DNA of 64,000 bases from Phycisphaerae bacterium (lineage in GTDB: Bacteria > Planctomycetota > Phycisphaerae > UBA1845), in the NCBI GenBank assembly GCA_029260035.1, contig JAJDEA010000120.1, positions 1-64,000 on the forward strand, given 5' to 3'. Shown here in pieces: positions 1-64,000 of this stretch. The first letter of the stretch is position 1, and each line of letters starts with the position of its first letter. The translations under genes were made by a program, and so were the position numbers. Under the pieces are notes generated by a model, which had not been told where the DNA came from, searched no databases, and saw only the letters and a program-made list of their open reading frames with translations.

Positions 1-37
1 ATTTCCGTAGCTAGTAATCCCGACAGCCAGTAACCCC

Positions 38-2191
38 TCAGGGGAAATCGGGAGTGATTGTCGTCGGCCTCGCAATTTCCTGCGTCGATTTTTTTGATAG
101 CAGGAAAAGCCCAATGCAAAGGAGTACAGCACCGATCGCCAACAAATGGATCGGCAGGTGGCCGGCACTTTCCGATTCGGCTCCGGAGTTCAAGCCAACC
201 CAACTTACCCAATCTGTACGAATTACGCTTATGGACGTCAGCGCGTTGTGCATCATATGCGCTACCATGCCTGGCACGATGGACTTTGATTGCCAGCACG
301 CATACGCCAAAACGACGCCCAACGCTGCGGTTACTGCAAACTTGAAAAGCAGGAAATGAAACACGCCGAACACCGCAGCGGAGACCAAAATCGCTGGCCA
401 TTTTCGCGAAGCACAACCAAGCCCGCCAAGGAGTAATCCACGGAAGAGCAATTCTTCGCACACAGCGGGCACCACCGCAATAAGTAATACGACGTGGAAC
501 AAAGGCATGTTTCGCAGCGTATCGGCGAATCCTTGTGCATATTCCGTGATTCCCGGCGGAGCGCCCAGCAAGCCGAATTGCAGCAGGTTCAATTCGTGTG
601 CCGGAATCCATATGGATATGCCGATCAATATGCCGCCGACTAAATGCCGAATTCCTGGCATACGGATGGAAAAAGCGCGACGGACTTCGACTTTCCAATA
701 CAACAATACAACGACCGGCACAACGACAAACATCATCGGCATTAAGACGCCTGTCGCATACAACACGCCCGAAGCGGATTCTTCCGTGCTACTTGGCGAT
801 ATCGCGCTTTGAATGAAATACCAAACGGGAAAAAGCAACGCGACAATCAACAAGCTCATCGATACAGATGGAGAAGGCGAAGGCTTGATGAGCGAGCGAG
901 AGAAAATCGTTTTGATCGATCCGGCATCGGAGAATACGACTGATTCACGACCAAAAACACTGGCTGCGACAGCCACGGCGGAGCTTGCATAGAGTGTCGT
1001 GGAAACAACAACCAAGACGACGTTCCACGTCGGAACGACGGCACCTAACAGAAGATCCCGTGCAAGCAGAACCATATTGCCGACCGGCATGACCAGCATG
1101 ATTCCCTCCATGCGCGTGGCAGGAAGTGCTGCAATACCGCCGGGAATAAGCACAGCCATGATGACCGGAGTCACATAGTTCTGCGCTTCCTTGAAGGTTC
1201 TCGCATAGCTACACACGGCGATCATAATCGCTGACATCAGTACGGCAAACGGAACCAGGCACACAAGAATCAGCGCCATCGTACCCAGCGGCAACGATCC
1301 TCCGGTACTCGCGATGATCTTATCAAACCCGCCAAAATATACGGTTGCGGTCACACTGCCAAGATTCAACGCGGCCCCCATTATCGCGACGGTCGTAACG
1401 ACGAGGAACTTGCCCACAATCAAGTCGATGACGGGCACGGGCGACACCATCAATGATTCCAGCGTGCCTCGCTCTCGCTCACCTGCTGTCAGATCGATGG
1501 CAGGGTAAATGGCTCCTGTTATGGTCATCAAGACTAAGATAAGAGGCAGGATTTGGCCTAGAATCGAAGGCGGCGACGACAAGTCAGCTGACGAAACTGA
1601 GAATGGCTTGTCGAAATGCTTCGGCAATCCCGCACGCCGTTTGCGATCGTTCTTCATATACTCGCCGACTTGCTGGAACATCGCTTGAAGCCCATTGGCT
1701 ACGAATCGACTTCGAACCTCTTCATAATCTGCCAGGATTTCAAACTCGTTTTGCTTGTCAATTTGATCAACGAAATTTTCCCCCTTAAAGACAACGCCCG
1801 CGTGAATCCGCCGTTCGCGGATCAATTGTTCCAACGTCTCCCGCGATTCAAACGGCACGATACGCTTGACCAGATCGGCTAATGTCTTCGATTTCTCTTC
1901 AGAAGATTCGGACTCGCTATCCGGCGCGTTCATATTAAGTGCCGCAATTGCGGCATCACGCTGCAACAAATATCGAAGCACGCTGGCCTGGTTTTCTCCA
2001 ACAACGCCAACGACAAAATGTTCATCGTCAAGAGATGCCTGTTGGTAACTGACCGCCTGAACAGACCCCAACATCAACAGCGGATAGAGAACGATCGGAA
2101 CGAGAATCATCGCAATCAGCGTGCGACGATCGCGCATGATATCAGTCAGCTCTTTCCAATAGATCGTTCTAATCCGATGACGAAAGCTCAT
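38..2191 (-). CDS. ABC-2 permease (NatB-like) fused to a CPBP intramembrane protease
   Basis: A 717-residue inner-membrane protein with two modules. Residues 1-420 resemble the NatB/ABC-2 permease family: an N-terminal membrane helix near 25-47, an extracytoplasmic segment of about 160 residues, then a helical bundle from 210 to 415. Residues 440-710 form a CPBP (CAAX/Abi) protease-like domain with the expected motifs: EExxxR at 579-584, FxxxH at 608-612 and HxxxN at 645-649. The ATG overlaps the stop of the upstream ATPase gene by four bases (ATGA), so the two are translationally coupled and should form one transporter. Family knowledge suggests export of Na+ or small molecules. The protease-like half may process a membrane peptide or be a structural appendage. 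Domain assignment is firm; substrate is unknown. Confidence 0.88.
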   Translation of the reverse strand: MSFRHRIRTIYWKELTDIMRDRRTLIAMILVPIVLYPLLMLGSVQAVSYQQASLDDEHFVVGVVGENQASVLRYLLQRDAAIAALNMNAPDSESESSEEKSKTLADLVKRIVPFESRETLEQLIRERRIHAGVVFKGENFVDQIDKQNEFEILADYEEVRSRFVANGLQAMFQQVGEYMKNDRKRRAGLPKHFDKPFSVSSADLSSPPSILGQILPLILVLMTITGAIYPAIDLTAGERERGTLESLMVSPVPVIDLIVGKFLVVTTVAIMGAALNLGSVTATVYFGGFDKIIASTGGSLPLGTMALILVCLVPFAVLMSAIMIAVCSYARTFKEAQNYVTPVIMAVLIPGGIAALPATRMEGIMLVMPVGNMVLLARDLLLGAVVPTWNVVLVVVSTTLYASSAVAVAASVFGRESVVFSDAGSIKTIFSRSLIKPSPSPSVSMSLLIVALLFPVWYFIQSAISPSSTEESASGVLYATGVLMPMMFVVVPVVVLLYWKVEVRRAFSIRMPGIRHLVGGILIGISIWIPAHELNLLQFGLLGAPPGITEYAQGFADTLRNMPLFHVVLLIAVVPAVCEELLFRGLLLGGLGCASRKWPAILVSAAVFGVFHFLLFKFAVTAALGVVLAYACWQSKSIVPGMVAHMMHNALTSISVIRTDWVSWVGLNSGAESESAGHLPIHLLAIGAVLLCIGLFLLSKKSTQEIARPTTITPDFP

Positions 2192-2952
2192 CGCAGCGCA
2201 GCTCCAACTATTTCGTCCGCATGGATCAGTTTCAGAAAGATGTTGCTCAGACGGTCTTCGCCTGCTTTCGCCCGCAACGCCTCAATATCCCCTTCCGCAA
2301 TCAGTCGGCCATCGTGCAGCAGGCCGATCCGGTCACACATGGTTTCGGCTTCGTCGAGGTAATGGGTCGAGAGAATTATTGATTTGCCCTGGTCGCGTTC
2401 CCGCATGATGTATTCGAGGATAATCCGGTTGCTCATGACATCGAGGCCCAACGTCGGCTCATCCATAATGAGAACGGGAGGATCCGCGATGAGCGCCCGC
2501 GCGATGTTCACGCGCTGCTTCTGGCCCGTTGAAAGCGCACCACAGCGGAGCTCGGCAAAGTCGCCGATTCCGAGCCATCGGATCAATTCGTCAGCCCGGC
2601 TGTTGGCTGCTTCGCGATCAAGTTGATGCAACTCCGCGAAATAGACAAGCAGCTCACGGGCAGTAAGCCTCTGATATAGTCCCGTGTTGGCAGTGAGGAA
2701 TCCGAGGATGCGCTTGACGTCGAAAGGCTCGGAGGAAACATCAAAACCGGCCAAAGTCGCCGTTCCACTTGTCGGCACCATTAGCCCACTGAGCATTCGC
2801 AGTGTGGTGGTTTTTCCCGCGCCGTTCGGGCCAAGTAAGCCGTAGATCTGCCCCTGTCCGACGACAAAGCTCAGACCATCGACCGCTCGTTTCTCCTTCC
2901 CGCTTGGAGTGGGAAAAACCTTAACTAAGTTTTTGGCAACGACCATTTCCAT
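2188..2952 (-). CDS. ABC transporter ATP-binding protein (NatA-like)
   Basis: A 254-residue cytosolic ATPase that would energise the permease encoded just downstream. It has Walker A GPNGAGKTT at 41-49, the ABC signature LSTGQ at 140-144, Walker B LIMDEPT at 161-167, and a switch histidine in the following STHYLDEAE segment. The DEAE after the switch is typical of NatA/DrrA-type exporters. The start is ATG; a second in-frame ATG lies two codons in. The gene ends inside the permease start codon, so the pair is a two-gene unit. No regulator is adjacent. Confidence 0.93.
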   Translation of the reverse strand: MEMVVAKNLVKVFPTPSGKEKRAVDGLSFVVGQGQIYGLLGPNGAGKTTTLRMLSGLMVPTSGTATLAGFDVSSEPFDVKRILGFLTANTGLYQRLTARELLVYFAELHQLDREAANSRADELIRWLGIGDFAELRCGALSTGQKQRVNIARALIADPPVLIMDEPTLGLDVMSNRIILEYIMRERDQGKSIILSTHYLDEAETMCDRIGLLHDGRLIAEGDIEALRAKAGEDRLSNIFLKLIHADEIVGAALR

Positions 2953-3368
2953 TTGAGTTCGATATTGTACCGGTGCAGCAACGTAGCGACAGCGTCAAGT
3001 AGATGTTGGTACGGCTATCCCAAGCAACTTGTTCCGAGTTCGATCGTCGCGAAACTGTTGATTCTCTTCGCATTCGTCCCAAACAATCAAATATAGTGGC
3101 GAATCGTGATCAATCAGGTAATGAGGCAGGCTTCTGAACGATTCCTGTCGAAAAGAGCAGTCCCCAGGCATGTGAGTTGCTACCGCCATCAATCAGTGCG
3201 TGGTAGGATTGGATTCACTTTGAAGCGGCACATTTGTTTTGTACCGCCGAATCGAGATGACTATTCGAAGAAACCAGAGCATGTCCGTTACGGAAAAATA
3301 GAGGATTATCCTACGCAAGGATAAAACAACGGCAGATTCGCCCAACAGAAGATTCAGGAGCAGCTCAC
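2953..3368. other. Intergenic region, no gene seen
   Basis: This 416-base gap separates the minus-strand ABC pair from plus-strand fumC, so it should hold both divergent promoters. Short open frames on both strands have no recognisable domains or ribosome binding sites. No convincing operator or riboswitch was found. The only clear signal is AGGAG at 3356-3360, the fumC ribosome binding site. Confidence 0.5.
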
Positions 3369-4763
3369 ATGGCAGCAGAAACACGCCTCGAAAAAGACAG
3401 CATGGGAGAAATGACAGTGCCAGCGACCGCCTATTGGGGGGCCCAAACCCAAAGGGCGGTTGAGAACTTTCCGATCAGTGGCTATCGATTCGGCAGACGC
3501 TTCGTTCGTGCCCTTGGATTGGTCAAACAATCCGCGGCCAAGGTGAATCGCGATCTCAGCAAACTCGATCCGGAGCGGGCTGAACTTATTGTCAAGGCAG
3601 CCCAGGAAGTGGTCGACGGCAAGCTCGACGAACATTTCGTATTGGACATTTTTCAGACCGGCTCGGGAACGAGCAGCAACATGAATGCCAACGAAGTGAT
3701 TAGCAACCGCGCCATTGAATTAGCTGGCGGGACGATTGGGTCAAGAGAGCCCGTTCACCCGAACGACCACGTCAATATGGGTCAATCGTCTAACGACGTC
3801 ATACCGACGGCACTTCATGTGTCACTGGCAGATGCACTGCAAAACGATTTGACGCCATCGCTCGATCATCTGTCGAAATCGCTGAGCAAGAAGGCCGACG
3901 AATTTGACAAGATCGTAAAAATCGGCAGGACTCACCTGCAAGACGCAACACCCGTTCGGCTTGGTCAGGAATTCGCGGGCTATGCTCGTCAAGCGGCACT
4001 CGCCTCTATGCGCGCAACCAAGGCAATCAAAGCAATGCGCGAACTGCCAATCGGCGGCACCGCAGTTGGAACGGGAATCAACACACACCCGGAATTCGGC
4101 AACCGTATGGCTGTGGTCCTTTCGGAAGTCACCGGCCTTGACTTCGTCGAAGCCGAGGATCATTTTGAGGCACAGGCTGCGAAAGACGGCGTTTGCGAAG
4201 CCAGTGGTCAACTCAAAACGATAGCAGTGAGTCTTTCCAAAATCGCCAACGACATTCGGATTCTCGGCAGTGGCCCCCGTTGCGGCATCGGCGAACTGGC
4301 CATCCCCGCAACCCAACCCGGCAGCAGTATTATGCCCGGCAAAGTCAACCCCGTCATGAGCGAGATGCTCGTCCAGGTTTGCGTGCAAGTGATCGGCAAC
4401 GACACAGCGGTGACAGCAGGATGTCGTGAGAGCTATTACGAGCTAAACGTAGGCATGCCTGTGATCGCCCACAATGCGCTCGAATCCACCCGCATTCTGG
4501 CCCAGGCAGCTCGTGTCTTCGCGGATCGATGCGTAGCGGGAATCCAGGCCAACGTCGAGCGATGCGCGGAACTCATCGAGGGATCGCTCGCCATGTGTAC
4601 GTCACTCGCTCCGAAAATCGGCTATGACAAAGCGGCGGCGATTGCCAAAGAAGCATTCGCGACGGGTAAGACCGTTCGACAAGTTGCGAAAGAGCATCAG
4701 GTGCTCAGCGATGCGGAACTCGACGAGACCCTCGATGCGGAGGCCATGACTAAGCCTGGGTAG
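3369..4763 (+). CDS. fumC: Class II fumarate hydratase
   Basis: Catalyses reversible hydration of fumarate to L-malate in the TCA cycle. The 464-residue length matches oxygen-stable class II FumC, a cytosolic homotetramer without an Fe-S cluster. The superfamily signature GSSIMPGKVNP begins at residue 318, and SSNDVIPTALH and the TGxNTHPEF-type segments (as GTGINTHPEFG) are present. The start codon is preceded by AGGAG with an 8-base spacer. It is transcribed alone, divergent from the ABC pair and convergent with the HtrA-like series. Aconitase is encoded 51 kb away in the same window, so TCA genes are dispersed. Confidence 0.96.
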   Translation: MAAETRLEKDSMGEMTVPATAYWGAQTQRAVENFPISGYRFGRRFVRALGLVKQSAAKVNRDLSKLDPERAELIVKAAQEVVDGKLDEHFVLDIFQTGSGTSSNMNANEVISNRAIELAGGTIGSREPVHPNDHVNMGQSSNDVIPTALHVSLADALQNDLTPSLDHLSKSLSKKADEFDKIVKIGRTHLQDATPVRLGQEFAGYARQAALASMRATKAIKAMRELPIGGTAVGTGINTHPEFGNRMAVVLSEVTGLDFVEAEDHFEAQAAKDGVCEASGQLKTIAVSLSKIANDIRILGSGPRCGIGELAIPATQPGSSIMPGKVNPVMSEMLVQVCVQVIGNDTAVTAGCRESYYELNVGMPVIAHNALESTRILAQAARVFADRCVAGIQANVERCAELIEGSLAMCTSLAPKIGYDKAAAIAKEAFATGKTVRQVAKEHQVLSDAELDETLDAEAMTKPG

Positions 4764-4848
4764 AGCAACCCGGTATTCAAGCATCAAGAAACCGAGATTC
4801 CTACGGAGATCTTAAGAAACGACCGGAAGCCATTAAGTTCGACGTGCT

Positions 4849-6024
4849 CTATTCGACGCCTTCGCGATTCGGGGTGCCTGCATCATCCACTGAGTCGCTC
4901 AATTCCGGGAGCGGCCCCAAATCGATATTTCTGGCGAGCGTGACCTGGATGGTAATCTCTTCATCGCCGCGTTCGAGCAAGATCTCGACATCCTCGCCCG
5001 CAGCTATCATGTATGTCGCCTTAATGATATGACCAAAATTCTTGATCTTCCTGCCATCAATCTCGGCAATCCGATCGCCGATTTGTGCACCCGCTTCTCG
5101 CATCGGAGAGGGGTCAGCCATGTTTGCAACAAACACGCCATCGGGCCGATTGCGTGGCGTAGACATGCCAAGCCAGCCACGATGAAATGACCGCCCCGTT
5201 TTGAGTGTTTCCACAATGGAATCGATGCGATCCTTTGGCACGACAAATCCGATCCCGGAATCGTAAAACTCAACGCCAGCAAGCTCGCCTGGTTTTTGCG
5301 CCATGGGCACACAAAGTCCAATGATCTTACCCTCGATATCGCAAAGCGGCCCACCGTAATTGACGGGGCTTAGTTTCGCATCCGTTTGGATAGCATTTCC
5401 CTGCATACGCTGAAGAGCGCTTACAATGCCAACTGTAACGGCTGGCTGCCTACCCCCCAGGCCTAGCCCCATGGCAATCGCCCATTCACCCGTGCGGACG
5501 TCTTCGCGTTCTTTCCAGGGTGGTGTCGGCAAATTGTCTTCCTCAATCTTGAGGAGCGCAATTTTTCGCACTTGATCGCGAGCAATTAAATCTGCAGCAA
5601 CATGCCTGCCGTCAGCAAGTGTGACGGAGATCAGTACCGGCTCGCGAACAAAATTGAAACTGCTTGTTACAATATAGCCGTCGCTAGAGTAAATAGTTCC
5701 CGTGGTCGATCCGTCCGCCACAATGAACTTGGAACCTGTCGATTCTCGGAATGGATTGGGCTTTGGATCCTCGCCCTCCTTTTCCTTCCCTTTGGTATTG
5801 ATTTGCGTCGTCGGCTGTGCGCCGCCCACCGTGTCGATCCGCACGATGTAAGGCCTGGTCGCTTCGAGCACGGATCGACAGGCTCGCTGCGTATCGAGCA
5901 GGAGTTGCATTTCCGTGCCAGGAGAGCGTTCGTCATCGATCGCCATAGAATGCCTTGTATATGGCACAAGCAGGAATATCAAAAAGAGCACGCTTGCGGA
6001 ATAGGAAATACGTCCGAACATCAC
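4849..6024 (-). CDS. Catalytically dead HtrA-like (S1C) protein with PDZ domain, second pseudoprotease
   Basis: A 391-residue protein with an N-terminal hydrophobic export segment (residues 8-22), a trypsin-like fold at about 45-255 and a PDZ domain at about 275-365. Aligned by eye with the neighbouring active paralogue, all three catalytic positions are changed: the His of TNYHVV is Phe123 (TSSFNF), the Asp of DPVGDVA is Lys154, and the nucleophile Ser of NPGNSGGPL is Tyr223 (SPVNYGGPL). The fold glycines around the former Ser (YGGPL) survive, which argues for a selected binding or scaffold role rather than decay. A Lys/Glu/Pro-rich insertion lies at 75-95. The start overlaps the stop of the previous gene (ATGA). 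Last gene of the long minus-strand series. Confidence 0.85.
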   Translation of the reverse strand: MMFGRISYSASVLFLIFLLVPYTRHSMAIDDERSPGTEMQLLLDTQRACRSVLEATRPYIVRIDTVGGAQPTTQINTKGKEKEGEDPKPNPFRESTGSKFIVADGSTTGTIYSSDGYIVTSSFNFVREPVLISVTLADGRHVAADLIARDQVRKIALLKIEEDNLPTPPWKEREDVRTGEWAIAMGLGLGGRQPAVTVGIVSALQRMQGNAIQTDAKLSPVNYGGPLCDIEGKIIGLCVPMAQKPGELAGVEFYDSGIGFVVPKDRIDSIVETLKTGRSFHRGWLGMSTPRNRPDGVFVANMADPSPMREAGAQIGDRIAEIDGRKIKNFGHIIKATYMIAAGEDVEILLERGDEEITIQVTLARNIDLGPLPELSDSVDDAGTPNREGVE

Positions 6025-7133
6025 GGGCCTTTCGTCTCTATGAAAATGGTCTTGATGACTCGGCCACGCCGAATAACAATTTCTATTGGCTCGCCAGGAT
6101 CAAGCCTATTAAGTCCAGCCTTGTATGCAGCCACATCAGGGACATTTCGACCATTGATGGAAAGTATTAAGTCGTCTTTGCGAACACCGGCCAAATCAGC
6201 AAGCGATTTTCGCTTGACTCGTTCGACGTATGGCAGCACGGTTCGATAGCCTGTCTTGCTGATCTTGATTCCAAGATCGATGCGGTCTTCGTGACTTTCC
6301 CTCGACCGGGTCGAATCATTGGTACCGTCTTCGCCTTGAGCTTGAAGAAAGAAATTGCAAAGTACGCTGCGCGGGATCGCATAATTGAGGTGCGTGTGCG
6401 TTTGGTTTGAAATGACAAGCCTGCCGATCATCCCTACGAATTCACCTTTTATGTTCACGACTGCGCTGCCCGGCGCGCCCGGGTTGCTCGTAATTCCATC
6501 TATAATCAAGACTTCGCCGGTGTACGGAAAATCATTGACACGACGTCTCGCGTCGAGACGTGTACGAGCGGAGAAAACACCATGGGCGATCGAAACGGGT
6601 TCGGGGCCGTCAGCAACTTTGAACGCGTTTCCCGCTGCAATAATCCAATCTCCAGGCTGCAGGGAACTTGATTGTGCCGAGCTAGCAACACTCTCACAAG
6701 CAAGATCGAAGAAAGGAAAAAGACCGGCTACTGGGTCGAAGGAAGGGCTGTCTGCCGGCCACGTTTCGTTCTGATCGGATTTTTGTTTCGTCATGCGTAG
6801 CAGTGCGAGCTGAAGCTTCTCGTCTCGCCGCACGATTTCCGCCGTGTAATGGACGCCTTCGGGCGTGACGACTGAGATGACTTTCGCGTCAATCAAGAGC
6901 GATGAAACGGTCAGGATTAAACCATCTTCGGAAACAACAACACCCGAGCCGTACCCTGCCTGAACCCCCGCACCGAGGCCGTATAACTTCACAACGCGCG
7001 GCTGGAGCCTGTCGATCGCTTGATCGAACCCACCAGCGGCAGCGCGTACTGCAAATGAAGCAATCACTAATGAGAGCAAGAGGAAAAAATTTCTCGCACC
7101 TAACGCTACTCTCGGTTGGCGGTGGAGAATCAT
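6021..7133 (-). CDS. Catalytically dead HtrA-like (S1C) protein with PDZ domain, first pseudoprotease
   Basis: A 370-residue exported protein with a signal sequence at about 13-33, a trypsin-like fold at about 40-260 and a C-terminal PDZ at about 280-368. The three triad positions are Ser78 (LTVSSLL instead of LTNYHVV), Gln108 (DEKLQLA instead of DPVGDVA) and Pro221 (NPGAPGSAV instead of NPGNSGGPL), so hydrolysis by the usual mechanism is not expected. The frame is intact and PDZ residues such as DDLILSINGR are well kept. It overlaps its upstream and downstream neighbours by ATGA on both sides, so three HtrA-like proteins should be made in a coupled way. A role as adaptor or regulator of the active protease is inference. 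Confidence 0.85.
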   Translation of the reverse strand: MILHRQPRVALGARNFFLLLSLVIASFAVRAAAGGFDQAIDRLQPRVVKLYGLGAGVQAGYGSGVVVSEDGLILTVSSLLIDAKVISVVTPEGVHYTAEIVRRDEKLQLALLRMTKQKSDQNETWPADSPSFDPVAGLFPFFDLACESVASSAQSSSLQPGDWIIAAGNAFKVADGPEPVSIAHGVFSARTRLDARRRVNDFPYTGEVLIIDGITSNPGAPGSAVVNIKGEFVGMIGRLVISNQTHTHLNYAIPRSVLCNFFLQAQGEDGTNDSTRSRESHEDRIDLGIKISKTGYRTVLPYVERVKRKSLADLAGVRKDDLILSINGRNVPDVAAYKAGLNRLDPGEPIEIVIRRGRVIKTIFIETKGP

Positions 7134-8890
7134 GGATCAACTCTCCATTGTGAGAGCGAATCCTGGTAGCGATATCCCGGCCCGGAGACAATGATCGTCT
7201 TGGGCAATCGGAGCACGCCACTCGCCTCGTAATCATGGAGATCCAACGACACCCTCACTCCCGAAGGATCATCTTCAAGATCTATGCGCAAGAGGTCATG
7301 CGAATCCATATCGAATTGCAAACGCGCTTGAGCGTCCTCGCCGATCGGCCAAGTAATCACTTCCGCCTCACGGGCGGGCAAGTATCGTGCACCAGCCTTG
7401 GCATCCAGATCACCTGCCATGTCTTTCATTCGTTCAAAGAAGACAGCATCGCCTCCCGCATGTCGAACATTGCCCGGTAGTGTATCTCCGGGCGGCTTCA
7501 TAAGGGTCTTGAAAACAAGGTCCAATGCAGCCAAGACCATCGCGCGATCGGTCGTTAAGTCAAACTCTTCCTCTCCTTCGCGTCGCTGCGTTGCCCGCTT
7601 TCCATCGAAGGAGAAAATCCTTATGGTTTCATTTTCTTCAGGCGAATGCTCCGTCAAGAACAATCCTTCGGTAGTCACCCGCGCAGCAAACAACTGATCG
7701 GCTTTCACGTCGCGATCGGCCAGAGCGAAATGCGTTCGATGGACGTTCCATTTCAGAGATTCAAATGGCTCCGCTGTATCGTCAGAACGCGCACTGCCTT
7801 TAAAGGCAGCCAACACACGCCGAACTTCTCGGTCGTTTACTTCCTGATCTACAATATAAGGCTTTCGCATCTTCGGCGGGATGGGATCAAGACGAACGAT
7901 TGATTCCGTTTTGGTGTTTTCCCTTTCAATCAACACCCGAACATTTCTGCTTCCCGGATACGTTCCCAAAACACTGGCGAAATGGTTCGGTGACGTAATC
8001 CTAACGCCATCTATCGAGAGCAGGCGATCTCCAAGTTGAGCGCCCGATCTGCTCAGCGCACCTGCCGGCAACATTTCCGCCAAGACCGTTTCACGATTTT
8101 GATCCAACTTAACTGTTGCCTGCAATGTGCCGTGCGCGGCGACAAGTCCAGATCGCAGAGCAGGTATGAATCGCCTCATCTGATTTGAGGTAATGGCATA
8201 GCCGAAACCAACGTTGTATCGACCTCGCGTGTTGACGGATATTCTCCCGTTAACGCCAATCACCTCTCCATCGCCATTGAACAACGGCCCGCCGGAATTC
8301 CCAGGATTGATCGACGTATCAACCTGGATGCAATCGGTGTAAGTCAGGTTTCCTTTCACACCCCATTGGTAGCGATGGATTCCCGTTACGATGCCAAGTG
8401 TCACGGTCGGCGAGTAGTCGTCGCTGAGAGTAAACGGGTTACCCATTGCGATGGCAGTGTCGCCGACGCGAACAAGATCGGAATCGCCGAGATCCGCAAA
8501 GGGAAAGGTCTCGCGCCCTACGAGTCTAAACATTGCGACGTCGCCTACGGGGTCGATCCCGAGAACCTCCAGATCGTAAAGCTTTCCATCACTCAGCCCG
8601 CCAAGACCTTTACGCTTATCGAGCATCCCTGCTACGACATGATAATTCGTCAGGCCATAGCCCTGTTCATCGATGATGACCCCCGAACCACCACCCCTCT
8701 GCTGCGTGTCGAAGACAGCAACCACAGCCGAACTCACACGATCGATCATTGCGATACGCTCAGCCTGCGCTTTCAACACCGATTCTGCCGGCGTAACGGC
8801 ATCAACACGACCGGGCGCAAATGCTATCGCCGCAGCCGCGAGAACCCACGCTGATATTTGGCCGAACGAAATCTCTGATGTACCTAACAT
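7130..8890 (-). CDS. HtrA/DegP-like serine protease with PDZ domain, intact triad
   Basis: A 586-residue secreted or periplasmic S1C protease. The start chosen gives a clean signal peptide (MLGTSEIS followed by a hydrophobic run to APG). A longer frame from 8986 would add 32 residues and overlap the upstream stop. The triad is His84 (TNYHVV), Asp117 (DPVGDVA) and Ser199 (NPGNSGGPL). A PDZ domain follows at about 265-355. The last 200 residues match no domain I recognise; they contain beta-rich segments with repeated DDxxL patterns. It is first of three HtrA-like genes and the only one with a complete active site. Expected role: quality control or processing of envelope proteins. Confidence 0.9.
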   Translation of the reverse strand: MLGTSEISFGQISAWVLAAAAIAFAPGRVDAVTPAESVLKAQAERIAMIDRVSSAVVAVFDTQQRGGGSGVIIDEQGYGLTNYHVVAGMLDKRKGLGGLSDGKLYDLEVLGIDPVGDVAMFRLVGRETFPFADLGDSDLVRVGDTAIAMGNPFTLSDDYSPTVTLGIVTGIHRYQWGVKGNLTYTDCIQVDTSINPGNSGGPLFNGDGEVIGVNGRISVNTRGRYNVGFGYAITSNQMRRFIPALRSGLVAAHGTLQATVKLDQNRETVLAEMLPAGALSRSGAQLGDRLLSIDGVRITSPNHFASVLGTYPGSRNVRVLIERENTKTESIVRLDPIPPKMRKPYIVDQEVNDREVRRVLAAFKGSARSDDTAEPFESLKWNVHRTHFALADRDVKADQLFAARVTTEGLFLTEHSPEENETIRIFSFDGKRATQRREGEEEFDLTTDRAMVLAALDLVFKTLMKPPGDTLPGNVRHAGGDAVFFERMKDMAGDLDAKAGARYLPAREAEVITWPIGEDAQARLQFDMDSHDLLRIDLEDDPSGVRVSLDLHDYEASGVLRLPKTIIVSGPGYRYQDSLSQWRVDP

Positions 8891-8943
8891 AGTTCGCAAT
8901 ATTTTTCGCACAATCGTCTGTAGAGGCCAAGACCGCTGAAGAA

Positions 8944-10206
8944 CTAGTTCCTCTTCACTGGCTTGATGAGGCGAGCGTCTCCCCAATCAACGTGATCGGA
9001 TAGGTCCACCGCATCACCGAAATCGGTAATGACTGTCAACTTCTGAACACCTGCAACATCAATGCGTATCAACTGGCTGCGCTGCTCACCCGTAAGATTC
9101 TCGATTTGAAAAAGCATCTTGCCGTCACCCAATACGCGGACACTAGCCCGTCCTCTCGGTCGAACGGCATCATCCATTCCGACGGTTGCCACGAAAGTCG
9201 CAAACTCACCTTCAAGATCGTATACAACTTCGGTATAAGCCTTAACACCGAGACCTTTTTCGTATTGTCGGCCGTCCAACGAAATCATGGCCCCCGCCGC
9301 ACTTCGATCGAGTTTCATCTCCGCTGGCTTGTGAAGGATCCCCCTGGTTTCAACATGGGCAGGCTTCAAGTCGCTCAGGTATACCAAGCGAGAACCAGCC
9401 ATGCGCAAATGACGCAATTGGTCGATCTGCAGGTCGAATTCGCCACCAAAAGACGCAGCCAAAGATATATTCAACGGGCTTGCTCGAAGAAACGTCGCGC
9501 CGAATATGTTCTCGTCATTCAATGTAGCCGTCACACGATTGGCACCATTCGGCGGAGATGCCTGGGCAAAGACAATGGCGAAAACTCTCTCTAGCTTAAA
9601 AGACCGCTCGCGATCAGCGAATGTAAACGTCCCCGCTTCTTTCGTGATCTTCTCAAGTCGTCCTCGCACACTCTTGGCATCGCCTGCGCTTCGTGTAATG
9701 AGCACATCATGGCCTGGCAATCGATTGCCTAGCGCCTTCAACAAAAACTCACCCGATCGAGGGAAATCCGTCGCAGTTGCAAATTGCACGGCAGCCAGTC
9801 GCTCAAACGGAAACACCGTACTCGTACCCAAAACGGTGTTGGCTACAATCGTCTCATCGCTTTGCTCAATTAATTCGCCAGCAATTCTCCCGCCGTCGAA
9901 CAAATGGAACACGGCTGATTCTGCGTTAAGGGCGCCCTCGCTCTCTTTGACATTGGACAAATCTGAGAAGTGAATCATGGCGAGGTCGTCCACGCGAATC
10001 TCACGCTCGACATCGCTCACGCTAAGCTTGATCGATTGTCCGTCGTTGGAGCCTAACCAACGACCTTCCGTCTCACGTCCATCGAGGTGGACCGCACGCA
10101 CAGTCACTCGCTGACCAGGATCGCCTTCCGCGAGAAGCAGTGCCGAAGGACCAGCCAACAGTGCAACAGCGATAGTGCCGAATAGTTGTCTCAATCTGAA
10201 TCGCAT
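8944..10206 (-). CDS. Secreted protein with NPCBM domain
   Basis: A 420-residue exported protein. ATG at 10206 follows two in-frame TTG codons and opens a signal peptide ending near LLLAEG. The N-terminal two thirds contain two similar beta-rich stretches (VDDLAMIHF and FERLAAVQF type motifs), probably an internal repeat. Residues of about 290-415 match the NPCBM/NEW2 galactose-binding-like fold, with the typical GRQYEKGLGVKAYTEVVYDL core, here Asp-rich toward the end. NPCBM domains in other bacteria bind carbohydrate. It sits upstream of the active HtrA, which suggests an envelope or cell-surface role. Function otherwise unknown. Confidence 0.78.
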   Translation of the reverse strand: MRFRLRQLFGTIAVALLAGPSALLLAEGDPGQRVTVRAVHLDGRETEGRWLGSNDGQSIKLSVSDVEREIRVDDLAMIHFSDLSNVKESEGALNAESAVFHLFDGGRIAGELIEQSDETIVANTVLGTSTVFPFERLAAVQFATATDFPRSGEFLLKALGNRLPGHDVLITRSAGDAKSVRGRLEKITKEAGTFTFADRERSFKLERVFAIVFAQASPPNGANRVTATLNDENIFGATFLRASPLNISLAASFGGEFDLQIDQLRHLRMAGSRLVYLSDLKPAHVETRGILHKPAEMKLDRSAAGAMISLDGRQYEKGLGVKAYTEVVYDLEGEFATFVATVGMDDAVRPRGRASVRVLGDGKMLFQIENLTGEQRSQLIRIDVAGVQKLTVITDFGDAVDLSDHVDWGDARLIKPVKRN

Positions 10207-10297
10207 CAACAATCTAGTCGTACCTCAAACATTCGGTAGAATACCATGGCAGGGTTTCGCGCCCCAGCATTAGAAAAAACACTATGCTTGGAGCAGG

Positions 10298-11386
10298 TCA
10301 GCGTTTCTTGGCCAACTCTTCGTAATACTGCTCGACAAGCTGACGGTACCTTCGTGGAAAACTATCGCGCAACGCTTGCAACACGCGCTCGCGCTCAGCC
10401 GGAGGCATAGCGCCCCACATCTCTGCGGGATTGGCACGCGGACTGTTTCGAAGCACGCCGTCTTTCATTTTGCCGCCCGGCAATTGCGATTCCTGTGCAC
10501 CGCGCTGACTCTGTTTACTCTTGTTTTGACTTCCGCTCCCACCGGAACTTTGTTGTTTCTTCCGACTGGATTTCTCCGCTTTTTCAGCATCCTTCACCAG
10601 ACGATCCAGCAAATCCAAAATGCGCTGCTGCTTCTCCTGCAACGACTCGCCGGAATCTGCGTCGCGCAGTCTTCGCCGCGAGAAACCCATCAGGTCCACG
10701 ACTTCGCCAATTTCGCCCAATTCCAAATTCGTAAGTTCTGCCAGCATCTGCCGTGCGGAAATGGTTAACCGCTGCGGCGCATCAGGGTAGTCACGAAGAA
10801 ACCCATCGAGTGTTTCCGCCGCCAAGCCGTATTCCAATGCGCCCAGCAAGCAGAATCCTTTGAGAAATGCAATTTCCGCCGACGCGTAGGTATAGTTTTC
10901 CAAATCGGACCCGCCATCGGCTGTCAAGTCTGCAATTCTGGCGCCCGCCTCCAGTATTTGCTCCCTCGCCACGAGCGCTTTGATTTCATAGACCTTGGCG
11001 TAAGTCGCCACAAACAGATTCTTTGACCTACCCAACTGATTGGCCATGTTCGCACTTTGCGCATATTCGTCATCATCGTAGGCATCCAGCACTTTGCGAA
11101 ATGACTCTGAGGCAAGCGTTAGTGCTTGCGTGAGAAACTCCTCACCGTCGCAATCCTGGCACTTGCTCCATGTCTCGCGTATCAGCGATCGTGCGTCGGC
11201 TGGAATGCTCGGAAATGTATCCAAACTCTCCGTAAAACGATCTGCCGGCGTGGACTGTGCACGAGCCGCAACCCCCAGCAGAAGCACGACACCTACACTC
11301 AGCCCGGCCAAGCCTCGGCTTTTCCATCTTCGCGCTTGCCGACCAAACACAGAACTTTGGCCTTCTTGATGTCCAAAATCAATCAT
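10298..11386 (-). CDS. Secreted helical protein of unknown function
   Basis: A 362-residue protein. The longest frame begins with TTG at 11416, but the internal ATG at 11386 is preceded by GGAAAGG with an 8-base spacer and opens a signal peptide (hydrophobic run LAGLSVGVVLLLGVAARA), so it is preferred. The body is alpha-helical and TPR-like: residues 60-210 contain repeated helix pairs with Ala/Leu spacing. A charged Ser/Gln/Lys-rich linker at about 265-300 precedes a conserved-looking tail with PPAERERVLQALRDSFPRRY. The tail resembles endings common in planctomycete envelope proteins but I cannot name the family. Position in the MoxR/vWA series suggests joint function. Confidence 0.7.
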   Translation of the reverse strand: MIDFGHQEGQSSVFGRQARRWKSRGLAGLSVGVVLLLGVAARAQSTPADRFTESLDTFPSIPADARSLIRETWSKCQDCDGEEFLTQALTLASESFRKVLDAYDDDEYAQSANMANQLGRSKNLFVATYAKVYEIKALVAREQILEAGARIADLTADGGSDLENYTYASAEIAFLKGFCLLGALEYGLAAETLDGFLRDYPDAPQRLTISARQMLAELTNLELGEIGEVVDLMGFSRRRLRDADSGESLQEKQQRILDLLDRLVKDAEKAEKSSRKKQQSSGGSGSQNKSKQSQRGAQESQLPGGKMKDGVLRNSPRANPAEMWGAMPPAERERVLQALRDSFPRRYRQLVEQYYEELAKKR

Positions 11387-11505
11387 GCATAATGCCTTTC
11401 CTTCGGGCCAGAGCAAACTTCTTCTCTACTGCGGGATTTCAGCCTGGGCGTTACAGCAAGATCCGCTCCAGCAGTCAACCTCATCCTAAATGTGCCTCGT
11501 AATCG

Positions 11506-13635
11506 TCACTCTTCTATCCTGCGATCGCGGATATCCTTCGCGATATCCTCGCATTCGCTCTGTCTTTCGGAAGCAGTAGATAACGCTGCTCCCAAAGTTT
11601 CGTCCAAATCGCTTGCATCTCCTCGCGCAGACTCGATCACCGTCGTCCGAATGTTGATTCGTTCTTGGCTGGAACGAAGAAGCTTTAGTTCGGCAGAAAG
11701 CGGAAGCAACGATTTATCCTCTTTACTTTTGTTGCTAGAGCCTTTGGCGTTCTGCTCGTTTCGCTGCTGCATTTGTTTGACGGAATCGATGAGCTGCTCC
11801 AAGGTGTCAAGAATCTCCTTTTCCATCGCCTGGGTGAGGCGGCCCGTATAAAGCTTGACCAACCTCTCAGCGACAACGTTCATGTCCGTTGCTAACTGAC
11901 TCATGATACGCGGGAAAACGATCGTCGTCCCTTCTTCGTCGAGAATATGAACACACGTCCTCGCCTTTTTGGAAAGCGATCGCTGCTGAGCAGCAAGATC
12001 CGCCAAACGCAACTTGTGAGGCCTTTTGAAATGCATCTTCCCGACTTTGTCGATGGTAAAGGTCGCGGCGTTGATCGCCTTTTGTTTGACGAGCAAACCC
12101 CGCAAACGTGCTTCGATGTCGCGAAGCATTTCCGCGCGGTCCTCTTGACGAAGCTGGCTTAGTGTCTCTTCGAGTTCCTGTCGGGCCTTTTCCAATTCAT
12201 CAATGGCACGATCCTGACGCTTGGTCGCCTCCGGCGAATCCTCCTTCTCGAGTGCCTCAGCTGCATCGTCCATCTCTTGTTGTGCGCGATCCAGATTTTC
12301 CTGCGCGCGATCCGGAGGGCCATCCTTCTGACCTTGTTGATCCGACTGGCTTTTCTGCTCTCCCTGCTTTCCTCCCTGCCCTTGTTGCCCTTTCTTTCCT
12401 TTCTGTCCTTCCTGGCCCTTTTGGCTTTGCGAACCCTGCTTCCCTTTCTGCCCACCTTGTTGGCCTTGCTTACCCTTTTGCCCTTGCGAGCCTTTCTGTC
12501 CGCCCTGTTTACCCTTTTGTCCTTGCTTTTCCCCCTTGCCACCGGGCTGGCCTTTTGCTCCCTTTTGACCAGACTTGTTAGCTTGCGAGGAATCCTGCTT
12601 CATTTTTTTTGAAAGACCACCCGTGTCTCGCGCAACGTCTCGTTGCTTCGCCGCTTGCTCGGCTGAGCTCTGCTTTTTTGCCAATTCGCGTTTGGCTTCC
12701 TCCAACTTCTTCCGCGCATCGCGCAGGGCTTTTTCAGCATCTCGCCCCTGATCGCGCGCATCGCTCTTCTTGCCAGATGCCATCGACTTGCCAGCCTGCG
12801 ACATCGACTTGGCTGCAGATTTCATCGACTTGGAAGCGTCACCTGTTTTCCCACGCGCTTCCCGGGCTTCGCGAGAATCTGCAGCTTTCTCTGGCGCGAG
12901 ATCGGAAAGTCGCTGAAGATCGTCAGCAAGCGCTTTCGCATCACGTTCAATCGCCTCTTGCTCTTTCTGTTGTTTCTTATTCTCGCCGGGTTGGCTCGCC
13001 TGCGCGTTTTTCGATAGTTTGCTGGAAAGGTCGCCTTGACGCTTTAGCATCGAATCGATGCGACGTAATGCCTGATCGATCTGCTTGGACAAACGCTGTG
13101 CGACGCTCGATTTCGCAGATGCATCGCGTAGCGAACGTTGCGTCTCCAACAATCTCTGGAGTTCCTTCTTGTAAGCTTCAAGCTTTTCCAACTCGCGCTT
13201 GCGATCTTCATTTTGGCTGTCGCGCTCAAGCAGAATTCCCAACAGCCGATCTGCGTCCTCCATCCATTTGCTTTGTGCTTCAGCGGCGTCACTTAACAAC
13301 CCGGGGTCATTCAGTAACTCGATCATTTTTTCCAGCCGATCACCAAGAGCAAGCTCTCCCTCCCTTTCGAGGACTCTGTCGAGGCGCGCTGCGTTTTCAG
13401 GCTCTGTCTTGGCTAAATCTTCTCGCAGACGATAAACGCGGTCCTTGAAGCGTTCAAAACGATCGCGAATCATTTGCTCCTTGGCAGACAGCGGACTTAC
13501 ATCACGCACTTCGTCTTGCCCCTCATCCTGCGGAGATGGATAATCCTGCGCAAACGCTGGTAAAAACGTCACGAGCAAGACACTGAGTACGATTGGGAAG
13601 CACGCATTGAGAGATCGAAGTGTTAGTCGAATCAT
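11506..13635 (-). CDS. Secreted coiled-coil protein with collagen-like Gly/Gln/Lys tract
   Basis: A 709-residue protein. ATG at 13635 is chosen because AGGGAG lies 6 bases upstream and it opens a signal peptide ending FLPAFA; the longest frame starts 20 codons earlier. Residues of about 50-350 are strongly charged heptad-like helices, Lys/Glu/Asp/Arg-rich. Residues 354-440 are an extreme tract made of GQKGKQG-like units. A second helical part (about 445-700) includes a segment with FKRPHKLRLADLAAQQ. The composition suggests a long rod separated by a flexible basic spacer. Function is unknown. Its neighbour also begins as a membrane-anchored helical protein, so the two may interact. Confidence 0.75.
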   Translation of the reverse strand: MIRLTLRSLNACFPIVLSVLLVTFLPAFAQDYPSPQDEGQDEVRDVSPLSAKEQMIRDRFERFKDRVYRLREDLAKTEPENAARLDRVLEREGELALGDRLEKMIELLNDPGLLSDAAEAQSKWMEDADRLLGILLERDSQNEDRKRELEKLEAYKKELQRLLETQRSLRDASAKSSVAQRLSKQIDQALRRIDSMLKRQGDLSSKLSKNAQASQPGENKKQQKEQEAIERDAKALADDLQRLSDLAPEKAADSREAREARGKTGDASKSMKSAAKSMSQAGKSMASGKKSDARDQGRDAEKALRDARKKLEEAKRELAKKQSSAEQAAKQRDVARDTGGLSKKMKQDSSQANKSGQKGAKGQPGGKGEKQGQKGKQGGQKGSQGQKGKQGQQGGQKGKQGSQSQKGQEGQKGKKGQQGQGGKQGEQKSQSDQQGQKDGPPDRAQENLDRAQQEMDDAAEALEKEDSPEATKRQDRAIDELEKARQELEETLSQLRQEDRAEMLRDIEARLRGLLVKQKAINAATFTIDKVGKMHFKRPHKLRLADLAAQQRSLSKKARTCVHILDEEGTTIVFPRIMSQLATDMNVVAERLVKLYTGRLTQAMEKEILDTLEQLIDSVKQMQQRNEQNAKGSSNKSKEDKSLLPLSAELKLLRSSQERINIRTTVIESARGDASDLDETLGAALSTASERQSECEDIAKDIRDRRIEE
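12316..12576 (-). repeat. Low-complexity Gly/Gln/Lys-coding tract
   Basis: On the minus strand this stretch codes almost only Gly, Gln, Lys and Ser in short imperfect units such as GQKGKQGQQG and GSQGQKG. The matching DNA is a degenerate 18-24 base tandem repeat. Such tracts expand and contract by slippage, and length differences between strains would be expected. Confidence 0.85.
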
Positions 13636-13731
13636 GGACTGCTCCCTAATCATAGATGCAAACGACGCCCCAGGCTTCCGTTCGGTTGCGTGCAAGCCGT
13701 CAATGAACTATTTCCTCGATATTTCTCGTCG

Positions 13732-15858
13732 TCAATCTTCAAAAATATCACCGACTTCTTTTTCGAGTGCATCCTTAGTCTCCGTACTCAGCTCGCTCTG
13801 CAGACGCACGATGTCTCTAAGCATGGTGACGAGTTCATGGTATCCTTCCCATTGTATCATAACAGACAAGACTGCTCGCATCCTCGCTAGCGCTTCGTAT
13901 TGCTTCTGATCCACGGCAGAGGCTGTCTCAGCAGTACCGTCTCGCGACCACTGACGAATCGTATCCGCCGCATCGGCCAAGTCCCGCCGAGCGATCTCCG
14001 TCAACGGATCAATAATTCGGATTTGAAGCCTTTCGCGCTCCTCATCCGTATCAAGTTGATTCACTCTTAGCTCAGCCAACACGCGCTCGAACTGCTGCCG
14101 AATCACGTTGATCGAACTAATGATGCTGCGCTGCCGACGTTCAAGCGGCGTAAGAGTCGATCCGAGCCACTCCAAGTCTGGTTTTTCGCGGTGCTTACGC
14201 ATCGCAGTGAGCAATTCCCCGCGCAACCGTTCCTGATTATCCACCAGCCTTTCAAAGTCCATTCGATATTCCTGCTCTCTGCGCGAGATTTCAGCAAGGA
14301 ATTCGTCTTTGGAGACAACCCGGATAACAACCTGCGTAGACTCAGCCAGATTTGGTCCTGAAACGTCATCAAAATCACTCGCTCGTGCCATTAATGAGAC
14401 ACGATCTCCTGCTTCAAGTTCGACAGTCGAAACAGGCCAGGACAAACTTGTCTCAAGGTGTGTCGCCCGGAGTTCGAAACCATCAAAGGGGATTGGTTTT
14501 TCCGATTCTTCTCCCTCTTGATACAAGAGATTCGCCGTGGCAAGCCCGTAGGTATCAGAAAACTCCAGCTCCATCGGCAGAATCGCCTGCGGCGTAACCA
14601 TATCGCCCACGCCGGGAAGCCTTAAACGCACCAATGGCGCATCATCTTTCATAACCCGCAGTGCGAACTGCACAGGTCTGCGGTTTTCAAATCCAACTTC
14701 ATCCACAAGCAGGAACTGATACGTTGCAGATTTCATAAGCGTCACGTTCGCGACATAGTAATCGCCTTCTTGACTGATCTCGCCGACTTCCTCCTCGTTG
14801 CTTACGAACGACACCTTGGACACCGGCTTATTCATAAGCGCGCGAAACGTGACAGTCGTTCCAGGTAGAACTTGCGCGGATCGCCGATCTTCACCGAACG
14901 TAACAGGATTCAATCCAGAGTAGGCGGGCGGAACAATTTCCATGCTGCTTTGGACGACCCGGGGCCGATCAATCAAGCGTGCTTCGTACCATTTCGTTCG
15001 GTCGTCACCGCCAAACAGCTGAAATCGAAACGATTCCTTAGGCCTTTGAAACGTGTGGCGGTAACGATAGGATCCAATGTTGCCGATCGAAACCATAGAC
15101 TCTCTGCCGGTTTGACCTGACAAGGTCTCATAGCGGATACCGACTTCTCTTGGCTGAATGCCTTCAGCAAGCGCCTGCACGACAAGATCGTCTCCTCGCG
15201 CACCGATCAATTCGCCATCGGTCAACTCAACAACCAGACGCGTTCGCTTCGGCCATTCGATATTGTGTAAGAGAACGTTTCGCGAAAACCACATACCGAC
15301 CATCTCGGGTGACACAATGGTCGCGCAAGTTGCCATCGCAACAACACCCATCAGAACAGCCGCTGAGCGTCGGGCGCGTGAGGGGTTAACAACGACAAGA
15401 AAATCGATCGAAGCTGTCGCAATCCGTGCCCGGTCCACAACCGACGCAATGAGGGAGGGCGAATTGGATATAGGCAAGCCGACTTCATCTTGATCAAACC
15501 GGACGGCTGAAACCAGAACAGAAGAAAGCTCCGGAAACCGTCGTTCCACGAGCTTCGCTGCGTCAGCCAGACCAATTTTCAATCTCAAAGGCCTCCAGAC
15601 CCGCAGAGCAGCAACCCATGCACCACACGCAAGTGTCAGGCCCAGAAGCGCTGCACGCATGCTCCATTGCAAACCACGCGTCCAATAGTCAATCGCAAAC
15701 TGGATCAATGCCAGCGCAACCAAGGTCACGACAATCCACGCAACGCCCTCAATGAACACATAACGCCGCAAACGTCTGACCACTTCGCGCAACCGCCCCA
15801 CAACGGAGGAATCCAGCCTCCACGATTGCGAGTTAGATGATGTAATCTGACTGTTCAC
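13732..15858 (-). CDS. DUF4175-like membrane protein with coiled-coil tail
   Basis: A 708-residue protein. GTG at 15858 follows GAGGGACAGG and is preferred to an in-frame TTG four codons earlier. Two hydrophobic helices lie at about 36-58 and 64-85, then a third near 165-185, so the N-terminus is membrane-bound. The middle (about 200-500) is beta-rich, with several repeats of Ig-like spacing. The C-terminal 200 residues are a charged coiled coil. The overall layout resembles DUF4175 proteins, which sit beside MoxR/BatA-type genes; this is a layout match, not a verified hit. Position 36 bases after the vWA gene implies cotranscription. Confidence 0.7.
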   Translation of the reverse strand: MNSQITSSNSQSWRLDSSVVGRLREVVRRLRRYVFIEGVAWIVVTLVALALIQFAIDYWTRGLQWSMRAALLGLTLACGAWVAALRVWRPLRLKIGLADAAKLVERRFPELSSVLVSAVRFDQDEVGLPISNSPSLIASVVDRARIATASIDFLVVVNPSRARRSAAVLMGVVAMATCATIVSPEMVGMWFSRNVLLHNIEWPKRTRLVVELTDGELIGARGDDLVVQALAEGIQPREVGIRYETLSGQTGRESMVSIGNIGSYRYRHTFQRPKESFRFQLFGGDDRTKWYEARLIDRPRVVQSSMEIVPPAYSGLNPVTFGEDRRSAQVLPGTTVTFRALMNKPVSKVSFVSNEEEVGEISQEGDYYVANVTLMKSATYQFLLVDEVGFENRRPVQFALRVMKDDAPLVRLRLPGVGDMVTPQAILPMELEFSDTYGLATANLLYQEGEESEKPIPFDGFELRATHLETSLSWPVSTVELEAGDRVSLMARASDFDDVSGPNLAESTQVVIRVVSKDEFLAEISRREQEYRMDFERLVDNQERLRGELLTAMRKHREKPDLEWLGSTLTPLERRQRSIISSINVIRQQFERVLAELRVNQLDTDEERERLQIRIIDPLTEIARRDLADAADTIRQWSRDGTAETASAVDQKQYEALARMRAVLSVMIQWEGYHELVTMLRDIVRLQSELSTETKDALEKEVGDIFED

Positions 15859-15894
15859 CCTGTCCCTCAAGCAACAATACTGCCCAATCGCGCG

Positions 15895-18360
15895 TCACAG
15901 CAGGCGATTCCATTTCCTCAAAAACCACTCCATCGAAAGCAAAACCAAGAGCAGCGTAAACAACTTCCAATTATCCCAGAGCGGAATAGGTCTCGACCGG
16001 ATCGGCAACTCTTCGTGAAGGTCCTGGATGAGTTTTGGTATTTCGTCCGCCTTGTCGATACCAAAATACTTTCCATTCGCCGAACCGACGGCAAGAGCCT
16101 GCAACGCCGATCGATCCATCTGAGGTCTTAACGTTTCCAAACTCGATCGTGCAATGCGGATGTCACGAATAAACTCCTCAGCTTCCACGCCCGAAGACGC
16201 AGGCAGTGTCATGCGAATTCGGCAAGATCCGATTCGATCGGGAATGAATCGGCCTTCATACCAGCCAGGCCTGTCGCGACGCGCGGTTAATGCGAAATCT
16301 CGACGTACACCATCCATCTCATAGACGGCAACGATTTGATCCCGAACGATTGGCTCGAATCGCTCGTCCAGCAATCGAGCCGTCACTGCGACACTTTCTC
16401 CCAAAGAAGCCTGGGTACTATCCGTCATAAGCAGCCCCCGCTTCATCCCCCCGAGCAGTTTCCCCTCCGCCAAGAACCGAATCGTTTGAATCCAAAACCG
16501 GTCAAACACTTCCTCGCCATACCGGCGCCATCGCCAGGTTCCATCAAGACCCAAAAACCCCGTTCGTCCCGCACCAACATATTGCACCGCAGCCAGCACC
16601 TGGCCGCCGAATGAATTGCGCATGCGCGGATTGCCATGCCGCATCAGAACCGTAGCGACGGCCTTTTCTCGAAGCACCGGATAGTGCCAATAGATGTCAC
16701 CCAACCCCTGCCAAGCCAACCTCGTCTCAACCGCATCGACGCCTCTTTGCATGATCGGATGGGATTCTGCACCGACTCCCAACTCTACAGGCCAACTTTT
16801 CTGCTGGTAATGGCCAATCTGATTGAGTACCAGGTCCGCCTCCGGATCAAGCGTCACCGGCAGCAAGTCGTGCAACACGTTGAGCGACGGATCGCGCATG
16901 AAAACAGGCGTACGAGGCCTGGCGGCGGCGAACAACATACCCGCACCCTGTTGAGTCACCAGTTTGTCGATCAGACGACACCATTCGTCGTCAAAATCAC
17001 TGCGATCGGGATCCATTAAGATGATTACGTCGTACTCGGCGAGTTCGTCCGGAAGCGAGGGAAAATGGTCGATGACGGTGTTGCCATCGCGCACAGCGCT
17101 CAAATGGGCCGACTGAAGCCAGCAGCTAACGTCTATTGTTTCGTCGCGCTCCAGCAGTCTTGACAAATAGCGATAATCCCAGCTCGGGCCACCCGCAACG
17201 AGAAGAACACGGGTCTGCGCATCCATCACATTGACCGTAGTCTGCCGGCTATTGTCATCGATTACAGACTCGTTCTCTACACCCACAACCTCAACTGTAT
17301 AGGTAAAACGACCCGCCTGTTCTTTTTGTCGTTCAAACGAAACCTCTGAAACGACCCCGCCTAAACCAACTGATGCGGTTGAAGTGTCAACAACCTGACC
17401 TTCACTCATGGAGTCTGCGCGTCGTTCGCGAAGCTGAATTTGTATCGTTTCGCCGACAAGCCCTTGTGAAGTCAGTTCGGCCGAAATTGAAAAAGGGTCT
17501 TTTTCGAAGACATTGTCAGGTGCTATGACTTCGGCGATGCGAACATTTCGAGGCTCAGCAGGATCGCCGATTCCAACAACATGAATTGGAATGCCTCGCT
17601 CTCGCGCATAACGAGCAACGTCAGCTGGCGAAGCGCCCTCGTTGAACCCGCCATCACTCAGCACGACAATGCCTGCAATCGGCGCACCGCCCAGCGACTC
17701 AACCGAACGACGAACCGCCCGCTCGATGCGAGTTGATGCCCCACTCGCGACGAATTCCGTCGTAACAGATTCAACACTCGACACATTGGTCGCGCCTTCT
17801 GATTCATCGGGTGCTTTCAAATTTTCCCGATCGGTGGCGAGCGTAGCCAGCAGCGTCGACTCCGCGGCAAAGCTGTACAATTTGACTCGATTCCTCTTAA
17901 TAAGCGCACGAAGAAACGCTCGATCATCTCGTTCAAGCACGGAATGCACGAGGTCTATGCGCGACGACTCATTCTTATCACTTCTTGCCAAAACATCTTG
18001 CACAAGTTTTGCTTCTTCCGGCTGTCGGTATGCGTCCACCATTCCCATGCTGGCGGAATTGTCCACCAAAACAATCGTGTACGAATCAACCCATCGGCGT
18101 AGAATCCGTACGAGTGCTGGCTCAAGTAGTATAGCGGCGAGCAAAACGATCGTGGCGCATCGAGTTATCCCAAGCAGCAATCGAGTACGAGGCGTCGATC
18201 CGATTCGACCTTCCGAGCGATACATCCAAACAATCGCCCAACAAATCGCGACGAGTAGCACGATTCCTCCAGCCGCAAACCAGCCGGTCGGAAGACGCTG
18301 AAACTCCGTCACGAAATCCTCGACATCGCGCGAGCCGATAGTAGCCAATCCTCCCATCAT
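15895..18360 (-). CDS. vWA-domain membrane protein with glutamine-amidotransferase-like middle domain
   Basis: An 821-residue protein. The ATG at 18360 overlaps the preceding stop as ATGA; a frame extension to 18381 is less likely. Two transmembrane helices near 30-50 and 70-90 are followed by a von Willebrand factor A domain with an intact MIDAS DxSxS (VDNSASMG). An extracytoplasmic beta-rich part follows, then a class I amidotransferase-like fold starting at TRVLLVAGGPSWDYRYL. A C-terminal hydrophobic helix near 795-815 is also present. The same architecture is common beside BatA and MoxR in planctomycetes. Probable role: an integral scaffold of the MoxR/vWA complex. Ligand unknown. Confidence 0.83.
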   Translation of the reverse strand: MMGGLATIGSRDVEDFVTEFQRLPTGWFAAGGIVLLVAICWAIVWMYRSEGRIGSTPRTRLLLGITRCATIVLLAAILLEPALVRILRRWVDSYTIVLVDNSASMGMVDAYRQPEEAKLVQDVLARSDKNESSRIDLVHSVLERDDRAFLRALIKRNRVKLYSFAAESTLLATLATDRENLKAPDESEGATNVSSVESVTTEFVASGASTRIERAVRRSVESLGGAPIAGIVVLSDGGFNEGASPADVARYARERGIPIHVVGIGDPAEPRNVRIAEVIAPDNVFEKDPFSISAELTSQGLVGETIQIQLRERRADSMSEGQVVDTSTASVGLGGVVSEVSFERQKEQAGRFTYTVEVVGVENESVIDDNSRQTTVNVMDAQTRVLLVAGGPSWDYRYLSRLLERDETIDVSCWLQSAHLSAVRDGNTVIDHFPSLPDELAEYDVIILMDPDRSDFDDEWCRLIDKLVTQQGAGMLFAAARPRTPVFMRDPSLNVLHDLLPVTLDPEADLVLNQIGHYQQKSWPVELGVGAESHPIMQRGVDAVETRLAWQGLGDIYWHYPVLREKAVATVLMRHGNPRMRNSFGGQVLAAVQYVGAGRTGFLGLDGTWRWRRYGEEVFDRFWIQTIRFLAEGKLLGGMKRGLLMTDSTQASLGESVAVTARLLDERFEPIVRDQIVAVYEMDGVRRDFALTARRDRPGWYEGRFIPDRIGSCRIRMTLPASSGVEAEEFIRDIRIARSSLETLRPQMDRSALQALAVGSANGKYFGIDKADEIPKLIQDLHEELPIRSRPIPLWDNWKLFTLLLVLLSMEWFLRKWNRLL

Positions 18361-20669
18361 CGCTTGCGACCCCACGCCCAAGCCAGTGTTTGCTCGCCCA
18401 TAAGCACAACCAATACAACCAGCAACGCCGCACGCCAGAATTCCGTACGCGTCTCGCCGGCTTGCGCGTTCAAGCCTTCCAACCCTTCAATGTAATCAAA
18501 ATCGATACCGGGCATCGCACTTCGTAATTCAGCCTCCTCTGCCATGGCAAGGTCGCCTTCTCGAGGATCAACATTAACCGCAGCCGTCTTAGCGATTTCA
18601 TTTCCGTCTCGCCCCCGAAGGATAAACTTATAGAATCCCGCGCGATCCGTGTGGTCCCACGTTGCAGCCCATCCTTCTCCATCTTCCGTTGGCTTAGCGG
18701 TCAATCCGATTTCCCGTTCCGATGGATACGCGGGCGTTCGGACGGTGATGTCCGGTTCATACAGTGCGGGGTCCAGCGCAAGCTGGATCGGTTCTCCGAC
18801 CCGTTGATCATCCACCGAGTCGCCGCGTTTAGCCACATGCTGCACCATCTCCAACATCACCGGCAAAAAGGTGGGGTGGTCAGGCCATTGGTGCCACTCC
18901 TTGTCGGCCGACGTCGCAATCAACACGACCCGACCCGCGCCAAACGATTTTTCCACAATCGCAGGATTCCCTTTTTCGTCGTCGAACCGCGCAATGATTT
19001 GAACGCGGGGAATATCAGAACCTTGAATACCAACGCCTTCTGACCTCGTCTCGTCATCGCCGCCATCGGGCGCCACATTCGCGGCACTACTGAAGAACTC
19101 GTAAAACGGAACACGACTCAAACCCAGCGGATCGCCGTCCTTTGCAACGCCCTGCATAGCTGGGTGGAGTCGATCGACAACGACGAGGTTGGTCGCCGTC
19201 GCGGCTCGAATCCGCTCCGACAGCAGCACAGGTAGCAATCCCTCGCCGTCACGGTATAGATTGCTGTTGTACACGTCTGCATCAACCTGATCACCCAGAA
19301 AAAAGAGGACGCCGCCCCCGTCAGCCGTAAACTGCTCCAAAGCCTTTAGGCCCGGTTCGCTTAGCCTGTATACGTTAGCCAATATCACGGCGTGGAATGT
19401 CGAAAGGTTGGTTTCTTCCAGCTCCGTATCGTTAATAACCACGACTTCATTACCGCTAAAAATATCTCCCTGCGGCCTAAGAGCCGTTGCCAGCAGACTC
19501 ACTTCGTCGTTGAAATCGTCGGCGGATGGCTCGCCATCAACAACCAGAAGTCGAACAGCGCTTACGACCTCCAACGAATGATAGCGAACATCATCCAACG
19601 GAAGGGAATCCAAAGGCAGGTCCACGCGAATTGTCTCGAATCCCGCTCGACGAAACTGCGCTTCGAAGCCCACTTCGGCTCGCTGAAATGGTGCGATGGT
19701 GTCGATTTCTTTCGCAGGATGAGCCAAGCTTCCGACAGTCAATCGTAAATTCAAGCCATCCATTGGTCGGCTGGAATAATTCAAGATTTCTGCGTTAAGA
19801 ACCCCATCCGTCCCGGCCACAACCTGACGACCGTCTAACGAAATCTTTGCAATCGCACGATTGGCAGCGCCCCGTGTTCCCACATTAATCAGGGAGACGC
19901 GAAGACCTCGGTTGTTGTCCGCCCAGGCCTTTAGTGGTGTAAGAGCCGAAGCCGTCTCCGCGTCCTCCCCCTCGCGTGCAGGCCGAATCACCCAATCGTG
20001 GCGTTGGAAATCGCTGATAACATACACCGCCGCATTCAAGACACCGGGACTGCTTTCCAATTGGCCCGCGACAGCTTCCAAAACCGACCCCGGATCAATC
20101 GCCCGCTGCGACGTTTGCAGGCCTTCCAAATGCGAAAGAAGTTCTTCCGCATCGGCCTGACTCAAGTAAACGCCGGACTCGATCGGGGCATCCGGCTCGG
20201 TCATGCGAAGAATAGTCATCGAATCATTGGGGGATTCCTGTCTGATTGCTTGAATGAGTTGGCGTACCGCGGATTTCGCCGTGTCGAAAGAAGTGCCAGT
20301 TTCGGTTTCGTACCCCATGCTGAACGAATCATCTAGCACGATAATTCGTTCCGTTCGCTGCGAACCTCCAAACGCTGACGCAATACTCGACAAACTAAGG
20401 AATGGACGACCAAATAATACGCCCAGCAACAATACAGCCAAGCAACGCAGCGCGAGCAAAATCCAATCCTCAAGGCGAATTCTTCTCCGATTCGTTCGCT
20501 CTGCCTGTAATAGAAAACTGATTGCCGCCCAACGAATACGCTTAAAACGTCTTCGCGCAAAAAGATGAATCAAAACGGGCAGACTTATGGCACCAGCGCC
20601 AGCCAGAAATAAGCCCGGCGTGACAAAGGCAGCTAAAATGGGTGGTGTTAGAATATACGGTGTCAACAT
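18357..20669 (-). CDS. BatA-domain and vWA-domain membrane protein
   Basis: A 770-residue protein starting with the BatA (aerotolerance regulator N-terminal) helix pair: a hydrophobic segment with PVLIHLFARRRFKRIRWA, then a second helix around LALRCLAVLLLGVLFGRPFL. A vWA domain follows with MIDAS DDSFSMG (DxSxS). The later part carries a ThuA/amidotransferase-like segment (DGGGVLFFLGDQVDADVYN), beta-rich repeats, and a final membrane helix near 745-763. It is coupled to the next vWA gene by an ATGA overlap. In Bacteroides-type Bat operons such proteins sit in the inner membrane facing the periplasm. Confidence 0.86.
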   Translation of the reverse strand: MLTPYILTPPILAAFVTPGLFLAGAGAISLPVLIHLFARRRFKRIRWAAISFLLQAERTNRRRIRLEDWILLALRCLAVLLLGVLFGRPFLSLSSIASAFGGSQRTERIIVLDDSFSMGYETETGTSFDTAKSAVRQLIQAIRQESPNDSMTILRMTEPDAPIESGVYLSQADAEELLSHLEGLQTSQRAIDPGSVLEAVAGQLESSPGVLNAAVYVISDFQRHDWVIRPAREGEDAETASALTPLKAWADNNRGLRVSLINVGTRGAANRAIAKISLDGRQVVAGTDGVLNAEILNYSSRPMDGLNLRLTVGSLAHPAKEIDTIAPFQRAEVGFEAQFRRAGFETIRVDLPLDSLPLDDVRYHSLEVVSAVRLLVVDGEPSADDFNDEVSLLATALRPQGDIFSGNEVVVINDTELEETNLSTFHAVILANVYRLSEPGLKALEQFTADGGGVLFFLGDQVDADVYNSNLYRDGEGLLPVLLSERIRAATATNLVVVDRLHPAMQGVAKDGDPLGLSRVPFYEFFSSAANVAPDGGDDETRSEGVGIQGSDIPRVQIIARFDDEKGNPAIVEKSFGAGRVVLIATSADKEWHQWPDHPTFLPVMLEMVQHVAKRGDSVDDQRVGEPIQLALDPALYEPDITVRTPAYPSEREIGLTAKPTEDGEGWAATWDHTDRAGFYKFILRGRDGNEIAKTAAVNVDPREGDLAMAEEAELRSAMPGIDFDYIEGLEGLNAQAGETRTEFWRAALLVVLVVLMGEQTLAWAWGRKR

Positions 20670-20850
20670 ACAATCTATCGGTTCGGGTATTCACCAAGTA
20701 GTTCGAGATCAATTGCCACTAACGCAAGTTCTATTCGACTGACGAATCCAAAAGCACCCTGCTATTCTCAGCGGTCTTGCGTTTGCCACGCCATCCAATC
20801 ATTCGTGGCTGTTTCATGAGAAACCGTTTCGTATTCAGGTTTTCCTTCTA

Positions 20851-21774
20851 TTACGCTCTCGCGCGTTGTCGGCGCAGGCGACGAGCCAGGCAACTCGACA
20901 ATGCAACGTCCAAACTTTCGGCGGTACTGATCAGGTTGTAGTCGATTCGATGGTCAAGACACGCAGAACGAATGCGCGATACAAACTCGCGGACCGCCTC
21001 CAAATAGCTTTGCCTAAGGGATTGCGGGTCCGTCAACACCTCGACATTCTCCTCTTCAATCGCCTCAAACAATGTCTGATCCGCAAACGGAAACTCCAAT
21101 TCATCATGATCCAACACATGCAAAACGATAACATCATGGCCTGCATGTCGCAGTCGCTGCAACCCTTCAACAACGTCAGCCACGTCCGTCAGAAGATCCG
21201 ACAAAAGAATAACCATTCCTCGTCGAGGAATATGCTCCGCCAAGTGCGACATCAACGAACTCATATCGGTCGGCTCTGCGGGACGGTGCGCTTCGATCAC
21301 AGATGCAAGACTAGCCAGAGCCGCCGTACTTGTAGAAACGGGAACATGCGTACGAACCCGATCGTCGAAAAGCGTCAACCCAACCGCATCTTGCTGTTGC
21401 GCGAGCAAATGGGCCAACGACATACCCGTGGTCGCCGCATAGTCCCACTTCGTCATTCGATCCGTTCCTGGATGCTCGGGATATCCCATCGAACCGGAGC
21501 AATCAAGCAGCAAGTGAACGCGCATGTTGGTCTCTTCTTCATATTCCTTAATGAAGAATCGATCCGCTTTGGCGTAAACACGCCAGTCGATGTGCCGAAT
21601 GTCGTCGCCTGGAGCGTAAGGTCTGTGATTCGCAAATTCTACACTAAACCCCTTGTAAGGGCTTTTGTGCAAACCGCTCACGAACCCCTCTACAACGAAT
21701 CGGGCGCGCAGGTCAAGCCGGCCGATTCGACTGAGAATTTCAGGCCGAAAGTACTTTCCTGGTTCTCTCGTCAT
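20851..21774 (-). CDS. DUF58 domain protein (vWA-like, MoxR partner)
   Basis: A 307-residue cytosolic protein. ATG at 21774 is preferred over an in-frame TTG at 21801. The DUF58 hallmark [14 protein letters not shown] lies at about 60-75, followed by a vWA-like MIDAS (LLDCSGSMG). DUF58 proteins are almost always the immediate partners of MoxR ATPases and are thought to be their clients or adaptors. The start lies inside the moxR 3' end (35-base overlap), which supports coupled translation. A 181-base gap follows before the BatA-like gene. Confidence 0.9.
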
Positions 21775-22798
21775 CGTCCAGCTTCGTTCCGTTTGGATCA
21801 ATGGTTTCCAAAAGCTCGGTAATGATTCGATCTGCGGAATACCCCTCAGCCTCCGCAGAGAAATTTATGACAATTCGGTGACGCAGAACGGGCAAGGCCA
21901 ATTCGCGAATATCGTCAGCGGCAACGTGATGCCGACCTCTGAGTAGTGCGCGCGCCTTGCCTCCCAGAAGCAGCGATTGAACGGCTCGTGGCCCAGCGCC
22001 CCATGTAACCATCTTGACCGTCAACTCCGGACACTCAACCTCTGCCGGCCTCGTCGCCCGAACCAGGTCCAGCGCATACCGAACAACATCCGGCGCAGCA
22101 GGAACACGCCGGACGAGCTTTTGAAAGGCCAAAATATCTTCGCCCTTCAAAACCGGCTCAAGATCAGGCATGTCTTGTGCCGTCGTTCTGTCGGCAATCG
22201 CGTATTCTTCGTCGTATGAAGGATACCCAACGAGCACTTTGAACATAAACCGATCTTGCTGCGCCTCGGGGAGTGGGTACGTTCCTTCCTGCTCGATCGG
22301 ATTTTGCGTAGCTAACACAAAAAAGGGTAACGACAGATCATGGCGCACGCCACCCACCGTCACATGCCTTTCCTGCATTGCCTCAAGCAGCGCAGCCTGC
22401 GTCTTTGGCGGCGTACGATTGATTTCGTCAGCCAAGAGCACGTTGGCGAAGATTGGTCCCGGCAGGAATCGAAACTCCCGCGTACCCGTTGCGCGATCTT
22501 CCTGAATCACCTCCGTGCCGGTGATGTCTGAAGGCATGAGGTCCGGGGTAAACTGAATTCGGCTAAACGATAATGCCAAACACTTGGCAAGTGATGAAAT
22601 CGTCAGCGTTTTCGCAAGCCCCGGGACTCCCTCCAGAATGCAGTGACCGTTGGCAAAAAGAGCGATCAGCAATTGATCGATCACTTCGTTCTGGCCGACA
22701 ATAATCTGACCAAGCGCCGAGCGCAACGATTCACACGCTTGGCCGAGGCGATCGACAAGCGCTACATCCAGTTCAGTGCTTCCACTTGTACTATCCAA
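21740..22798 (-). CDS. MoxR-family AAA+ ATPase
   Basis: A 352-residue AAA+ chaperone-like ATPase. Walker A is GVPGLAKT (residues of about 59-66), Walker B is [21 protein letters not shown], and sensor 1 appears as [23 protein letters not shown]. The start is TTG with GAGAGGA 8 bases upstream, a strong ribosome binding site; no nearby ATG gives the full N-terminus. MoxR proteins load metals or remodel vWA-domain partners. Here DUF58 and two vWA membrane proteins follow directly. The gene is preceded by a 97-base gap after the toroid gene. Confidence 0.94.
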
Positions 22799-22895
22799 AA
22801 CTCATTCCTCTCTTTGCGTTCCAACAACAAATTATGTTCACTTCCGCACCTGCCCTCGGTGCATCGAATCCTCACTTACTTCTTACCATTTTAGC

Positions 22896-23960
22896 CTACC
22901 GTTGCATAATCGGTAGGTAGTTGTAGGGCAGTTGCAGGATAATCAGTGCAACAGCCGTTCCGTACACGTCACCCACATTGTCGCCAAACCACGCACCATC
23001 TTCTTGCTGAGAAGCAATGAGATAATCCCGCCGTTTGGCGAAGTATTCACTCCAACTTGAGTCCCGGCCGATGTATAGCGCTTGTGCCATGTACAGGTGC
23101 GCGTAAAAATCATGACCTCGAAACCTCACATCCGGCCTTAGGTTGTCCTTCGCGTGAACCAGCGCACGCAACGCGCGAGGGTTTTCATACTGACCTGCAT
23201 TAAACCAACAACAGACCGCAGCAGCGGACAGTGCAGGCTTGGACAGACCTTTCGTACTGGCCGTATACCGTATCCCGCCATCGCTATTCTGCGACAAATC
23301 AAGATACGCCATCGCAGCGTCAATGACATCCTTGGGGACGGAAATACCAGCGTTTCGGCACGATCTCAGTGCCTGCACTTGTGTTACGGTTACGGAGCCC
23401 TCGTCGTTTCGAGCATCAGGAGTGTATATCCAACCCCCTCGATGACTTTGCGAACGCGCCGTAAGGTGAACGGCTGACGTCAAGGTATTTTGTATTTCCT
23501 TCGCCCTTGTAGCATCCTCCGTCATGCCCATCAATTGGCTCAAGAAAAGAACGGCAAACCCATGACCGTGCATAGGCCTCGTATCAAAGTCACGTTGCGC
23601 AATCAAGCCGTTTGAATTTGTGGACCGTATCAGGAACCGAGCCGACCGGTCTAATTGCGGTGCATACCGACCTTGCGTAGCGGTATTCCCATCCATCAAC
23701 AGCGCGATTCCAGCCAGTGCAGTCATGGCGACAGGGTAACGATAATGTTCATTGCGATTAGACCAGGAACCCTGTCGATCCTGAGTTCTCGCCAAATAGG
23801 CGAGTCCACGATCGATCGCCGATTTGGCTTCCGGCGTGATTCCTGCGGGCAACCGATCCTTAAGCTGAACTTGCGCATCAGCTGCTGTCGCCAACATAGC
23901 AACAACCATAATCGCCCGCACAATTAAGTAAGCTACTTTTCTATGTCGCCTACGCGTCAT
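22896..23960 (-). CDS. Exported alpha/alpha-toroid (squalene-cyclase-like) protein
   Basis: A 354-residue protein with an N-terminal signal segment (VAYLIVRAIMVVAMLATAADA). The body repeats helix pairs with GG.W or GAWF turns (QGSWSNRNEHYRYPVAMTALA, GGWIYT, DGGIRY, DGAWFGDNVG), which is the terpene-cyclase/prenyltransferase-type alpha/alpha-barrel. The DxDD-type cyclase motif is not seen, so enzymatic cyclisation is not supported. Start is ATG 23960 in a TGATG junction with the previous stop; GTG 23963 is also possible. Related proteins are numerous in planctomycete envelope clusters. Function unknown. Confidence 0.8.
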   Translation of the reverse strand: MTRRRHRKVAYLIVRAIMVVAMLATAADAQVQLKDRLPAGITPEAKSAIDRGLAYLARTQDRQGSWSNRNEHYRYPVAMTALAGIALLMDGNTATQGRYAPQLDRSARFLIRSTNSNGLIAQRDFDTRPMHGHGFAVLFLSQLMGMTEDATRAKEIQNTLTSAVHLTARSQSHRGGWIYTPDARNDEGSVTVTQVQALRSCRNAGISVPKDVIDAAMAYLDLSQNSDGGIRYTASTKGLSKPALSAAAVCCWFNAGQYENPRALRALVHAKDNLRPDVRFRGHDFYAHLYMAQALYIGRDSSWSEYFAKRRDYLIASQQEDGAWFGDNVGDVYGTAVALIILQLPYNYLPIMQR

Positions 23961-26900
23961 CACGACCCTCTCAGACTCATGTCGGACTGATATCTCATCC
24001 TGAGCGCATGGAGCGCGCGGTTCGTTCGAACAAGCATAATTTGGCCTCGAAAATCTCCGGAATACTGCAATTCTTCCTGGATATTGAGGAATGGGAGTTC
24101 CAGAACCTTGCCAACATTGTTTCCCGTAGCTGCATCGATCATAACAGCATCGAGTCGCATGCTCACCCTCGCTCTACGTCCATGTATCGCCTTCGATGAT
24201 ACTTCTCTTTCCGTAACCACAAACAGGTGGTTACCTATCACTTCAAAAGCTTCCTCGTTCCCAGTGAACGGTGCCAGATCATTGCGTTCCCAAAGAACCT
24301 CTCCCGTCGCGATATCGGCCGCCATCAAGGATGGATATCGCTTCGCACCGCGCTGGACAATACGCTGTACAATCATCGTACCGGCAACCATCCTCCCGTA
24401 AACCGGCATGCCCTGGCCAGGGAGTTGAACGTCGAGGATTTCCTCGCCAGTTGAAATGGCAACAACCTTCACGTCGCCAGCAAGCATCCCAATAGCAAGA
24501 TATCCAGGAGCTGGCACGAACAACTGAACCAAAGGCTTATCAAGTTGGACTTCCCACTTCGTATCCCCCGTAGCCAAATCAACACCCACCACGGCATCTG
24601 CTTTCGGCGTGCATTTCGGGCCGCAAAGCATCCCTTCGGCCCTCACCAGATTTACAAGCCAATTGTCGGGTTGAGGCTGACGCAATAGGATTTGTCGCAC
24701 AAGGTGGCCGGTCTTGCGCTCGTAGAGATGAACACGATCCATTGATTTATTCGCTGCCACCACATGAGCACCCTCTAACCAAAGATGCTCGAGGTGTTCA
24801 CCCCTGAGCTTCCGCTCCCAAAGCATCTGTCCGTCAGCCAATCGCATCATCGTCAGTTTGCCACGCGTCGGCAACGCAACGAATTGGCCATCCCCGGCGG
24901 CCATGGCCGTATCGGGGTATGGGTTCGTTTCTTCAACCATTTGCGGGACAAACGGCTTAGCCCAAAGCCGCTTGCCTGTCATCAAACCAATCGCAAACAA
25001 GCCATCATGGCCAGCAAAAACACCAATCTGACTATCAGCCACAGCGGCGTGCGTACCTAACGAGTTATTCCCTGCTTGAGACGGGGAAAACATCTCTGGA
25101 AGTTGGAAATCGACACGCCATCGGTCCTCACCGCTCTGCCGATCGAAACAGGCAATGCTGTTGACCGTCTCCTTGACATAGACATGGTCGGCTAACAGTG
25201 AAGGTCTGGAGGAGGCGATATTGACGAGCCCCGGTGCGCGCTTACCAGCGTTTAGGCTATGCGTCCACGTCGGTTTCTGTTCGTCTTCAAGCAACGTCTT
25301 TGCAAGCACCGGCGGAGCACGATAGCGATCGAAATCCGCAGAAGTAAGCGATGCACGAACCTTCTCCGTCCACCGACCGATTAACGTTTTGTCTTCGAAA
25401 CGATCACGTCCTAGCCGCTCATTTTCTCCGTCGCTCGGTATCGGATGATTTTCAAAATCGCGATCCAGTCGATCAAGAACGTACAACAACGCCGAAGCAG
25501 ATTGGCCGGGAGGACGCTGGTAAATCTCCGTAAGAATAAGAAGCGCATCTAACGCATCGTCAGTCGTTCCGTTGACGTCTACGCATTCAAGCAACTGCTG
25601 TTCAGCAATCTCGAACCGCCCTCGACCTCGATTCCACTTACCCAGTGCCAAGAGCGCTCGCTGTTGTAAGTCAATTGCCAAAGGCAAGTCAGCTACCACG
25701 CGGAGTCTCCTGGCGGCCCGCTTCGCATTTTCAGGCTCCCCAAGCTCGTCGATTCTTGAATTCGTATAATCCGACCATACTTTCTGAAATTGCGTGCGTT
25801 CCACTGAAGTTAGCTTCGACAGGCATCCCGTAAGCCCTTCGACCACCTGAGACCTTGCTGGCCCAAACACAAGTGGTTCAAGGCGAATCGTCTCGTCGCT
25901 ATCCGAGCTGAGGCCAGCTTCGGACAAAAGCGCACAAGCGTCGGCGGTTTGCCCGTACTCCTGTAGTTGACGCGATTTGGCAATCTTGCAGCGAATTCGA
26001 TCTGTCGCCGTCAGCGCAACTTCGATGGCGCGGTCAAACAATTGAAGGGTGTCTGCGCGACCATTATTCGATTGCTTGCCCAAGGCCAGCAAGGCTTCCA
26101 TGCGTGCTGATCGGGCAGAAGCGTAGATCGAAGTACGACGATTCAGGTCATCCGAAGACAAGGTATCCAATAGCGCCAGTGCACGGGAAGGGTTTTCGCG
26201 CAATAACTCCAGCGTCGCAAGCCGAACTGTATCTCGTGCCGTCACGTTGTCCGATTCAACTCGAGCAACCGTTGACGCATACATTTGCGCCACATCCGGA
26301 AATTTGCTCACAGTTCGGCCTTCCAACAAATAGAGTGCTGAATTCATGCACAAGATATTTCCGAAAGGCCAAGCCCTGTCCGTCAAAGTCTGCTTGTCCA
26401 GCAGTACGCCAGACGCTGAGTCGAACGCCACCAGGCCCTCATTTGTTGGCATCAGTACTCGATCACCAGAAAGCACCGCCTTGCCGGTCGGGGTACCGCT
26501 TTGATCACTTTTCCAATAAGGCTCACCATTTACGATGTTCATACATGAAATGAACTGTCCGCCAACCCACACACGATTGTCGTTTGCAGCGAGAACATAA
26601 GAACCATCTGCCACACAGGTCGCCCATCTCGATTTACCCGTGGAAGTATCGAATGCCATTAATTTGTCGTTATCGCCAGCCGCAAGTAGAACGACACCGC
26701 CCGCCACAACCGGCGGCGAAGGTAGCCACCTACTCCCGCAATTCGCGAGCACAACCGGTTCGCTCTGACTCGATCGCGTATACCGGTGCGCCCAGCGAAG
26801 GGAATGGTCGGAAACATTGACCGCAAACAGCACGCCTTCGCCCGACGGAACATAAACCACCCCACTGGCATAGGCTGGCAACAATGATTCTTTTGGCCCA

Positions 26901-28528
26901 CTTGGAGTCGAAGTCAATGAGCAAAGGAGGATTTCATCCAACACTCGTCCGGTGGCTGGCTCCAACACACCCAAATGAAAGTCGTTATGCTTGTAATACG
27001 GAACCCAGAGCACCCCCTCGACAGAAATGGGTGCGGCTCGAAACTCGGCGCCCGCGAGACGTGCAGTCAAATTTCGCGTGCCACCTTTATGCCATTTAAT
27101 CTCGCCGGTCTCGGCGTCGTAAGCGACAAGCCTGGAAAGCGGTCTTGCCGGACCAAGCCTCCGACCCCTTCGACGTACGCCATTGGACGGAGAAACCTGC
27201 AACCCCTCTCCTAAACCCAACACATGACGTTCGATCGTAAATACAAGGCCGTGGCTCGTTGACATGTCCCCTGCTACATAATCCTCAACCGTCGCATCAG
27301 GAGAAAGAAACATCAATCGCGATGACGCTGAACCAGTGGCAAATTGCGACAATCGAGCGGCACGAATGACCGAAGGCAAGGGGGTTTGCCATTGAGGGGC
27401 AAAACTATCTGCATCGACCGCCAACACGCCACCCAGCGTCCGAGCAAACAATTTGCCGTCGCTTGAAAGAAGCTGCAAAGTTGGAAGTAACAACTCTCCG
27501 CCAGGCCTGTTGACGTAAGTACGGCCAACAGACCCCGGAAACATATCGGGCATTTCATAACGCCATGGCGTTTTCGTTTCGATGTTCGGATCCACTCCCG
27601 GCATCACATTGCGTCGATCAAGCGATCCTGCAACCATAGACCATTTACGATGCGACGGAATCACGTCTTCATATTCACGATGGTCGGAGACAGAAGACAC
27701 AATCGTTCTCAGCCAATTCAATGGCACTTCAGGAAACTCCCCCTCCGCCGCTTGGTTCAGCACTCGATCCACATCGTATGACCGACCGAGTATCGCATAA
27801 GCCGCAGCCAACTTGCCCACAATTCGGCGTGCAGGTATGTCGAAATCAGGGACCATCTCCGTCAATCTTTCCAACACCGTCACAGCTTCAAGAGGGCGAC
27901 CGGAATCGAGTTCCCAAGATGCCAGCATGTCGGCAGCGTCGTCGCCGTATTGAGTCAGGAGGTAACGGTCTACGAGCAACTGAAGCCCAACTTTATCATG
28001 GGACTGCAAAGATCGATGAAAAATGCCCTTGGCCTTGCCGTCGAACAAAGTTCGGTAAGCTGCGATTCCTTCTTCAGGCATTGACGCCAGTTGGCGGATT
28101 GCATGCTGGCGGGCTGACTCGTAAAGAACTGCTGTCGTGTCGTCCCCGTTCGACCGGGCAACGAGCGAACCTTTTGGATCATCGATAATGCGTTGCAGCG
28201 AGTCTATCGCTAGTTTCCAATCGCCTCGCACAACGCCGTCATCTGCTTGACGAAGGAGATTCAAGATCGACGCGTCCGTCTCAATCAATGTCCGCTTGAC
28301 GGCTCTGCCCCGCTGGGCACGTCGATCAACCTTTGCATTTTGGCGTGCCGGAGCGCGACGAATACGCTGCTCTTGCGCAAGAACGATTCCGGGTGTACTT
28401 TCGGGCCCGAGTACTGATATGACCATCGCAAACGTAACCCAGAAATGCAGCAATCGGAATCGAACGTTTCGCGGCTTGATGCCTCGATGGCGTTTGAATG
28501 CTATGTTGAAGATTGGCCCCGTATTCAT
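23960..28528 (-). CDS. Giant exported PQQ-type beta-propeller and TPR-like protein
   Basis: A 1522-residue protein, the largest in the window. An N-terminal export segment (FWVTFAMVISVLGPESTPGIVLA) follows a basic head. Residues of about 60-310 look helical and TPR-like. A first set of PQQ-like blades occupies about 350-740 (RWATCVADGSYVLAA, WYxxD-type turns, and LVAYDAETGEIKWHKGG), a helical TPR-like block runs about 760-1110, and a second set of blades runs about 1130-1500 (VVGVDLATGDTKWEVQL, MAADIATGEVLWERN). Such tandem propellers without quinone ligands usually act as binding scaffolds. It heads the minus-strand series and is coupled by TGATG to the toroid gene. Function unknown. Confidence 0.85.
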   Translation of the reverse strand: MNTGPIFNIAFKRHRGIKPRNVRFRLLHFWVTFAMVISVLGPESTPGIVLAQEQRIRRAPARQNAKVDRRAQRGRAVKRTLIETDASILNLLRQADDGVVRGDWKLAIDSLQRIIDDPKGSLVARSNGDDTTAVLYESARQHAIRQLASMPEEGIAAYRTLFDGKAKGIFHRSLQSHDKVGLQLLVDRYLLTQYGDDAADMLASWELDSGRPLEAVTVLERLTEMVPDFDIPARRIVGKLAAAYAILGRSYDVDRVLNQAAEGEFPEVPLNWLRTIVSSVSDHREYEDVIPSHRKWSMVAGSLDRRNVMPGVDPNIETKTPWRYEMPDMFPGSVGRTYVNRPGGELLLPTLQLLSSDGKLFARTLGGVLAVDADSFAPQWQTPLPSVIRAARLSQFATGSASSRLMFLSPDATVEDYVAGDMSTSHGLVFTIERHVLGLGEGLQVSPSNGVRRRGRRLGPARPLSRLVAYDAETGEIKWHKGGTRNLTARLAGAEFRAAPISVEGVLWVPYYKHNDFHLGVLEPATGRVLDEILLCSLTSTPSGPKESLLPAYASGVVYVPSGEGVLFAVNVSDHSLRWAHRYTRSSQSEPVVLANCGSRWLPSPPVVAGGVVLLAAGDNDKLMAFDTSTGKSRWATCVADGSYVLAANDNRVWVGGQFISCMNIVNGEPYWKSDQSGTPTGKAVLSGDRVLMPTNEGLVAFDSASGVLLDKQTLTDRAWPFGNILCMNSALYLLEGRTVSKFPDVAQMYASTVARVESDNVTARDTVRLATLELLRENPSRALALLDTLSSDDLNRRTSIYASARSARMEALLALGKQSNNGRADTLQLFDRAIEVALTATDRIRCKIAKSRQLQEYGQTADACALLSEAGLSSDSDETIRLEPLVFGPARSQVVEGLTGCLSKLTSVERTQFQKVWSDYTNSRIDELGEPENAKRAARRLRVVADLPLAIDLQQRALLALGKWNRGRGRFEIAEQQLLECVDVNGTTDDALDALLILTEIYQRPPGQSASALLYVLDRLDRDFENHPIPSDGENERLGRDRFEDKTLIGRWTEKVRASLTSADFDRYRAPPVLAKTLLEDEQKPTWTHSLNAGKRAPGLVNIASSRPSLLADHVYVKETVNSIACFDRQSGEDRWRVDFQLPEMFSPSQAGNNSLGTHAAVADSQIGVFAGHDGLFAIGLMTGKRLWAKPFVPQMVEETNPYPDTAMAAGDGQFVALPTRGKLTMMRLADGQMLWERKLRGEHLEHLWLEGAHVVAANKSMDRVHLYERKTGHLVRQILLRQPQPDNWLVNLVRAEGMLCGPKCTPKADAVVGVDLATGDTKWEVQLDKPLVQLFVPAPGYLAIGMLAGDVKVVAISTGEEILDVQLPGQGMPVYGRMVAGTMIVQRIVQRGAKRYPSLMAADIATGEVLWERNDLAPFTGNEEAFEVIGNHLFVVTEREVSSKAIHGRRARVSMRLDAVMIDAATGNNVGKVLELPFLNIQEELQYSGDFRGQIMLVRTNRALHALRMRYQSDMSLRGS

Positions 28529-28920
28529 AGCATCTCAAGGTCCACCGATCCTCAAACACGCAGTGGATAGCGCGCGGGCCATCGAAACGTAGGCCCCTTC
28601 ACTTCATCGACAAAGCGCATTACGGGCGCATTGACCAACCTTCAGCACTTTCTTTATCGACCCGAATTACTGTTGGCCAATCGTAGCAATTTAGCGAGGT
28701 CGGTTCCAGACAGCGTTTCACGTCGAGACAAGTCTCGACAGGTAAGTTACAGCATGGATACGATAACGAGGTTGGAAACTACAATTTCAGTGCTGGTGGA
28801 TAGTGTAACACTTGCTTGGCGCCGCGAACGGTCAGGCATAGCGGCGATTCGCGTATATTTTGGGAAGAAACATGCCTACGATTGCTACAGCTGAATAGAG
28901 CTTGTTTCAGCCATGATGGA
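28529..28920. other. Intergenic region upstream of the PQQ gene series
   Basis: A 392-base gap between ffh (ends 28921) and the first gene of the long minus-strand series (starts 28528). It probably carries the promoter of that series. The one clear element is a perfect inverted repeat at 28722-28739. A plus-strand open frame here (28631-28894) has no recognisable features and is not called. Confidence 0.5.
28722..28739. promoter_or_regulatory. Perfect inverted repeat, possible operator
   Basis: GTCGAGAC-AA-GTCTCGAC: two perfect 8-base arms with a 2-base spacer, 194 bases upstream of the PQQ gene. No T-run follows on either strand, so it is more likely a dimer-binding site than a terminator. 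No adjacent regulator gene points to its protein. Confidence 0.45.
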
Positions 28921-30351
28921 TTACTTCTTGCGTCTGCGTTTTCGTCGATCCTTCTTGTTCATGACTCGTCGTGTAGATGACGTTGAGCCTTTCATTTTCG
29001 GCATGCCTCCACCCGCCATCATCTTGGAAAACTGAGTCCCCATGCGCATACGCTGCATAAGCGATTGGCCGCTCATCGCCTGCATCATCTTCCGCATCGG
29101 CTCAAAACTCTTCACAAGCTGGCTGACATCAGCTGGATCACTGCCTGAGCCGCGAGCAATCCGCCGTCGACGAGACGTATCTATGATCTTCGGATTCTCT
29201 CGCTCCTTCAACGTCATGGATTGGATGACCGCCTCCATCCGAACGATTTCGTTTTCGTCGAAATCCATATCCCCAGCTGCGTCGCCCATCCCTGGAATTT
29301 TTTTCATAAGGTCTTTCATCGACCCCATGTTTTTCATCTTGCGAAGGTGCGTCAGAAAATCATCAAGCGTAAACTTCCCCTTAGCCATTTTGGCTTCGAG
29401 CTGCGATTGCTCCTTTTCATCAAACTGACGCTGCGCCTGTTCGACCAGCGTGAGAACGTCGCCCATTCCCAATATGCGTCCGGCGATCCGGTCTGGGTGG
29501 AATTCTTCGAGCGCATCGAGTTTTTCGCCGACGCCGACAAACTTGATAGGCTTGCCGGTAACCTTTCGCACAGACAGCGCCGCCCCACCTCGCGTATCAC
29601 TGTCAAACTTCGTCAGGATACATGCGTCCAGTTCGAGTCGATCATTAAACGCTTTGGCAGTATGCACCGCGTCCTGGCCGGTCATAGCGTCAAGCACAAG
29701 GTAGACCTGGTGAGGTGTCGTCGTTCTGGCAACTTTGGCGATCTCATCCATGAGCTCGTCGTCGATCGCCAGCCTTCCGGCTGTATCTAAAATCACAAGA
29801 TCGCGATCGGTCTTGCGAGCGTGCTTAATGCCGTTTCGACAGACTTTGACAGGGTTTTGGTGGCCACGCTCTGTGTAGACGGGGCAATCGATTTGTTCAC
29901 CGAGTACTTCGAGTTGATCGATAGCAGCCGGCCTCTTGAGGTCAGCAGCGACGAGCAACGGCCTCTTGGCCTTGCTCATCAACATCTTGGCGAGCTTGCC
30001 ACACGTTGTCGTCTTGCCAGAGCCCTGCAAACCTGCCATGAGCAAGACAGTCGGGCCGGGAGAAACAAACGGAACGCGAGGGTCTACGGGGCCCATCAAA
30101 CTTACGAGTTCGTCATGGACGATCTTGACCATGACTTCCGCAGGCTTAAGCGTCTTAATAATCTCTGCGCCAACGGCTTTTTGCTGAACCTCGTCGCAAA
30201 ACTCCCTCGCCACCTCAAGGTTGACGTCCGCTTCCAAAAGCGCGGTGCGGATTTCCCGCATCACCTCGGAGACATTCTCTTCGGTGATTCGGCCACGCCC
30301 TCGCAGGCCTCGAAATACGTTTCCCAATCGATCGGTTAAGGCATCAAACAT
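28921..30351 (-). CDS. ffh: Signal recognition particle GTPase
   Basis: Binds signal sequences and 4.5S RNA and targets ribosomes to the membrane through FtsY. The 476-residue protein has the N domain, then the G domain with GLQGSGKTTT (P-loop, about 109-118), DTAGRL (G3) and TKFDSDTRGG (G4 region), then the methionine-rich M domain from about 300, ending in a Lys/Arg-rich tail (KKDRRKRRRKK). ATG start. The gene stands alone between the heptose genes and the PQQ series, 171 bases below the sugar epimerase gene. No 4.5S RNA gene was seen nearby. Confidence 0.97.
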   Translation of the reverse strand: MFDALTDRLGNVFRGLRGRGRITEENVSEVMREIRTALLEADVNLEVAREFCDEVQQKAVGAEIIKTLKPAEVMVKIVHDELVSLMGPVDPRVPFVSPGPTVLLMAGLQGSGKTTTCGKLAKMLMSKAKRPLLVAADLKRPAAIDQLEVLGEQIDCPVYTERGHQNPVKVCRNGIKHARKTDRDLVILDTAGRLAIDDELMDEIAKVARTTTPHQVYLVLDAMTGQDAVHTAKAFNDRLELDACILTKFDSDTRGGAALSVRKVTGKPIKFVGVGEKLDALEEFHPDRIAGRILGMGDVLTLVEQAQRQFDEKEQSQLEAKMAKGKFTLDDFLTHLRKMKNMGSMKDLMKKIPGMGDAAGDMDFDENEIVRMEAVIQSMTLKERENPKIIDTSRRRRIARGSGSDPADVSQLVKSFEPMRKMMQAMSGQSLMQRMRMGTQFSKMMAGGGMPKMKGSTSSTRRVMNKKDRRKRRRKK

Positions 30352-30522
30352 AAGTGCTTACAATTCCATCTACACACCAACACAACGCCGACTTTGCGCG
30401 GAACGCGCGCCAGCAGAACACCGCAGCCATTTTGGCAAATAGGATCTTTTTTTAGTATCACTGCCCGGCTAGGTCAAGGAGGCCCCTGTGATACAGTCTT
30501 GATTGGAGCAAGTAAGCAGCAA

Positions 30523-31449
30523 CTACTTCAGGCGAGTCTGCAGGTTCCAATTGACGCATTTGATAAGACCACTGCTCAAGGGCGTTTGGGGTTCATACCC
30601 GAGCAATTCGCGTGCCCTTGAGATATCGGCAACATATCGAGTCACTTCGCCCACGCGCGAAGGCTCATAGGTCACGTTTGGCTCTTTGCCCAAGGCTAGC
30701 GCTGCGATATTGACGACATCGACAAGTGTGTTGCCACCGCCAAAAGCCAGGTTAATCGTTTGGCCGGAAACCTTGCGAGATGCAAGCGCGTCAATCCCCG
30801 CCGTAACACCAGCTACACAGTCATCAACATAAGTGAAATCCAGCACCTTTTCCTTGCCGAAAACGACAATCGGCTGTTCCTTGGCAATCCGCTCGACAAA
30901 AAGAGGAATGACACGTTCCATGCGCTCGAGGTCATTGTCATACCGCCCGTAAACATTGCTAAACCGAAATACTAAAAAGGGCAGGTCGTAGCACTGCGCG
31001 AATGAATAAACCATCGCTTCGCCCGCGATCTTACTCGCACTGTACGGACTCTCCGCGACAACGAAATCAGCTTCGGCTTCTTCCGTCACATGACGGTGAA
31101 TATCTCCATAAACTTCGCGAGAGCTACTGAATATGATGGGTAGTTCATTCACCCGGCAGTAGTTCAGCGTATTGAACAACATGGTAATGTTATCCAACGC
31201 GCGCTCGGGATGTTCAACCAGCTCAAACACCTTGGCGTTGGCAGCCAAGTGTACAACGATGTCAAAGTCCTTACCGTTTGGCATCGCATCGGGCGAAGCC
31301 TGAGTGAGATCGAGGTTGACCATCTCAATCTCGTTGGTCCAGGCGTTTTCACGCTTATCAATGCCGAGCACACGATCTCCTCGCGCCATCAAGGCTAGCC
31401 CAAGGTTGGTTCCTATCTGCCCGCTCGATCCGGTAATCAACACATTCAT
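30523..31449 (-). CDS. NAD-dependent nucleotide-sugar epimerase/dehydratase
   Basis: A 308-residue extended short-chain dehydrogenase. The Rossmann GxxGxxG motif is GSSGQIG at 7-13, the catalytic Tyr-x-x-x-Lys is YSASK at about 136-140 (SPYSASKIAGE), and the Ser of FSSSREVYG precedes it. It is the last gene of a minus-strand set after hldE and the gmhA-like gene (88-base gap). Context points to envelope sugar synthesis, possibly ADP-heptose 6-epimerisation or a UDP-sugar step, but sequence reading cannot fix the substrate. Confidence 0.88.
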   Translation of the reverse strand: MNVLITGSSGQIGTNLGLALMARGDRVLGIDKRENAWTNEIEMVNLDLTQASPDAMPNGKDFDIVVHLAANAKVFELVEHPERALDNITMLFNTLNYCRVNELPIIFSSSREVYGDIHRHVTEEAEADFVVAESPYSASKIAGEAMVYSFAQCYDLPFLVFRFSNVYGRYDNDLERMERVIPLFVERIAKEQPIVVFGKEKVLDFTYVDDCVAGVTAGIDALASRKVSGQTINLAFGGGNTLVDVVNIAALALGKEPNVTYEPSRVGEVTRYVADISRARELLGYEPQTPLSSGLIKCVNWNLQTRLK

Positions 31450-31537
31450 AGGGTGGTCTCAACTCCCTCGACACATCGAGGTAACACAAGTCTCATGCGG
31501 AATCGACCAGAGTCGAGCCGCAGTCTTGATCTTTGTC

Positions 31538-32104
31538 TTATCGGAGATAACGTTGCTCGATTCGATCACAAATCAGGTGGTAAGCAAGCGAGTGGGTCTC
31601 CTGTACCCGATCGCTTGCATCGTGGTCAGCACGAACGATTACATCACAAAGCGGAACCATGTCTCCCCCCGATCGACCCGAGAAACCAATAGTTATCGCC
31701 CCCAGCCTCCTGGCAATCTCGAGAGCACGCAACACACTCGGAGATTTCCCGGAAACACTCAACGCCCAAACAACATCCCCACTCTTCGCCAGCGCTTCGA
31801 CCTGCCGTGCGAAGCAATTCTCATACCCGAAGTCATTGCCAACCGCCGTTAGAATCGAACTATCTGTCGTCAGCGCGACCGCGGGCAGGGGTTTATGGTC
31901 GTCCTTAAACCGCCCAACAAGCTCAGCTGCAATATGTTGCGCATCCGCAGCACTACCGCCGTTGCCAAGCACCAGAACCTTGCCCCCAGACTCCACACTC
32001 GCAACAATCTTCCCAACGATTTGTTCCAGCGCGTCAGCCTGTAAAGCGAAGGCTTCTACTACGCGGACGTGCTCAGCGATCTGTCGGCGAAATTCTTCTT
32101 GCAA
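31538..32104 (-). CDS. SIS-domain sugar isomerase (phosphoheptose isomerase-like)
   Basis: A 188-residue SIS-domain protein of GmhA size. It has VLGNGGSAADAQHIAAELVGRF, the family phosphosugar-binding signature, and LSVSGKSPSVLRAL, the second SIS binding loop. GmhA converts sedoheptulose 7-phosphate to D-glycero-D-manno-heptose 7-phosphate, the first committed step of ADP-heptose synthesis. The start is TTG, four bases after the hldE stop, so translation is probably coupled. The neighbour hldE strongly supports the heptose assignment. Confidence 0.9.
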   Translation of the reverse strand: MQEEFRRQIAEHVRVVEAFALQADALEQIVGKIVASVESGGKVLVLGNGGSAADAQHIAAELVGRFKDDHKPLPAVALTTDSSILTAVGNDFGYENCFARQVEALAKSGDVVWALSVSGKSPSVLRALEIARRLGAITIGFSGRSGGDMVPLCDVIVRADHDASDRVQETHSLAYHLICDRIEQRYLR

Positions 32105-32107
32105 AAA

Positions 32108-33598
32108 CTAGGCTTCCTTTCGGATCTTCTCGATCAAAGCCGTCGAGCTTAAACCATCAACAAGTGGCAACAGTACGACACGCCCACCGCTGGATTCGAC
32201 GATATCTCTACCCACTACGCCCTTCTTGGACCAATCTTCACCTTTTATCAACACGTCCGGCTTGATTCCAGCAATGAGCGTTTCGGGCGTCGCCTCTTCA
32301 AATCCCACGACATAATCAACGCATGCCAGCGCGCCAAGAACCATCGCACGATGTTCAAATTGGTTAATGGGTCTATCCGCACCTTTGTTCAGGCACCGCA
32401 CAGAAGCATCTCCATTCAGACCAACCACAAGAATCGATGCTTCCAGTTTAGACCGCTGCAGATAATCCACATGCCCGGCGTGCAACACATCAAAACACCC
32501 ATTCGTAAATGCGACCGTTTCCCCACGGTCTCGCCGTAGGCTGATCTCGGGAACAAGCTCCTCAATCGAACGCAACTTGCCATTCCGCCTGGCGTTTTCA
32601 AGCCGAAGCTCTGCAAGAATCTCCGCCGAAGCGATCGGCACACACCCGAATTTTTCAACTTCCAAACCGCCCGCGATGTTGGCAAGCCGTGTTGCGCTCT
32701 CCACATCGGCTCCCGCAGCAATCGCCGCAGCTAGCATAGCGAGCACCGCATCACCCGCGCCGGTATTGTCATAGACACTTCGCGGAACCGTCGGCAAGTG
32801 AACCCAATCGCCATTCGAACGCACAACCACTGCGCCATCGCGATCCGCTGTCGCAACAATTGTTTCGATATCAATCTCTCGAACAAGTTCAACCCCAGCG
32901 CGACCGATGTCATCAGGCGAATCCAAGGATCGACCAACCGCAAGCGACAACTCAGCTCGATTGGGTGTCAATAAATCGACGTTCCGATACCGATTATAGT
33001 CCGTCAGCCTGGCCGGGTCGGCAAGCACCTTCACGCCGGCTATCTTTGCCTTGGCAACAATCACAGCCACAAGGGCGTCCGTAATCACACCCTTGTCATA
33101 ATCTTCAACGCAGATGACATCACATTCGTCGATCAAACGACAAACCGTCTCCTCCAATTGTTTGGATGCTTCTTCCGGCAGCGTGGTCGCATCCTCTTCA
33201 TCAACGCGCATAAGCTGTTGACGATGTCGATGCTGCGCGAGGCCGACCAACCGCGTTTTTGAAGTCGTCGGTCGATCGGCGAGCTCAATCAGTCCAGTGT
33301 CGCATATCTCGCAATCTTGAAGCAGTTGGCGAAGCGATCGACCATGCCGATCCGCACCGATCACCCCACAGCATGTCACCTGACAACCCAGCGAAGTCAA
33401 ACAAGCAGCAACATTGGCGCAGCCGCCGACCGCCTCTCGCGTTTCGACAGTTCGCAGCACCGGAACCGGAGCCTCCGGGCTGATTCGCTCTGCGTCGCCA
33501 TAGACATACCGATCGAGAATCAAGTCTCCAACCAGTAGCACGCGTTTCCCCGCAGCAGCGTCAACCCATTGTGCCAGGTCATTCAACAATCCGGTCAA
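32108..33598 (-). CDS. hldE: Bifunctional heptose 7-phosphate kinase / heptose 1-phosphate adenylyltransferase
   Basis: A 496-residue fusion. Residues 1-325 are a ribokinase-family kinase (LLVGDLILDRYVYGD at the start, substrate loop GGCANVAA, catalytic NTGAGDA near 268). Residues 350-496 are a nucleotidyltransferase with FTNGCFDVLHAGHVDYL (the HxGH motif) and a late region with GEDW. It makes ADP-heptose for LPS-like molecules. Start is TTG with AAACGGGA directly upstream. The phosphatase GmhB, needed between the two activities, is not in the window. HldE and the SIS gene are separated by only three bases. Confidence 0.94.
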   Translation of the reverse strand: MTGLLNDLAQWVDAAAGKRVLLVGDLILDRYVYGDAERISPEAPVPVLRTVETREAVGGCANVAACLTSLGCQVTCCGVIGADRHGRSLRQLLQDCEICDTGLIELADRPTTSKTRLVGLAQHRHRQQLMRVDEEDATTLPEEASKQLEETVCRLIDECDVICVEDYDKGVITDALVAVIVAKAKIAGVKVLADPARLTDYNRYRNVDLLTPNRAELSLAVGRSLDSPDDIGRAGVELVREIDIETIVATADRDGAVVVRSNGDWVHLPTVPRSVYDNTGAGDAVLAMLAAAIAAGADVESATRLANIAGGLEVEKFGCVPIASAEILAELRLENARRNGKLRSIEELVPEISLRRDRGETVAFTNGCFDVLHAGHVDYLQRSKLEASILVVGLNGDASVRCLNKGADRPINQFEHRAMVLGALACVDYVVGFEEATPETLIAGIKPDVLIKGEDWSKKGVVGRDIVESSGGRVVLLPLVDGLSSTALIEKIRKEA

Positions 33599-33817
33599 TC
33601 CCGTTTCTTAAGCACGCCGAAATCCGCACTTACCCCATCAATTCGCACCAGATACCGCGCGTTCGACACATACCGAATTCGCAACAACCGGCCACAATCC
33701 GTATTAGACTCGACCAGCGAAAGCCGTCAAATCGTCAGCCTCGAATTGTTCCGGCAAGTGTAGGAGAAGTAACCACGTCAGGAGACGAAATTGCCTTGAA
33801 TACGAAATGGAGCAATT

Positions 33818-35701
33818 CTATGGGGAAGTAGGTACAGATAAGCGAAAGTGCGCCCCGCCATAGGTTGGATCACACCGATGTACCAAGTCCAGTTTACCAC
33901 CAAGCAGAGACGCCCAATTCCGCGCGAGCGCAAGCCCTAACCCGATCCCTCCGCGAGCCTCCATCTTGGCTTTGCGCCCTCGACGAAACGCTCGAAAAAT
34001 CGTCCGAGCATCCGCGCGATCGATACCAGGCCCCGTATCGACTACATCAATGAAAATACGATGGCTTGCTGCGCTAACGGTTAAGACAACGGTCGCATTT
34101 TCACTGTCGCGCGCGTGACGACATGCGTTGTTCACCAAGACGCCCACAATTCGATTAACAACATCAACATCCATACAAAAGCTTTGACCGTTTGCCACCT
34201 CATTCCGGCTTACAGGTTTGACCCCTGTTTTCTCGCAACGTTCGGTGAGCGTCGCGGCAACTGTTTTCAAGACGCTTTCGCCATCCGTTTCAATTGGAAT
34301 AAGCTTGACGTTCTGGTTTTCGAGGCGCGCGTACTCCAACACCTCTTCAACCAATCCGGTCAGCCGAACTGACTCACTGTTCAGAGTATCGAGATATTCT
34401 TGCCTGGATGATTCAGGAACAAGCCCTGCTGAGAGCATATCCGAATAGAGACGAAAGGTTGTCAACGGCGTTCGAAGTTCGTGAGTGACCGCATAGGCAA
34501 ACTGCATGCGTCGCTCCGTCAACGCCACCAGACTCTTGAGACCCCACCCCGCAACCCCCAACAGAAAAACGGCCGCCGACCATGTAGCGATGAGCCCGAT
34601 GCCAATCCGATCCCAAACGGCATCGTCCCTCTTCACTCCAAAAGCAGGGGTGGCCAATCGAACCGGAACGGACAGCAATATACTTCCGTCCATCGGGTCC
34701 TTTGATACATCGTCGAACTCAACCGGCTCCAATTCTGCGCGGGGCAAAACGTGGTCAATTCTTTCGAGCAGTTCTTTCTTTAGTTCTGACCAGTCGCAAA
34801 CGAAACCTTGAAACAGCTGCGTGGCATCTTTGTAGGCGCGCCTCACAAATGCGAGTTTCTTGCTTTGGCCATCTGCTGAGGTTAGCCAGAATGCATTCAT
34901 TGGATCTTCGTACACGCCCACTGTCCAATAGGGTGAGGAGGCGTGAATACCGAAGCTTTCCATGGCGGCGAATTCTGAATCGTCGCCAATGACATGACCA
35001 AGACACTCAGAAGAAGCGGAAGCCTTCAGCCGAGACATCTTCCTCGACAATCGCGACTTCATCGTATTCTTCGTTTGACCACCAAATGCCTGGCCAGCAC
35101 CCTGATTCGCCTGTTCTGTCGTCGTGGGCGCCAAGCCAGCAGCCAGACCGTCCCCCGGGCCTGTCGTTGTGTCGTCGATTGATTCTTCAAACCGTTCAAC
35201 CAACAATTCGACCGGAAGCTCCTTGCCAATCCATTGGATCATCCGCCCCTGCTGAATGTTGGTCAAAAGAAACGGAGCATATTCGTCAAGACGTGGCATG
35301 TAGCCCTGCGGCGTTGTCCAACCCTTATTATCCTCATCGAATTGAAAGTAGAACTCTATCCAGGATTTGGAAGGACCGCCGCGCGCAATCAGTGACCGCA
35401 TCAAGACAGGCTCGGAATCAAACTTCATCTCACCGTCGGAAAAAACGGCCGCGGGCGCCACCGTATGAGCCGCGAAATAATCCGTTGGAGCCCTGCCGAT
35501 CTCCGCCTTGAGCATAACAGGCAGATAACTCTCTAAAAGGGCCGCCGCACCTTCAATGGAAGCTCTTTGCTCCTCGCGAACATCAAGTTCCGCAAGCCTC
35601 AGGTTGGCAAGCGTAGCCCAGGTCATGCCTCCCAATACGCCGACAACAACGAGGAGGAACACCACAATGGCAGCGACTTTGCTTCGTCGCGACGAAGTCA
35701 T
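33818..35701 (-). CDS. Membrane sensor histidine kinase
   Basis: A 627-residue kinase with a transmembrane helix at about 9-31, a large extracytoplasmic sensor of about 330 residues, a second helix near 372-392, a His-kinase A domain with phosphoacceptor His407 (THELRTPL) and an HATPase domain with N box (NRIVGVLVNNACRHA), G1 (DTGPGI) and G2 (GGIGLGLA). The sensor contains an insertion rich in Gly/Thr/Gln and basic residues. The stop-start overlap with the response regulator (ATGA) couples the pair. Target genes are not evident. The kinase lies downstream of the regulator. Confidence 0.92.
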   Translation of the reverse strand: MTSSRRSKVAAIVVFLLVVVGVLGGMTWATLANLRLAELDVREEQRASIEGAAALLESYLPVMLKAEIGRAPTDYFAAHTVAPAAVFSDGEMKFDSEPVLMRSLIARGGPSKSWIEFYFQFDEDNKGWTTPQGYMPRLDEYAPFLLTNIQQGRMIQWIGKELPVELLVERFEESIDDTTTGPGDGLAAGLAPTTTEQANQGAGQAFGGQTKNTMKSRLSRKMSRLKASASSECLGHVIGDDSEFAAMESFGIHASSPYWTVGVYEDPMNAFWLTSADGQSKKLAFVRRAYKDATQLFQGFVCDWSELKKELLERIDHVLPRAELEPVEFDDVSKDPMDGSILLSVPVRLATPAFGVKRDDAVWDRIGIGLIATWSAAVFLLGVAGWGLKSLVALTERRMQFAYAVTHELRTPLTTFRLYSDMLSAGLVPESSRQEYLDTLNSESVRLTGLVEEVLEYARLENQNVKLIPIETDGESVLKTVAATLTERCEKTGVKPVSRNEVANGQSFCMDVDVVNRIVGVLVNNACRHARDSENATVVLTVSAASHRIFIDVVDTGPGIDRADARTIFRAFRRGRKAKMEARGGIGLGLALARNWASLLGGKLDLVHRCDPTYGGAHFRLSVPTSP

Positions 35702-36453
35702 GTCACATTCTCACTGGGTTCCTCATCAGTGGCAATCTTCACGCCAGCCCCAAGCATATACCCCTTACCCCGAACTGTTGCGACCCATTCCAAGGCGCTG
35801 CCATCATCGCCGCCTTCTTCGCCACGAAGCTTCTGTCGGAGCCGGGTAATGTGCATATCGATCGCACGCGTTTCAACGCCGCCGTCACGAATGCCCCAAA
35901 CCGCTGACAACAACTCCTCACGGGACACCGACCGCCCTGCATGAGAAACCAGCCGGAGGAGAATCCCCGCTTCCATTTCAGAAAGTGCCACACACTCGCC
36001 TCCGCCACGACGAATCTCACGCCGACCGCAGTCGACAACCGTATCGCCCAGCGAGATCGTAACGATTGGCTCCGGGCGTTCCGGGCTTCGACGGAGCACC
36101 GCATCAACACGAGCAAGCAATTCACGCGCAGAAAAAGGCTTGATAACATAATCATCCGCCCCGCCACGCAGACCGCGAACCCGATCGTCTTCCGAGCCAC
36201 GCGCAGATAGAATAATGACGGGCAGCGCAGGACACGTCTTGCGAAGCTCGGAAAGAACCTCAAACCCATCCATTCTCGGCAGAAGCAGATCGAGAAGGAC
36301 AAGGTCCACATCCGCACGGCGTGATTCCGTCAACCCGGTTCGGCCATCGGCAGCCTCAACAACCAGATAGCCCGCCAGTGTCAGAATATCGACAACACCC
36401 CGCCGAATGGCATCTTCGTCCTCTACGACAACAACCGTTCGTTTTCTACCCAT
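35698..36453 (-). CDS. OmpR/PhoB-type response regulator
   Basis: A 251-residue regulator. REC domain at 1-115 with Asp10/Glu11 cluster (VVEDED), phosphoacceptor Asp55 (LLDLLLPRMDG), Thr/Ser and Lys (IKPFSARELLARV). A winged-helix DNA-binding domain spans about 145-240. ATG at 36453 is preferred because AGGTGG precedes it; GTG at 36462 is in frame. Pairs with the kinase gene next to it. Confidence 0.94.
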   Translation of the reverse strand: MGRKRTVVVVEDEDAIRRGVVDILTLAGYLVVEAADGRTGLTESRRADVDLVLLDLLLPRMDGFEVLSELRKTCPALPVIILSARGSEDDRVRGLRGGADDYVIKPFSARELLARVDAVLRRSPERPEPIVTISLGDTVVDCGRREIRRGGGECVALSEMEAGILLRLVSHAGRSVSREELLSAVWGIRDGGVETRAIDMHITRLRQKLRGEEGGDDGSALEWVATVRGKGYMLGAGVKIATDEEPSENVT

Positions 36454-36669
36454 GTCTGCCACCTACTACATTCTAATTTGTTGCGCATTAACTCTACAAA
36501 AAGACCTCTCAGGAAACCAAGGCCAAGCCGTCACAGAAAATGAAGTTTGCATCTTCCGACGTTTCAGGACAACGGCGCGAATTGATGCCCTACTCTGATA
36601 GTCTATCATAGCGCTGAGTACGCAACACGGTACGCAGATGATCTATTTAGGCGAGATGTTAAGCGGGCG

Positions 36670-37092
36670 TTACAAAGGCTGATTGGTTGGCTGAGACGCG
36701 TCTGATATTGTCGGCCTTGGGGACCAATAATGAACAATTGCAAATGCCACACAAACGCCGGTCGCGTCCGCAAGCCAATCAATGATACTAGGCGTTCGCG
36801 ACACAAACTGCTGTAGCCATTCATCGGCGCCCGCATAAACCAGATAAATGCCACTCCAAATGACAGCGGTCCGCAGGCTGATGCCGCCTTTCGATATGCG
36901 CTGCCAGCGAGCCCCCAATAAAACCAGTAACGCATACATGACGAAATGAACCACTTTGTCAGCGTGGGGAATAGGGGGCGCCACCCCAGGCTGCACCGGC
37001 GTATGAGTTGCCACAAAAATGGCAAGCCAATACCCAATCCAAAGAACGCGTCTGCGCTTCACGATTGAGCGCGCAGTGAATTCACTTGCCAT
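36670..37092 (-). CDS. VanZ-like membrane protein
   Basis: A 140-residue protein with four predicted hydrophobic helices. The VanZ-family features are seen: THTP near the first helix end, HADKVVHFVMYALLVLLGA, AGADEWLQQFVSRTPSIIDWLADATG. The ATG at 37092 lies 11 bases inside the parA 3' end, so translation is likely coupled to parA. VanZ-like proteins are of uncertain role in most bacteria (teicoplanin resistance in one case). A longer frame reading back to 37362 shadows parA and is not used. Confidence 0.82.
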   Translation of the reverse strand: MASEFTARSIVKRRRVLWIGYWLAIFVATHTPVQPGVAPPIPHADKVVHFVMYALLVLLGARWQRISKGGISLRTAVIWSGIYLVYAGADEWLQQFVSRTPSIIDWLADATGVCVAFAIVHYWSPRPTISDASQPTNQPL

Positions 37093-38776
37093 CGTAGCTT
37101 GTATCGCGAACCATCGGAGCCTCGGGTGTGCAGGAATTCGGCAATTCAGAGACCGAGACTTCGAGCCTTGACTCGTCCGGCACAACGACCGGAGTTGGAT
37201 TCGAGGCGGGCGCTGGAACATCACCACTTTCCGCCTGTACCGCAATAGGCTCCCTAACCATAGGGACTGGACCCGCAGAAATTGGGGCGACAACTTGCAT
37301 CGCAAAATTGTCACCTCTTGCAGGTTGATTCTCTTCAGGAGTACCCTCGATAGGCTTTCCAACCTGAGACACGGCGTTCACAGGAACAGGATTCACGGCG
37401 GGCGCCGAGACTCGACCATTATCCACCAGAGTTGCTACTGGCTCTGCGTCCGGCGACACCGGAGAAGCAGGAACTCCGCCCGGTCCTTCCCCTTCAACCG
37501 CTTCATTCAAAGAATGGACAGCGTCCGTCTCTTTGGGCGCTGCCTCCGTTCCTACAACAGCCTCCGTCGCCGAAACAGCACCACGCATCAAGGTCGCATC
37601 CGCATCCTTGCGCAACTCGACTTCTCTTACGCCATCTCGGAAAGGCTGAAATCCACCCGATCGCTCAGGTGGAACATTTGAAATAGCGCCATTCGCCGAA
37701 CCTGTTTGGGTTGGCGACACATACTCCAGGATACCTACACCAAAAGGCTGGGGCTCATTCGATTGCCGAAGCAATGGTGGTGGTGAAACGGTTGCCAGGG
37801 TGTCATCCGTCGAATGCGCTTTCGCTGGCAACGCGTCTTCCCTCACCTCTTCGCCAGAGTGTCCCTCTCCGCTCGACTCTCCAGGTGCAGCCGTCGCAAC
37901 GACATCTTCAGGGGCAGCAACGGCTTCCGCAGACGACACTTCCTCAGCATTGCTTGAAGCCCGTAGTGCGAGTTCTTCCAACGGCACCGTGACGCCAAAG
38001 ACTTCATGCGCGAGCGAAGCATAATCGGCCGCCCCGTTGCTGCGGGGTGCATAGTCGAAAACGGTCTGCCCGAAACTTGAAGACTCTGCAAGCTTGATAT
38101 TTCGACGAATCCATGACTTATAGACCTTCGCCTGGCCCCACGGAACCGCCGAACCTTGTGCGGAATCCAGGAAACCGACCAAATCATCAACAATTTCGCC
38201 CGCATGGCGCGTTGTCGTGTCGTGCATACAAAGAATAACGCCACTAACGACAAGGTCAGAATTCATTCGTTGCTTGACCAGCGTTACGGTGTCGAACAGC
38301 CTGCCCAAACCCTGCAGCGCGAAGAACTGCGTGTGAAGAGGGATGATGATTTCCTGACTCGCTACCAAAGCATTGATCGTCAAAACACCGAGCGATGGCG
38401 GACAATCAATTAACATGACATCAAATTGGTCTGCAACAGCGTTGACGGCTTCGCGAAGAATCATCTCCCTGCCAGGAACGCTAATCAATTCGGTCTCGGC
38501 GCCTGCCAAATCAATGTCTGCCGGGACAAGCGTTACATGCTCGTCCACTTGCATCGATACATTGCCTATCGAAGCCTTGGCCGTAAGCACGTCGTATATA
38601 CTACGCTGTCCTTCTTCTTCGACTTCGACTCCAAAATGAAGCGAAAGGTGCGCCTGCGGATCGAGATCGATCAATAAGACACGCTTACCCGCTTTGCCCA
38701 GCGCCGCCCCGATGTTAGCCGTGGATGTTGTCTTCCCAACCCCACCCTTTTGATTGATTATTGCGATTTTGCGCAT
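37082..38776 (-). CDS. ParA-family ATPase with long low-complexity C-terminal tail
   Basis: A 564-residue protein. Residues 1-265 are a complete ParA/Soj ATPase: deviant Walker A KGGVGKTTS near 10-18, DLDPQAHLS (A'), IDCPPSLG (Walker B). Residues of about 270-564 are low-complexity and rich in Ala, Val, Pro, Glu and Ser, with no recognisable domain; disorder is inferred. Typical ParA proteins are about 260 residues, so the tail doubles the length. No parB or parS is adjacent. It may be a true segregation ATPase or an orphan ParA with a localisation tail. Confidence 0.85.
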   Translation of the reverse strand: MRKIAIINQKGGVGKTTSTANIGAALGKAGKRVLLIDLDPQAHLSLHFGVEVEEEGQRSIYDVLTAKASIGNVSMQVDEHVTLVPADIDLAGAETELISVPGREMILREAVNAVADQFDVMLIDCPPSLGVLTINALVASQEIIIPLHTQFFALQGLGRLFDTVTLVKQRMNSDLVVSGVILCMHDTTTRHAGEIVDDLVGFLDSAQGSAVPWGQAKVYKSWIRRNIKLAESSSFGQTVFDYAPRSNGAADYASLAHEVFGVTVPLEELALRASSNAEEVSSAEAVAAPEDVVATAAPGESSGEGHSGEEVREDALPAKAHSTDDTLATVSPPPLLRQSNEPQPFGVGILEYVSPTQTGSANGAISNVPPERSGGFQPFRDGVREVELRKDADATLMRGAVSATEAVVGTEAAPKETDAVHSLNEAVEGEGPGGVPASPVSPDAEPVATLVDNGRVSAPAVNPVPVNAVSQVGKPIEGTPEENQPARGDNFAMQVVAPISAGPVPMVREPIAVQAESGDVPAPASNPTPVVVPDESRLEVSVSELPNSCTPEAPMVRDTSYDGK

Positions 38777-39237
38777 CGGTTCTCCTTAACCGTTGACGGC
38801 GAAGATACCCGCCTTTTGGGTTTGGATTGCATCCTGCAATCGACGATGGCTTTCCCAGTATACCACGCCTTCCGACTTGTGCCAAAAAAACCAGTCGCAG
38901 AGCCATACCGAAAAATCACACCATCCGAATCGGCAAGCGCTACACATTTTGGGAAACCGGCAACAAGACAGTCGCCGTAAGGCGCAAAAGAACGCTCAAC
39001 TCAATCCCGAATGCACCTTCGCGTCTGTGAGTTGTTGCTTGACGCCTCTTTATGTCGATAGAAACGATAAGAGGATTGGCTGGCAATTTGCCACGATGAA
39101 GAAGTCACAACACGGCCTCAAACCTTGTTTCGCCCATCCGCGACCGACCTGCTTACAATCGCGCGCCATTTGTGCTCGATAAAGTAGAGTCTGGCGGGAG
39201 ATGAACAGAGCCGTTTCTTCTTTGGAAAGGATTCCGA
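38777..39237. other. Intergenic region between parA and the small peptide pair
   Basis: This 461-base stretch lies upstream of minus-strand parA and of the plus-strand mini genes, so it should hold divergent promoters. Open frames here lack domains and ribosome binding sites. A weak TTACAA/GATAAA pair near 39154-39180 could be a promoter but its spacer is 19 bases. Nothing else was supported. Confidence 0.4.
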
Positions 39238-39321
39238 ATGTTCGGCAGGATCATTAGCGCGATACTATTCTTTGGTCTGATGTTCTTTGGAACCTTGTCA
39301 GCCGTCATTCCAACGCCATAG
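39238..39321 (+). CDS. 27-residue hydrophobic peptide, first of a tandem pair
   Basis: An open frame of 27 codons preceded by GGAAAGG with an 8-base spacer. The peptide begins MFGRIISAILFFGLMFFG and ends in TP. It could form one membrane helix of about 18 residues. Such peptides include respiratory-complex subunits, stress peptides and type I toxins; the sequence does not decide among them. Its partner of equal length begins 42 bases after the stop. Confidence rests on two good ribosome binding sites in tandem and matching lengths. Confidence 0.55.
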   Translation: MFGRIISAILFFGLMFFGTLSAVIPTP

Positions 39322-39363
39322 CAAGCGAAACAACCGAGTTCCTTCACTTTGGAGATTGAAGAT

Positions 39364-39447
39364 ATGTCGAGCATTTTGAATTTGTCAGCATTTATTCTAG
39401 CGCTGCTTTTCGGCCTTTTGGACTTCGTGATTCAGACAGGACAATAG
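39364..39447 (+). CDS. 27-residue hydrophobic peptide, second of a tandem pair
   Basis: An open frame of 27 codons with GGAG and a 9-base spacer upstream (39351-39354). The peptide begins MSSILNLSAFILALLFGL and ends QTGQ, giving one predicted membrane helix. Same length as the preceding peptide, from which it differs clearly in sequence, so it is not a recent duplication. Too short for routine gene calling. The two likely share a transcript. A weak stem-loop candidate follows at 39574-39599. Confidence 0.55.
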   Translation: MSSILNLSAFILALLFGLLDFVIQTGQ

Positions 39448-39573
39448 CCTCTTGGCAACATCTGGCTTCGCCTTTGGGTACTGTTTGCCAAGATACCGAA
39501 AATCGTTCGGCAGGTTTACGCCTGGCCATGCCCTCTTCTTCACAGAAGACATGAATCGGAAGGCTTGTCATCT

Positions 39574-39599
39574 GGGGCTTCTTGTTGTAGAAACGCCCC
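39574..39599 (+). terminator. Candidate stem-loop after the small peptide genes
   Basis: GGGGCTTCT and AGAA-AC-GCCCC can pair with a 2-base bulge, followed by TCTTATTC, a weak pyrimidine tract. It could terminate the small-peptide transcript before tRNA-Tyr. Confidence 0.35.
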
Positions 39600-39654
39600 T
39601 CTTATTCCCGATGATTCGGTAGTATTGTTGAAACTTCCGAAGGATCGGGCAATG

Positions 39655-39737
39655 GGGCGTGTGCCCGAGCTGGCCAAAGGGGACGGGCTGTAAACCCGTT
39701 GGCAATGCCTTCGCAGGTTCGAATCCTGCCGCGCCCA
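39655..39737 (+). tRNA. tRNA-Tyr (GTA anticodon)
   Basis: An 83-base class II tRNA with a long variable arm. Acceptor arms GGGCGTG and CGCGCCC pair (one G-T), discriminator is A. The anticodon stem ACGGG/CCCGT holds loop CTGTAAA, anticodon GTA. The T arm is GCAGG-TTCGAAT-CCTGC. No CCA is encoded (CAGTC follows). metF begins 15 bases after the 3' end, so the two could share a transcript and be separated by tRNA processing. Confidence 0.96.
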
Positions 39738-39752
39738 GTCGGGTCGTTCATT

Positions 39753-40622
39753 ATGCGTATTCGTGAAAAACTCGACCAGAAGAAACCCGCGCTATCCTTT
39801 GAGTTCTTCCCCCCCAAAGACGAAATAGGCTTTTGGGACCTCTACAAGACCGTCGAGAAGCTCGAACCTCTTGATCCAACCTATGTTTCCGTAACATACG
39901 GAGCAGGCGGCGCAACCCGTCGCAAGACCATAGAGCTGGTCGGGCGCATCAAAAACGACATCGGAATCGAGGCGATGGCACACCTCACTTGTGTAGGCTC
40001 GACGCGCGACGAGCTGAGTCTCATCATCGACGAACTGAAGAAACAAGGCATTGAAAATGTCCTTGCACTTCGAGGCGACCCGCCGGACGGAACTGCCGAG
40101 TTCACACCAACCGACGGAGGCTTCCGCTATGCCAACGAATTGGTCGCCTTCGTGCGAGAACGCTCGAAGCTGTGTATCGGTGCAGCTTGTTACCCCGAGG
40201 GGCACGTCGAAGCCGCCAACCCTTCAGCAGACCTGGACAATCTCAAACGCAAAGTCGACGCAGGAGTTGATTTCCTGATTTCTCAACTCTTCTTCGACAA
40301 CGATCTGTTCTTTCGTTTCCGTGACCGCGCCGAGGCAGCTGGTATTGACGCCCCCATCGCCGCCGGAATCATGCCCGTTCTTAGCGTTAAGCAGGTTAAA
40401 CGATTCACGCAAATGTGCGGGGCATCGATCCCGAAAGATCTGTTGCGCAAAATCGAATCAGTCGAAGACGACAAGGAAGCCGTGCGTCACATTGGCACTT
40501 ACCATAGCACGCAGCAATGCATATCACTCATAGAGCAAGGCGTCAGCGGCATCCATTTCTACACCCTCAATCGCTCCACAGCGACACGAGCCATCTATCA
40601 GCATATCAACACGATGATCTAG
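39753..40622 (+). CDS. metF: 5,10-methylenetetrahydrofolate reductase (FAD)
   Basis: Reduces methylene-THF to methyl-THF for methionine synthesis. The 289-residue protein has the family start FEFFPPKDE, RGDPPDG, GAACYPEGHVEA and the TIM-barrel pattern with QLFFDNDLFFRF. The frame reads back through the tRNA gene, so the first ATG (39753) after the tRNA is taken. No S-box or Met-dependent leader structure fits in the 15-base gap, so regulation would have to act upstream of the tRNA. Confidence 0.95.
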   Translation: MRIREKLDQKKPALSFEFFPPKDEIGFWDLYKTVEKLEPLDPTYVSVTYGAGGATRRKTIELVGRIKNDIGIEAMAHLTCVGSTRDELSLIIDELKKQGIENVLALRGDPPDGTAEFTPTDGGFRYANELVAFVRERSKLCIGAACYPEGHVEAANPSADLDNLKRKVDAGVDFLISQLFFDNDLFFRFRDRAEAAGIDAPIAAGIMPVLSVKQVKRFTQMCGASIPKDLLRKIESVEDDKEAVRHIGTYHSTQQCISLIEQGVSGIHFYTLNRSTATRAIYQHINTMI

Positions 40623-40662
40623 CGCTTCATCGCATGTGTATTGATAGATTGACAGTGGGTGG

Positions 40663-40687
40663 CATGGTCCACGCTTGCGTGGCCATG
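40663..40687. repeat. Long hairpin after metF
   Basis: CATGG-T-CCACGC-TT-GCGTGG-CCATG folds into a near-perfect 11-pair stem with one bulge. No T-run follows. It lies between convergent metF and the MOSC gene and looks like an extragenic palindrome; copies elsewhere in the genome would confirm this. Confidence 0.55.
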
Positions 40688-40701
40688 GTCGTGCAAGATT
40701 C

Positions 40702-40726
40702 AAAAAAACATGCTCGCGCATGCGAG
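40702..40726 (-). terminator. Intrinsic terminator of the MOSC gene
   Basis: Read on the minus strand: CTCGC-ATGC-GCGAG stem, then CATG and seven T. It lies 14 bases past the MOSC stop. The stem is short but GC-rich and the T tract is uninterrupted. Confidence 0.6.
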
Positions 40727-40739
40727 AGGTAACAAAGCA

Positions 40740-41189
40740 CTAAGCACTCGGAGAGATGATCCCCACAGTGTCACCGACCGCAATCGCACCGCCGGTCAAC
40801 ACCCTGCCGAACACACCACCGCGAAACGCTGGTTTCAGTGCCTCACGCAGGCCTTCATGCAATTCGTCCATCAGTTTGCAGGGCCTGGTCTCGTCAAGAA
40901 TCTCCACACGCAACTCGCCGATAGAGATTGTCTTTGATAGAAATGACTGAAGATCGGCACCCTCGACCAGAAGATTGGCCCGGCGAATATGCCAAGGTAA
41001 CTCCACGTTCAAATCTCGACAGACATCCTGCCACGATAACACTGCCAATAGAGTGACATTTCGCGTGCCGGGCTTTCGCGTTTCAAGTTCCAGCCCCTTG
41101 CCAGCGAGTACCGAACATTGATCAATCTCTATCATCGAATCGCGTGAGTTGCTGCGATACGCAATCGCTTTGACTTTTCCTTCTGACAT
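40740..41189 (-). CDS. MOSC-domain protein
   Basis: A 149-residue protein matching the MOSC (molybdenum cofactor sulfurase C-terminal) beta fold of YiiM/small MOSC type. The conserved Cys lies in TRPCKLMDELHEGL, with RRANLLVEG before it and GGVFGRVLTGG after it. These proteins bind Mo cofactor or transfer sulfur. ATG at 41189 has AGAGG 5 bases upstream; GTG two codons earlier is unlikely. The SMR gene lies 22 bases upstream on the same strand. Confidence 0.88.
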   Translation of the reverse strand: MSEGKVKAIAYRSNSRDSMIEIDQCSVLAGKGLELETRKPGTRNVTLLAVLSWQDVCRDLNVELPWHIRRANLLVEGADLQSFLSKTISIGELRVEILDETRPCKLMDELHEGLREALKPAFRGGVFGRVLTGGAIAVGDTVGIISPSA

Positions 41190-41211
41190 CGACACCTCTC
41201 AGTCTTCATGT

Positions 41212-41613
41212 CTACGTCGGCGTCGCCTGGGCTTGCGTCGCAATCACGACAACACCAGCAAGCACCATCGCAACACCCACCCATTGTCCCCACGTCAGCC
41301 TTTCCGCAAGCATCGGATGAAACCGAGCCACGAGAGCGATGAGGGCAAAACCGCCACCTACCATAATCGGATACGCAAGGCTGATCTTGAGCGTCTTGCT
41401 CTGCAACGCAAACATATACAACGCTGCGTTCGCAGCAAAACAAAAAAGACCGATCATGAGGGTGGTACTTGTCAGAACCGCCTTGACTGCACTCACCGCT
41501 CCCCCTCGAAAAAGCCCGCCCGCTTCCTGCACCGTGTTCATACCCATTTTCATCAGGAGGTTTGCGGTCGCATTGAGACTCAGTGCTAATACCAAGGCAG
41601 CCCAGTATTTCAT
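41212..41613 (-). CDS. SMR-like small membrane transporter
   Basis: A 133-residue protein with four hydrophobic helices, in the size range of SMR/EamA half transporters. LSLNATANLLMKMGMN at the first helix and QSKTLKISLAYPIMVGGGFALIALVARF in the third-fourth region are family-like. Ribosome binding site GGGGA, 6 bases before ATG. It precedes the MOSC gene and diverges from a DMT exporter gene. The charged membrane Glu of classical EmrE is not obvious, so a drug-efflux role is unproven. Confidence 0.75.
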   Translation of the reverse strand: MKYWAALVLALSLNATANLLMKMGMNTVQEAGGLFRGGAVSAVKAVLTSTTLMIGLFCFAANAALYMFALQSKTLKISLAYPIMVGGGFALIALVARFHPMLAERLTWGQWVGVAMVLAGVVVIATQAQATPT

Positions 41614-41847
41614 CGAAATTCCCCATTCAATAAATCGGCCTAATTCACAACGGATCCTTTACATACCAGCGAAATGTCGCACACACAAGTTACGAGAACA
41701 CTGCCTCGGGGCGACTTCATTCAATTGGGCATGACGACTCCGAATCAATCCACCCGCCAAGACAAGGGTTCGAACGCGACAGAAGAACAGAGCTTGCTCC
41801 GATCACGCCGCTATGAGACTCGTCACCAAAGAACTATAGTCCATTCG

Positions 41848-42756
41848 ATGAACGTCGAGATTCAGGGAGAAATCTATTCATTGCTCGCAGCTGTCACCTG
41901 GGCCTGCGCGCTGATACTCTTCAAACTCAGCGGCGAACGAATCTCCGCCATTTCACTAAACCTCTTCAAGAACGTCGTAGGCCTCGTTTTCCTGTTCATA
42001 ACCCTGCTCGTCTCGGGCGAGAGCATCGACACACTCAGCAGCTTTGAAACCGAAGACTACCTGATTCTAATCATCAGCGGATTTCTGGGAATCGCCTTGG
42101 CGGATACAGCGCTCTTTTACGCACTCCAAAAGATCGGCGTCGGCTTCGTAACGGTCGTGGAATGCCTCTACAGCCCTGCAGTGATCTTGCTGGCCGCCTG
42201 GTTTCTGGCAGAGACGCTATCACCATTCCAATACGTCGGAGTTGGCTTGGTCGTGACGGCTGTTCTCATCTCATCGAAACATCATCCACCCCTTGGTCGA
42301 ACACGCAGAGACGTAATTCGAGGATTCGCGGCGGGCGCGAGCGCCATGTTGCTCATGGCTATTGGCATCGTATTGGCCAAACCCGTTCTCGAAGGGCAGG
42401 GATTCCCGCTGATCGCCGCGACGACGCTCCGCATGATCGCGGGAACACTGGCTCTTTCCGCTTTGGCCCTCGCCTCACCCAAACGCCGTGAGATATGGTC
42501 GGTATTTCGCCCTACAGCTGTATGGAAGGTGAGCATTCCCGCCTCCTTCCTCGGCACCTATCTTGCGATGATCTTCTGGGTCGCGGGTTTCAAATATGCG
42601 CGGGCTTCCATAGCCGCCATTCTCAATCAGACATCCATGATCTTCGCATTGATCCTCGCGACAATCATCCTCAAGGAGCCTTTCACCAGACGAAAACTAT
42701 CTGCGGTCATACTCGCAGCCGCTGGCGTATTGATTGTCACGTTCGGCAAACAATAG
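41848..42756 (+). CDS. DMT-superfamily EamA transporter
   Basis: A 302-residue protein with about ten hydrophobic helices in two EamA halves (about 1-140 and 155-300). Signature-like segments: ITSLLAAVTWACALILFKLSG (as YSLLAAVTWACALILFKL), ADTALFYALQKIG, ILKEPFTRRKLSAVILAAAGVLIV. ATG at 41848 is taken because the longer frame starts with 58 non-hydrophobic residues of no known type. Exports metabolites; substrate unknown. It ends 109 bases before the convergent cytochrome gene. Confidence 0.85.
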   Translation: MNVEIQGEIYSLLAAVTWACALILFKLSGERISAISLNLFKNVVGLVFLFITLLVSGESIDTLSSFETEDYLILIISGFLGIALADTALFYALQKIGVGFVTVVECLYSPAVILLAAWFLAETLSPFQYVGVGLVVTAVLISSKHHPPLGRTRRDVIRGFAAGASAMLLMAIGIVLAKPVLEGQGFPLIAATTLRMIAGTLALSALALASPKRREIWSVFRPTAVWKVSIPASFLGTYLAMIFWVAGFKYARASIAAILNQTSMIFALILATIILKEPFTRRKLSAVILAAAGVLIVTFGKQ

Positions 42757-42790
42757 GTCTTCCACAGGAAATCGAATCTCGATAACCCAC

Positions 42791-42840
42791 AAAAAAGCAG
42801 CGCCCACCCCAAAACGGATGAGCGCTGCTTGTTAGTTGAG
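42791..42840 (-). terminator. Intrinsic terminator of the CHRD/cytochrome gene
   Basis: AAGCAGCGC at 42795-42803 pairs perfectly with GCGCTGCTT at 42832-42840. On the minus strand the stem is followed by a T tract (A run 42791-42796 on plus). It lies 26 bases past the stop and faces the convergent EamA gene. Confidence 0.75.
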
Positions 42841-42865
42841 ACAACAGGAAACGGTCTACTTTTCT

Positions 42866-44164
42866 CTAGAAACTACCCAAATAGGCTGCAGCGTCTGCCG
42901 CATCCTGATCGGTCAGCGTAATCCCTGAATGAGCGCCGCCAGCGGAGATCTTCTCTGAAATCTCCGACGCCGATTTGCCCTGAATATTGGGCTGGGCACC
43001 ACTCGCGCCATCCGCTCCGTGACAGGCGGAACAGTTGTCCGCAACAAACGTCTCGCCAGCTGCCACATCACCGGTGAGCGGCGCACTATTGTCGTTCATG
43101 TCATCGCCTGTACCGTTGTCGTTGGCATTCATATTGTCGTTATCGTTTTCGTTAGTCGCTGAGTTGTCGTTCTCATTCTCGTTTGCATTATCGTTGCCGT
43201 TATCATCATCACCGGCGTTCATATTATCGTCATTGCCGTTGTCGTTATCGCCTTCTCCGTCATCATCATCGGCGTCAACAATAACTTGCCCTCTAATCTC
43301 ACCACCTGAATTCGCTTCCGTGTGCAGATTAACATAGAGGTTGCCACCGAGCAGGTCCTCGACGGGCATATCGACATCAATCTCTGCTACATCGATCGTT
43401 CCCATGATGGTCACTTCGCCTTCGGTTTCTTCAACAAGATCAGTCAGATCGAAGACTACCGCTCCATTCTCGCCGGCCGGTGCGGCATGAAAATGCGCAC
43501 CAACAATCGGCCCGGACAATCCGGATGCTGTCACCTCGAAAGTGAGCATCGTCATGTCTTCACTGAGCGTAAACGTCCCCTTCCCCGAGCCTTCGGTTTC
43601 AACAGCCGGGACTTCCTGGTCGCCAGTCAGCATAGCCGTAAACGTCATTTCTACGGTGCCGTCTCCGTTATCATTTTCATTGTCATCGCTGTTGTCATTC
43701 ATGTTGTCGTTGCTGGCACCATTGTCGTTGTCATTATCGTTCGCGGTTTCATCGATCACGCGAACCAAATTGAATGACCCAGCGGGTATGGTTACTTCCA
43801 CGGTATCGCCAAACAGCAGTTCGGCAGCCAACGATCCCGTGATTGTGTTCTCATCCGTGCTAAGCACACCCGAATAGACGATCGCTTGGTCCCCAACGTT
43901 AACCTCGATGGTCACATCGCTGCCTTCCACGGTGGAGGATGCTCCCGGAACATTGGCGGTCACCGTAACATCGTCGGCGCCCGTCGTGGATACTTCCACA
44001 AGAATGCCCGCGGCGTTGAATGTCAGACTGAAAAGGGTTCCATCCCCAGCCGTCCCCGTCCAATTTCCCGCCAAGACCATTGCTGCGGGATTCGCAGATG
44101 GACAACCACCAACAGTTAGCGCACAGCAAGCCATCGCCCCAGCAAGAATAGATAGTTTTCGCAT
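42866..44164 (-). CDS. CHRD lipoprotein with Asn/Asp-rich linkers and C-terminal cytochrome c
   Basis: A 432-residue exported lipoprotein. ATG at 44164 follows GAGGAG; the lipobox is LTVGGC (Cys21). An Ig-like N-terminal beta domain (about 22-140) is followed by a first N/D linker, then a CHRD domain (about 175-290) with the hallmarks LTGDQEVPAVETEGSGKG, VGAHFHAAPAGENG and NLHTEANSGGEIRGQV. A second, longer N/D linker leads to a cytochrome c domain with CSACH. A methionine sixth ligand is not seen in the last 60 residues. The protein presumably sits at the outer membrane. Confidence 0.85.
   Translation of the reverse strand: MRKLSILAGAMACCALTVGGCPSANPAAMVLAGNWTGTAGDGTLFSLTFNAAGILVEVSTTGADDVTVTANVPGASSTVEGSDVTIEVNVGDQAIVYSGVLSTDENTITGSLAAELLFGDTVEVTIPAGSFNLVRVIDETANDNDNDNGASNDNMNDNSDDNENDNGDGTVEMTFTAMLTGDQEVPAVETEGSGKGTFTLSEDMTMLTFEVTASGLSGPIVGAHFHAAPAGENGAVVFDLTDLVEETEGEVTIMGTIDVAEIDVDMPVEDLLGGNLYVNLHTEANSGGEIRGQVIVDADDDDGEGDNDNGNDDNMNAGDDDNGNDNANENENDNSATNENDNDNMNANDNGTGDDMNDNSAPLTGDVAAGETFVADNCSACHGADGASGAQPNIQGKSASEISEKISAGGAHSGITLTDQDAADAAAYLGSF
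43081..43273 (-). repeat. Asn/Asp-coding low-complexity linker, C-terminal copy
   Basis: Minus-strand reading gives short units of Asn, Asp, Glu, Met and Gly (NDN, NEN, DDN) between the CHRD and cytochrome domains. The DNA is a degenerate GTTGTC-like 6-9 base repeat. It probably serves as a flexible acidic spacer. Confidence 0.75.
43660..43745 (-). repeat. Asn/Asp-coding low-complexity linker, N-terminal copy
   Basis: A shorter stretch of the same NDN/DDN type between the first beta domain and the CHRD domain. Same base pattern as the longer copy. Confidence 0.7.
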
Positions 44165-44433
44165 TTGTAATCTCCTCACGAGTTTTCCTTTAACCAATTT
44201 GTTCTCTCTTTCGACTCTCCTACGAGAATCGAGGATTATACGGATAGGGTTTGGCTTGGCCAGCCGTGCCGCTACTGAAACTGAAGCAAGACTGCCTACC
44301 GTAGGGTTTTCCAAACACAGTTGCTCGCAAATGAGGCTTTCGCCCTCCCCACAGTGATTCGTTGCCAAGCTCTCCTAACTCCGCTTAAGATGCACTACGA
44401 TCCAAACGAGAGCGGACGGCATAAGGAAGAGAT

Positions 44434-46440
44434 ATGAGCAAGAACGGACTCAGCCATCAGGCGTATGAACCTCTACCTCCGGGTGAAACTTACCAGCCCT
44501 ACGTCTCGCCCACCGAGACGCCGTTGGAATTCACCTTAAAAGCCGTAATTCCGGGCATCTTTTTCGGCATCCTGTTCGGAGCTGCCAATGCATATCTGGG
44601 CTTGCAGGTCGGTTTAACAATCTCGACGTCCATTCCGGTCGCTGTCATGACCGTCGCAGCGTTTCGAGCCATGCGAGGGCTTGGCATTCGAGGCACGCTG
44701 CTGGAGGCCAATCTCTCGCAGACGATCGGCTCCGCCTCCAGCTCCGTTGCAAGTGGCGTCATATTCACGCTTCCAGCGCTGTTCATGTGGGGAATTGAGC
44801 CAAGGCTCCTGCAAATGACGTTGTTGGCAGCCTGTGGCGGGCTACTTGGCGTACTTTTTATGATTCCGCTTCGCTCTTTCCTCATGTCACGCGAACATGG
44901 CAAGCTACCCTACCCCGAAGGAACCGCCTGCGCAGAAGTGCTTGTCGCCAGCGAAGTAGGCGGTGCGAAGGCAAAAAACGTCTTTATCGCCTTAGGCGTT
45001 GGCGCCGCATTCAAACTGGTCTTCTCGTGGCTCAAAGTTTTTCCGGATGCTGTCAAGTTTTCCATCCCGTTTCTTCCCAAGGCTCAAGTCGGCGTGAAGA
45101 TGTCATCCGCCCTCTTCGGCGTGGGATTCATCTTAGGTCCAAAGATTGGGGCAGTAATGGTTGGGGGCGGACTTCTGTCGTCACTTGCGATCATCCCAAT
45201 CATCGCAGCTTGGGGCGCGGAACGGTCCACACCCCTCTTCCCCGAAACCGTCAACCTTATTTCGGCCATGAGCGCCGGTGAAATCTGGACACGTTATGTT
45301 CGGTATATCGGAGCTGGTGCGGTAGCGTCAGCAGGACTCATCACACTGATCCGTAGCATTCCCACCATGATCGAGAGTTTCCGCATCGGAGCAAGGCAGT
45401 TGCGAAAGCGGGCAGGCGAGGTTGGAAAATCTGCCGTTCGAACGTCACAAGATTTACCACTCCACTTCGTCCTCATCGGTGTTTGCATCATAGCGGCATG
45501 CATGGCCTTTGTCCCAAGTATCTTCGGCGCGATTTCTACACTCTCTGTACGCATAGTTGCATCCGTCTGCGTCGTAATTTTCTCATTCTTCTTCGTAACC
45601 GTAGCGTCGAGAATCGTGGGCCTTGTGGGCGTCACATCGAACCCGACGAGCGGCATGACAATCGCAGCGCTACTCGGAACGTCCACGATATTTCTTCTCT
45701 TCGGCTGGACGGATCAAACTGGCATGGTTGCAGCACTTACCGTCGGCTGTGTCGTCGCCATCGCAGCTTCCATTTCGGGTGATACATCACAGGACCTCAA
45801 GACGGGATTCCTACTCGGCGCAACACCTTGGAAGCAACAAACCGGCGAACTCATTGGCGTATTGACATCGGCAACCGCAGTTTGCGCAACCGTCCTGCTG
45901 CTCGACAAATCACTGGGGCTTGGTAGTGCCGAACTCCCAGCCCCTCAGGCTACACTTATGAAAGTCGTCATCGAAGGTGTTCTGCAGGCCAAACTGCCTT
46001 GGACCCTCGTTGCAATCGGCGTTGGGATTACGCTCATCGCAGAAATTGCAAGGCTGCCATCGCTGCCTTTTGCGGTGGGCGTATACCTTCCTGTCACGAC
46101 AATGGTTCCGGTATTCCTGGGAGGCTGTTTACGATACGTTGTCGAACGTCTCGGCAAGAACGATGAAGACAAAGCCTCTCGCAGAGAGTCGGGCGTATTG
46201 TTCGGCTCGGGACTTGTCGGCGGTGAAGGGTTACTCGGCGTTTTAATAGCTGGGGTCGTCTTTTGGCAGAATTATCCACCACAGCCCGGACAGGAAAAAC
46301 TGCCGCTGCCCGGTGAGTTGGGACACACCTGGGCACCCGAAATCCTCGGCGGCACGTTGCCGACTATCGGAGCAGTCGCGACATTCATGCTCCTCGCCTA
46401 TTACTTCGCATCGAGATGCCATCCGTCCAAGAACCGTTGA
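44434..46440 (+). CDS. OPT-family oligopeptide/metal-chelate transporter
   Basis: A 668-residue protein with about 16 hydrophobic helices. It opens after a 30-residue cytosolic head with [41 protein letters not shown]-like start (here [11 protein letters not shown]). Family marks are [13 protein letters not shown] (residues of about 154-166) and [21 protein letters not shown]. OPT transporters import peptides or metal-siderophore complexes by proton symport. AAGGAAGAG precedes the ATG. The gene stands alone, divergent from the CHRD/cytochrome gene. Confidence 0.93.
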   Translation: [668 protein letters not shown]

Positions 46441-46579
46441 GGACAAGACATGCGGAATACGGTGACGGGAATCTCCGTCGGCACAAACAATCAAACGTCG
46501 CCGTGAATCGTGAATCCATCCCGGAAAAGAAAAACAGTCCGATTCCACAATTGATTGGCACGTTGAGGAGCTAACATCC

Positions 46580-46936
46580 GTGTATGGACTATCCAAAGAT
46601 TTTGATTTCTCAATCTTCGTTGGAAGGACACTTGAGATGGTCTCGTTTACAGCAAATACCGCGCATCTTTCGTTCGACCAAAACTTATCTATAACTATTG
46701 AATCTTCTTATGAGTATCAAGTCGATTCGAGCGATTCAGGCACAAGAGAGGAAATCCCCATTCAGAAATCGACTCTCATGCAGTTGCTTGAGAAGACCGT
46801 CGAAACCGCAGAAGTTCACGGCAAAGGAACTCTGGTTCTCCATTTTGAGGGCGGGCTGGATTTCAAATGCTTTGATGATTCGCCACAGTACGAAGCCTAT
46901 TGCATCACCAATCGTGGCAAGGAAACCTATGTCTAG
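46580..46936 (+). CDS. DUF6188-like immunity-type protein
   Basis: A 118-residue protein from GTG, with GAGGAG 9 bases upstream. It has the features of DUF6188 proteins: FVGRTLEMVSFTANTAHLSF at the start and LHFEGGLDFKCFDDSPQYEAYCI near the end. These proteins are found near Rhs-type polymorphic toxins and are thought to be immunity proteins. No toxin gene was found beside it. AT-richer than the OPT gene upstream. The family call is from memory, not from a search. Confidence 0.65.
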   Translation: MYGLSKDFDFSIFVGRTLEMVSFTANTAHLSFDQNLSITIESSYEYQVDSSDSGTREEIPIQKSTLMQLLEKTVETAEVHGKGTLVLHFEGGLDFKCFDDSPQYEAYCITNRGKETYV

Positions 46937-47104
46937 GCGTCGCAGTTCCTTTGCGGAGACGGCGGCCGAGGCCCGGGCGATGAATTTGTCGTCGCCATGG
47001 CACTAATTGGGAATCTTGGGAAGGCTGCAAAAGGAGTAAAATTCCTACTCAAGTCCATCCCTGATTCCGGCAAGGTTCCGGTGGGTTGGAAGAACTTCAA
47101 CTGA
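46937..47104 (+). other. In-frame continuation after the DUF6188-like stop (possible toxin-tail remnant)
   Basis: Directly after the TAG at 46934-46936 the same frame stays open for 55 codons, starting SQFLCGDGGRGPGDEFVV, and ends at TGA. Within it, an ATG at 46997 would give a 35-residue peptide with GNLGKAAKGVKFLLKSIP. No ribosome binding site precedes this ATG. It may be a read-through extension, a degraded toxin fragment, or chance. Not called as a functional gene. Confidence 0.3.
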
Positions 47105-47122
47105 TTGTACGGAGAACGAAAG

Positions 47123-47443
47123 ATGCTAGACAAACAAATACCGTTAGTTGACTTGCTAAGCCAACTTCAAAAAGAAGATGCAAGAGCCGTTATTTTGTTG
47201 CTCATGACGAGCGTTGTCCGATGTCTTAAGGAGGAAACAATCTCCATCAAGCAGGCAGAAAATATTATTTTCAACCTGGATTTGTTATTGTATTTCGACA
47301 AGACATTGGATGACCCACAATTGAAAGGGGCTTTGGAATATGGTATGCAGTTAACCGATGTGGAAAGGCTTGTAGAGGATCCGAACGAAGTCGGGAATGC
47401 ATGCCTTGAGATTGAAAACCTACTGAAGCCCCTGTTGCCTTGA
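47123..47443 (+). CDS. DUF3969-like small protein, possible immunity protein
   Basis: A 106-residue helical acidic protein. ATG at 47123 has GGAG with an 8-base spacer; TTG at 47105 is less likely. Pattern resembles DUF3969: a helix with LLLMTSVVRCLKEETISIKQAE, then GMQLTDVERLVEDPNEV. That family appears in toxin-immunity neighbourhoods. Base composition is AT-richer than the flanks, consistent with acquisition. Family call is tentative. Confidence 0.55.
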   Translation: MLDKQIPLVDLLSQLQKEDARAVILLLMTSVVRCLKEETISIKQAENIIFNLDLLLYFDKTLDDPQLKGALEYGMQLTDVERLVEDPNEVGNACLEIENLLKPLLP

Positions 47444-47694
47444 TGTGCCGCAAAGCGTCTGAATATGCGCGACTGACAAAATGAACGCGAAATGTATCGA
47501 ATCACCGGCCATGATAGGGACACCATTGTGTAGTTGTCGCAGGCTAAGAGTGACCCGCCCGACTTGTAATACATGGCGATCGATGGCAGATGTGATAATC
47601 CACAACAAGTGCTCGACTTGAGATCATCTCACCATGCCTAGCATTTCCCGGGGATCATTCGAGAGAGTCGTCCTAGTTCAGAATTGTCCTTGAT

Positions 47695-48183
47695 CTAGCT
47701 CGCGGCGGGTTTTGCAATTTGCGCCATCTGCGGCTTCTCAAATCGCACGAAGTCGTCACTTGTCATCTGGAATGAATCCGAGTGACTGCCTGCGTTGAAA
47801 TTGATGTGTTCGTTTTCTGACAATCCATTGTCGCAATAGGTAGACAACCCGAATAGGCTCCCGAAGGGAGGAATCGAACCCGGCGCAAGCCCCGTCAACT
47901 CGAGGACTTCCTCTTTTGTCGCAAATCGCAGACTCTTGGATCGGATGATCTTGCGTAAGGCAGGGCTGTCGAGCGAGCGATCCGCAGGAATAACCGCCAA
48001 GAGGAACCCCTCTTTGCCTTTGATGATAAGCGCCTTCGCTCCGCTATGCAGAGAGGTTCCGCGAACGCGAGCAGCTTCAACACTTGTATAAACCGGCTCG
48101 TGTGTTGTATGGACAAACGGAACGCCCCCACCGATCAATGCCGTCCGGAGTCGCTCTAAGACGGGTGTTTCAGTGTCAGACAC
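47695..48183 (-). CDS. YbaK/ProX-type aminoacyl-tRNA deacylase-like protein
   Basis: A 162-residue cytosolic protein of the YbaK/EbsC fold that hydrolyses misacylated tRNA in characterised members. Seen: VPFVHTTHEPVYTSVEAARVRG, HSGAKALIIKG (the Lys of the YbaK site), LAVIPADRSLD, LTGLAPGSIPPFGSLFGL. Start is GTG with AGAGG 7 bases upstream. It follows nrdR by 30 bases, so the two may be cotranscribed. Substrate tRNA is unknown. Confidence 0.9.
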   Translation of the reverse strand: MSDTETPVLERLRTALIGGGVPFVHTTHEPVYTSVEAARVRGTSLHSGAKALIIKGKEGFLLAVIPADRSLDSPALRKIIRSKSLRFATKEEVLELTGLAPGSIPPFGSLFGLSTYCDNGLSENEHINFNAGSHSDSFQMTSDDFVRFEKPQMAQIAKPAAS

Positions 48184-48213
48184 ACGACGGCCTCTTTATA
48201 AGCAAGGGAAGTA

Positions 48214-48711
48214 TCAACTGCCAAAAAGAGATTCTTGACGCGGATCATCGCGAGCAACTTCTACGCGCACATCTCGAATCTCCTCGACAAACTCTTCGAC
48301 GGTTTGAAACTTTCGGTGAACACTCATAAAACGAACGTACGCGACTTGATTCAAACGTTGCAGGTGCCGACCCACTACGCTACCGATTTGTTCACTTGAG
48401 ATTTCGCGGTCATGTTCGTTGAACAGGTCTTCTTCAACTCGAATCAACAAAGCTTGTAGCTCGACTTCCGAAACGTCCAGTTTATAGCAAGCCCTCTCAA
48501 TACCCGCTGCGATCTTGTCACGCTGATACGGCACTCGCTGGCCACCCGCCTTCACAACGGTAAGCCTGATCTCTCGCTCGACTCGCTCCTTGGTCGTAAA
48601 CCGTCGGCCACATTCGCTACACACCCGACGCCGACGTATCGCCGCCCCCCCCTCAGTCAAACGGGAATCAATCACTTTGTTCTGATTTTCTTTGCAGGAA
48701 GGACAGTACAT
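48214..48711 (-). CDS. nrdR: Transcriptional repressor of ribonucleotide reductase genes
   Basis: A 165-residue NrdR. The zinc ribbon CPSCKENQNKVIDSR...CSECGRRF spans residues 3-35, and the ATP-cone domain follows from about 49 (VVKAGGQRVPYQRDKI) to 140. NrdR senses ATP/dATP and represses nrd operons by binding paired NrdR boxes. No ribonucleotide reductase gene lies in the window. Start ATG is adjacent to the zinc ribbon as expected. Confidence 0.96.
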   Translation of the reverse strand: MYCPSCKENQNKVIDSRLTEGGAAIRRRRVCSECGRRFTTKERVEREIRLTVVKAGGQRVPYQRDKIAAGIERACYKLDVSEVELQALLIRVEEDLFNEHDREISSEQIGSVVGRHLQRLNQVAYVRFMSVHRKFQTVEEFVEEIRDVRVEVARDDPRQESLFGS

Positions 48712-49085
48712 AGGCGCTCGCTAGAAAAAAGAACATGAAGGCTTCGATCCGCGTTGGCAACCGCAGCGCATCTAGCTTTTGAGCTTCCAAAGCCTACTTC
48801 CATAGAAGGTTCAATGTCAAATCATGCTAAAGCAGCGAACAGTCAAATGTAGCTGCGAACTGCCCATATGTTCGAGGAGAACCGTGCTTCTGAACCCTAC
48901 AGCAGATTAGAGCTTGCTCTAATCCAAAGTTAAAATAGCCGGACTTTCTCCAACATCGGGACTCACCTTAAACGCCAATGCCACAAATCGCCGCATAGAC
49001 CCCAGCAATCGCCGGAATTCACTTTTCAAGGCTGGCGCCATAGACGAACAGGGCCTTTATCCATTATCAACGAGGAATGGGAAAA
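48712..49085. other. Intergenic region between nrdR and the MBL-fold gene
   Basis: A 374-base divergent gap that should hold promoters for both genes. It contains a perfect 20-base inverted repeat at 48905-48924. No open frame with features was found. Confidence 0.5.
48905..48924. promoter_or_regulatory. Perfect inverted repeat, possible operator
   Basis: GATTAGAGC and GCTCTAATC arms with a 2-base spacer, all nine pairs perfect. It lies 194 bases upstream of nrdR and 161 before the plus-strand gene. No T tract follows. Dispersed copies elsewhere would make it a repeat rather than an operator. Confidence 0.45.
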
Positions 49086-49940
49086 ATGATGCGAAAAAAG
49101 CTAAACGATATCGAAATTGTCGGGTTTTCGCTGGCTGGCGAAGAAACGGTCATCGCCCTGCCTGAATACAGTGTTTGCTTTGATGTAGGACGGGCACCCC
49201 GAGAAATCATTTCCATCGACAATGTCTGCCTTACGCACGGCCACATGGACCATGCCGCCGGGATCGCGTACTACCTTTCTCAAAGGACTTTCGTAGGGGT
49301 CGCTCCGGGGCGAGTCATCGTACATCGAAGCCTGGCTCAGTTAATCCAAAAGCTGATGGACATCTGGGGGGACATTGAAGGGCATCCATCACCTGGGCAG
49401 ATTCTCGGCGTGGAACATCTCGAGGACGTTCCGATCCGTCGAGGGCTTCTGATTAGGCCTTTCACCGTAAACCACATTGGCAGTTCGCTTGGATACACGC
49501 TGATCGAAGTCCGCAACAGACTCAAGCCGGAATTCCATGGCCTATCAGGTCCTGAAATCGTCGCGCTCAAAAAGAAGGGCGTCAAAATCGAAGATCGCGT
49601 GGAGATTCCGCTGCTTACGCACACGGGGGATACGGCCCTTGGGCGATTTCTGGATTTGGATTTCGTCCAAAAAAGCCAAGCGCTTATCGTCGAGTGTACG
49701 TTCTTTGACGCAGAGCATCAAAGCCGAGCGCGAGCCGGACGTCACATTCACGTTGATGATTTCGCAAAAATTCTGGAGGCAGTGCCCGACGCGCAAGTCA
49801 TGGTCGTGCATACGACACGCCGTACCGATCTTCGGGCAGCCAAGCGGATATTGGAACGCACACTAAAAAACGAAGATCGGGCGCGGGTGAGTTTTCTGAT
49901 GGATCGACCACCACACCGACACAAGCGAATTGAATCGTAA
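49086..49940 (+). CDS. Metallo-beta-lactamase-fold hydrolase (RNase Z-like)
   Basis: A 284-residue MBL-fold protein with LTHGHMDHAAGIAYYL (the HxHxDH zinc motif), then HTGDTALGRFL and a late FFDAEH/GRHIHVDDFAKI part typical of RNase Z/ElaC-like enzymes. Start ATG at 49086 fits GAGGA 9 bases upstream; the ATG at 49077 abuts it. The exosite segment of true RNase Z is not identified, so tRNA 3'-processing is possible but unproven. Confidence 0.82.
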   Translation: MMRKKLNDIEIVGFSLAGEETVIALPEYSVCFDVGRAPREIISIDNVCLTHGHMDHAAGIAYYLSQRTFVGVAPGRVIVHRSLAQLIQKLMDIWGDIEGHPSPGQILGVEHLEDVPIRRGLLIRPFTVNHIGSSLGYTLIEVRNRLKPEFHGLSGPEIVALKKKGVKIEDRVEIPLLTHTGDTALGRFLDLDFVQKSQALIVECTFFDAEHQSRARAGRHIHVDDFAKILEAVPDAQVMVVHTTRRTDLRAAKRILERTLKNEDRARVSFLMDRPPHRHKRIES

Positions 49941-49962
49941 GAGCACGGGCGGAGGTCCGCGA

Positions 49963-50703
49963 TCAAGTGTGCTTGTTAGGCTGCGGCGTCTCAGGGCCGC
50001 GCATTGGAGCCTTCGGCGGAGAACCCGAAGAAGGAAAAGAACTCTTAGGGGATGTCCCCGACGCCAGGATAGGGCACGGTGTAGACGTGCTGGTAGTGGC
50101 GGCGTTTATGGCACAGAAAACCTGAACAAGCTCAGCTAGTGACCCGGCTTTCATCTTTTTCATGACTTTGGCGCGATGCGCCTCAATCGTTTTCTGACTC
50201 AGACCAAACTCTGCGGCGATAACCTTGTTGGGCAGACCGGATACGACACGCCGCGACACATCCAACTCGCGAGGCGTAAGCAAGTCGATGCGCGAAAGAA
50301 TGTCAGCCAGAAAAGTACGCTCCTGTTTCAAGCGCGCATCAACAACAAACGCATCTTTTACACACTGAATCAGTTCCTCATCCCGAAGCGGCTTTTCCAG
50401 CACGTCAAGGGCACCGCCTTTGATTGCCCTAACGGCCAAACGAGCATTCGCGTATTGGCTGATGATAATCATCGCGATGGAACAGTGCTGCCGATTGAGT
50501 TGATCCAGCAGTTCCATGCCGCTCATCCCCGGCATACGCAGGTCCAGGAGCAAACATTCCGGATCGGAATTCTGATATCCAGACAGGAAGTCTTCCGCGG
50601 ACGCGTAAGAACAAACCCGCACATTAACCGTCTCTAATAATGTACTGATCGAGCGACGGATTGACTCGTCATCGTCAACGATATGGACAGTTCCAAAAAG
50701 CAC
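49963..50703 (-). CDS. FixJ/NarL-type response regulator with Ser/Pro tail
   Basis: A 246-residue regulator. GTG at 50703 is chosen since the preceding 25 residues read from a TTG are not REC-like. REC domain 4-120: VDDDES acidic pocket, phospho-Asp54 (LLLDLRMPGMSG), Lys in EKPLRDEEL. A LuxR-type helix-turn-helix spans about 145-205 (LTPRELDVSRRVVSGLPNKVIAAEF). A final 45-residue Ser/Thr/Pro-rich tail is unusual. No cognate kinase is adjacent, so it is an orphan. Confidence 0.88.
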   Translation of the reverse strand: MLFGTVHIVDDDESIRRSISTLLETVNVRVCSYASAEDFLSGYQNSDPECLLLDLRMPGMSGMELLDQLNRQHCSIAMIIISQYANARLAVRAIKGGALDVLEKPLRDEELIQCVKDAFVVDARLKQERTFLADILSRIDLLTPRELDVSRRVVSGLPNKVIAAEFGLSQKTIEAHRAKVMKKMKAGSLAELVQVFCAINAATTSTSTPCPILASGTSPKSSFPSSGSPPKAPMRGPETPQPNKHT

Positions 50704-51007
50704 AGGCAACCCCGATGGAGAACTTTCGAATACCCTTACTTCTACTAGTTTAGTCTGTCGGACAACCAACGACCACAACTGAATAGGTGAAATACACTAG
50801 TTCTATATCGCACAACCTTAATGTCTCAAATGAAACCAAGGGTTACCCCTCGCTTCGTCTCAAGATGATGCGTTTTTTCCTTGTGCCAATGAAATGACAT
50901 CTGCCCAGTCCCGGGAAGAACTACTGCAAGCCGTGTGCCAAGTCAAGAACACACTTTGATAAGGTGAACCGACTTCGACACACGCTCGATTGAAAATGCG
51001 CGCTCGA

Positions 51008-51574
51008 TTATGGACTTGAAACCAAATCAACGTCAGCGGCAATCTTGTTGATCGCGGCTATGCAATTCGTGATATGTTCGGCGAGGGGCAACTCAAGCAG
51101 TTCTGCGCCTCGTACAATGTCCGCCCGTGACACAGCGGCTGCGAAACTTTTCTGCTTTATTTTTTTTGTGACACTCTTGGCTGTCAGGCCTTCCATTTGC
51201 TGCGGACGCACAAGCGCGCACGCGTAGATGAAGCCGCTCAACTCATCTACAGCAAACAGCGCTTTCCGAATGGACGTATCGCGAGGAAACTTGTCTTCGT
51301 TCCAAGGCACATGCGAGCAAATCGCCGTGATGATCTCCTCATCACATCCTTGTTCGCGCAGGATTCTTGCGCCTTGCTTCGTGTGGTCCGCAGGATCAGG
51401 CCAACGCTCGTAATCAAAATCATGCAACAAGCCTGCAATGGCCCATTGCTCTTCATCGCCACCCAGCAGCAATGCATAATGCCGCATCGATGCCTCAACG
51501 CATTGTCCGTGACGAACCAATGCCGGATTCCTGGTATATTCGTTCAGGATTACCCAAGCCTGCTCTCGATCCAT
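51008..51574 (-). CDS. HD-domain hydrolase
   Basis: A 188-residue HD-superfamily protein. The metal motif appears as RHGQCVEASMRHYA, LLHDFDYERWPD (HD) and ICSHVPWNE, with DELSGFIYA later. HD proteins act on phosphate esters or nucleotides; this subgroup, about 185 residues with HDIG-like first motif, is uncharacterised. ATG start. Neighbours give no clue. It is divergent from the kinase gene. Confidence 0.82.
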   Translation of the reverse strand: MDREQAWVILNEYTRNPALVRHGQCVEASMRHYALLLGGDEEQWAIAGLLHDFDYERWPDPADHTKQGARILREQGCDEEIITAICSHVPWNEDKFPRDTSIRKALFAVDELSGFIYACALVRPQQMEGLTAKSVTKKIKQKSFAAAVSRADIVRGAELLELPLAEHITNCIAAINKIAADVDLVSSP

Positions 51575-51756
51575 CGAATCAACTCCTATTTCACCCTATT
51601 CTACCTTCAATCTGACAGCGCAAAGCCACAGAGGCCCCAATTCGATGCCAGTTTGCCGTTTTTTCGCCCTAGCCGGTGGACCCACAAGATTAGGTGGATA
51701 TCATCCAATAAGGCGAAAACAACTCTGCAAGACGGCGACCTGATAGGAAGTTCTAC

Positions 51757-52788
51757 TTGCATAATCAGCGGGCGACATTCCAAAGCGAAGAATTGGCCGT
51801 CATTCTAAGCTACTTCGACATTGGCGTCATCGAGTCAGTCACGGAATTGAATCGAGGCTCGCGTCGAAGCCCGAAAATTGGCATTGTCAGCAATCAGGGA
51901 AAATTCCTCCTCAAGAGACGCTCAACCCAAAAGGCACACCCGGATCGAGTCCGATTCGCTCATCGAATCCAACAGCATTTGGCTTGCGCAGGCTTTCCCG
52001 TAGCTCGTCTTGTAGAAACGCGAGAAACACAAGGCACCTTCTTGCAGTGGAAAGGCCATGTCTACGAATTGTTTTCATACGTCGCAGGGCAACCTTACAA
52101 ACGAACCACAGCTGAAGCGTCAAGCGCCGCCGACATGTTGGCACGTCTACATGAATCGCTGACGAGCATTGAGTTGCCCGATTCCGTTACGGTACCCAAA
52201 GGTGACTACCACGACGCATCGAGCGTCCGAACCGGGTTGCAGGGGATTGCCGCAACGCTCAGCTCGCACGACAGTTTCACCGGAACAGAGTCCGACCTGG
52301 ACGCTATGATTTCGTCACTATCTGAATCCTATGACAATGCCGCAGGAGAGGTTCGATCCGCCGGGATCGACACCTTACCGTCACAAATCATTCATGCAGA
52401 TTGGCATCCGGGGAACATGTTGTTTCGTAACAATCAAGTCGTCGCCGTAATCGATTTTGATGCATCGCGCGAGTCGAAACGCATTGTCGAGGTTGCGAAT
52501 GGCGTTCATCAATTCTCTATAACGGGAAACGGCGACCCCGCTACCTGGCCAGCCGAGATCGACCGCGAACGGTTTGGCTCTTTCCTGGCTGCTTATGAGA
52601 AGTGCTTGCCACTTTCAGACGAGGAACGGTCCGCGATCCCGGGCTTGATGATTCAAGCGCTCATCGCCGAATGCGTTGCACCAATCAGACTGACCGGCTC
52701 CGTAGGCAGATGGGCGGGGTTTCGCGTCTTGAATATGGTCATCAAGAAGATCGACTGGATCCACGAAAACGGGGCCAAACTTATGTAA
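51757..52788 (+). CDS. APH-superfamily small-molecule kinase
   Basis: A 343-residue aminoglycoside-phosphotransferase-like kinase, of the homoserine/choline kinase type. Catalytic loop IIHADWHPGNMLF (Brenner HxDxxxxN), then VIDFDASRESKRIVEVA (Mg2+ DFD), and an N-terminal lobe with GKFLLKRR (ATP Lys). TTG start is supported by TAGGAAG 6 bases upstream and by the absence of a nearby ATG. Substrate is unknown; drug resistance is not implied. Confidence 0.85.
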   Translation: MHNQRATFQSEELAVILSYFDIGVIESVTELNRGSRRSPKIGIVSNQGKFLLKRRSTQKAHPDRVRFAHRIQQHLACAGFPVARLVETRETQGTFLQWKGHVYELFSYVAGQPYKRTTAEASSAADMLARLHESLTSIELPDSVTVPKGDYHDASSVRTGLQGIAATLSSHDSFTGTESDLDAMISSLSESYDNAAGEVRSAGIDTLPSQIIHADWHPGNMLFRNNQVVAVIDFDASRESKRIVEVANGVHQFSITGNGDPATWPAEIDRERFGSFLAAYEKCLPLSDEERSAIPGLMIQALIAECVAPIRLTGSVGRWAGFRVLNMVIKKIDWIHENGAKLM

Positions 52789-52826
52789 GAGGCCTACGAC
52801 ATATCCTCCCTCCAACCACCCCGTTT

Positions 52827-53255
52827 ATGGCAGCCAGCATAGAGAAAACGGCTCTGGAATGTCCGTGTGATATCCGTTATACTCCGCTCGTGGCACAAAC
52901 AGACGCACGACAATTTTCGATCGAACTCGCTCGTATCGCACACGATTACAAGACCGAGGACATCATTTCGCTGGACCTAAGCGGGATCAGTCCCGTAACG
53001 AACCACGTTGTGATCGGAACGGGCACGTCAGAACGGCAAATGCGGGCTGTCGCGGACCAGATCATCGAATACGCCAAGAAGGTGGGCGAGAAGCCATACG
53101 GATTCTGTGGCCGGGAAAACGCTGCCTGGATCGTCGTCGATTTTGTCGATGTCGTTTTTCATCTTTTCGCAAAACCCTACCGCACCTATTACGATCTTGA
53201 GTTGCTTTGGGGAGACGCTCCGCGGGTCGAATGGAAGAGATCGGAAACCGCCTAG
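52827..53255 (+). CDS. rsfS: Ribosomal silencing factor
   Basis: Binds uL14 on the 50S subunit and blocks joining of subunits in starvation. The 142-residue protein contains the RsfS core (LARIAHDYKTEDIISLDLSG, FVIGTGTSERQ-like FVIG as HVVIGTGTSERQMRAVAD, WIVVDFVDVVFHLF). ATG at 52827 or GTG at 52890 could start it; the latter gives the more usual 121 residues. It follows the kinase gene by 38 bases. rsfS is often near nadD, which is not here. Confidence 0.88.
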   Translation: MAASIEKTALECPCDIRYTPLVAQTDARQFSIELARIAHDYKTEDIISLDLSGISPVTNHVVIGTGTSERQMRAVADQIIEYAKKVGEKPYGFCGRENAAWIVVDFVDVVFHLFAKPYRTYYDLELLWGDAPRVEWKRSETA

Positions 53256-53329
53256 CCGCTCCGCACTCGAACAGAAGAACCGCCAAACAACGCCATTGAC
53301 CTACATTGCGCTTGTCCAATCTCGCAATT

Positions 53330-53346
53330 CTGATAGTTTCTATCAG
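53330..53346. promoter_or_regulatory. Perfect inverted repeat upstream of argS
   Basis: CTGATAG-TTT-CTATCAG: seven perfect pairs, 3-base spacer, 166 bases before the argS start. It could be an operator or the loop of a leader structure. No T tract follows. Confidence 0.35.
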
Positions 53347-53512
53347 CCGTGTTATTTTGTCGCGGAGACACCGAAGCGCTTCATTGTACGATCATCCGCT
53401 GAAAACTCGCAGATGCACTGAAGACGCGATACCTTGTGCTTAGGGTGATAACGGTTAGATAACGCATTGTGATTCGTGAGAATGGCCCTCTCTTAAATGG
53501 AGTCCCGGCAAG

Positions 53513-55330
53513 TTGAATTCAACACTGCAAGTTCTGACAGAACGCGTCCAGGACGCCATGATCAAAATCGACGCTGGCGGCGATCCGCTGGTTCGGGCTT
53601 CGCAGGACGACAAATTCGGCGATTATCAATCAAACTGCGCAATGGGTTTGGCCAAAGCGCTCGGCAAGAAGCCTCGAGAAATCGCGTCAGCGATCATTGA
53701 AAACCTACTCATAGATGACATTTGCGAAACACCGGAAATCGCAGGTCCGGGGTTCGTCAACCTCCGGCTCAAACCGGGTTTCATTGCCGGGTGTTTACAG
53801 ACAATTCCACTCGCGTCGGACACAAAGGGTGATCGATTGGGAATCGCCGTCTGTCCAAAGCCGGAAACGGTCGTGGTCGACCTATCCAGCCCCAATCTTG
53901 CCAAGGAAATGCACGTCGGCCATCTTCGAAGTACTGTCATTGGCGACTGCATCTGCCGAATCCTGGAATTCCAAGGCCACAAGGTTCACAGAGAAAACCA
54001 CGTCGGCGACTGGGGTACGCAATTCGGCATGCTCGTGGCATACCTTCGCCGAACAAAGCCGGATGTGATCGATCAGCCGGAATCGCTGGAAATCAAAGAT
54101 TTGGAGTCATTTTACGTCGAAGCCAAAGCTCTGTTCGACAAAGACGACGCCTTTAAGACAGAATCGCGCGAGACCGTCGTGGCGCTTCAACAAGGCGACG
54201 TCGCGACACGTCGAATATGGAAAGCGTTTTGCGATGAGTCGTTACGACATTGCCATGCCATTTACGACAGATTAAACGTGCGCCTCGAAGATCGAGGGGA
54301 AAGCGCCTACACCAAACTCATGGAAGAAGTTGTCGACAGGCTTGAGCAAATCCAACAGGAACAGGAGTCGAAAGACAAACCGAAAGACTGGTACGTCGCC
54401 GACAGTGATGGCGCGCTATGTCTGTTCATGGATGGCTTCAAAGCACGCGACGGAGAACCGCTGCCGCTGATCGTGCGAAAATCTGACGGAGGCTTCAATT
54501 ACGCCACGTCCGACCTGGCGACGATCGTCCACCGCGTCGAGACCCTTAACGCCACGCGGATCATATACGTTGTGGGCATTCCCCAAAAGCAGCATTTCGA
54601 TATGGTTTTTGCAGCCGTGCGTAAGCTGGATTGGGCGAAGGAAAATGTCATATTGCGACATCTCGGTTTCGGTAGCATGTTGGCGTCTTCAGGCAAGCCC
54701 TTCAAGACGCGCGACGGAGGCACGGTCAAACTCAAAGACCTCTTAGACGAAGCCGTCGAGCGAGCGCGCAATGTAGCGGTGAATACAAAATCCGAGACAG
54801 CCGACAACCCAACTAATCAGGAAAACGATGAGGTTGATCGCATAGCGGAAACAATAGGCCTGGGCGCGATCAAATACTTCGATCTTTCTCATTCCATGAG
54901 CAGCGATTACAAATTCGACCTCAACATCATGCTGTCGCTGGAAGGGAACACCGCCCCTTATTTGCAATATGCCTACGCACGCATTCGCTCTATAGGAAGA
55001 AAAGCTGGCGTCGACTGGTCATCATGGCCAACTGACACCAATATTACACTTGAACACGCGACCGAAATCGCGCTGGCGACGAAGCTGCTTCAGTTCCCGG
55101 AAACGCTCGACACAATAACTACGGAGCTTCGCCCGAATATCCTGACCGATTACCTGTTTACACTGGCGAAGACGTTCAGCAGGTTTTACGACAAGAAGCT
55201 CGGCGTTCGCGTGATCGACGCATCGCCGGAAGAACTGAAAATGTCCAGGCTTCGGTTGTGTGACCTGACCGCACGCACATTGAAGCTGGGCTTGCATCTA
55301 CTCGGCATCGAAACACTCGAACAGATGTGA
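53513..55330 (+). CDS. argS: Arginine-tRNA ligase
   Basis: Charges tRNA-Arg. A 605-residue class I synthetase with the Arg-specific N-terminal domain, the HIGH-equivalent HVGHLRST near 130-137 preceded by SPNLAKEMHVGH, FGSMLASSGKPFKTRDGG replacing KMSKS, and a C-terminal DALR-type anticodon domain. Start is TTG, with GGAG 10 bases upstream. The stretch from rsfS to argS (257 bases) has no gene. Confidence 0.96.
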   Translation: MNSTLQVLTERVQDAMIKIDAGGDPLVRASQDDKFGDYQSNCAMGLAKALGKKPREIASAIIENLLIDDICETPEIAGPGFVNLRLKPGFIAGCLQTIPLASDTKGDRLGIAVCPKPETVVVDLSSPNLAKEMHVGHLRSTVIGDCICRILEFQGHKVHRENHVGDWGTQFGMLVAYLRRTKPDVIDQPESLEIKDLESFYVEAKALFDKDDAFKTESRETVVALQQGDVATRRIWKAFCDESLRHCHAIYDRLNVRLEDRGESAYTKLMEEVVDRLEQIQQEQESKDKPKDWYVADSDGALCLFMDGFKARDGEPLPLIVRKSDGGFNYATSDLATIVHRVETLNATRIIYVVGIPQKQHFDMVFAAVRKLDWAKENVILRHLGFGSMLASSGKPFKTRDGGTVKLKDLLDEAVERARNVAVNTKSETADNPTNQENDEVDRIAETIGLGAIKYFDLSHSMSSDYKFDLNIMLSLEGNTAPYLQYAYARIRSIGRKAGVDWSSWPTDTNITLEHATEIALATKLLQFPETLDTITTELRPNILTDYLFTLAKTFSRFYDKKLGVRVIDASPEELKMSRLRLCDLTARTLKLGLHLLGIETLEQM

Positions 55331-55375
55331 TCCGCCACACCAAAGTGCCATATAGTCACCACCGACGATCGTGTC

Positions 55376-58099
55376 CTACGAATCACTCGCCAGATTGCGA
55401 AGTACTGTCGGGAGAATCCCGCCCTGTCGGTAGTAGTTGACTTCCACCGGCGTATCAATGCGAACAAGCGCGCTGAAGGTCTTCGTGTCCCCACCCTCCG
55501 GAGCCGTCGCACGAACTTCTATATCCTGCCCCGGCTCAAGATCGTCAGCAAGTCCGATGAAATCGAACACCTCGTGCCCCGTCAAACCCAAGGCAGCCAC
55601 AGATTCACCAGCTTTGAACTGCAAAGGCAACACACCCATTCCAACCAGGTTGCTACGGTGGATTCGTTCATAGCTCTCAGCAATCACAGCTCGGACGCCT
55701 AAGAGAAGCGTCCCCTTGGCTGCCCAATCTCGTGATGAACCCGTACCGTATTCTTTGCCCGCAAGTACGATAAGCGGAGTTCCATCCTCCCGGTATCGGT
55801 CAGCAGCATCAAAAACCGACATCTGCTCTCCGCTCGGCAGGTGAACAGTCACTCCGCCTTCAGTCCCCGGTGCGAGCTTGTTTCTAAGGCGAATGTTGGC
55901 AAACGTTCCCCGTGTCATGATCCGGTCATTACCACGCCGTGAACCATAGCTGTTGAAATCTGACTGCTCGACGTTTTGCTCAATTAGAAATCTTCCCGCC
56001 GGAGAATCCGGCGTAATCGCACCAGCGGGGGATATATGATCTGTCGTGATGGAGTCACCCACCATTATAAGAACGCGTGCGTTTTCGACCGAAGAGATCG
56101 GCGAAATTTCCTGCGTCATCCCATCAAAGAAAGGTGGGTTCTGTACATAGGTGCTGGCGTCGTTCCACGCGTAGGTATCGCTCTCGCCCCCGCTGATTTG
56201 GTTCCATCGCTCATTGGCGTCAAAGACCTGGCCATATTGCTTCTGGAACTTATCCGCGGTGACAGCCTGATCCACTGCATCGCGAACCTCTTGCTGGCTA
56301 GGCCAAACATCTTTTAGAAAAACGTCGTTTCCATCCGAACCCTTGCCCAGAGGCTCCGACTTCAAGTCCACGTCGGTTGTTCCTGCAATAGCAAAGGCTA
56401 CCACCAAGGGGGGAGATGCCAAGTAGTTGGCCTTCACGAGCGCGTGAACCCTACCCTCGAAGTTGCGATTCCCACTCAGCACCGAAGACACAACTAGATC
56501 GCCTTGCTTGATGGCATCAGCCACGGGTTCCGGCAGCGGGCCACTATTTCCGATGCACGTCGTGCATCCATACCCCACCGTGTGGAATCCCATTTTTTCG
56601 AGATAGGGCGTCAGGCCTGCAGCATCAAGATAATCCGTCACAACACGAGAACCTGGCGCAAGACTGGTCTTCACATGTGGCTTGACCGCAAGCCCTCTCT
56701 CACTGGCCTTCTTCGCGACAAGCCCCGCTGCGATCATCACAGACGGGTTCGACGTGTTTGTGCAACTCGTAATGGCTGCAATCACGACGGAACCCTGGCA
56801 CAGGTCGCTCGTAGCCCCGTTTGATTGAACGGAAACACTTCGACCCATCGCATCATCAGCCAGTGCAAATCCACGCTCGCTGATCGGCGCCTGCAGGCTT
56901 TCTCGAAATGCTGATTTCATGTCGCTAAGTGCAATACGATCTTGTGGCCTTTTTGGCCCTGCCAAGGATGGCACGATCGAGCTCATGTCCAACTCGACCG
57001 TATCCGTATACTCAGGGTCCGGCGAATCCGCTGTTTGAAACAGGCCTTGCTCCTTGGTGTACCGCTCGACCAGATCGACCAGGTCATCGCTTCGAGCCGT
57101 GCGGCGCATATAATTGAGCGTCTCTTCATCAACCGGGAAAAACCCCATCGTAGCGCCGTATTCCGGCGCCATGTTGGCGATGGTTGCACGGTCGGCAAGC
57201 GTCATTCGGCTCAATCCTTCGCCAAAGAACTCGACGAACTTCCCGACAACACCTTTCTTCCGAAGCATCTCGGTCACTGTCAAAACCAGGTCAGTAGCCG
57301 TCGTCCCCTCAGGCAGCTCGCCAGTCAATCGAAATCCGATCACTTCCGGCATGAGCATGTAAATAGGCTGGCCAAGCATAATCGCCTCAGCCTCGATCCC
57401 GCCAACGCCCCAGCCAACCACTCCCAGTCCGTTTATCATTGTCGTGTGGCTGTCAGTACCTACCAGGCTGTCCGGAAACGCAGTCATCTCCCCCCCGACC
57501 TTTCGGGCTGAAACAACAGAGGCAAGGTATTCGAGGTTCACTTGATGAACGATCCCCGTCGCCGGCGGAACCACTCGAAAATTCTCGAACGCGTTCTGGC
57601 CCCAGCGAAGAAACTCGTACCGCTCGCGGTTACGCATGAATTCACGATCCGCATTGATCCCGAGCGCATCGGTAGAACCAAATGCATCCACCTGAACAGA
57701 GTGGTCAATGACAAGATCGACAGGAATGAGAGGATTGATCCGTTTCGGGTCACCACCCAAACGCGCCATCGCATCCCGCATAGCTGCGAGGTCCACGACC
57801 GCCGGCACGCCGGTAAAATCCTGCAACAACACGCGCGAAGGAATAAATGGAATTTCCTGTTTGCGCGACCCAGCCGGACTCCACTTTGCAACCGTCCGAA
57901 CATGGTCCTCCGTTATCGAAAATCCATCGACGTTACGAAGAACGCTTTCCAATAACACTTTAATACTTCTGGGCAGCTTTTGGACATCGCCAACGCCGGA
58001 AGTCACTAACCCAGGCAGCGAATAATACGCAACTTCCCCACCTTGCGTCGAAAGCGTTGATTTTACGCCGAATGGGTCGGCTGTTTTTGTGCATGACAT
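55376..58099 (-). CDS. acnA: Aconitate hydratase (AcnA type)
   Basis: Interconverts citrate and isocitrate in the TCA cycle using a 4Fe-4S cluster. ATG at 58099 gives a usual 907 residues; a longer frame reaches 58219. Cluster-ligand Cys residues are in [15 protein letters not shown] and [13 protein letters not shown]. The domain 4 swivel region ends with [11 protein letters not shown] (active-site Arg/Ser). Convergent with argS, 45 bases apart. Confidence 0.96.
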
Positions 58100-58328
58100 T
58101 TTTTGAAATTCTCGCATAGGGGTCGACAGAAAAAGGAAATAAGCGCCAACTCCAATATACGACGCCGGTTTGCCGTGGTCAAAATGTAACTCATTCGCAA
58201 AGTGGTAGTACAGGTGCACCCCGTCTTGCGTAATGGTAAATCTTGCCTATAATCGCCGATCCAATATCGGGTGTGGTTTATTGGGCAAACAAAGAGCTTT
58301 ATTGCCCTAACGGAGTGCGAAAGAGGCT

Positions 58329-58547
58329 ATCGAAGAACGGCTGCTAGACATTTTAAGGTGTCCAGCCTCCAAAGCACGCCTCAAGTTGGTAGACGGTTGG
58401 CTGTATTCGACCGATCGGGAGACAAGGCGGAAGTATCCGATTCGCGATGGAATCCCGGTCTTGTTGATCGAAGAATCGGAAATTGTTGACCTTGACGAAT
58501 ATGACCGAGTTTTGAATTCACAGAATCCTGGCGAGACATCAGGCTGA
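58329..58547 (+). CDS. Trm112/UPF0434-like small protein with no canonical start
   Basis: A 72-codon frame (from ATC 58329) that encodes LLDILRCPASKARLKL followed by KYPIRDGIPVLLIEES, the typical Trm112 family sequence. These 60-70-residue proteins act as activators of methyltransferases. The frame is closed by TAA upstream, and has no ATG, GTG or TTG before the domain: the possible starts are ATC 58329, CTG 58341 or ATT 58350. The zinc Cys pairs of the family are reduced to one (CPASK), a form that also occurs in other bacteria. It ends 17 bases before rpsR. Confidence 0.65.
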   Translation: MEERLLDILRCPASKARLKLVDGWLYSTDRETRRKYPIRDGIPVLLIEESEIVDLDEYDRVLNSQNPGETSG

Positions 58548-58564
58548 AATGGTGAGAATTGATT

Positions 58565-58825
58565 ATGGGCAGAGACCGCGATAACAAGTCAAACAGCAGT
58601 GCATCCTACCACACGTCGTCACGCTTTCCCGAACGGAACAAGCCCGAATGGGAAGGCCGACTTTTGGATTACAAAGAAATTGACCTGCTGAGAAAATTCG
58701 TCAGCTCGAGCAGCAAGCTGATGTCGCGCAAACGCGCTGGCACCAATACGCAAGAGCAACGGGCACTCAAGCTGGCGGTTAAGCAGGCCCGCTTTCTCGC
58801 ACTTATTCCGTATCACGGCAGTTAG
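58565..58825 (+). CDS. rpsR: 30S ribosomal protein bS18
   Basis: An 86-residue bS18. The family core is DYKEIDLLRKFVSSSSKLMSRKRAGTNTQEQRALKLAVKQARFLALIPY, with a basic tail. It has an N-terminal extension of about 30 residues, Ser/Asn/Arg-rich. ATG at 58565 has GGTGAG 8 bases upstream; TTG at 58559 is unlikely. Unusually it is not next to rpsF, ssb or rplI. The Trm112-like gene just before may share its transcript. Confidence 0.92.
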   Translation: MGRDRDNKSNSSASYHTSSRFPERNKPEWEGRLLDYKEIDLLRKFVSSSSKLMSRKRAGTNTQEQRALKLAVKQARFLALIPYHGS

Positions 58826-58908
58826 AACTTCTATTACCTTTCGGTATCCGAGGCTCGGTTACCCTCGGAGAGACTCTGCTTTCTGTCGTCACATCAAGTT
58901 GTGGCGGT

Positions 58909-59097
58909 GTGCCTTTGCTTCATTTTCCTCATCTGCGATTATCGAATCGCTATCAATCCAAGTGCTACAGCAACCGTTCCACGAGTGCGCTCATTCAAAT
59001 TGTGTTCGACGATGACCACGCAAGCGTGGGCATGCCTCCCGTCCGCCACGCTCTCGAGAGAAGCATCTTGGAGATGTCGTATTTGAATCAGTTATGA
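58909..59097 (+). CDS. Doubtful small frame coupled to the next gene
   Basis: A 62-codon GTG frame whose stop overlaps the next gene's start (ATGA). Only the last 40 residues look protein-like (IQIVFDDDHASVGMPPVRHAL). The frame stays open upstream to within rpsR, so the true start is unclear. It may be the end of a gene that decayed. No domain recognised. Confidence 0.25.
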   Translation: MPLLHFPHLRLSNRYQSKCYSNRSTSALIQIVFDDDHASVGMPPVRHALERSILEMSYLNQL

Positions 59098-59630
59098 GAT
59101 ACTGCTTTGTCAATTGGGTTGACTCGCCAGAGGGAGGAAGAGAACCACTGCTTCCAGAACACGACGGATTCTTGCTTCTTGCAGATGCAGGTCGGGACGC
59201 ACCCTGGGCGATTTTCGAGGTAAGTTTCGTCGATGACGATCCGTCCGAAGTTGGGCTGGAAGAGGTGCCCGATGACCTTTGCACGCTGCTCGACTCCGCA
59301 AAAGCGTATTCGCCTGCGATGGCTATCGCGGGCGAGGATATGGCACGTCGGTGGAAGGGGAAAACTCCATCGCGGGCGGAGTTCGCAGCAAGCTACATGG
59401 AATCTCTGCGACGGGTGTTGCGAGCCCAACCCGAATCCCCGTATAGGCTTGCGGAAGCCATAGTCGATGAGCTTGGATATCTCAGAAAGGGGGAGTACGC
59501 CTGGATCCTTGCATACAACTCAGTGACTTACAGAGTTTCTTGGGTTTCATCGGATTTTCAAATATACCAAAACCCGGTAAGCGATTTCGATCTGGACGAT
59601 GACGCACTCGCAGCACTATTGTCGCAGTAG
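59094..59630 (+). CDS. Hypothetical protein
   Basis: A 178-residue acidic protein without a signal peptide or membrane helix. Residues 1-60 form a compact region with EHDGFLLLADAGRDAPWAIFEVSF; residues 95-178 are more mixed with MESLRRVLRAQPESPYRLAEAI and a tail with DFDLDDDALAALL. I recognise no family. ATG start overlaps the stop of a doubtful upstream frame; no strong ribosome binding site is seen, consistent with coupling. Confidence 0.6.
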   Translation: MRYCFVNWVDSPEGGREPLLPEHDGFLLLADAGRDAPWAIFEVSFVDDDPSEVGLEEVPDDLCTLLDSAKAYSPAMAIAGEDMARRWKGKTPSRAEFAASYMESLRRVLRAQPESPYRLAEAIVDELGYLRKGEYAWILAYNSVTYRVSWVSSDFQIYQNPVSDFDLDDDALAALLSQ

Positions 59631-59660
59631 AACACTCCGAAGCGATATGGCAGACGCGTA

Positions 59661-59711
59661 TTATTCGCCCCCAAAACTCAAAGGCTGGGCACTTTCATCG
59701 GCTTCAGCAAT
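59661..59711 (-). repeat. 51-base near-repeat, copy in the hypothetical gene 3' end
   Basis: About 44 of 51 bases match the stretch at 60410-60460 in the same frame, including the stop codon. Encodes (I)AE(A/T)DESAQPLSF in both proteins. Suggests a short duplication or gene conversion. Confidence 0.7.
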
Positions 59712-60197
59712 CGGCGGGCGAGGCTCGCCGGTAAACCCCGTGACTTCTAAGAACGGATCATCGTCGTTTCCCGACTTGATATCGGCGGCGATCTTCAATG
59801 TGATCCGCGCATCCGCGAAATCCAGCCTCAGCGAGCCGGGTTTGCCATATTCTAGACCCGATGCAATTGCTAATTCCTTCACCATATCCGCAAGAACCAT
59901 CGCAGGCGGCGGGACCATTTCATAATCCGTGCCATCGATCTTGTAGAACATTTTGCATCTGCCAAAGTGAAGACGAACGCGGGATGCGCCGTCCTTTTGC
60001 GCTTGTGCGAAGATAAGGGCCGTCAAAAACCCGGACTGCGCGGGCGGTATTCCCAATAATCCGGAGAGAATATGAAGGTCCATATCAATGGTATCATCGT
60101 CTTCGCCGAGGATTGATTCTTCGTGCCCTGTTGTAACACGAAGTTTTTTCGCCTCGCGTCGCAGTGATGACACAAATGATTGACGGAAAGGCCACAT
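59661..60197 (-). CDS. Hypothetical protein with GspE-like patch and PstS-type tail
   Basis: A 178-residue protein. ATG has AGAGGGGGCGAG upstream. Residues of about 65-105 (SRVRLHFGRCKMFYKIDGTDYEMVPPP) recall the GspE/PilB secretion-ATPase segment around IDG...PPP, though the P-loop is absent. The last 15 residues (AEADESAQPLSFGGE) nearly equal those of the PstS-like protein 750 bases upstream on the same strand. Function unknown. Confidence 0.6.
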   Translation of the reverse strand: MWPFRQSFVSSLRREAKKLRVTTGHEESILGEDDDTIDMDLHILSGLLGIPPAQSGFLTALIFAQAQKDGASRVRLHFGRCKMFYKIDGTDYEMVPPPAMVLADMVKELAIASGLEYGKPGSLRLDFADARITLKIAADIKSGNDDDPFLEVTGFTGEPRPPIAEADESAQPLSFGGE

Positions 60198-60409
60198 ACA
60201 ACTCGCCCCCTCTTATCGGCACGCCGAAGCCCTGATTGCGAATCCCTATTCCCCAATGCCTATGGCATAGATGATGATTCTAGGCTTGCGCTCTCTACAG
60301 AGTCAACATCGGTGACGAGAACGGTGCGCGTTCTGAAAAACAGACGCCTATCCAGCAAGAGAGGCGGCGTTTCCTGCTTGAGTTGTAGCAGTATCCATCC
60401 GCGGCGCGA

Positions 60410-60460
60410 TTATTCACTCACAAAACTCAAAGGCTGGGCGCTTTCATCCGTTTCAGCAAT
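60410..60460 (-). repeat. 51-base near-repeat, copy in the PstS-like gene 3' end
   Basis: The matching copy to 59661-59711. In this gene the tail is continuous with the normal PstS end, so this is likely the donor copy. Confidence 0.7.
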
Positions 60461-61333
60461 AAGCCCCTGGCCTTCCGCGCTTAAAGCGAATGTGAGAAAC
60501 TCTTGCGCCAGCCCGGCGGGTTGGTCTGCAAAATACAAGTACATATAGTGTGTGATTGGATAGCTGCGATTGCGAATCGTTTCAGCTGTTGGGAAGATGG
60601 CGGGCGAGTCGGCGCTTTTCTTGACGCCAAGTACACGCACGCCTGCAGTGTAGTTGGCATCGCCATAACCCATCCCGTTGGAATCAGCAGCCACAGCGTG
60701 AACCAGATCGCGAGCGCCGTGCCGTTTCACCCGGAACGGAAAATCGGTTTTGCGTAACGCGATGTTTTTCAAGACGCCATGTGGTCCCGTGCCGTCTTCC
60801 GGCAGATACAAATAGATCGGGATTCCGCGCTCTTCATCATGCTCACAAGCGGGACCATGTTGATGCAAGGCGGTTCCATCGACAGCGACTCCGGCTCCCT
60901 CCCATGTCGTTACCTTACCCGAAAAAATGTCCCTGATTTGATTCATCGTTATGGACTTCAGGGGATTGTCGGGTCGAACAAAAACGACGACAGCATCTGA
61001 AGCAATCGGCACGGCAACCAATGATTTGCCGAGCTTCCTGTCGGCGCGCTGAAACTCGCGCAATGTGGCGGGACGCGATGACATAACAACATCAGCCGAT
61101 CCATCGAGCAGTGCGTCAAATCCCGCCGCAGCGCTGCCGCCCTTTACGTTAATGGTTGTTGCAGGATGCGTTTCTTGAAAACGGGTGGACAGTTTTTTGA
61201 GGATAGGCTCCATGCGACTCGAACCCTTTACGACTAACGCAGGCTCGGCAAACGCCGTCACATCGAAAACTAATGCAATGACGATGACAGTGAGAATTCG
61301 CCGCCATGTTCGGCCTAGGATTCCGTATATCAT
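60410..61333 (-). CDS. PstS-like substrate-binding protein
   Basis: A 307-residue exported binding protein of the PstS/phosphate-binding-like superfamily. ATG at 61333 has GAGG 8 bases upstream and a signal peptide (MIYGILGRTWRRILTVIVIALVFDVTAFA); a TTG at 61345 is not used. Family marks: VVKGSSRMEPILKKL (ligand Ser/Gly loop), GGSAAAGFDALLDGSADVVMSSRP, and a GQGLIAET tail. A central insertion with several His/Glu/Cys (HQHGPACEHDEE) is unlike phosphate binding proteins. No permease or ATPase genes follow, so it is an orphan. Ligand unknown. Confidence 0.78.
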   Translation of the reverse strand: MIYGILGRTWRRILTVIVIALVFDVTAFAEPALVVKGSSRMEPILKKLSTRFQETHPATTINVKGGSAAAGFDALLDGSADVVMSSRPATLREFQRADRKLGKSLVAVPIASDAVVVFVRPDNPLKSITMNQIRDIFSGKVTTWEGAGVAVDGTALHQHGPACEHDEERGIPIYLYLPEDGTGPHGVLKNIALRKTDFPFRVKRHGARDLVHAVAADSNGMGYGDANYTAGVRVLGVKKSADSPAIFPTAETIRNRSYPITHYMYLYFADQPAGLAQEFLTFALSAEGQGLIAETDESAQPLSFVSE

Positions 61334-61465
61334 TTGTTGCCTCAAGCCTAGAAAAACGTTGCTCTCTTGTGAAAACGGGAAGACAAAATCAAGTCCGTTA
61401 CTGAAGGCGAACTCCCAAACCGCCGCGTCACACCTCTAGCTCCAATTAACGGGTCATGCCGGATC

Positions 61466-61541
61466 GTGTGCCACTGCTCTCGATCAGCGATCTCCAGTCG
61501 CCAACGAGCACGTTCCACACTGCTCAAGAGCAGTGGCACAC
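61466..61541. repeat. 76-base palindromic element, REP/MITE-like
   Basis: 15-base arms GTGTGCCACTGCTCT (61466-61480) and AGAGCAGTGGCACAC (61527-61541) are perfect inverted repeats 46 bases apart. The right part also holds ACTGCTC-AA-GAGCAGT, a nested palindrome, and a third degenerate copy (GTTCCACACTGCTC). It lies between the lipoprotein and PstS-like genes. No ORF inside. Confidence 0.7.
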
Positions 61542-61566
61542 CCGCGAAAGCAAGCGTGAAATTTCT

Positions 61567-61956
61567 CTAGCCACCAATCGGCACGGCTCGATCAACGTGA
61601 ATCTTCATCGCGATTTGCTTTCGATCGTCGCCTTTCTTCTCAACGCGCACTTCGCCGCGAATATGCTCGCCTTCCCGGATATCAGCCAACGATGCAACAA
61701 TCCCGTTAATCATGATCTCAGTTTCGTCCGTCACAAGCCCCGTTCCGACCATATCCTGATCGTGCTTGTCGCTGTGGTAGGATATGGTGAGTTGCCCCAA
61801 CCCTCCCTGGGCCAACTCGATTTTCTCGACTTTGCCTTCCAGCGTCACAACCTCTGTGTTTTCCTTGGCTTCTCGACAGCCCGAAGCCGTAAACAATCCG
61901 AGCATCAACATCGTAAGAACGAATGATCGACTTTTCATGGGTCGCTTTATTTCCAT
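61567..61956 (-). CDS. Small lipoprotein with OB-like beta domain
   Basis: A 129-residue protein. ATG at 61956 follows GGAG with a 9-base spacer; a later ATG (61938) also gives the same lipobox LFTASGC. The mature part (about 100 residues) is beta-rich with GKVEKIELAQGGLGQLTI and ADIREGEHIRGEVRV, similar to DUF5666/OB-type small domains. Probably an envelope lipoprotein; function unknown. It starts 253 bases before mutL on the other strand. Confidence 0.72.
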   Translation of the reverse strand: MEIKRPMKSRSFVLTMLMLGLFTASGCREAKENTEVVTLEGKVEKIELAQGGLGQLTISYHSDKHDQDMVGTGLVTDETEIMINGIVASLADIREGEHIRGEVRVEKKGDDRKQIAMKIHVDRAVPIGG

Positions 61957-62214
61957 AACCGTATACTCCGTTTTGTTGACCATTCGATCTTGGATCGACT
62001 TCTAAGCGTATCATAACGCTCGCAATGGCTGGATCAACGTCGCATGCAAGCGAAAAACTCACAGATCTTGGTATAGCTTTAGCAACTCTCGACTTACGCC
62101 TTTGCTGACCGGTTGCACGAGCACTATACTTAGCATTGCGATATGGTTCGAGGGCTGCCATCGCGAATTCCTTTGGCCCTCTTCTGACTCACCCTCACAA
62201 GGGCTAACAACATC

Positions 62215-64000
62215 TTGACCCAGGAATCTAAAATCCGCCGCTTGCCCGATGCGCTCGTGAAGAAAATAGCCGCAGGTGAAGTTGTTGAGCGCCCAGCGAG
62301 CGTCATCAAGGAACTCCTGGACAACGCCATCGACGCGACCGCCACAAGAATCGCCGTCGAAATTCGAGATGGGGGGAAAGAGTTCATACGGGTTACGGAT
62401 GACGGCTTTGGCATGACGGCGGAAGAACTCAAGCTATCTGTCATACCTCATGCCACGAGCAAGCTCCCGACGGAACAGGATTTATACGAAATCGGAACGA
62501 TGGGTTTTCGCGGCGAGGCGCTGGCGAGCATTTCTTCCATTTCCAAGCTGCGCATTCTTTCAAGGCCTGGAAATCAGGACGAGGCGTTCGAGATTCGCGT
62601 CGTAGCCGAGGAAGTCGAATCAACACAGGCAGCAGGGGCGCCGATCGGGACGACCGTTGAAGTGCGGGACCTGTTTTTCAATGTTCCAACGCGTCGCAAA
62701 TTCCTTCGCGCGAACGCGACAGAAGTTGGACATATCAACGACCAGGTCGCGCGTGCAGCACTCGCACACCACGCTATCGGATTCGAGCTGACCAATAACG
62801 GCCGAGTCACCCACAAGCTCCCAGCCTGTCGAGAGAAACTGGAGCGCATCGCCAAACATTACGGCACGGAATTAGCCTCTGACCTGATGCATACCCAGCG
62901 ATGCGAGCGTGGCATTACCCTTGATGTTTACGCTGCTCCCCCCGCTCAATCCCGGGCTAGCGCACAATGGCAATTCACCTATGTTAATAACCGTTACATC
63001 CGCGATCGCTTTATTCAACACGCGATCAAGGAGGCTCATCGAGGGTTGACCGAACCAAATCGTCACGGCGTTGTGTTTCTGTTTCTTACCGTAGACCCTT
63101 CTTTCGTAGACGTAAACGTACACCCGACCAAGATCGAAGTCAGGTGGGCAGACTCGAACCTGATTCATTCGCAGGTGCTCAGCGCACTGCGCGAGATGTT
63201 CCAACAGGCAGAGCTTTCCCCGGCGCTTCGGACCCATCGCGCGCAAACGGACGCCGACCCACACGCTCAGGATCGTGCGCGTCGGGATATTGCTGCGATG
63301 CTCAAAGCTACGCCGCCGATCGTTGCAGGCGACGCGAACAGCGCCCCGACCTGGTCTCGCTCGATCAGCGACAACCACGCGGCATCCGGAGAAAGTAGCT
63401 CACCCGGCATGTCGCCGACGTCGCGTGATGGCCACGCAGGTTCCATGGAAGCCTGGAAATCTCTATACGGCTCTTCGCAGCACGCTGACCAATCGACGGC
63501 CAACCAAAAAGACAATCAACCATTGGACCGATTTCTGGCATCGGGCGAAGAGCCTCAGCCTCGTGCCATACAATTGCACAATCTCTATCTCGTTGCGGAG
63601 ACGGAAGATGGCATCGTCATTATCGACCAGCACGCGTTGCACGAACGGGTGATGTTTGAAGAGCTAAGCCGACGCATCATGCAAGGGCCTTTGCAGGCGC
63701 AGCGGTTGCTCCTCCCCGAGTCGGTAAAACTCACGTCGAAAGAAATCGCTTCGCTCGTTGCCAGCGAGGAACTACTGGTGCGATTGGGCATCGAAATCAC
63801 GCAGTTTGGCACCGATAGCGTTGCGGTTCACGCTTTCCCCGCCATTTTGAAAGACACAGACGTTGTTGGATTCGTTCGTGACCTTGCAGAGCTATTGACA
63901 CAACGAGCCGTCGCCCCCGAGGCGGAAGAAGTCATTCACGCGGTGTTGGACATGATGTCATGCAAGGCTGCGGTTAAAGCCGGCGATCCGCTGAGCGAAA
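62215..64000 (+). CDS. mutL: DNA mismatch repair protein MutL (5' part; runs off the window)
   Basis: The first 595 codons are present. The start is TTG at 62215 (weak AAGGG upstream); no ATG or GTG occurs between the in-frame stop at 62185 and the domain. N-terminal GHKL ATPase: KELLDNAID (E and N of motif I), VTDDGFGM (II), GFRGEALASI (III). A linker of about 120 residues is followed by the C-terminal endonuclease with DQHALHERVMFEE at D471, the DQHA(X)2E(X)4E metal motif. This means MutL itself nicks DNA and no MutH is needed. The end is beyond 64000. Confidence 0.95.
   Translation, partial: MTQESKIRRLPDALVKKIAAGEVVERPASVIKELLDNAIDATATRIAVEIRDGGKEFIRVTDDGFGMTAEELKLSVIPHATSKLPTEQDLYEIGTMGFRGEALASISSISKLRILSRPGNQDEAFEIRVVAEEVESTQAAGAPIGTTVEVRDLFFNVPTRRKFLRANATEVGHINDQVARAALAHHAIGFELTNNGRVTHKLPACREKLERIAKHYGTELASDLMHTQRCERGITLDVYAAPPAQSRASAQWQFTYVNNRYIRDRFIQHAIKEAHRGLTEPNRHGVVFLFLTVDPSFVDVNVHPTKIEVRWADSNLIHSQVLSALREMFQQAELSPALRTHRAQTDADPHAQDRARRDIAAMLKATPPIVAGDANSAPTWSRSISDNHAASGESSSPGMSPTSRDGHAGSMEAWKSLYGSSQHADQSTANQKDNQPLDRFLASGEEPQPRAIQLHNLYLVAETEDGIVIIDQHALHERVMFEELSRRIMQGPLQAQRLLLPESVKLTSKEIASLVASEELLVRLGIEITQFGTDSVAVHAFPAILKDTDVVGFVRDLAELLTQRAVAPEAEEVIHAVLDMMSCKAAVKAGDPLSE

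Follow-up and report, generated by a model that had tools for sequence, protein, structure and literature searches.

Two triad-less HtrA-like paralogues retained beside one active protease in Phycisphaerae and Planctomycetia

Three adjacent genes for HtrA-like (S1C-PDZ) proteins, one with an intact catalytic triad and two in which the triad has been replaced, are present with a conserved gene order in both the Phycisphaerae and the Planctomycetia. The arrangement exceeds chance: throughout the phylum the genes reappear in this order, and the residues that replace the triad reappear with them. Judged from sequence comparison, the trio may form a single secreted HtrA system of three components, of which one is catalytic and two are pseudoproteases, with direct contact between the products of the first two genes, a reading for which we see the balance as even. 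The trio was identified in the 4.9 Mb genome of a Phycisphaerae bacterium, within a stretch of 64,000 nucleotides (the window) on contig C24, where the genes lie on the minus strand in the order A, B, C and close a long gene run:

7130..8890, minus strand: gene A, secreted HtrA-like protease with His84-Asp117-Ser199 and one PDZ
7130..7133, minus strand: A/B junction, ATGA, the A stop overlapping the B start codon
6021..7133, minus strand: gene B, S1C-PDZ pseudoprotease with Ser78/Gln108/Pro221 at the triad positions
6019..6024, minus strand: B/C junction, GTGATG, the B stop with the C start codon
4849..6024, minus strand: gene C, S1C-PDZ pseudoprotease with Phe123 (or Asn124)/Lys154/Tyr223 at the triad positions

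All three open reading frames are intact, and inspection of their N-termini reveals signal-peptide-like stretches. Pfam places a trypsin-like domain followed by a PDZ domain in each protein, the architecture of the HtrA/Deg (S1C-PDZ) fold family, with E values for Trypsin_2 of 7.7e-29 in A, 4.7e-16 in B and 2.2e-23 in C; the PDZ domain of A matches weakly, with a best E value of 5e-05 that stays below the Pfam cut-off, and its C-terminal domain of about 220 residues (window 7130-7800) has no Pfam match. The initial annotation was right that frames and PDZ domains are intact, with the proviso that the PDZ of A falls below the cut-off. Its further statement that all the genes overlap by ATGA holds for A and B (7133-7130) and fails for B and C, where the junction reads GTGATG and the overlap is four bases with a GTG start or one base with an ATG start. 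A single-chain AlphaFold2 model of C (pLDDT 85.4, pTM 0.80) found its best Foldseek matches, with identities of about 25%, in DegQ, DegP, DegS and Deg1.

The catalytic positions were read from a MAFFT alignment in which A, B and C were set against DegP, DegQ and DegS of E. coli and a further five HtrA-like proteins encoded by the genome of the window. A and every reference protein carry H-D-S, as had been proposed for A from its sequence, and B carries S-Q-P, for which the residue numbers first given were correct. In C the site of the Asp is occupied by Lys and that of the Ser by Tyr, again as first described; the His site, originally given as Phe123, is Phe123 in an HMM alignment to PDB 22kg and Asn124 in the MAFFT alignment with DegP, a choice that hinges on the placement of a one-residue insertion and in neither case yields His. 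An alternative alignment that restores the triad in B or C was sought and rejected, because neither protein has an invariant His at any position. The His-Asp-Ser triad of an active HtrA/Deg (S1C) protease is thus present in A and absent from B (60 + 94 rows) and C (81 + 109 rows), the sets overlapping in both cases. On these residues A would be the only catalytic subunit of the trio, with B and C as pseudoproteases.

Orthologues of C, defined by a score of at least 180 bits where every other match fell below 120 bits, occur in 84 of the 114 genomes of the order, and the gene order NPCBM-A-B-C, preceded by common upstream genes, was found in most of the 80 loci read. Sampling was extended to whole genomes of the phylum and to the best 80 matches from a single scan through a collection of bacterial and archaeal genomes, and a like arrangement was recovered in the Pirellulaceae, the Planctomycetaceae and further phycisphaeral loci, so that the search for orthologous triples in other planctomycetes had a positive outcome. 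In the order and in the wider sets alike, A orthologues read HDS in every sequence that covers the triad sites. Within the order, B orthologues have mostly S or T, then Q, R, E or K, then P or A at these positions, and those of C have F (rarely V, I, L or Y), K or R (once Q), and Y or F. No His or Ser was seen at the His and Ser sites among the 109 C sequences of the combined sets and no full triad among the 94 B sequences; active orthologues of B or C, looked for in relatives as grounds against the original proposal, were not found. In some B proteins of the Planctomycetia the Asp site still holds Asp or Glu. The Ser site is occupied by Ser in a few B proteins, which lack both the His and the Asp (GQS, SQS).

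Individual loci depart from this pattern. In the Planctomycetia loci L210 (9899-11857) and L123 (520-2511), C reaches about 650-690 residues and comprises the pseudoprotease and two PDZ domains, and in L210 it ends in an S9/alpha-beta-hydrolase-like tail that scores just above the Pfam cut-off. In L105 (5017-5881, genome G093) B is split over two frames, and in L049 (8423-9202, genome G110) C stops early at an internal TAG, each being either an error or decay.

In a tree of 77 proteins, A, B and C form three clades, each with an SH-aLRT value of 100 (from quick trees, with no bootstrap) and each containing members of both the Phycisphaerae and the Planctomycetia. With three fully supported clades, loss of catalysis would be older than the split between the classes, and the simplest reading of these sequences is a single trio that predates it. 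Pairwise dN/dS ranges from 0.10 to 0.26 for A, from 0.03 to 0.34 for B and from 0.04 to 0.26 for C, values to be taken loosely as several dS estimates are near saturation. Conservation in C is near its highest at the pseudo-active site (F-N-F and N-Y-G): residues F123, N124, F125, N222 and Y223 lie in the 98th-99th percentile of weighted conservation and K154, at the Asp site, in the 79th. For B the percentiles are the 84th (S78), the 93rd (Q108) and, at the Ser site, a moderate 57th (P221). These percentiles indicate active maintenance of the dead site in C and looser maintenance in B. Low dN/dS, a measure named at the outset as a check, the absence of any active orthologue of B or C and the conserved pseudo-site of C together support an old and maintained loss of catalysis, in line with the earlier suggestion that the loss was selected. 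Local decay or an assembly error was considered as a source of the missing triads and ruled out by the wide orthology and the low dN/dS.

Inheritance of the three genes is close to all-or-none. Of the 114 genomes in the order, 84 have A, 82 have B and 84 have C; all three occur together in 82 and none occurs in 30. B alone is missing in G048 (71% complete), where the match to A is cut short, and in G061 (87% complete), where C stops near a contig end. In 16 genomes A and B are a single open reading frame: in genus g6 (L231-L234), in genus g32 (L098, L099, L102, L104), in family f7 (L051, L052, L055, L057, L060, L061, L235) and in G023 (L114). The tree of C, likewise a quick tree with no bootstrap, requires five changes of fusion state, at least three of them forced by starred branches, and some of the changes may be splits rather than fusions; the fusion probably arose in three or more events, and separate A and B genes are probably the ancestral planctomycete state. 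The L098 fusion contains two Trypsin_2 and two PDZ stretches by Pfam, and a single-chain model of the L061 fusion, of moderate quality (pLDDT 74.0, pTM 0.68), matched HtrA structures in a fold search. In the fusions of family f7 the C-terminal part of A, of about 220 residues, is missing and B follows directly in its place. No fusion of C to A or B was found in any locus read, and in genus g6 C is separated from the fused A-B gene. Taken from gene content and gene structure, co-inheritance and fusion would speak for a shared function, with no implication as to stoichiometry, and contact between A and B appears to be the best-supported link of the trio.

The genes upstream of A in the window make up a conserved cluster that resembles the Bat (aerotolerance) clusters in its MoxR, DUF58 and BatA/VWA domains (genes 8944-22798):

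8944..10212, minus strand: NPCBM-domain protein, the conserved immediate upstream neighbour of A
10298..11416, minus strand: conserved upstream protein, labelled TPR, without a Pfam match
11506..13695, minus strand: coiled-coil, collagen-like-rich protein of the conserved cluster
13732..15870, minus strand: large protein of the conserved cluster, labelled D4175, without a Pfam match
15895..18381, minus strand: VWA-domain protein of the conserved cluster
18357..20669, minus strand: BatA-N and VWA protein of the conserved cluster
20851-21801, minus strand: DUF58 gene of the Bat-like cluster
21740-22798, minus strand: MoxR AAA+ gene of the Bat-like cluster

Genomes such as G001-G003, G034 and G045 have VWA and NPCBM homologues yet none of A, B and C, which sets the trio apart from the cluster as a unit of its own. 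G016 and G024 likewise lack the trio and have VWA and mostly also NPCBM homologues. The genome of the window itself has a second, paralogous VWA/NPCBM cluster (G000:C96:14557-23325), on a contig where no Trypsin_2/HtrA match was found. Elsewhere in the window, a predicted membrane protein at 38-2191 resembles, on inspection, an ABC permease joined to a CAAX-type intramembrane protease, and epimerase, SIS-domain and PfkB-cytidylyltransferase genes at 30523-33598 resemble a heptose pathway. To our knowledge, the HtrA trio is absent from the bat operons of Bacteroides.

Like DegP, DegQ and DegS, the proteins of the trio combine a trypsin-like domain with PDZ and a secretion signal and, in the case of C, match the HtrA fold in a structure search. 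HtrA/Deg oligomers are built from trimers; those of DegP, DegQ and DegS consist of one type of polypeptide in which every protomer is catalytic, whereas the trio combines catalytic and triad-less polypeptides. A parallel in gene arrangement, an active HtrA encoded near an HtrA pseudoprotease, is found in magnetotactic bacteria, where MamO, an HtrA pseudoprotease with a degenerate triad, is needed for proteolysis dependent on MamE and activates it; active and inactive HtrA proteins have been paired repeatedly (MamE/MamO, MamE1/MamE2), and selection for the pairing was inferred by the authors (PMC4794232). There, however, each active partner has one pseudoprotease and the planctomycete trio has two, and MamO has a TauE transporter domain, a di-histidine metal site and a magnetosome function. 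Pfam detects no C-terminal TauE transporter domain in B or C, and all three proteins score far below the NCBIfam cut-offs for MamE and MamO (for the MamO model, 22.8 bits for C and 26.3 bits for B against a cut-off of 800). In plants, Deg7 joins an active and a degenerate HtrA domain in one polypeptide, and the degenerate domain drives trimerisation (PMC3473262, PMC4754418). The same joining of active and degenerate domains occurs in the 16 genomes with a fusion, not in the window; Deg7 carries four PDZ domains and lacks a third paralogue encoded apart, in contrast to the two PDZ stretches of the L098 fusion. The trio belongs to neither the MamE/MamO nor the Deg7 family and resembles both in logic. 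A 2019 survey of PDZ proteins, which nowhere uses the word 'inactive', counted 55 HtrA-family proteins among five planctomycetes; a search for literature on pseudoenzyme serine proteases in planctomycetes returned none. The initial annotation had named no published case with two dead paralogues. The pairing of active and inactive HtrA proteins is described for MamE/MamO, MamE1/MamE2 and Deg7; for two dead HtrA paralogues kept with one active one at such evolutionary depth, no description was found in the open-licence literature.

In the mechanism that we favour, A, B and C would act as one secreted system linked to the MoxR/DUF58/BatA-VWA envelope cluster, with B and C keeping their trypsin-like and PDZ folds after replacement of their triads, probably before the Phycisphaerae and Planctomycetia diverged. 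The repeated fusion of A and B makes it most likely that B binds A directly, in a structural or regulatory role; C would be a third, more separable subunit, presumably of the same complex. For the conserved aromatic plug at the former active site of C, holding a loop in one conformation or binding a peptide is likelier than cutting, and the dead subunits may tune A or recruit substrate for it. Joint retention since before the class split points to the dead copies as functional components of a quality-control protease machine. A mixed HtrA ring, 1:1:1 or otherwise, in which one protomer cuts and two dead ones recognise or gate, is a tentative extension of this reading. Of the three candidate roles first offered for the dead paralogues, namely substrate receptor, inhibitor or subunit of a hetero-oligomer, that of hetero-oligomer subunit or partner gains some support from all-or-none co-inheritance and repeated A-B fusion.

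As an alternative, B and C could work on their own as receptors or adaptors. They would then form homo-oligomers and no mixed ring with A, capture exposed peptides with their PDZ domains and blocked active-site clefts, and pass clients on to A or to other machinery of the envelope. Their PDZ domains are intact, the cleft residues of C are highly conserved, genus g6 shows that C can be parted from A-B, and the two PDZ domains and S9/alpha-beta-hydrolase-like tail in L210 indicate that C can be attached to another module; the A-B fusions, however, point to direct contact of B, and we regard this alternative as a minority view that deserves attention. A role of B and C purely as inhibitors or latency subunits, holding A off until envelope stress releases it, is unlikely: overlapping genes make coupled translation plausible and the inactive HtrA domain of Deg7 can control oligomerisation (PMC3473262), but an inhibitor that is simply released fits less well with the permanent fusion of A and B in several lineages, and MamO activates its partner instead (PMC4794232). 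Somewhat more unlikely still is a move of B and C to an unrelated task, such as ligand or metal sensing or a scaffold in the cell envelope, with the operon as their only link to A; the protease domain of MamO did become a metal-binding domain (PMC4794232) and the operon holds many non-protease envelope genes, yet such a move fits poorly with all-or-none inheritance with A, with A-B fusion and with the persistence of VWA and NPCBM homologues in genomes that lack the trio. Ordinary decaying duplicates, which the lost triads and the single broken copies of B (L105) and C (L049) might bring to mind, are highly improbable against purifying selection, class-deep orthology and conserved replacement residues.

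Pseudoproteases have usually been studied singly, and here two bacterial classes have both retained a pair of distinct dead paralogues alongside one active HtrA. The natural A-B fusions hint at which partners touch, and the role of dead protomers in an HtrA oligomer thereby becomes directly testable. The trio also offers a lead to the function of a large uncharacterised envelope cluster of planctomycetes. If a mixed ring does exist, two classes of the Planctomycetota would share a conserved HtrA machine of asymmetric build.
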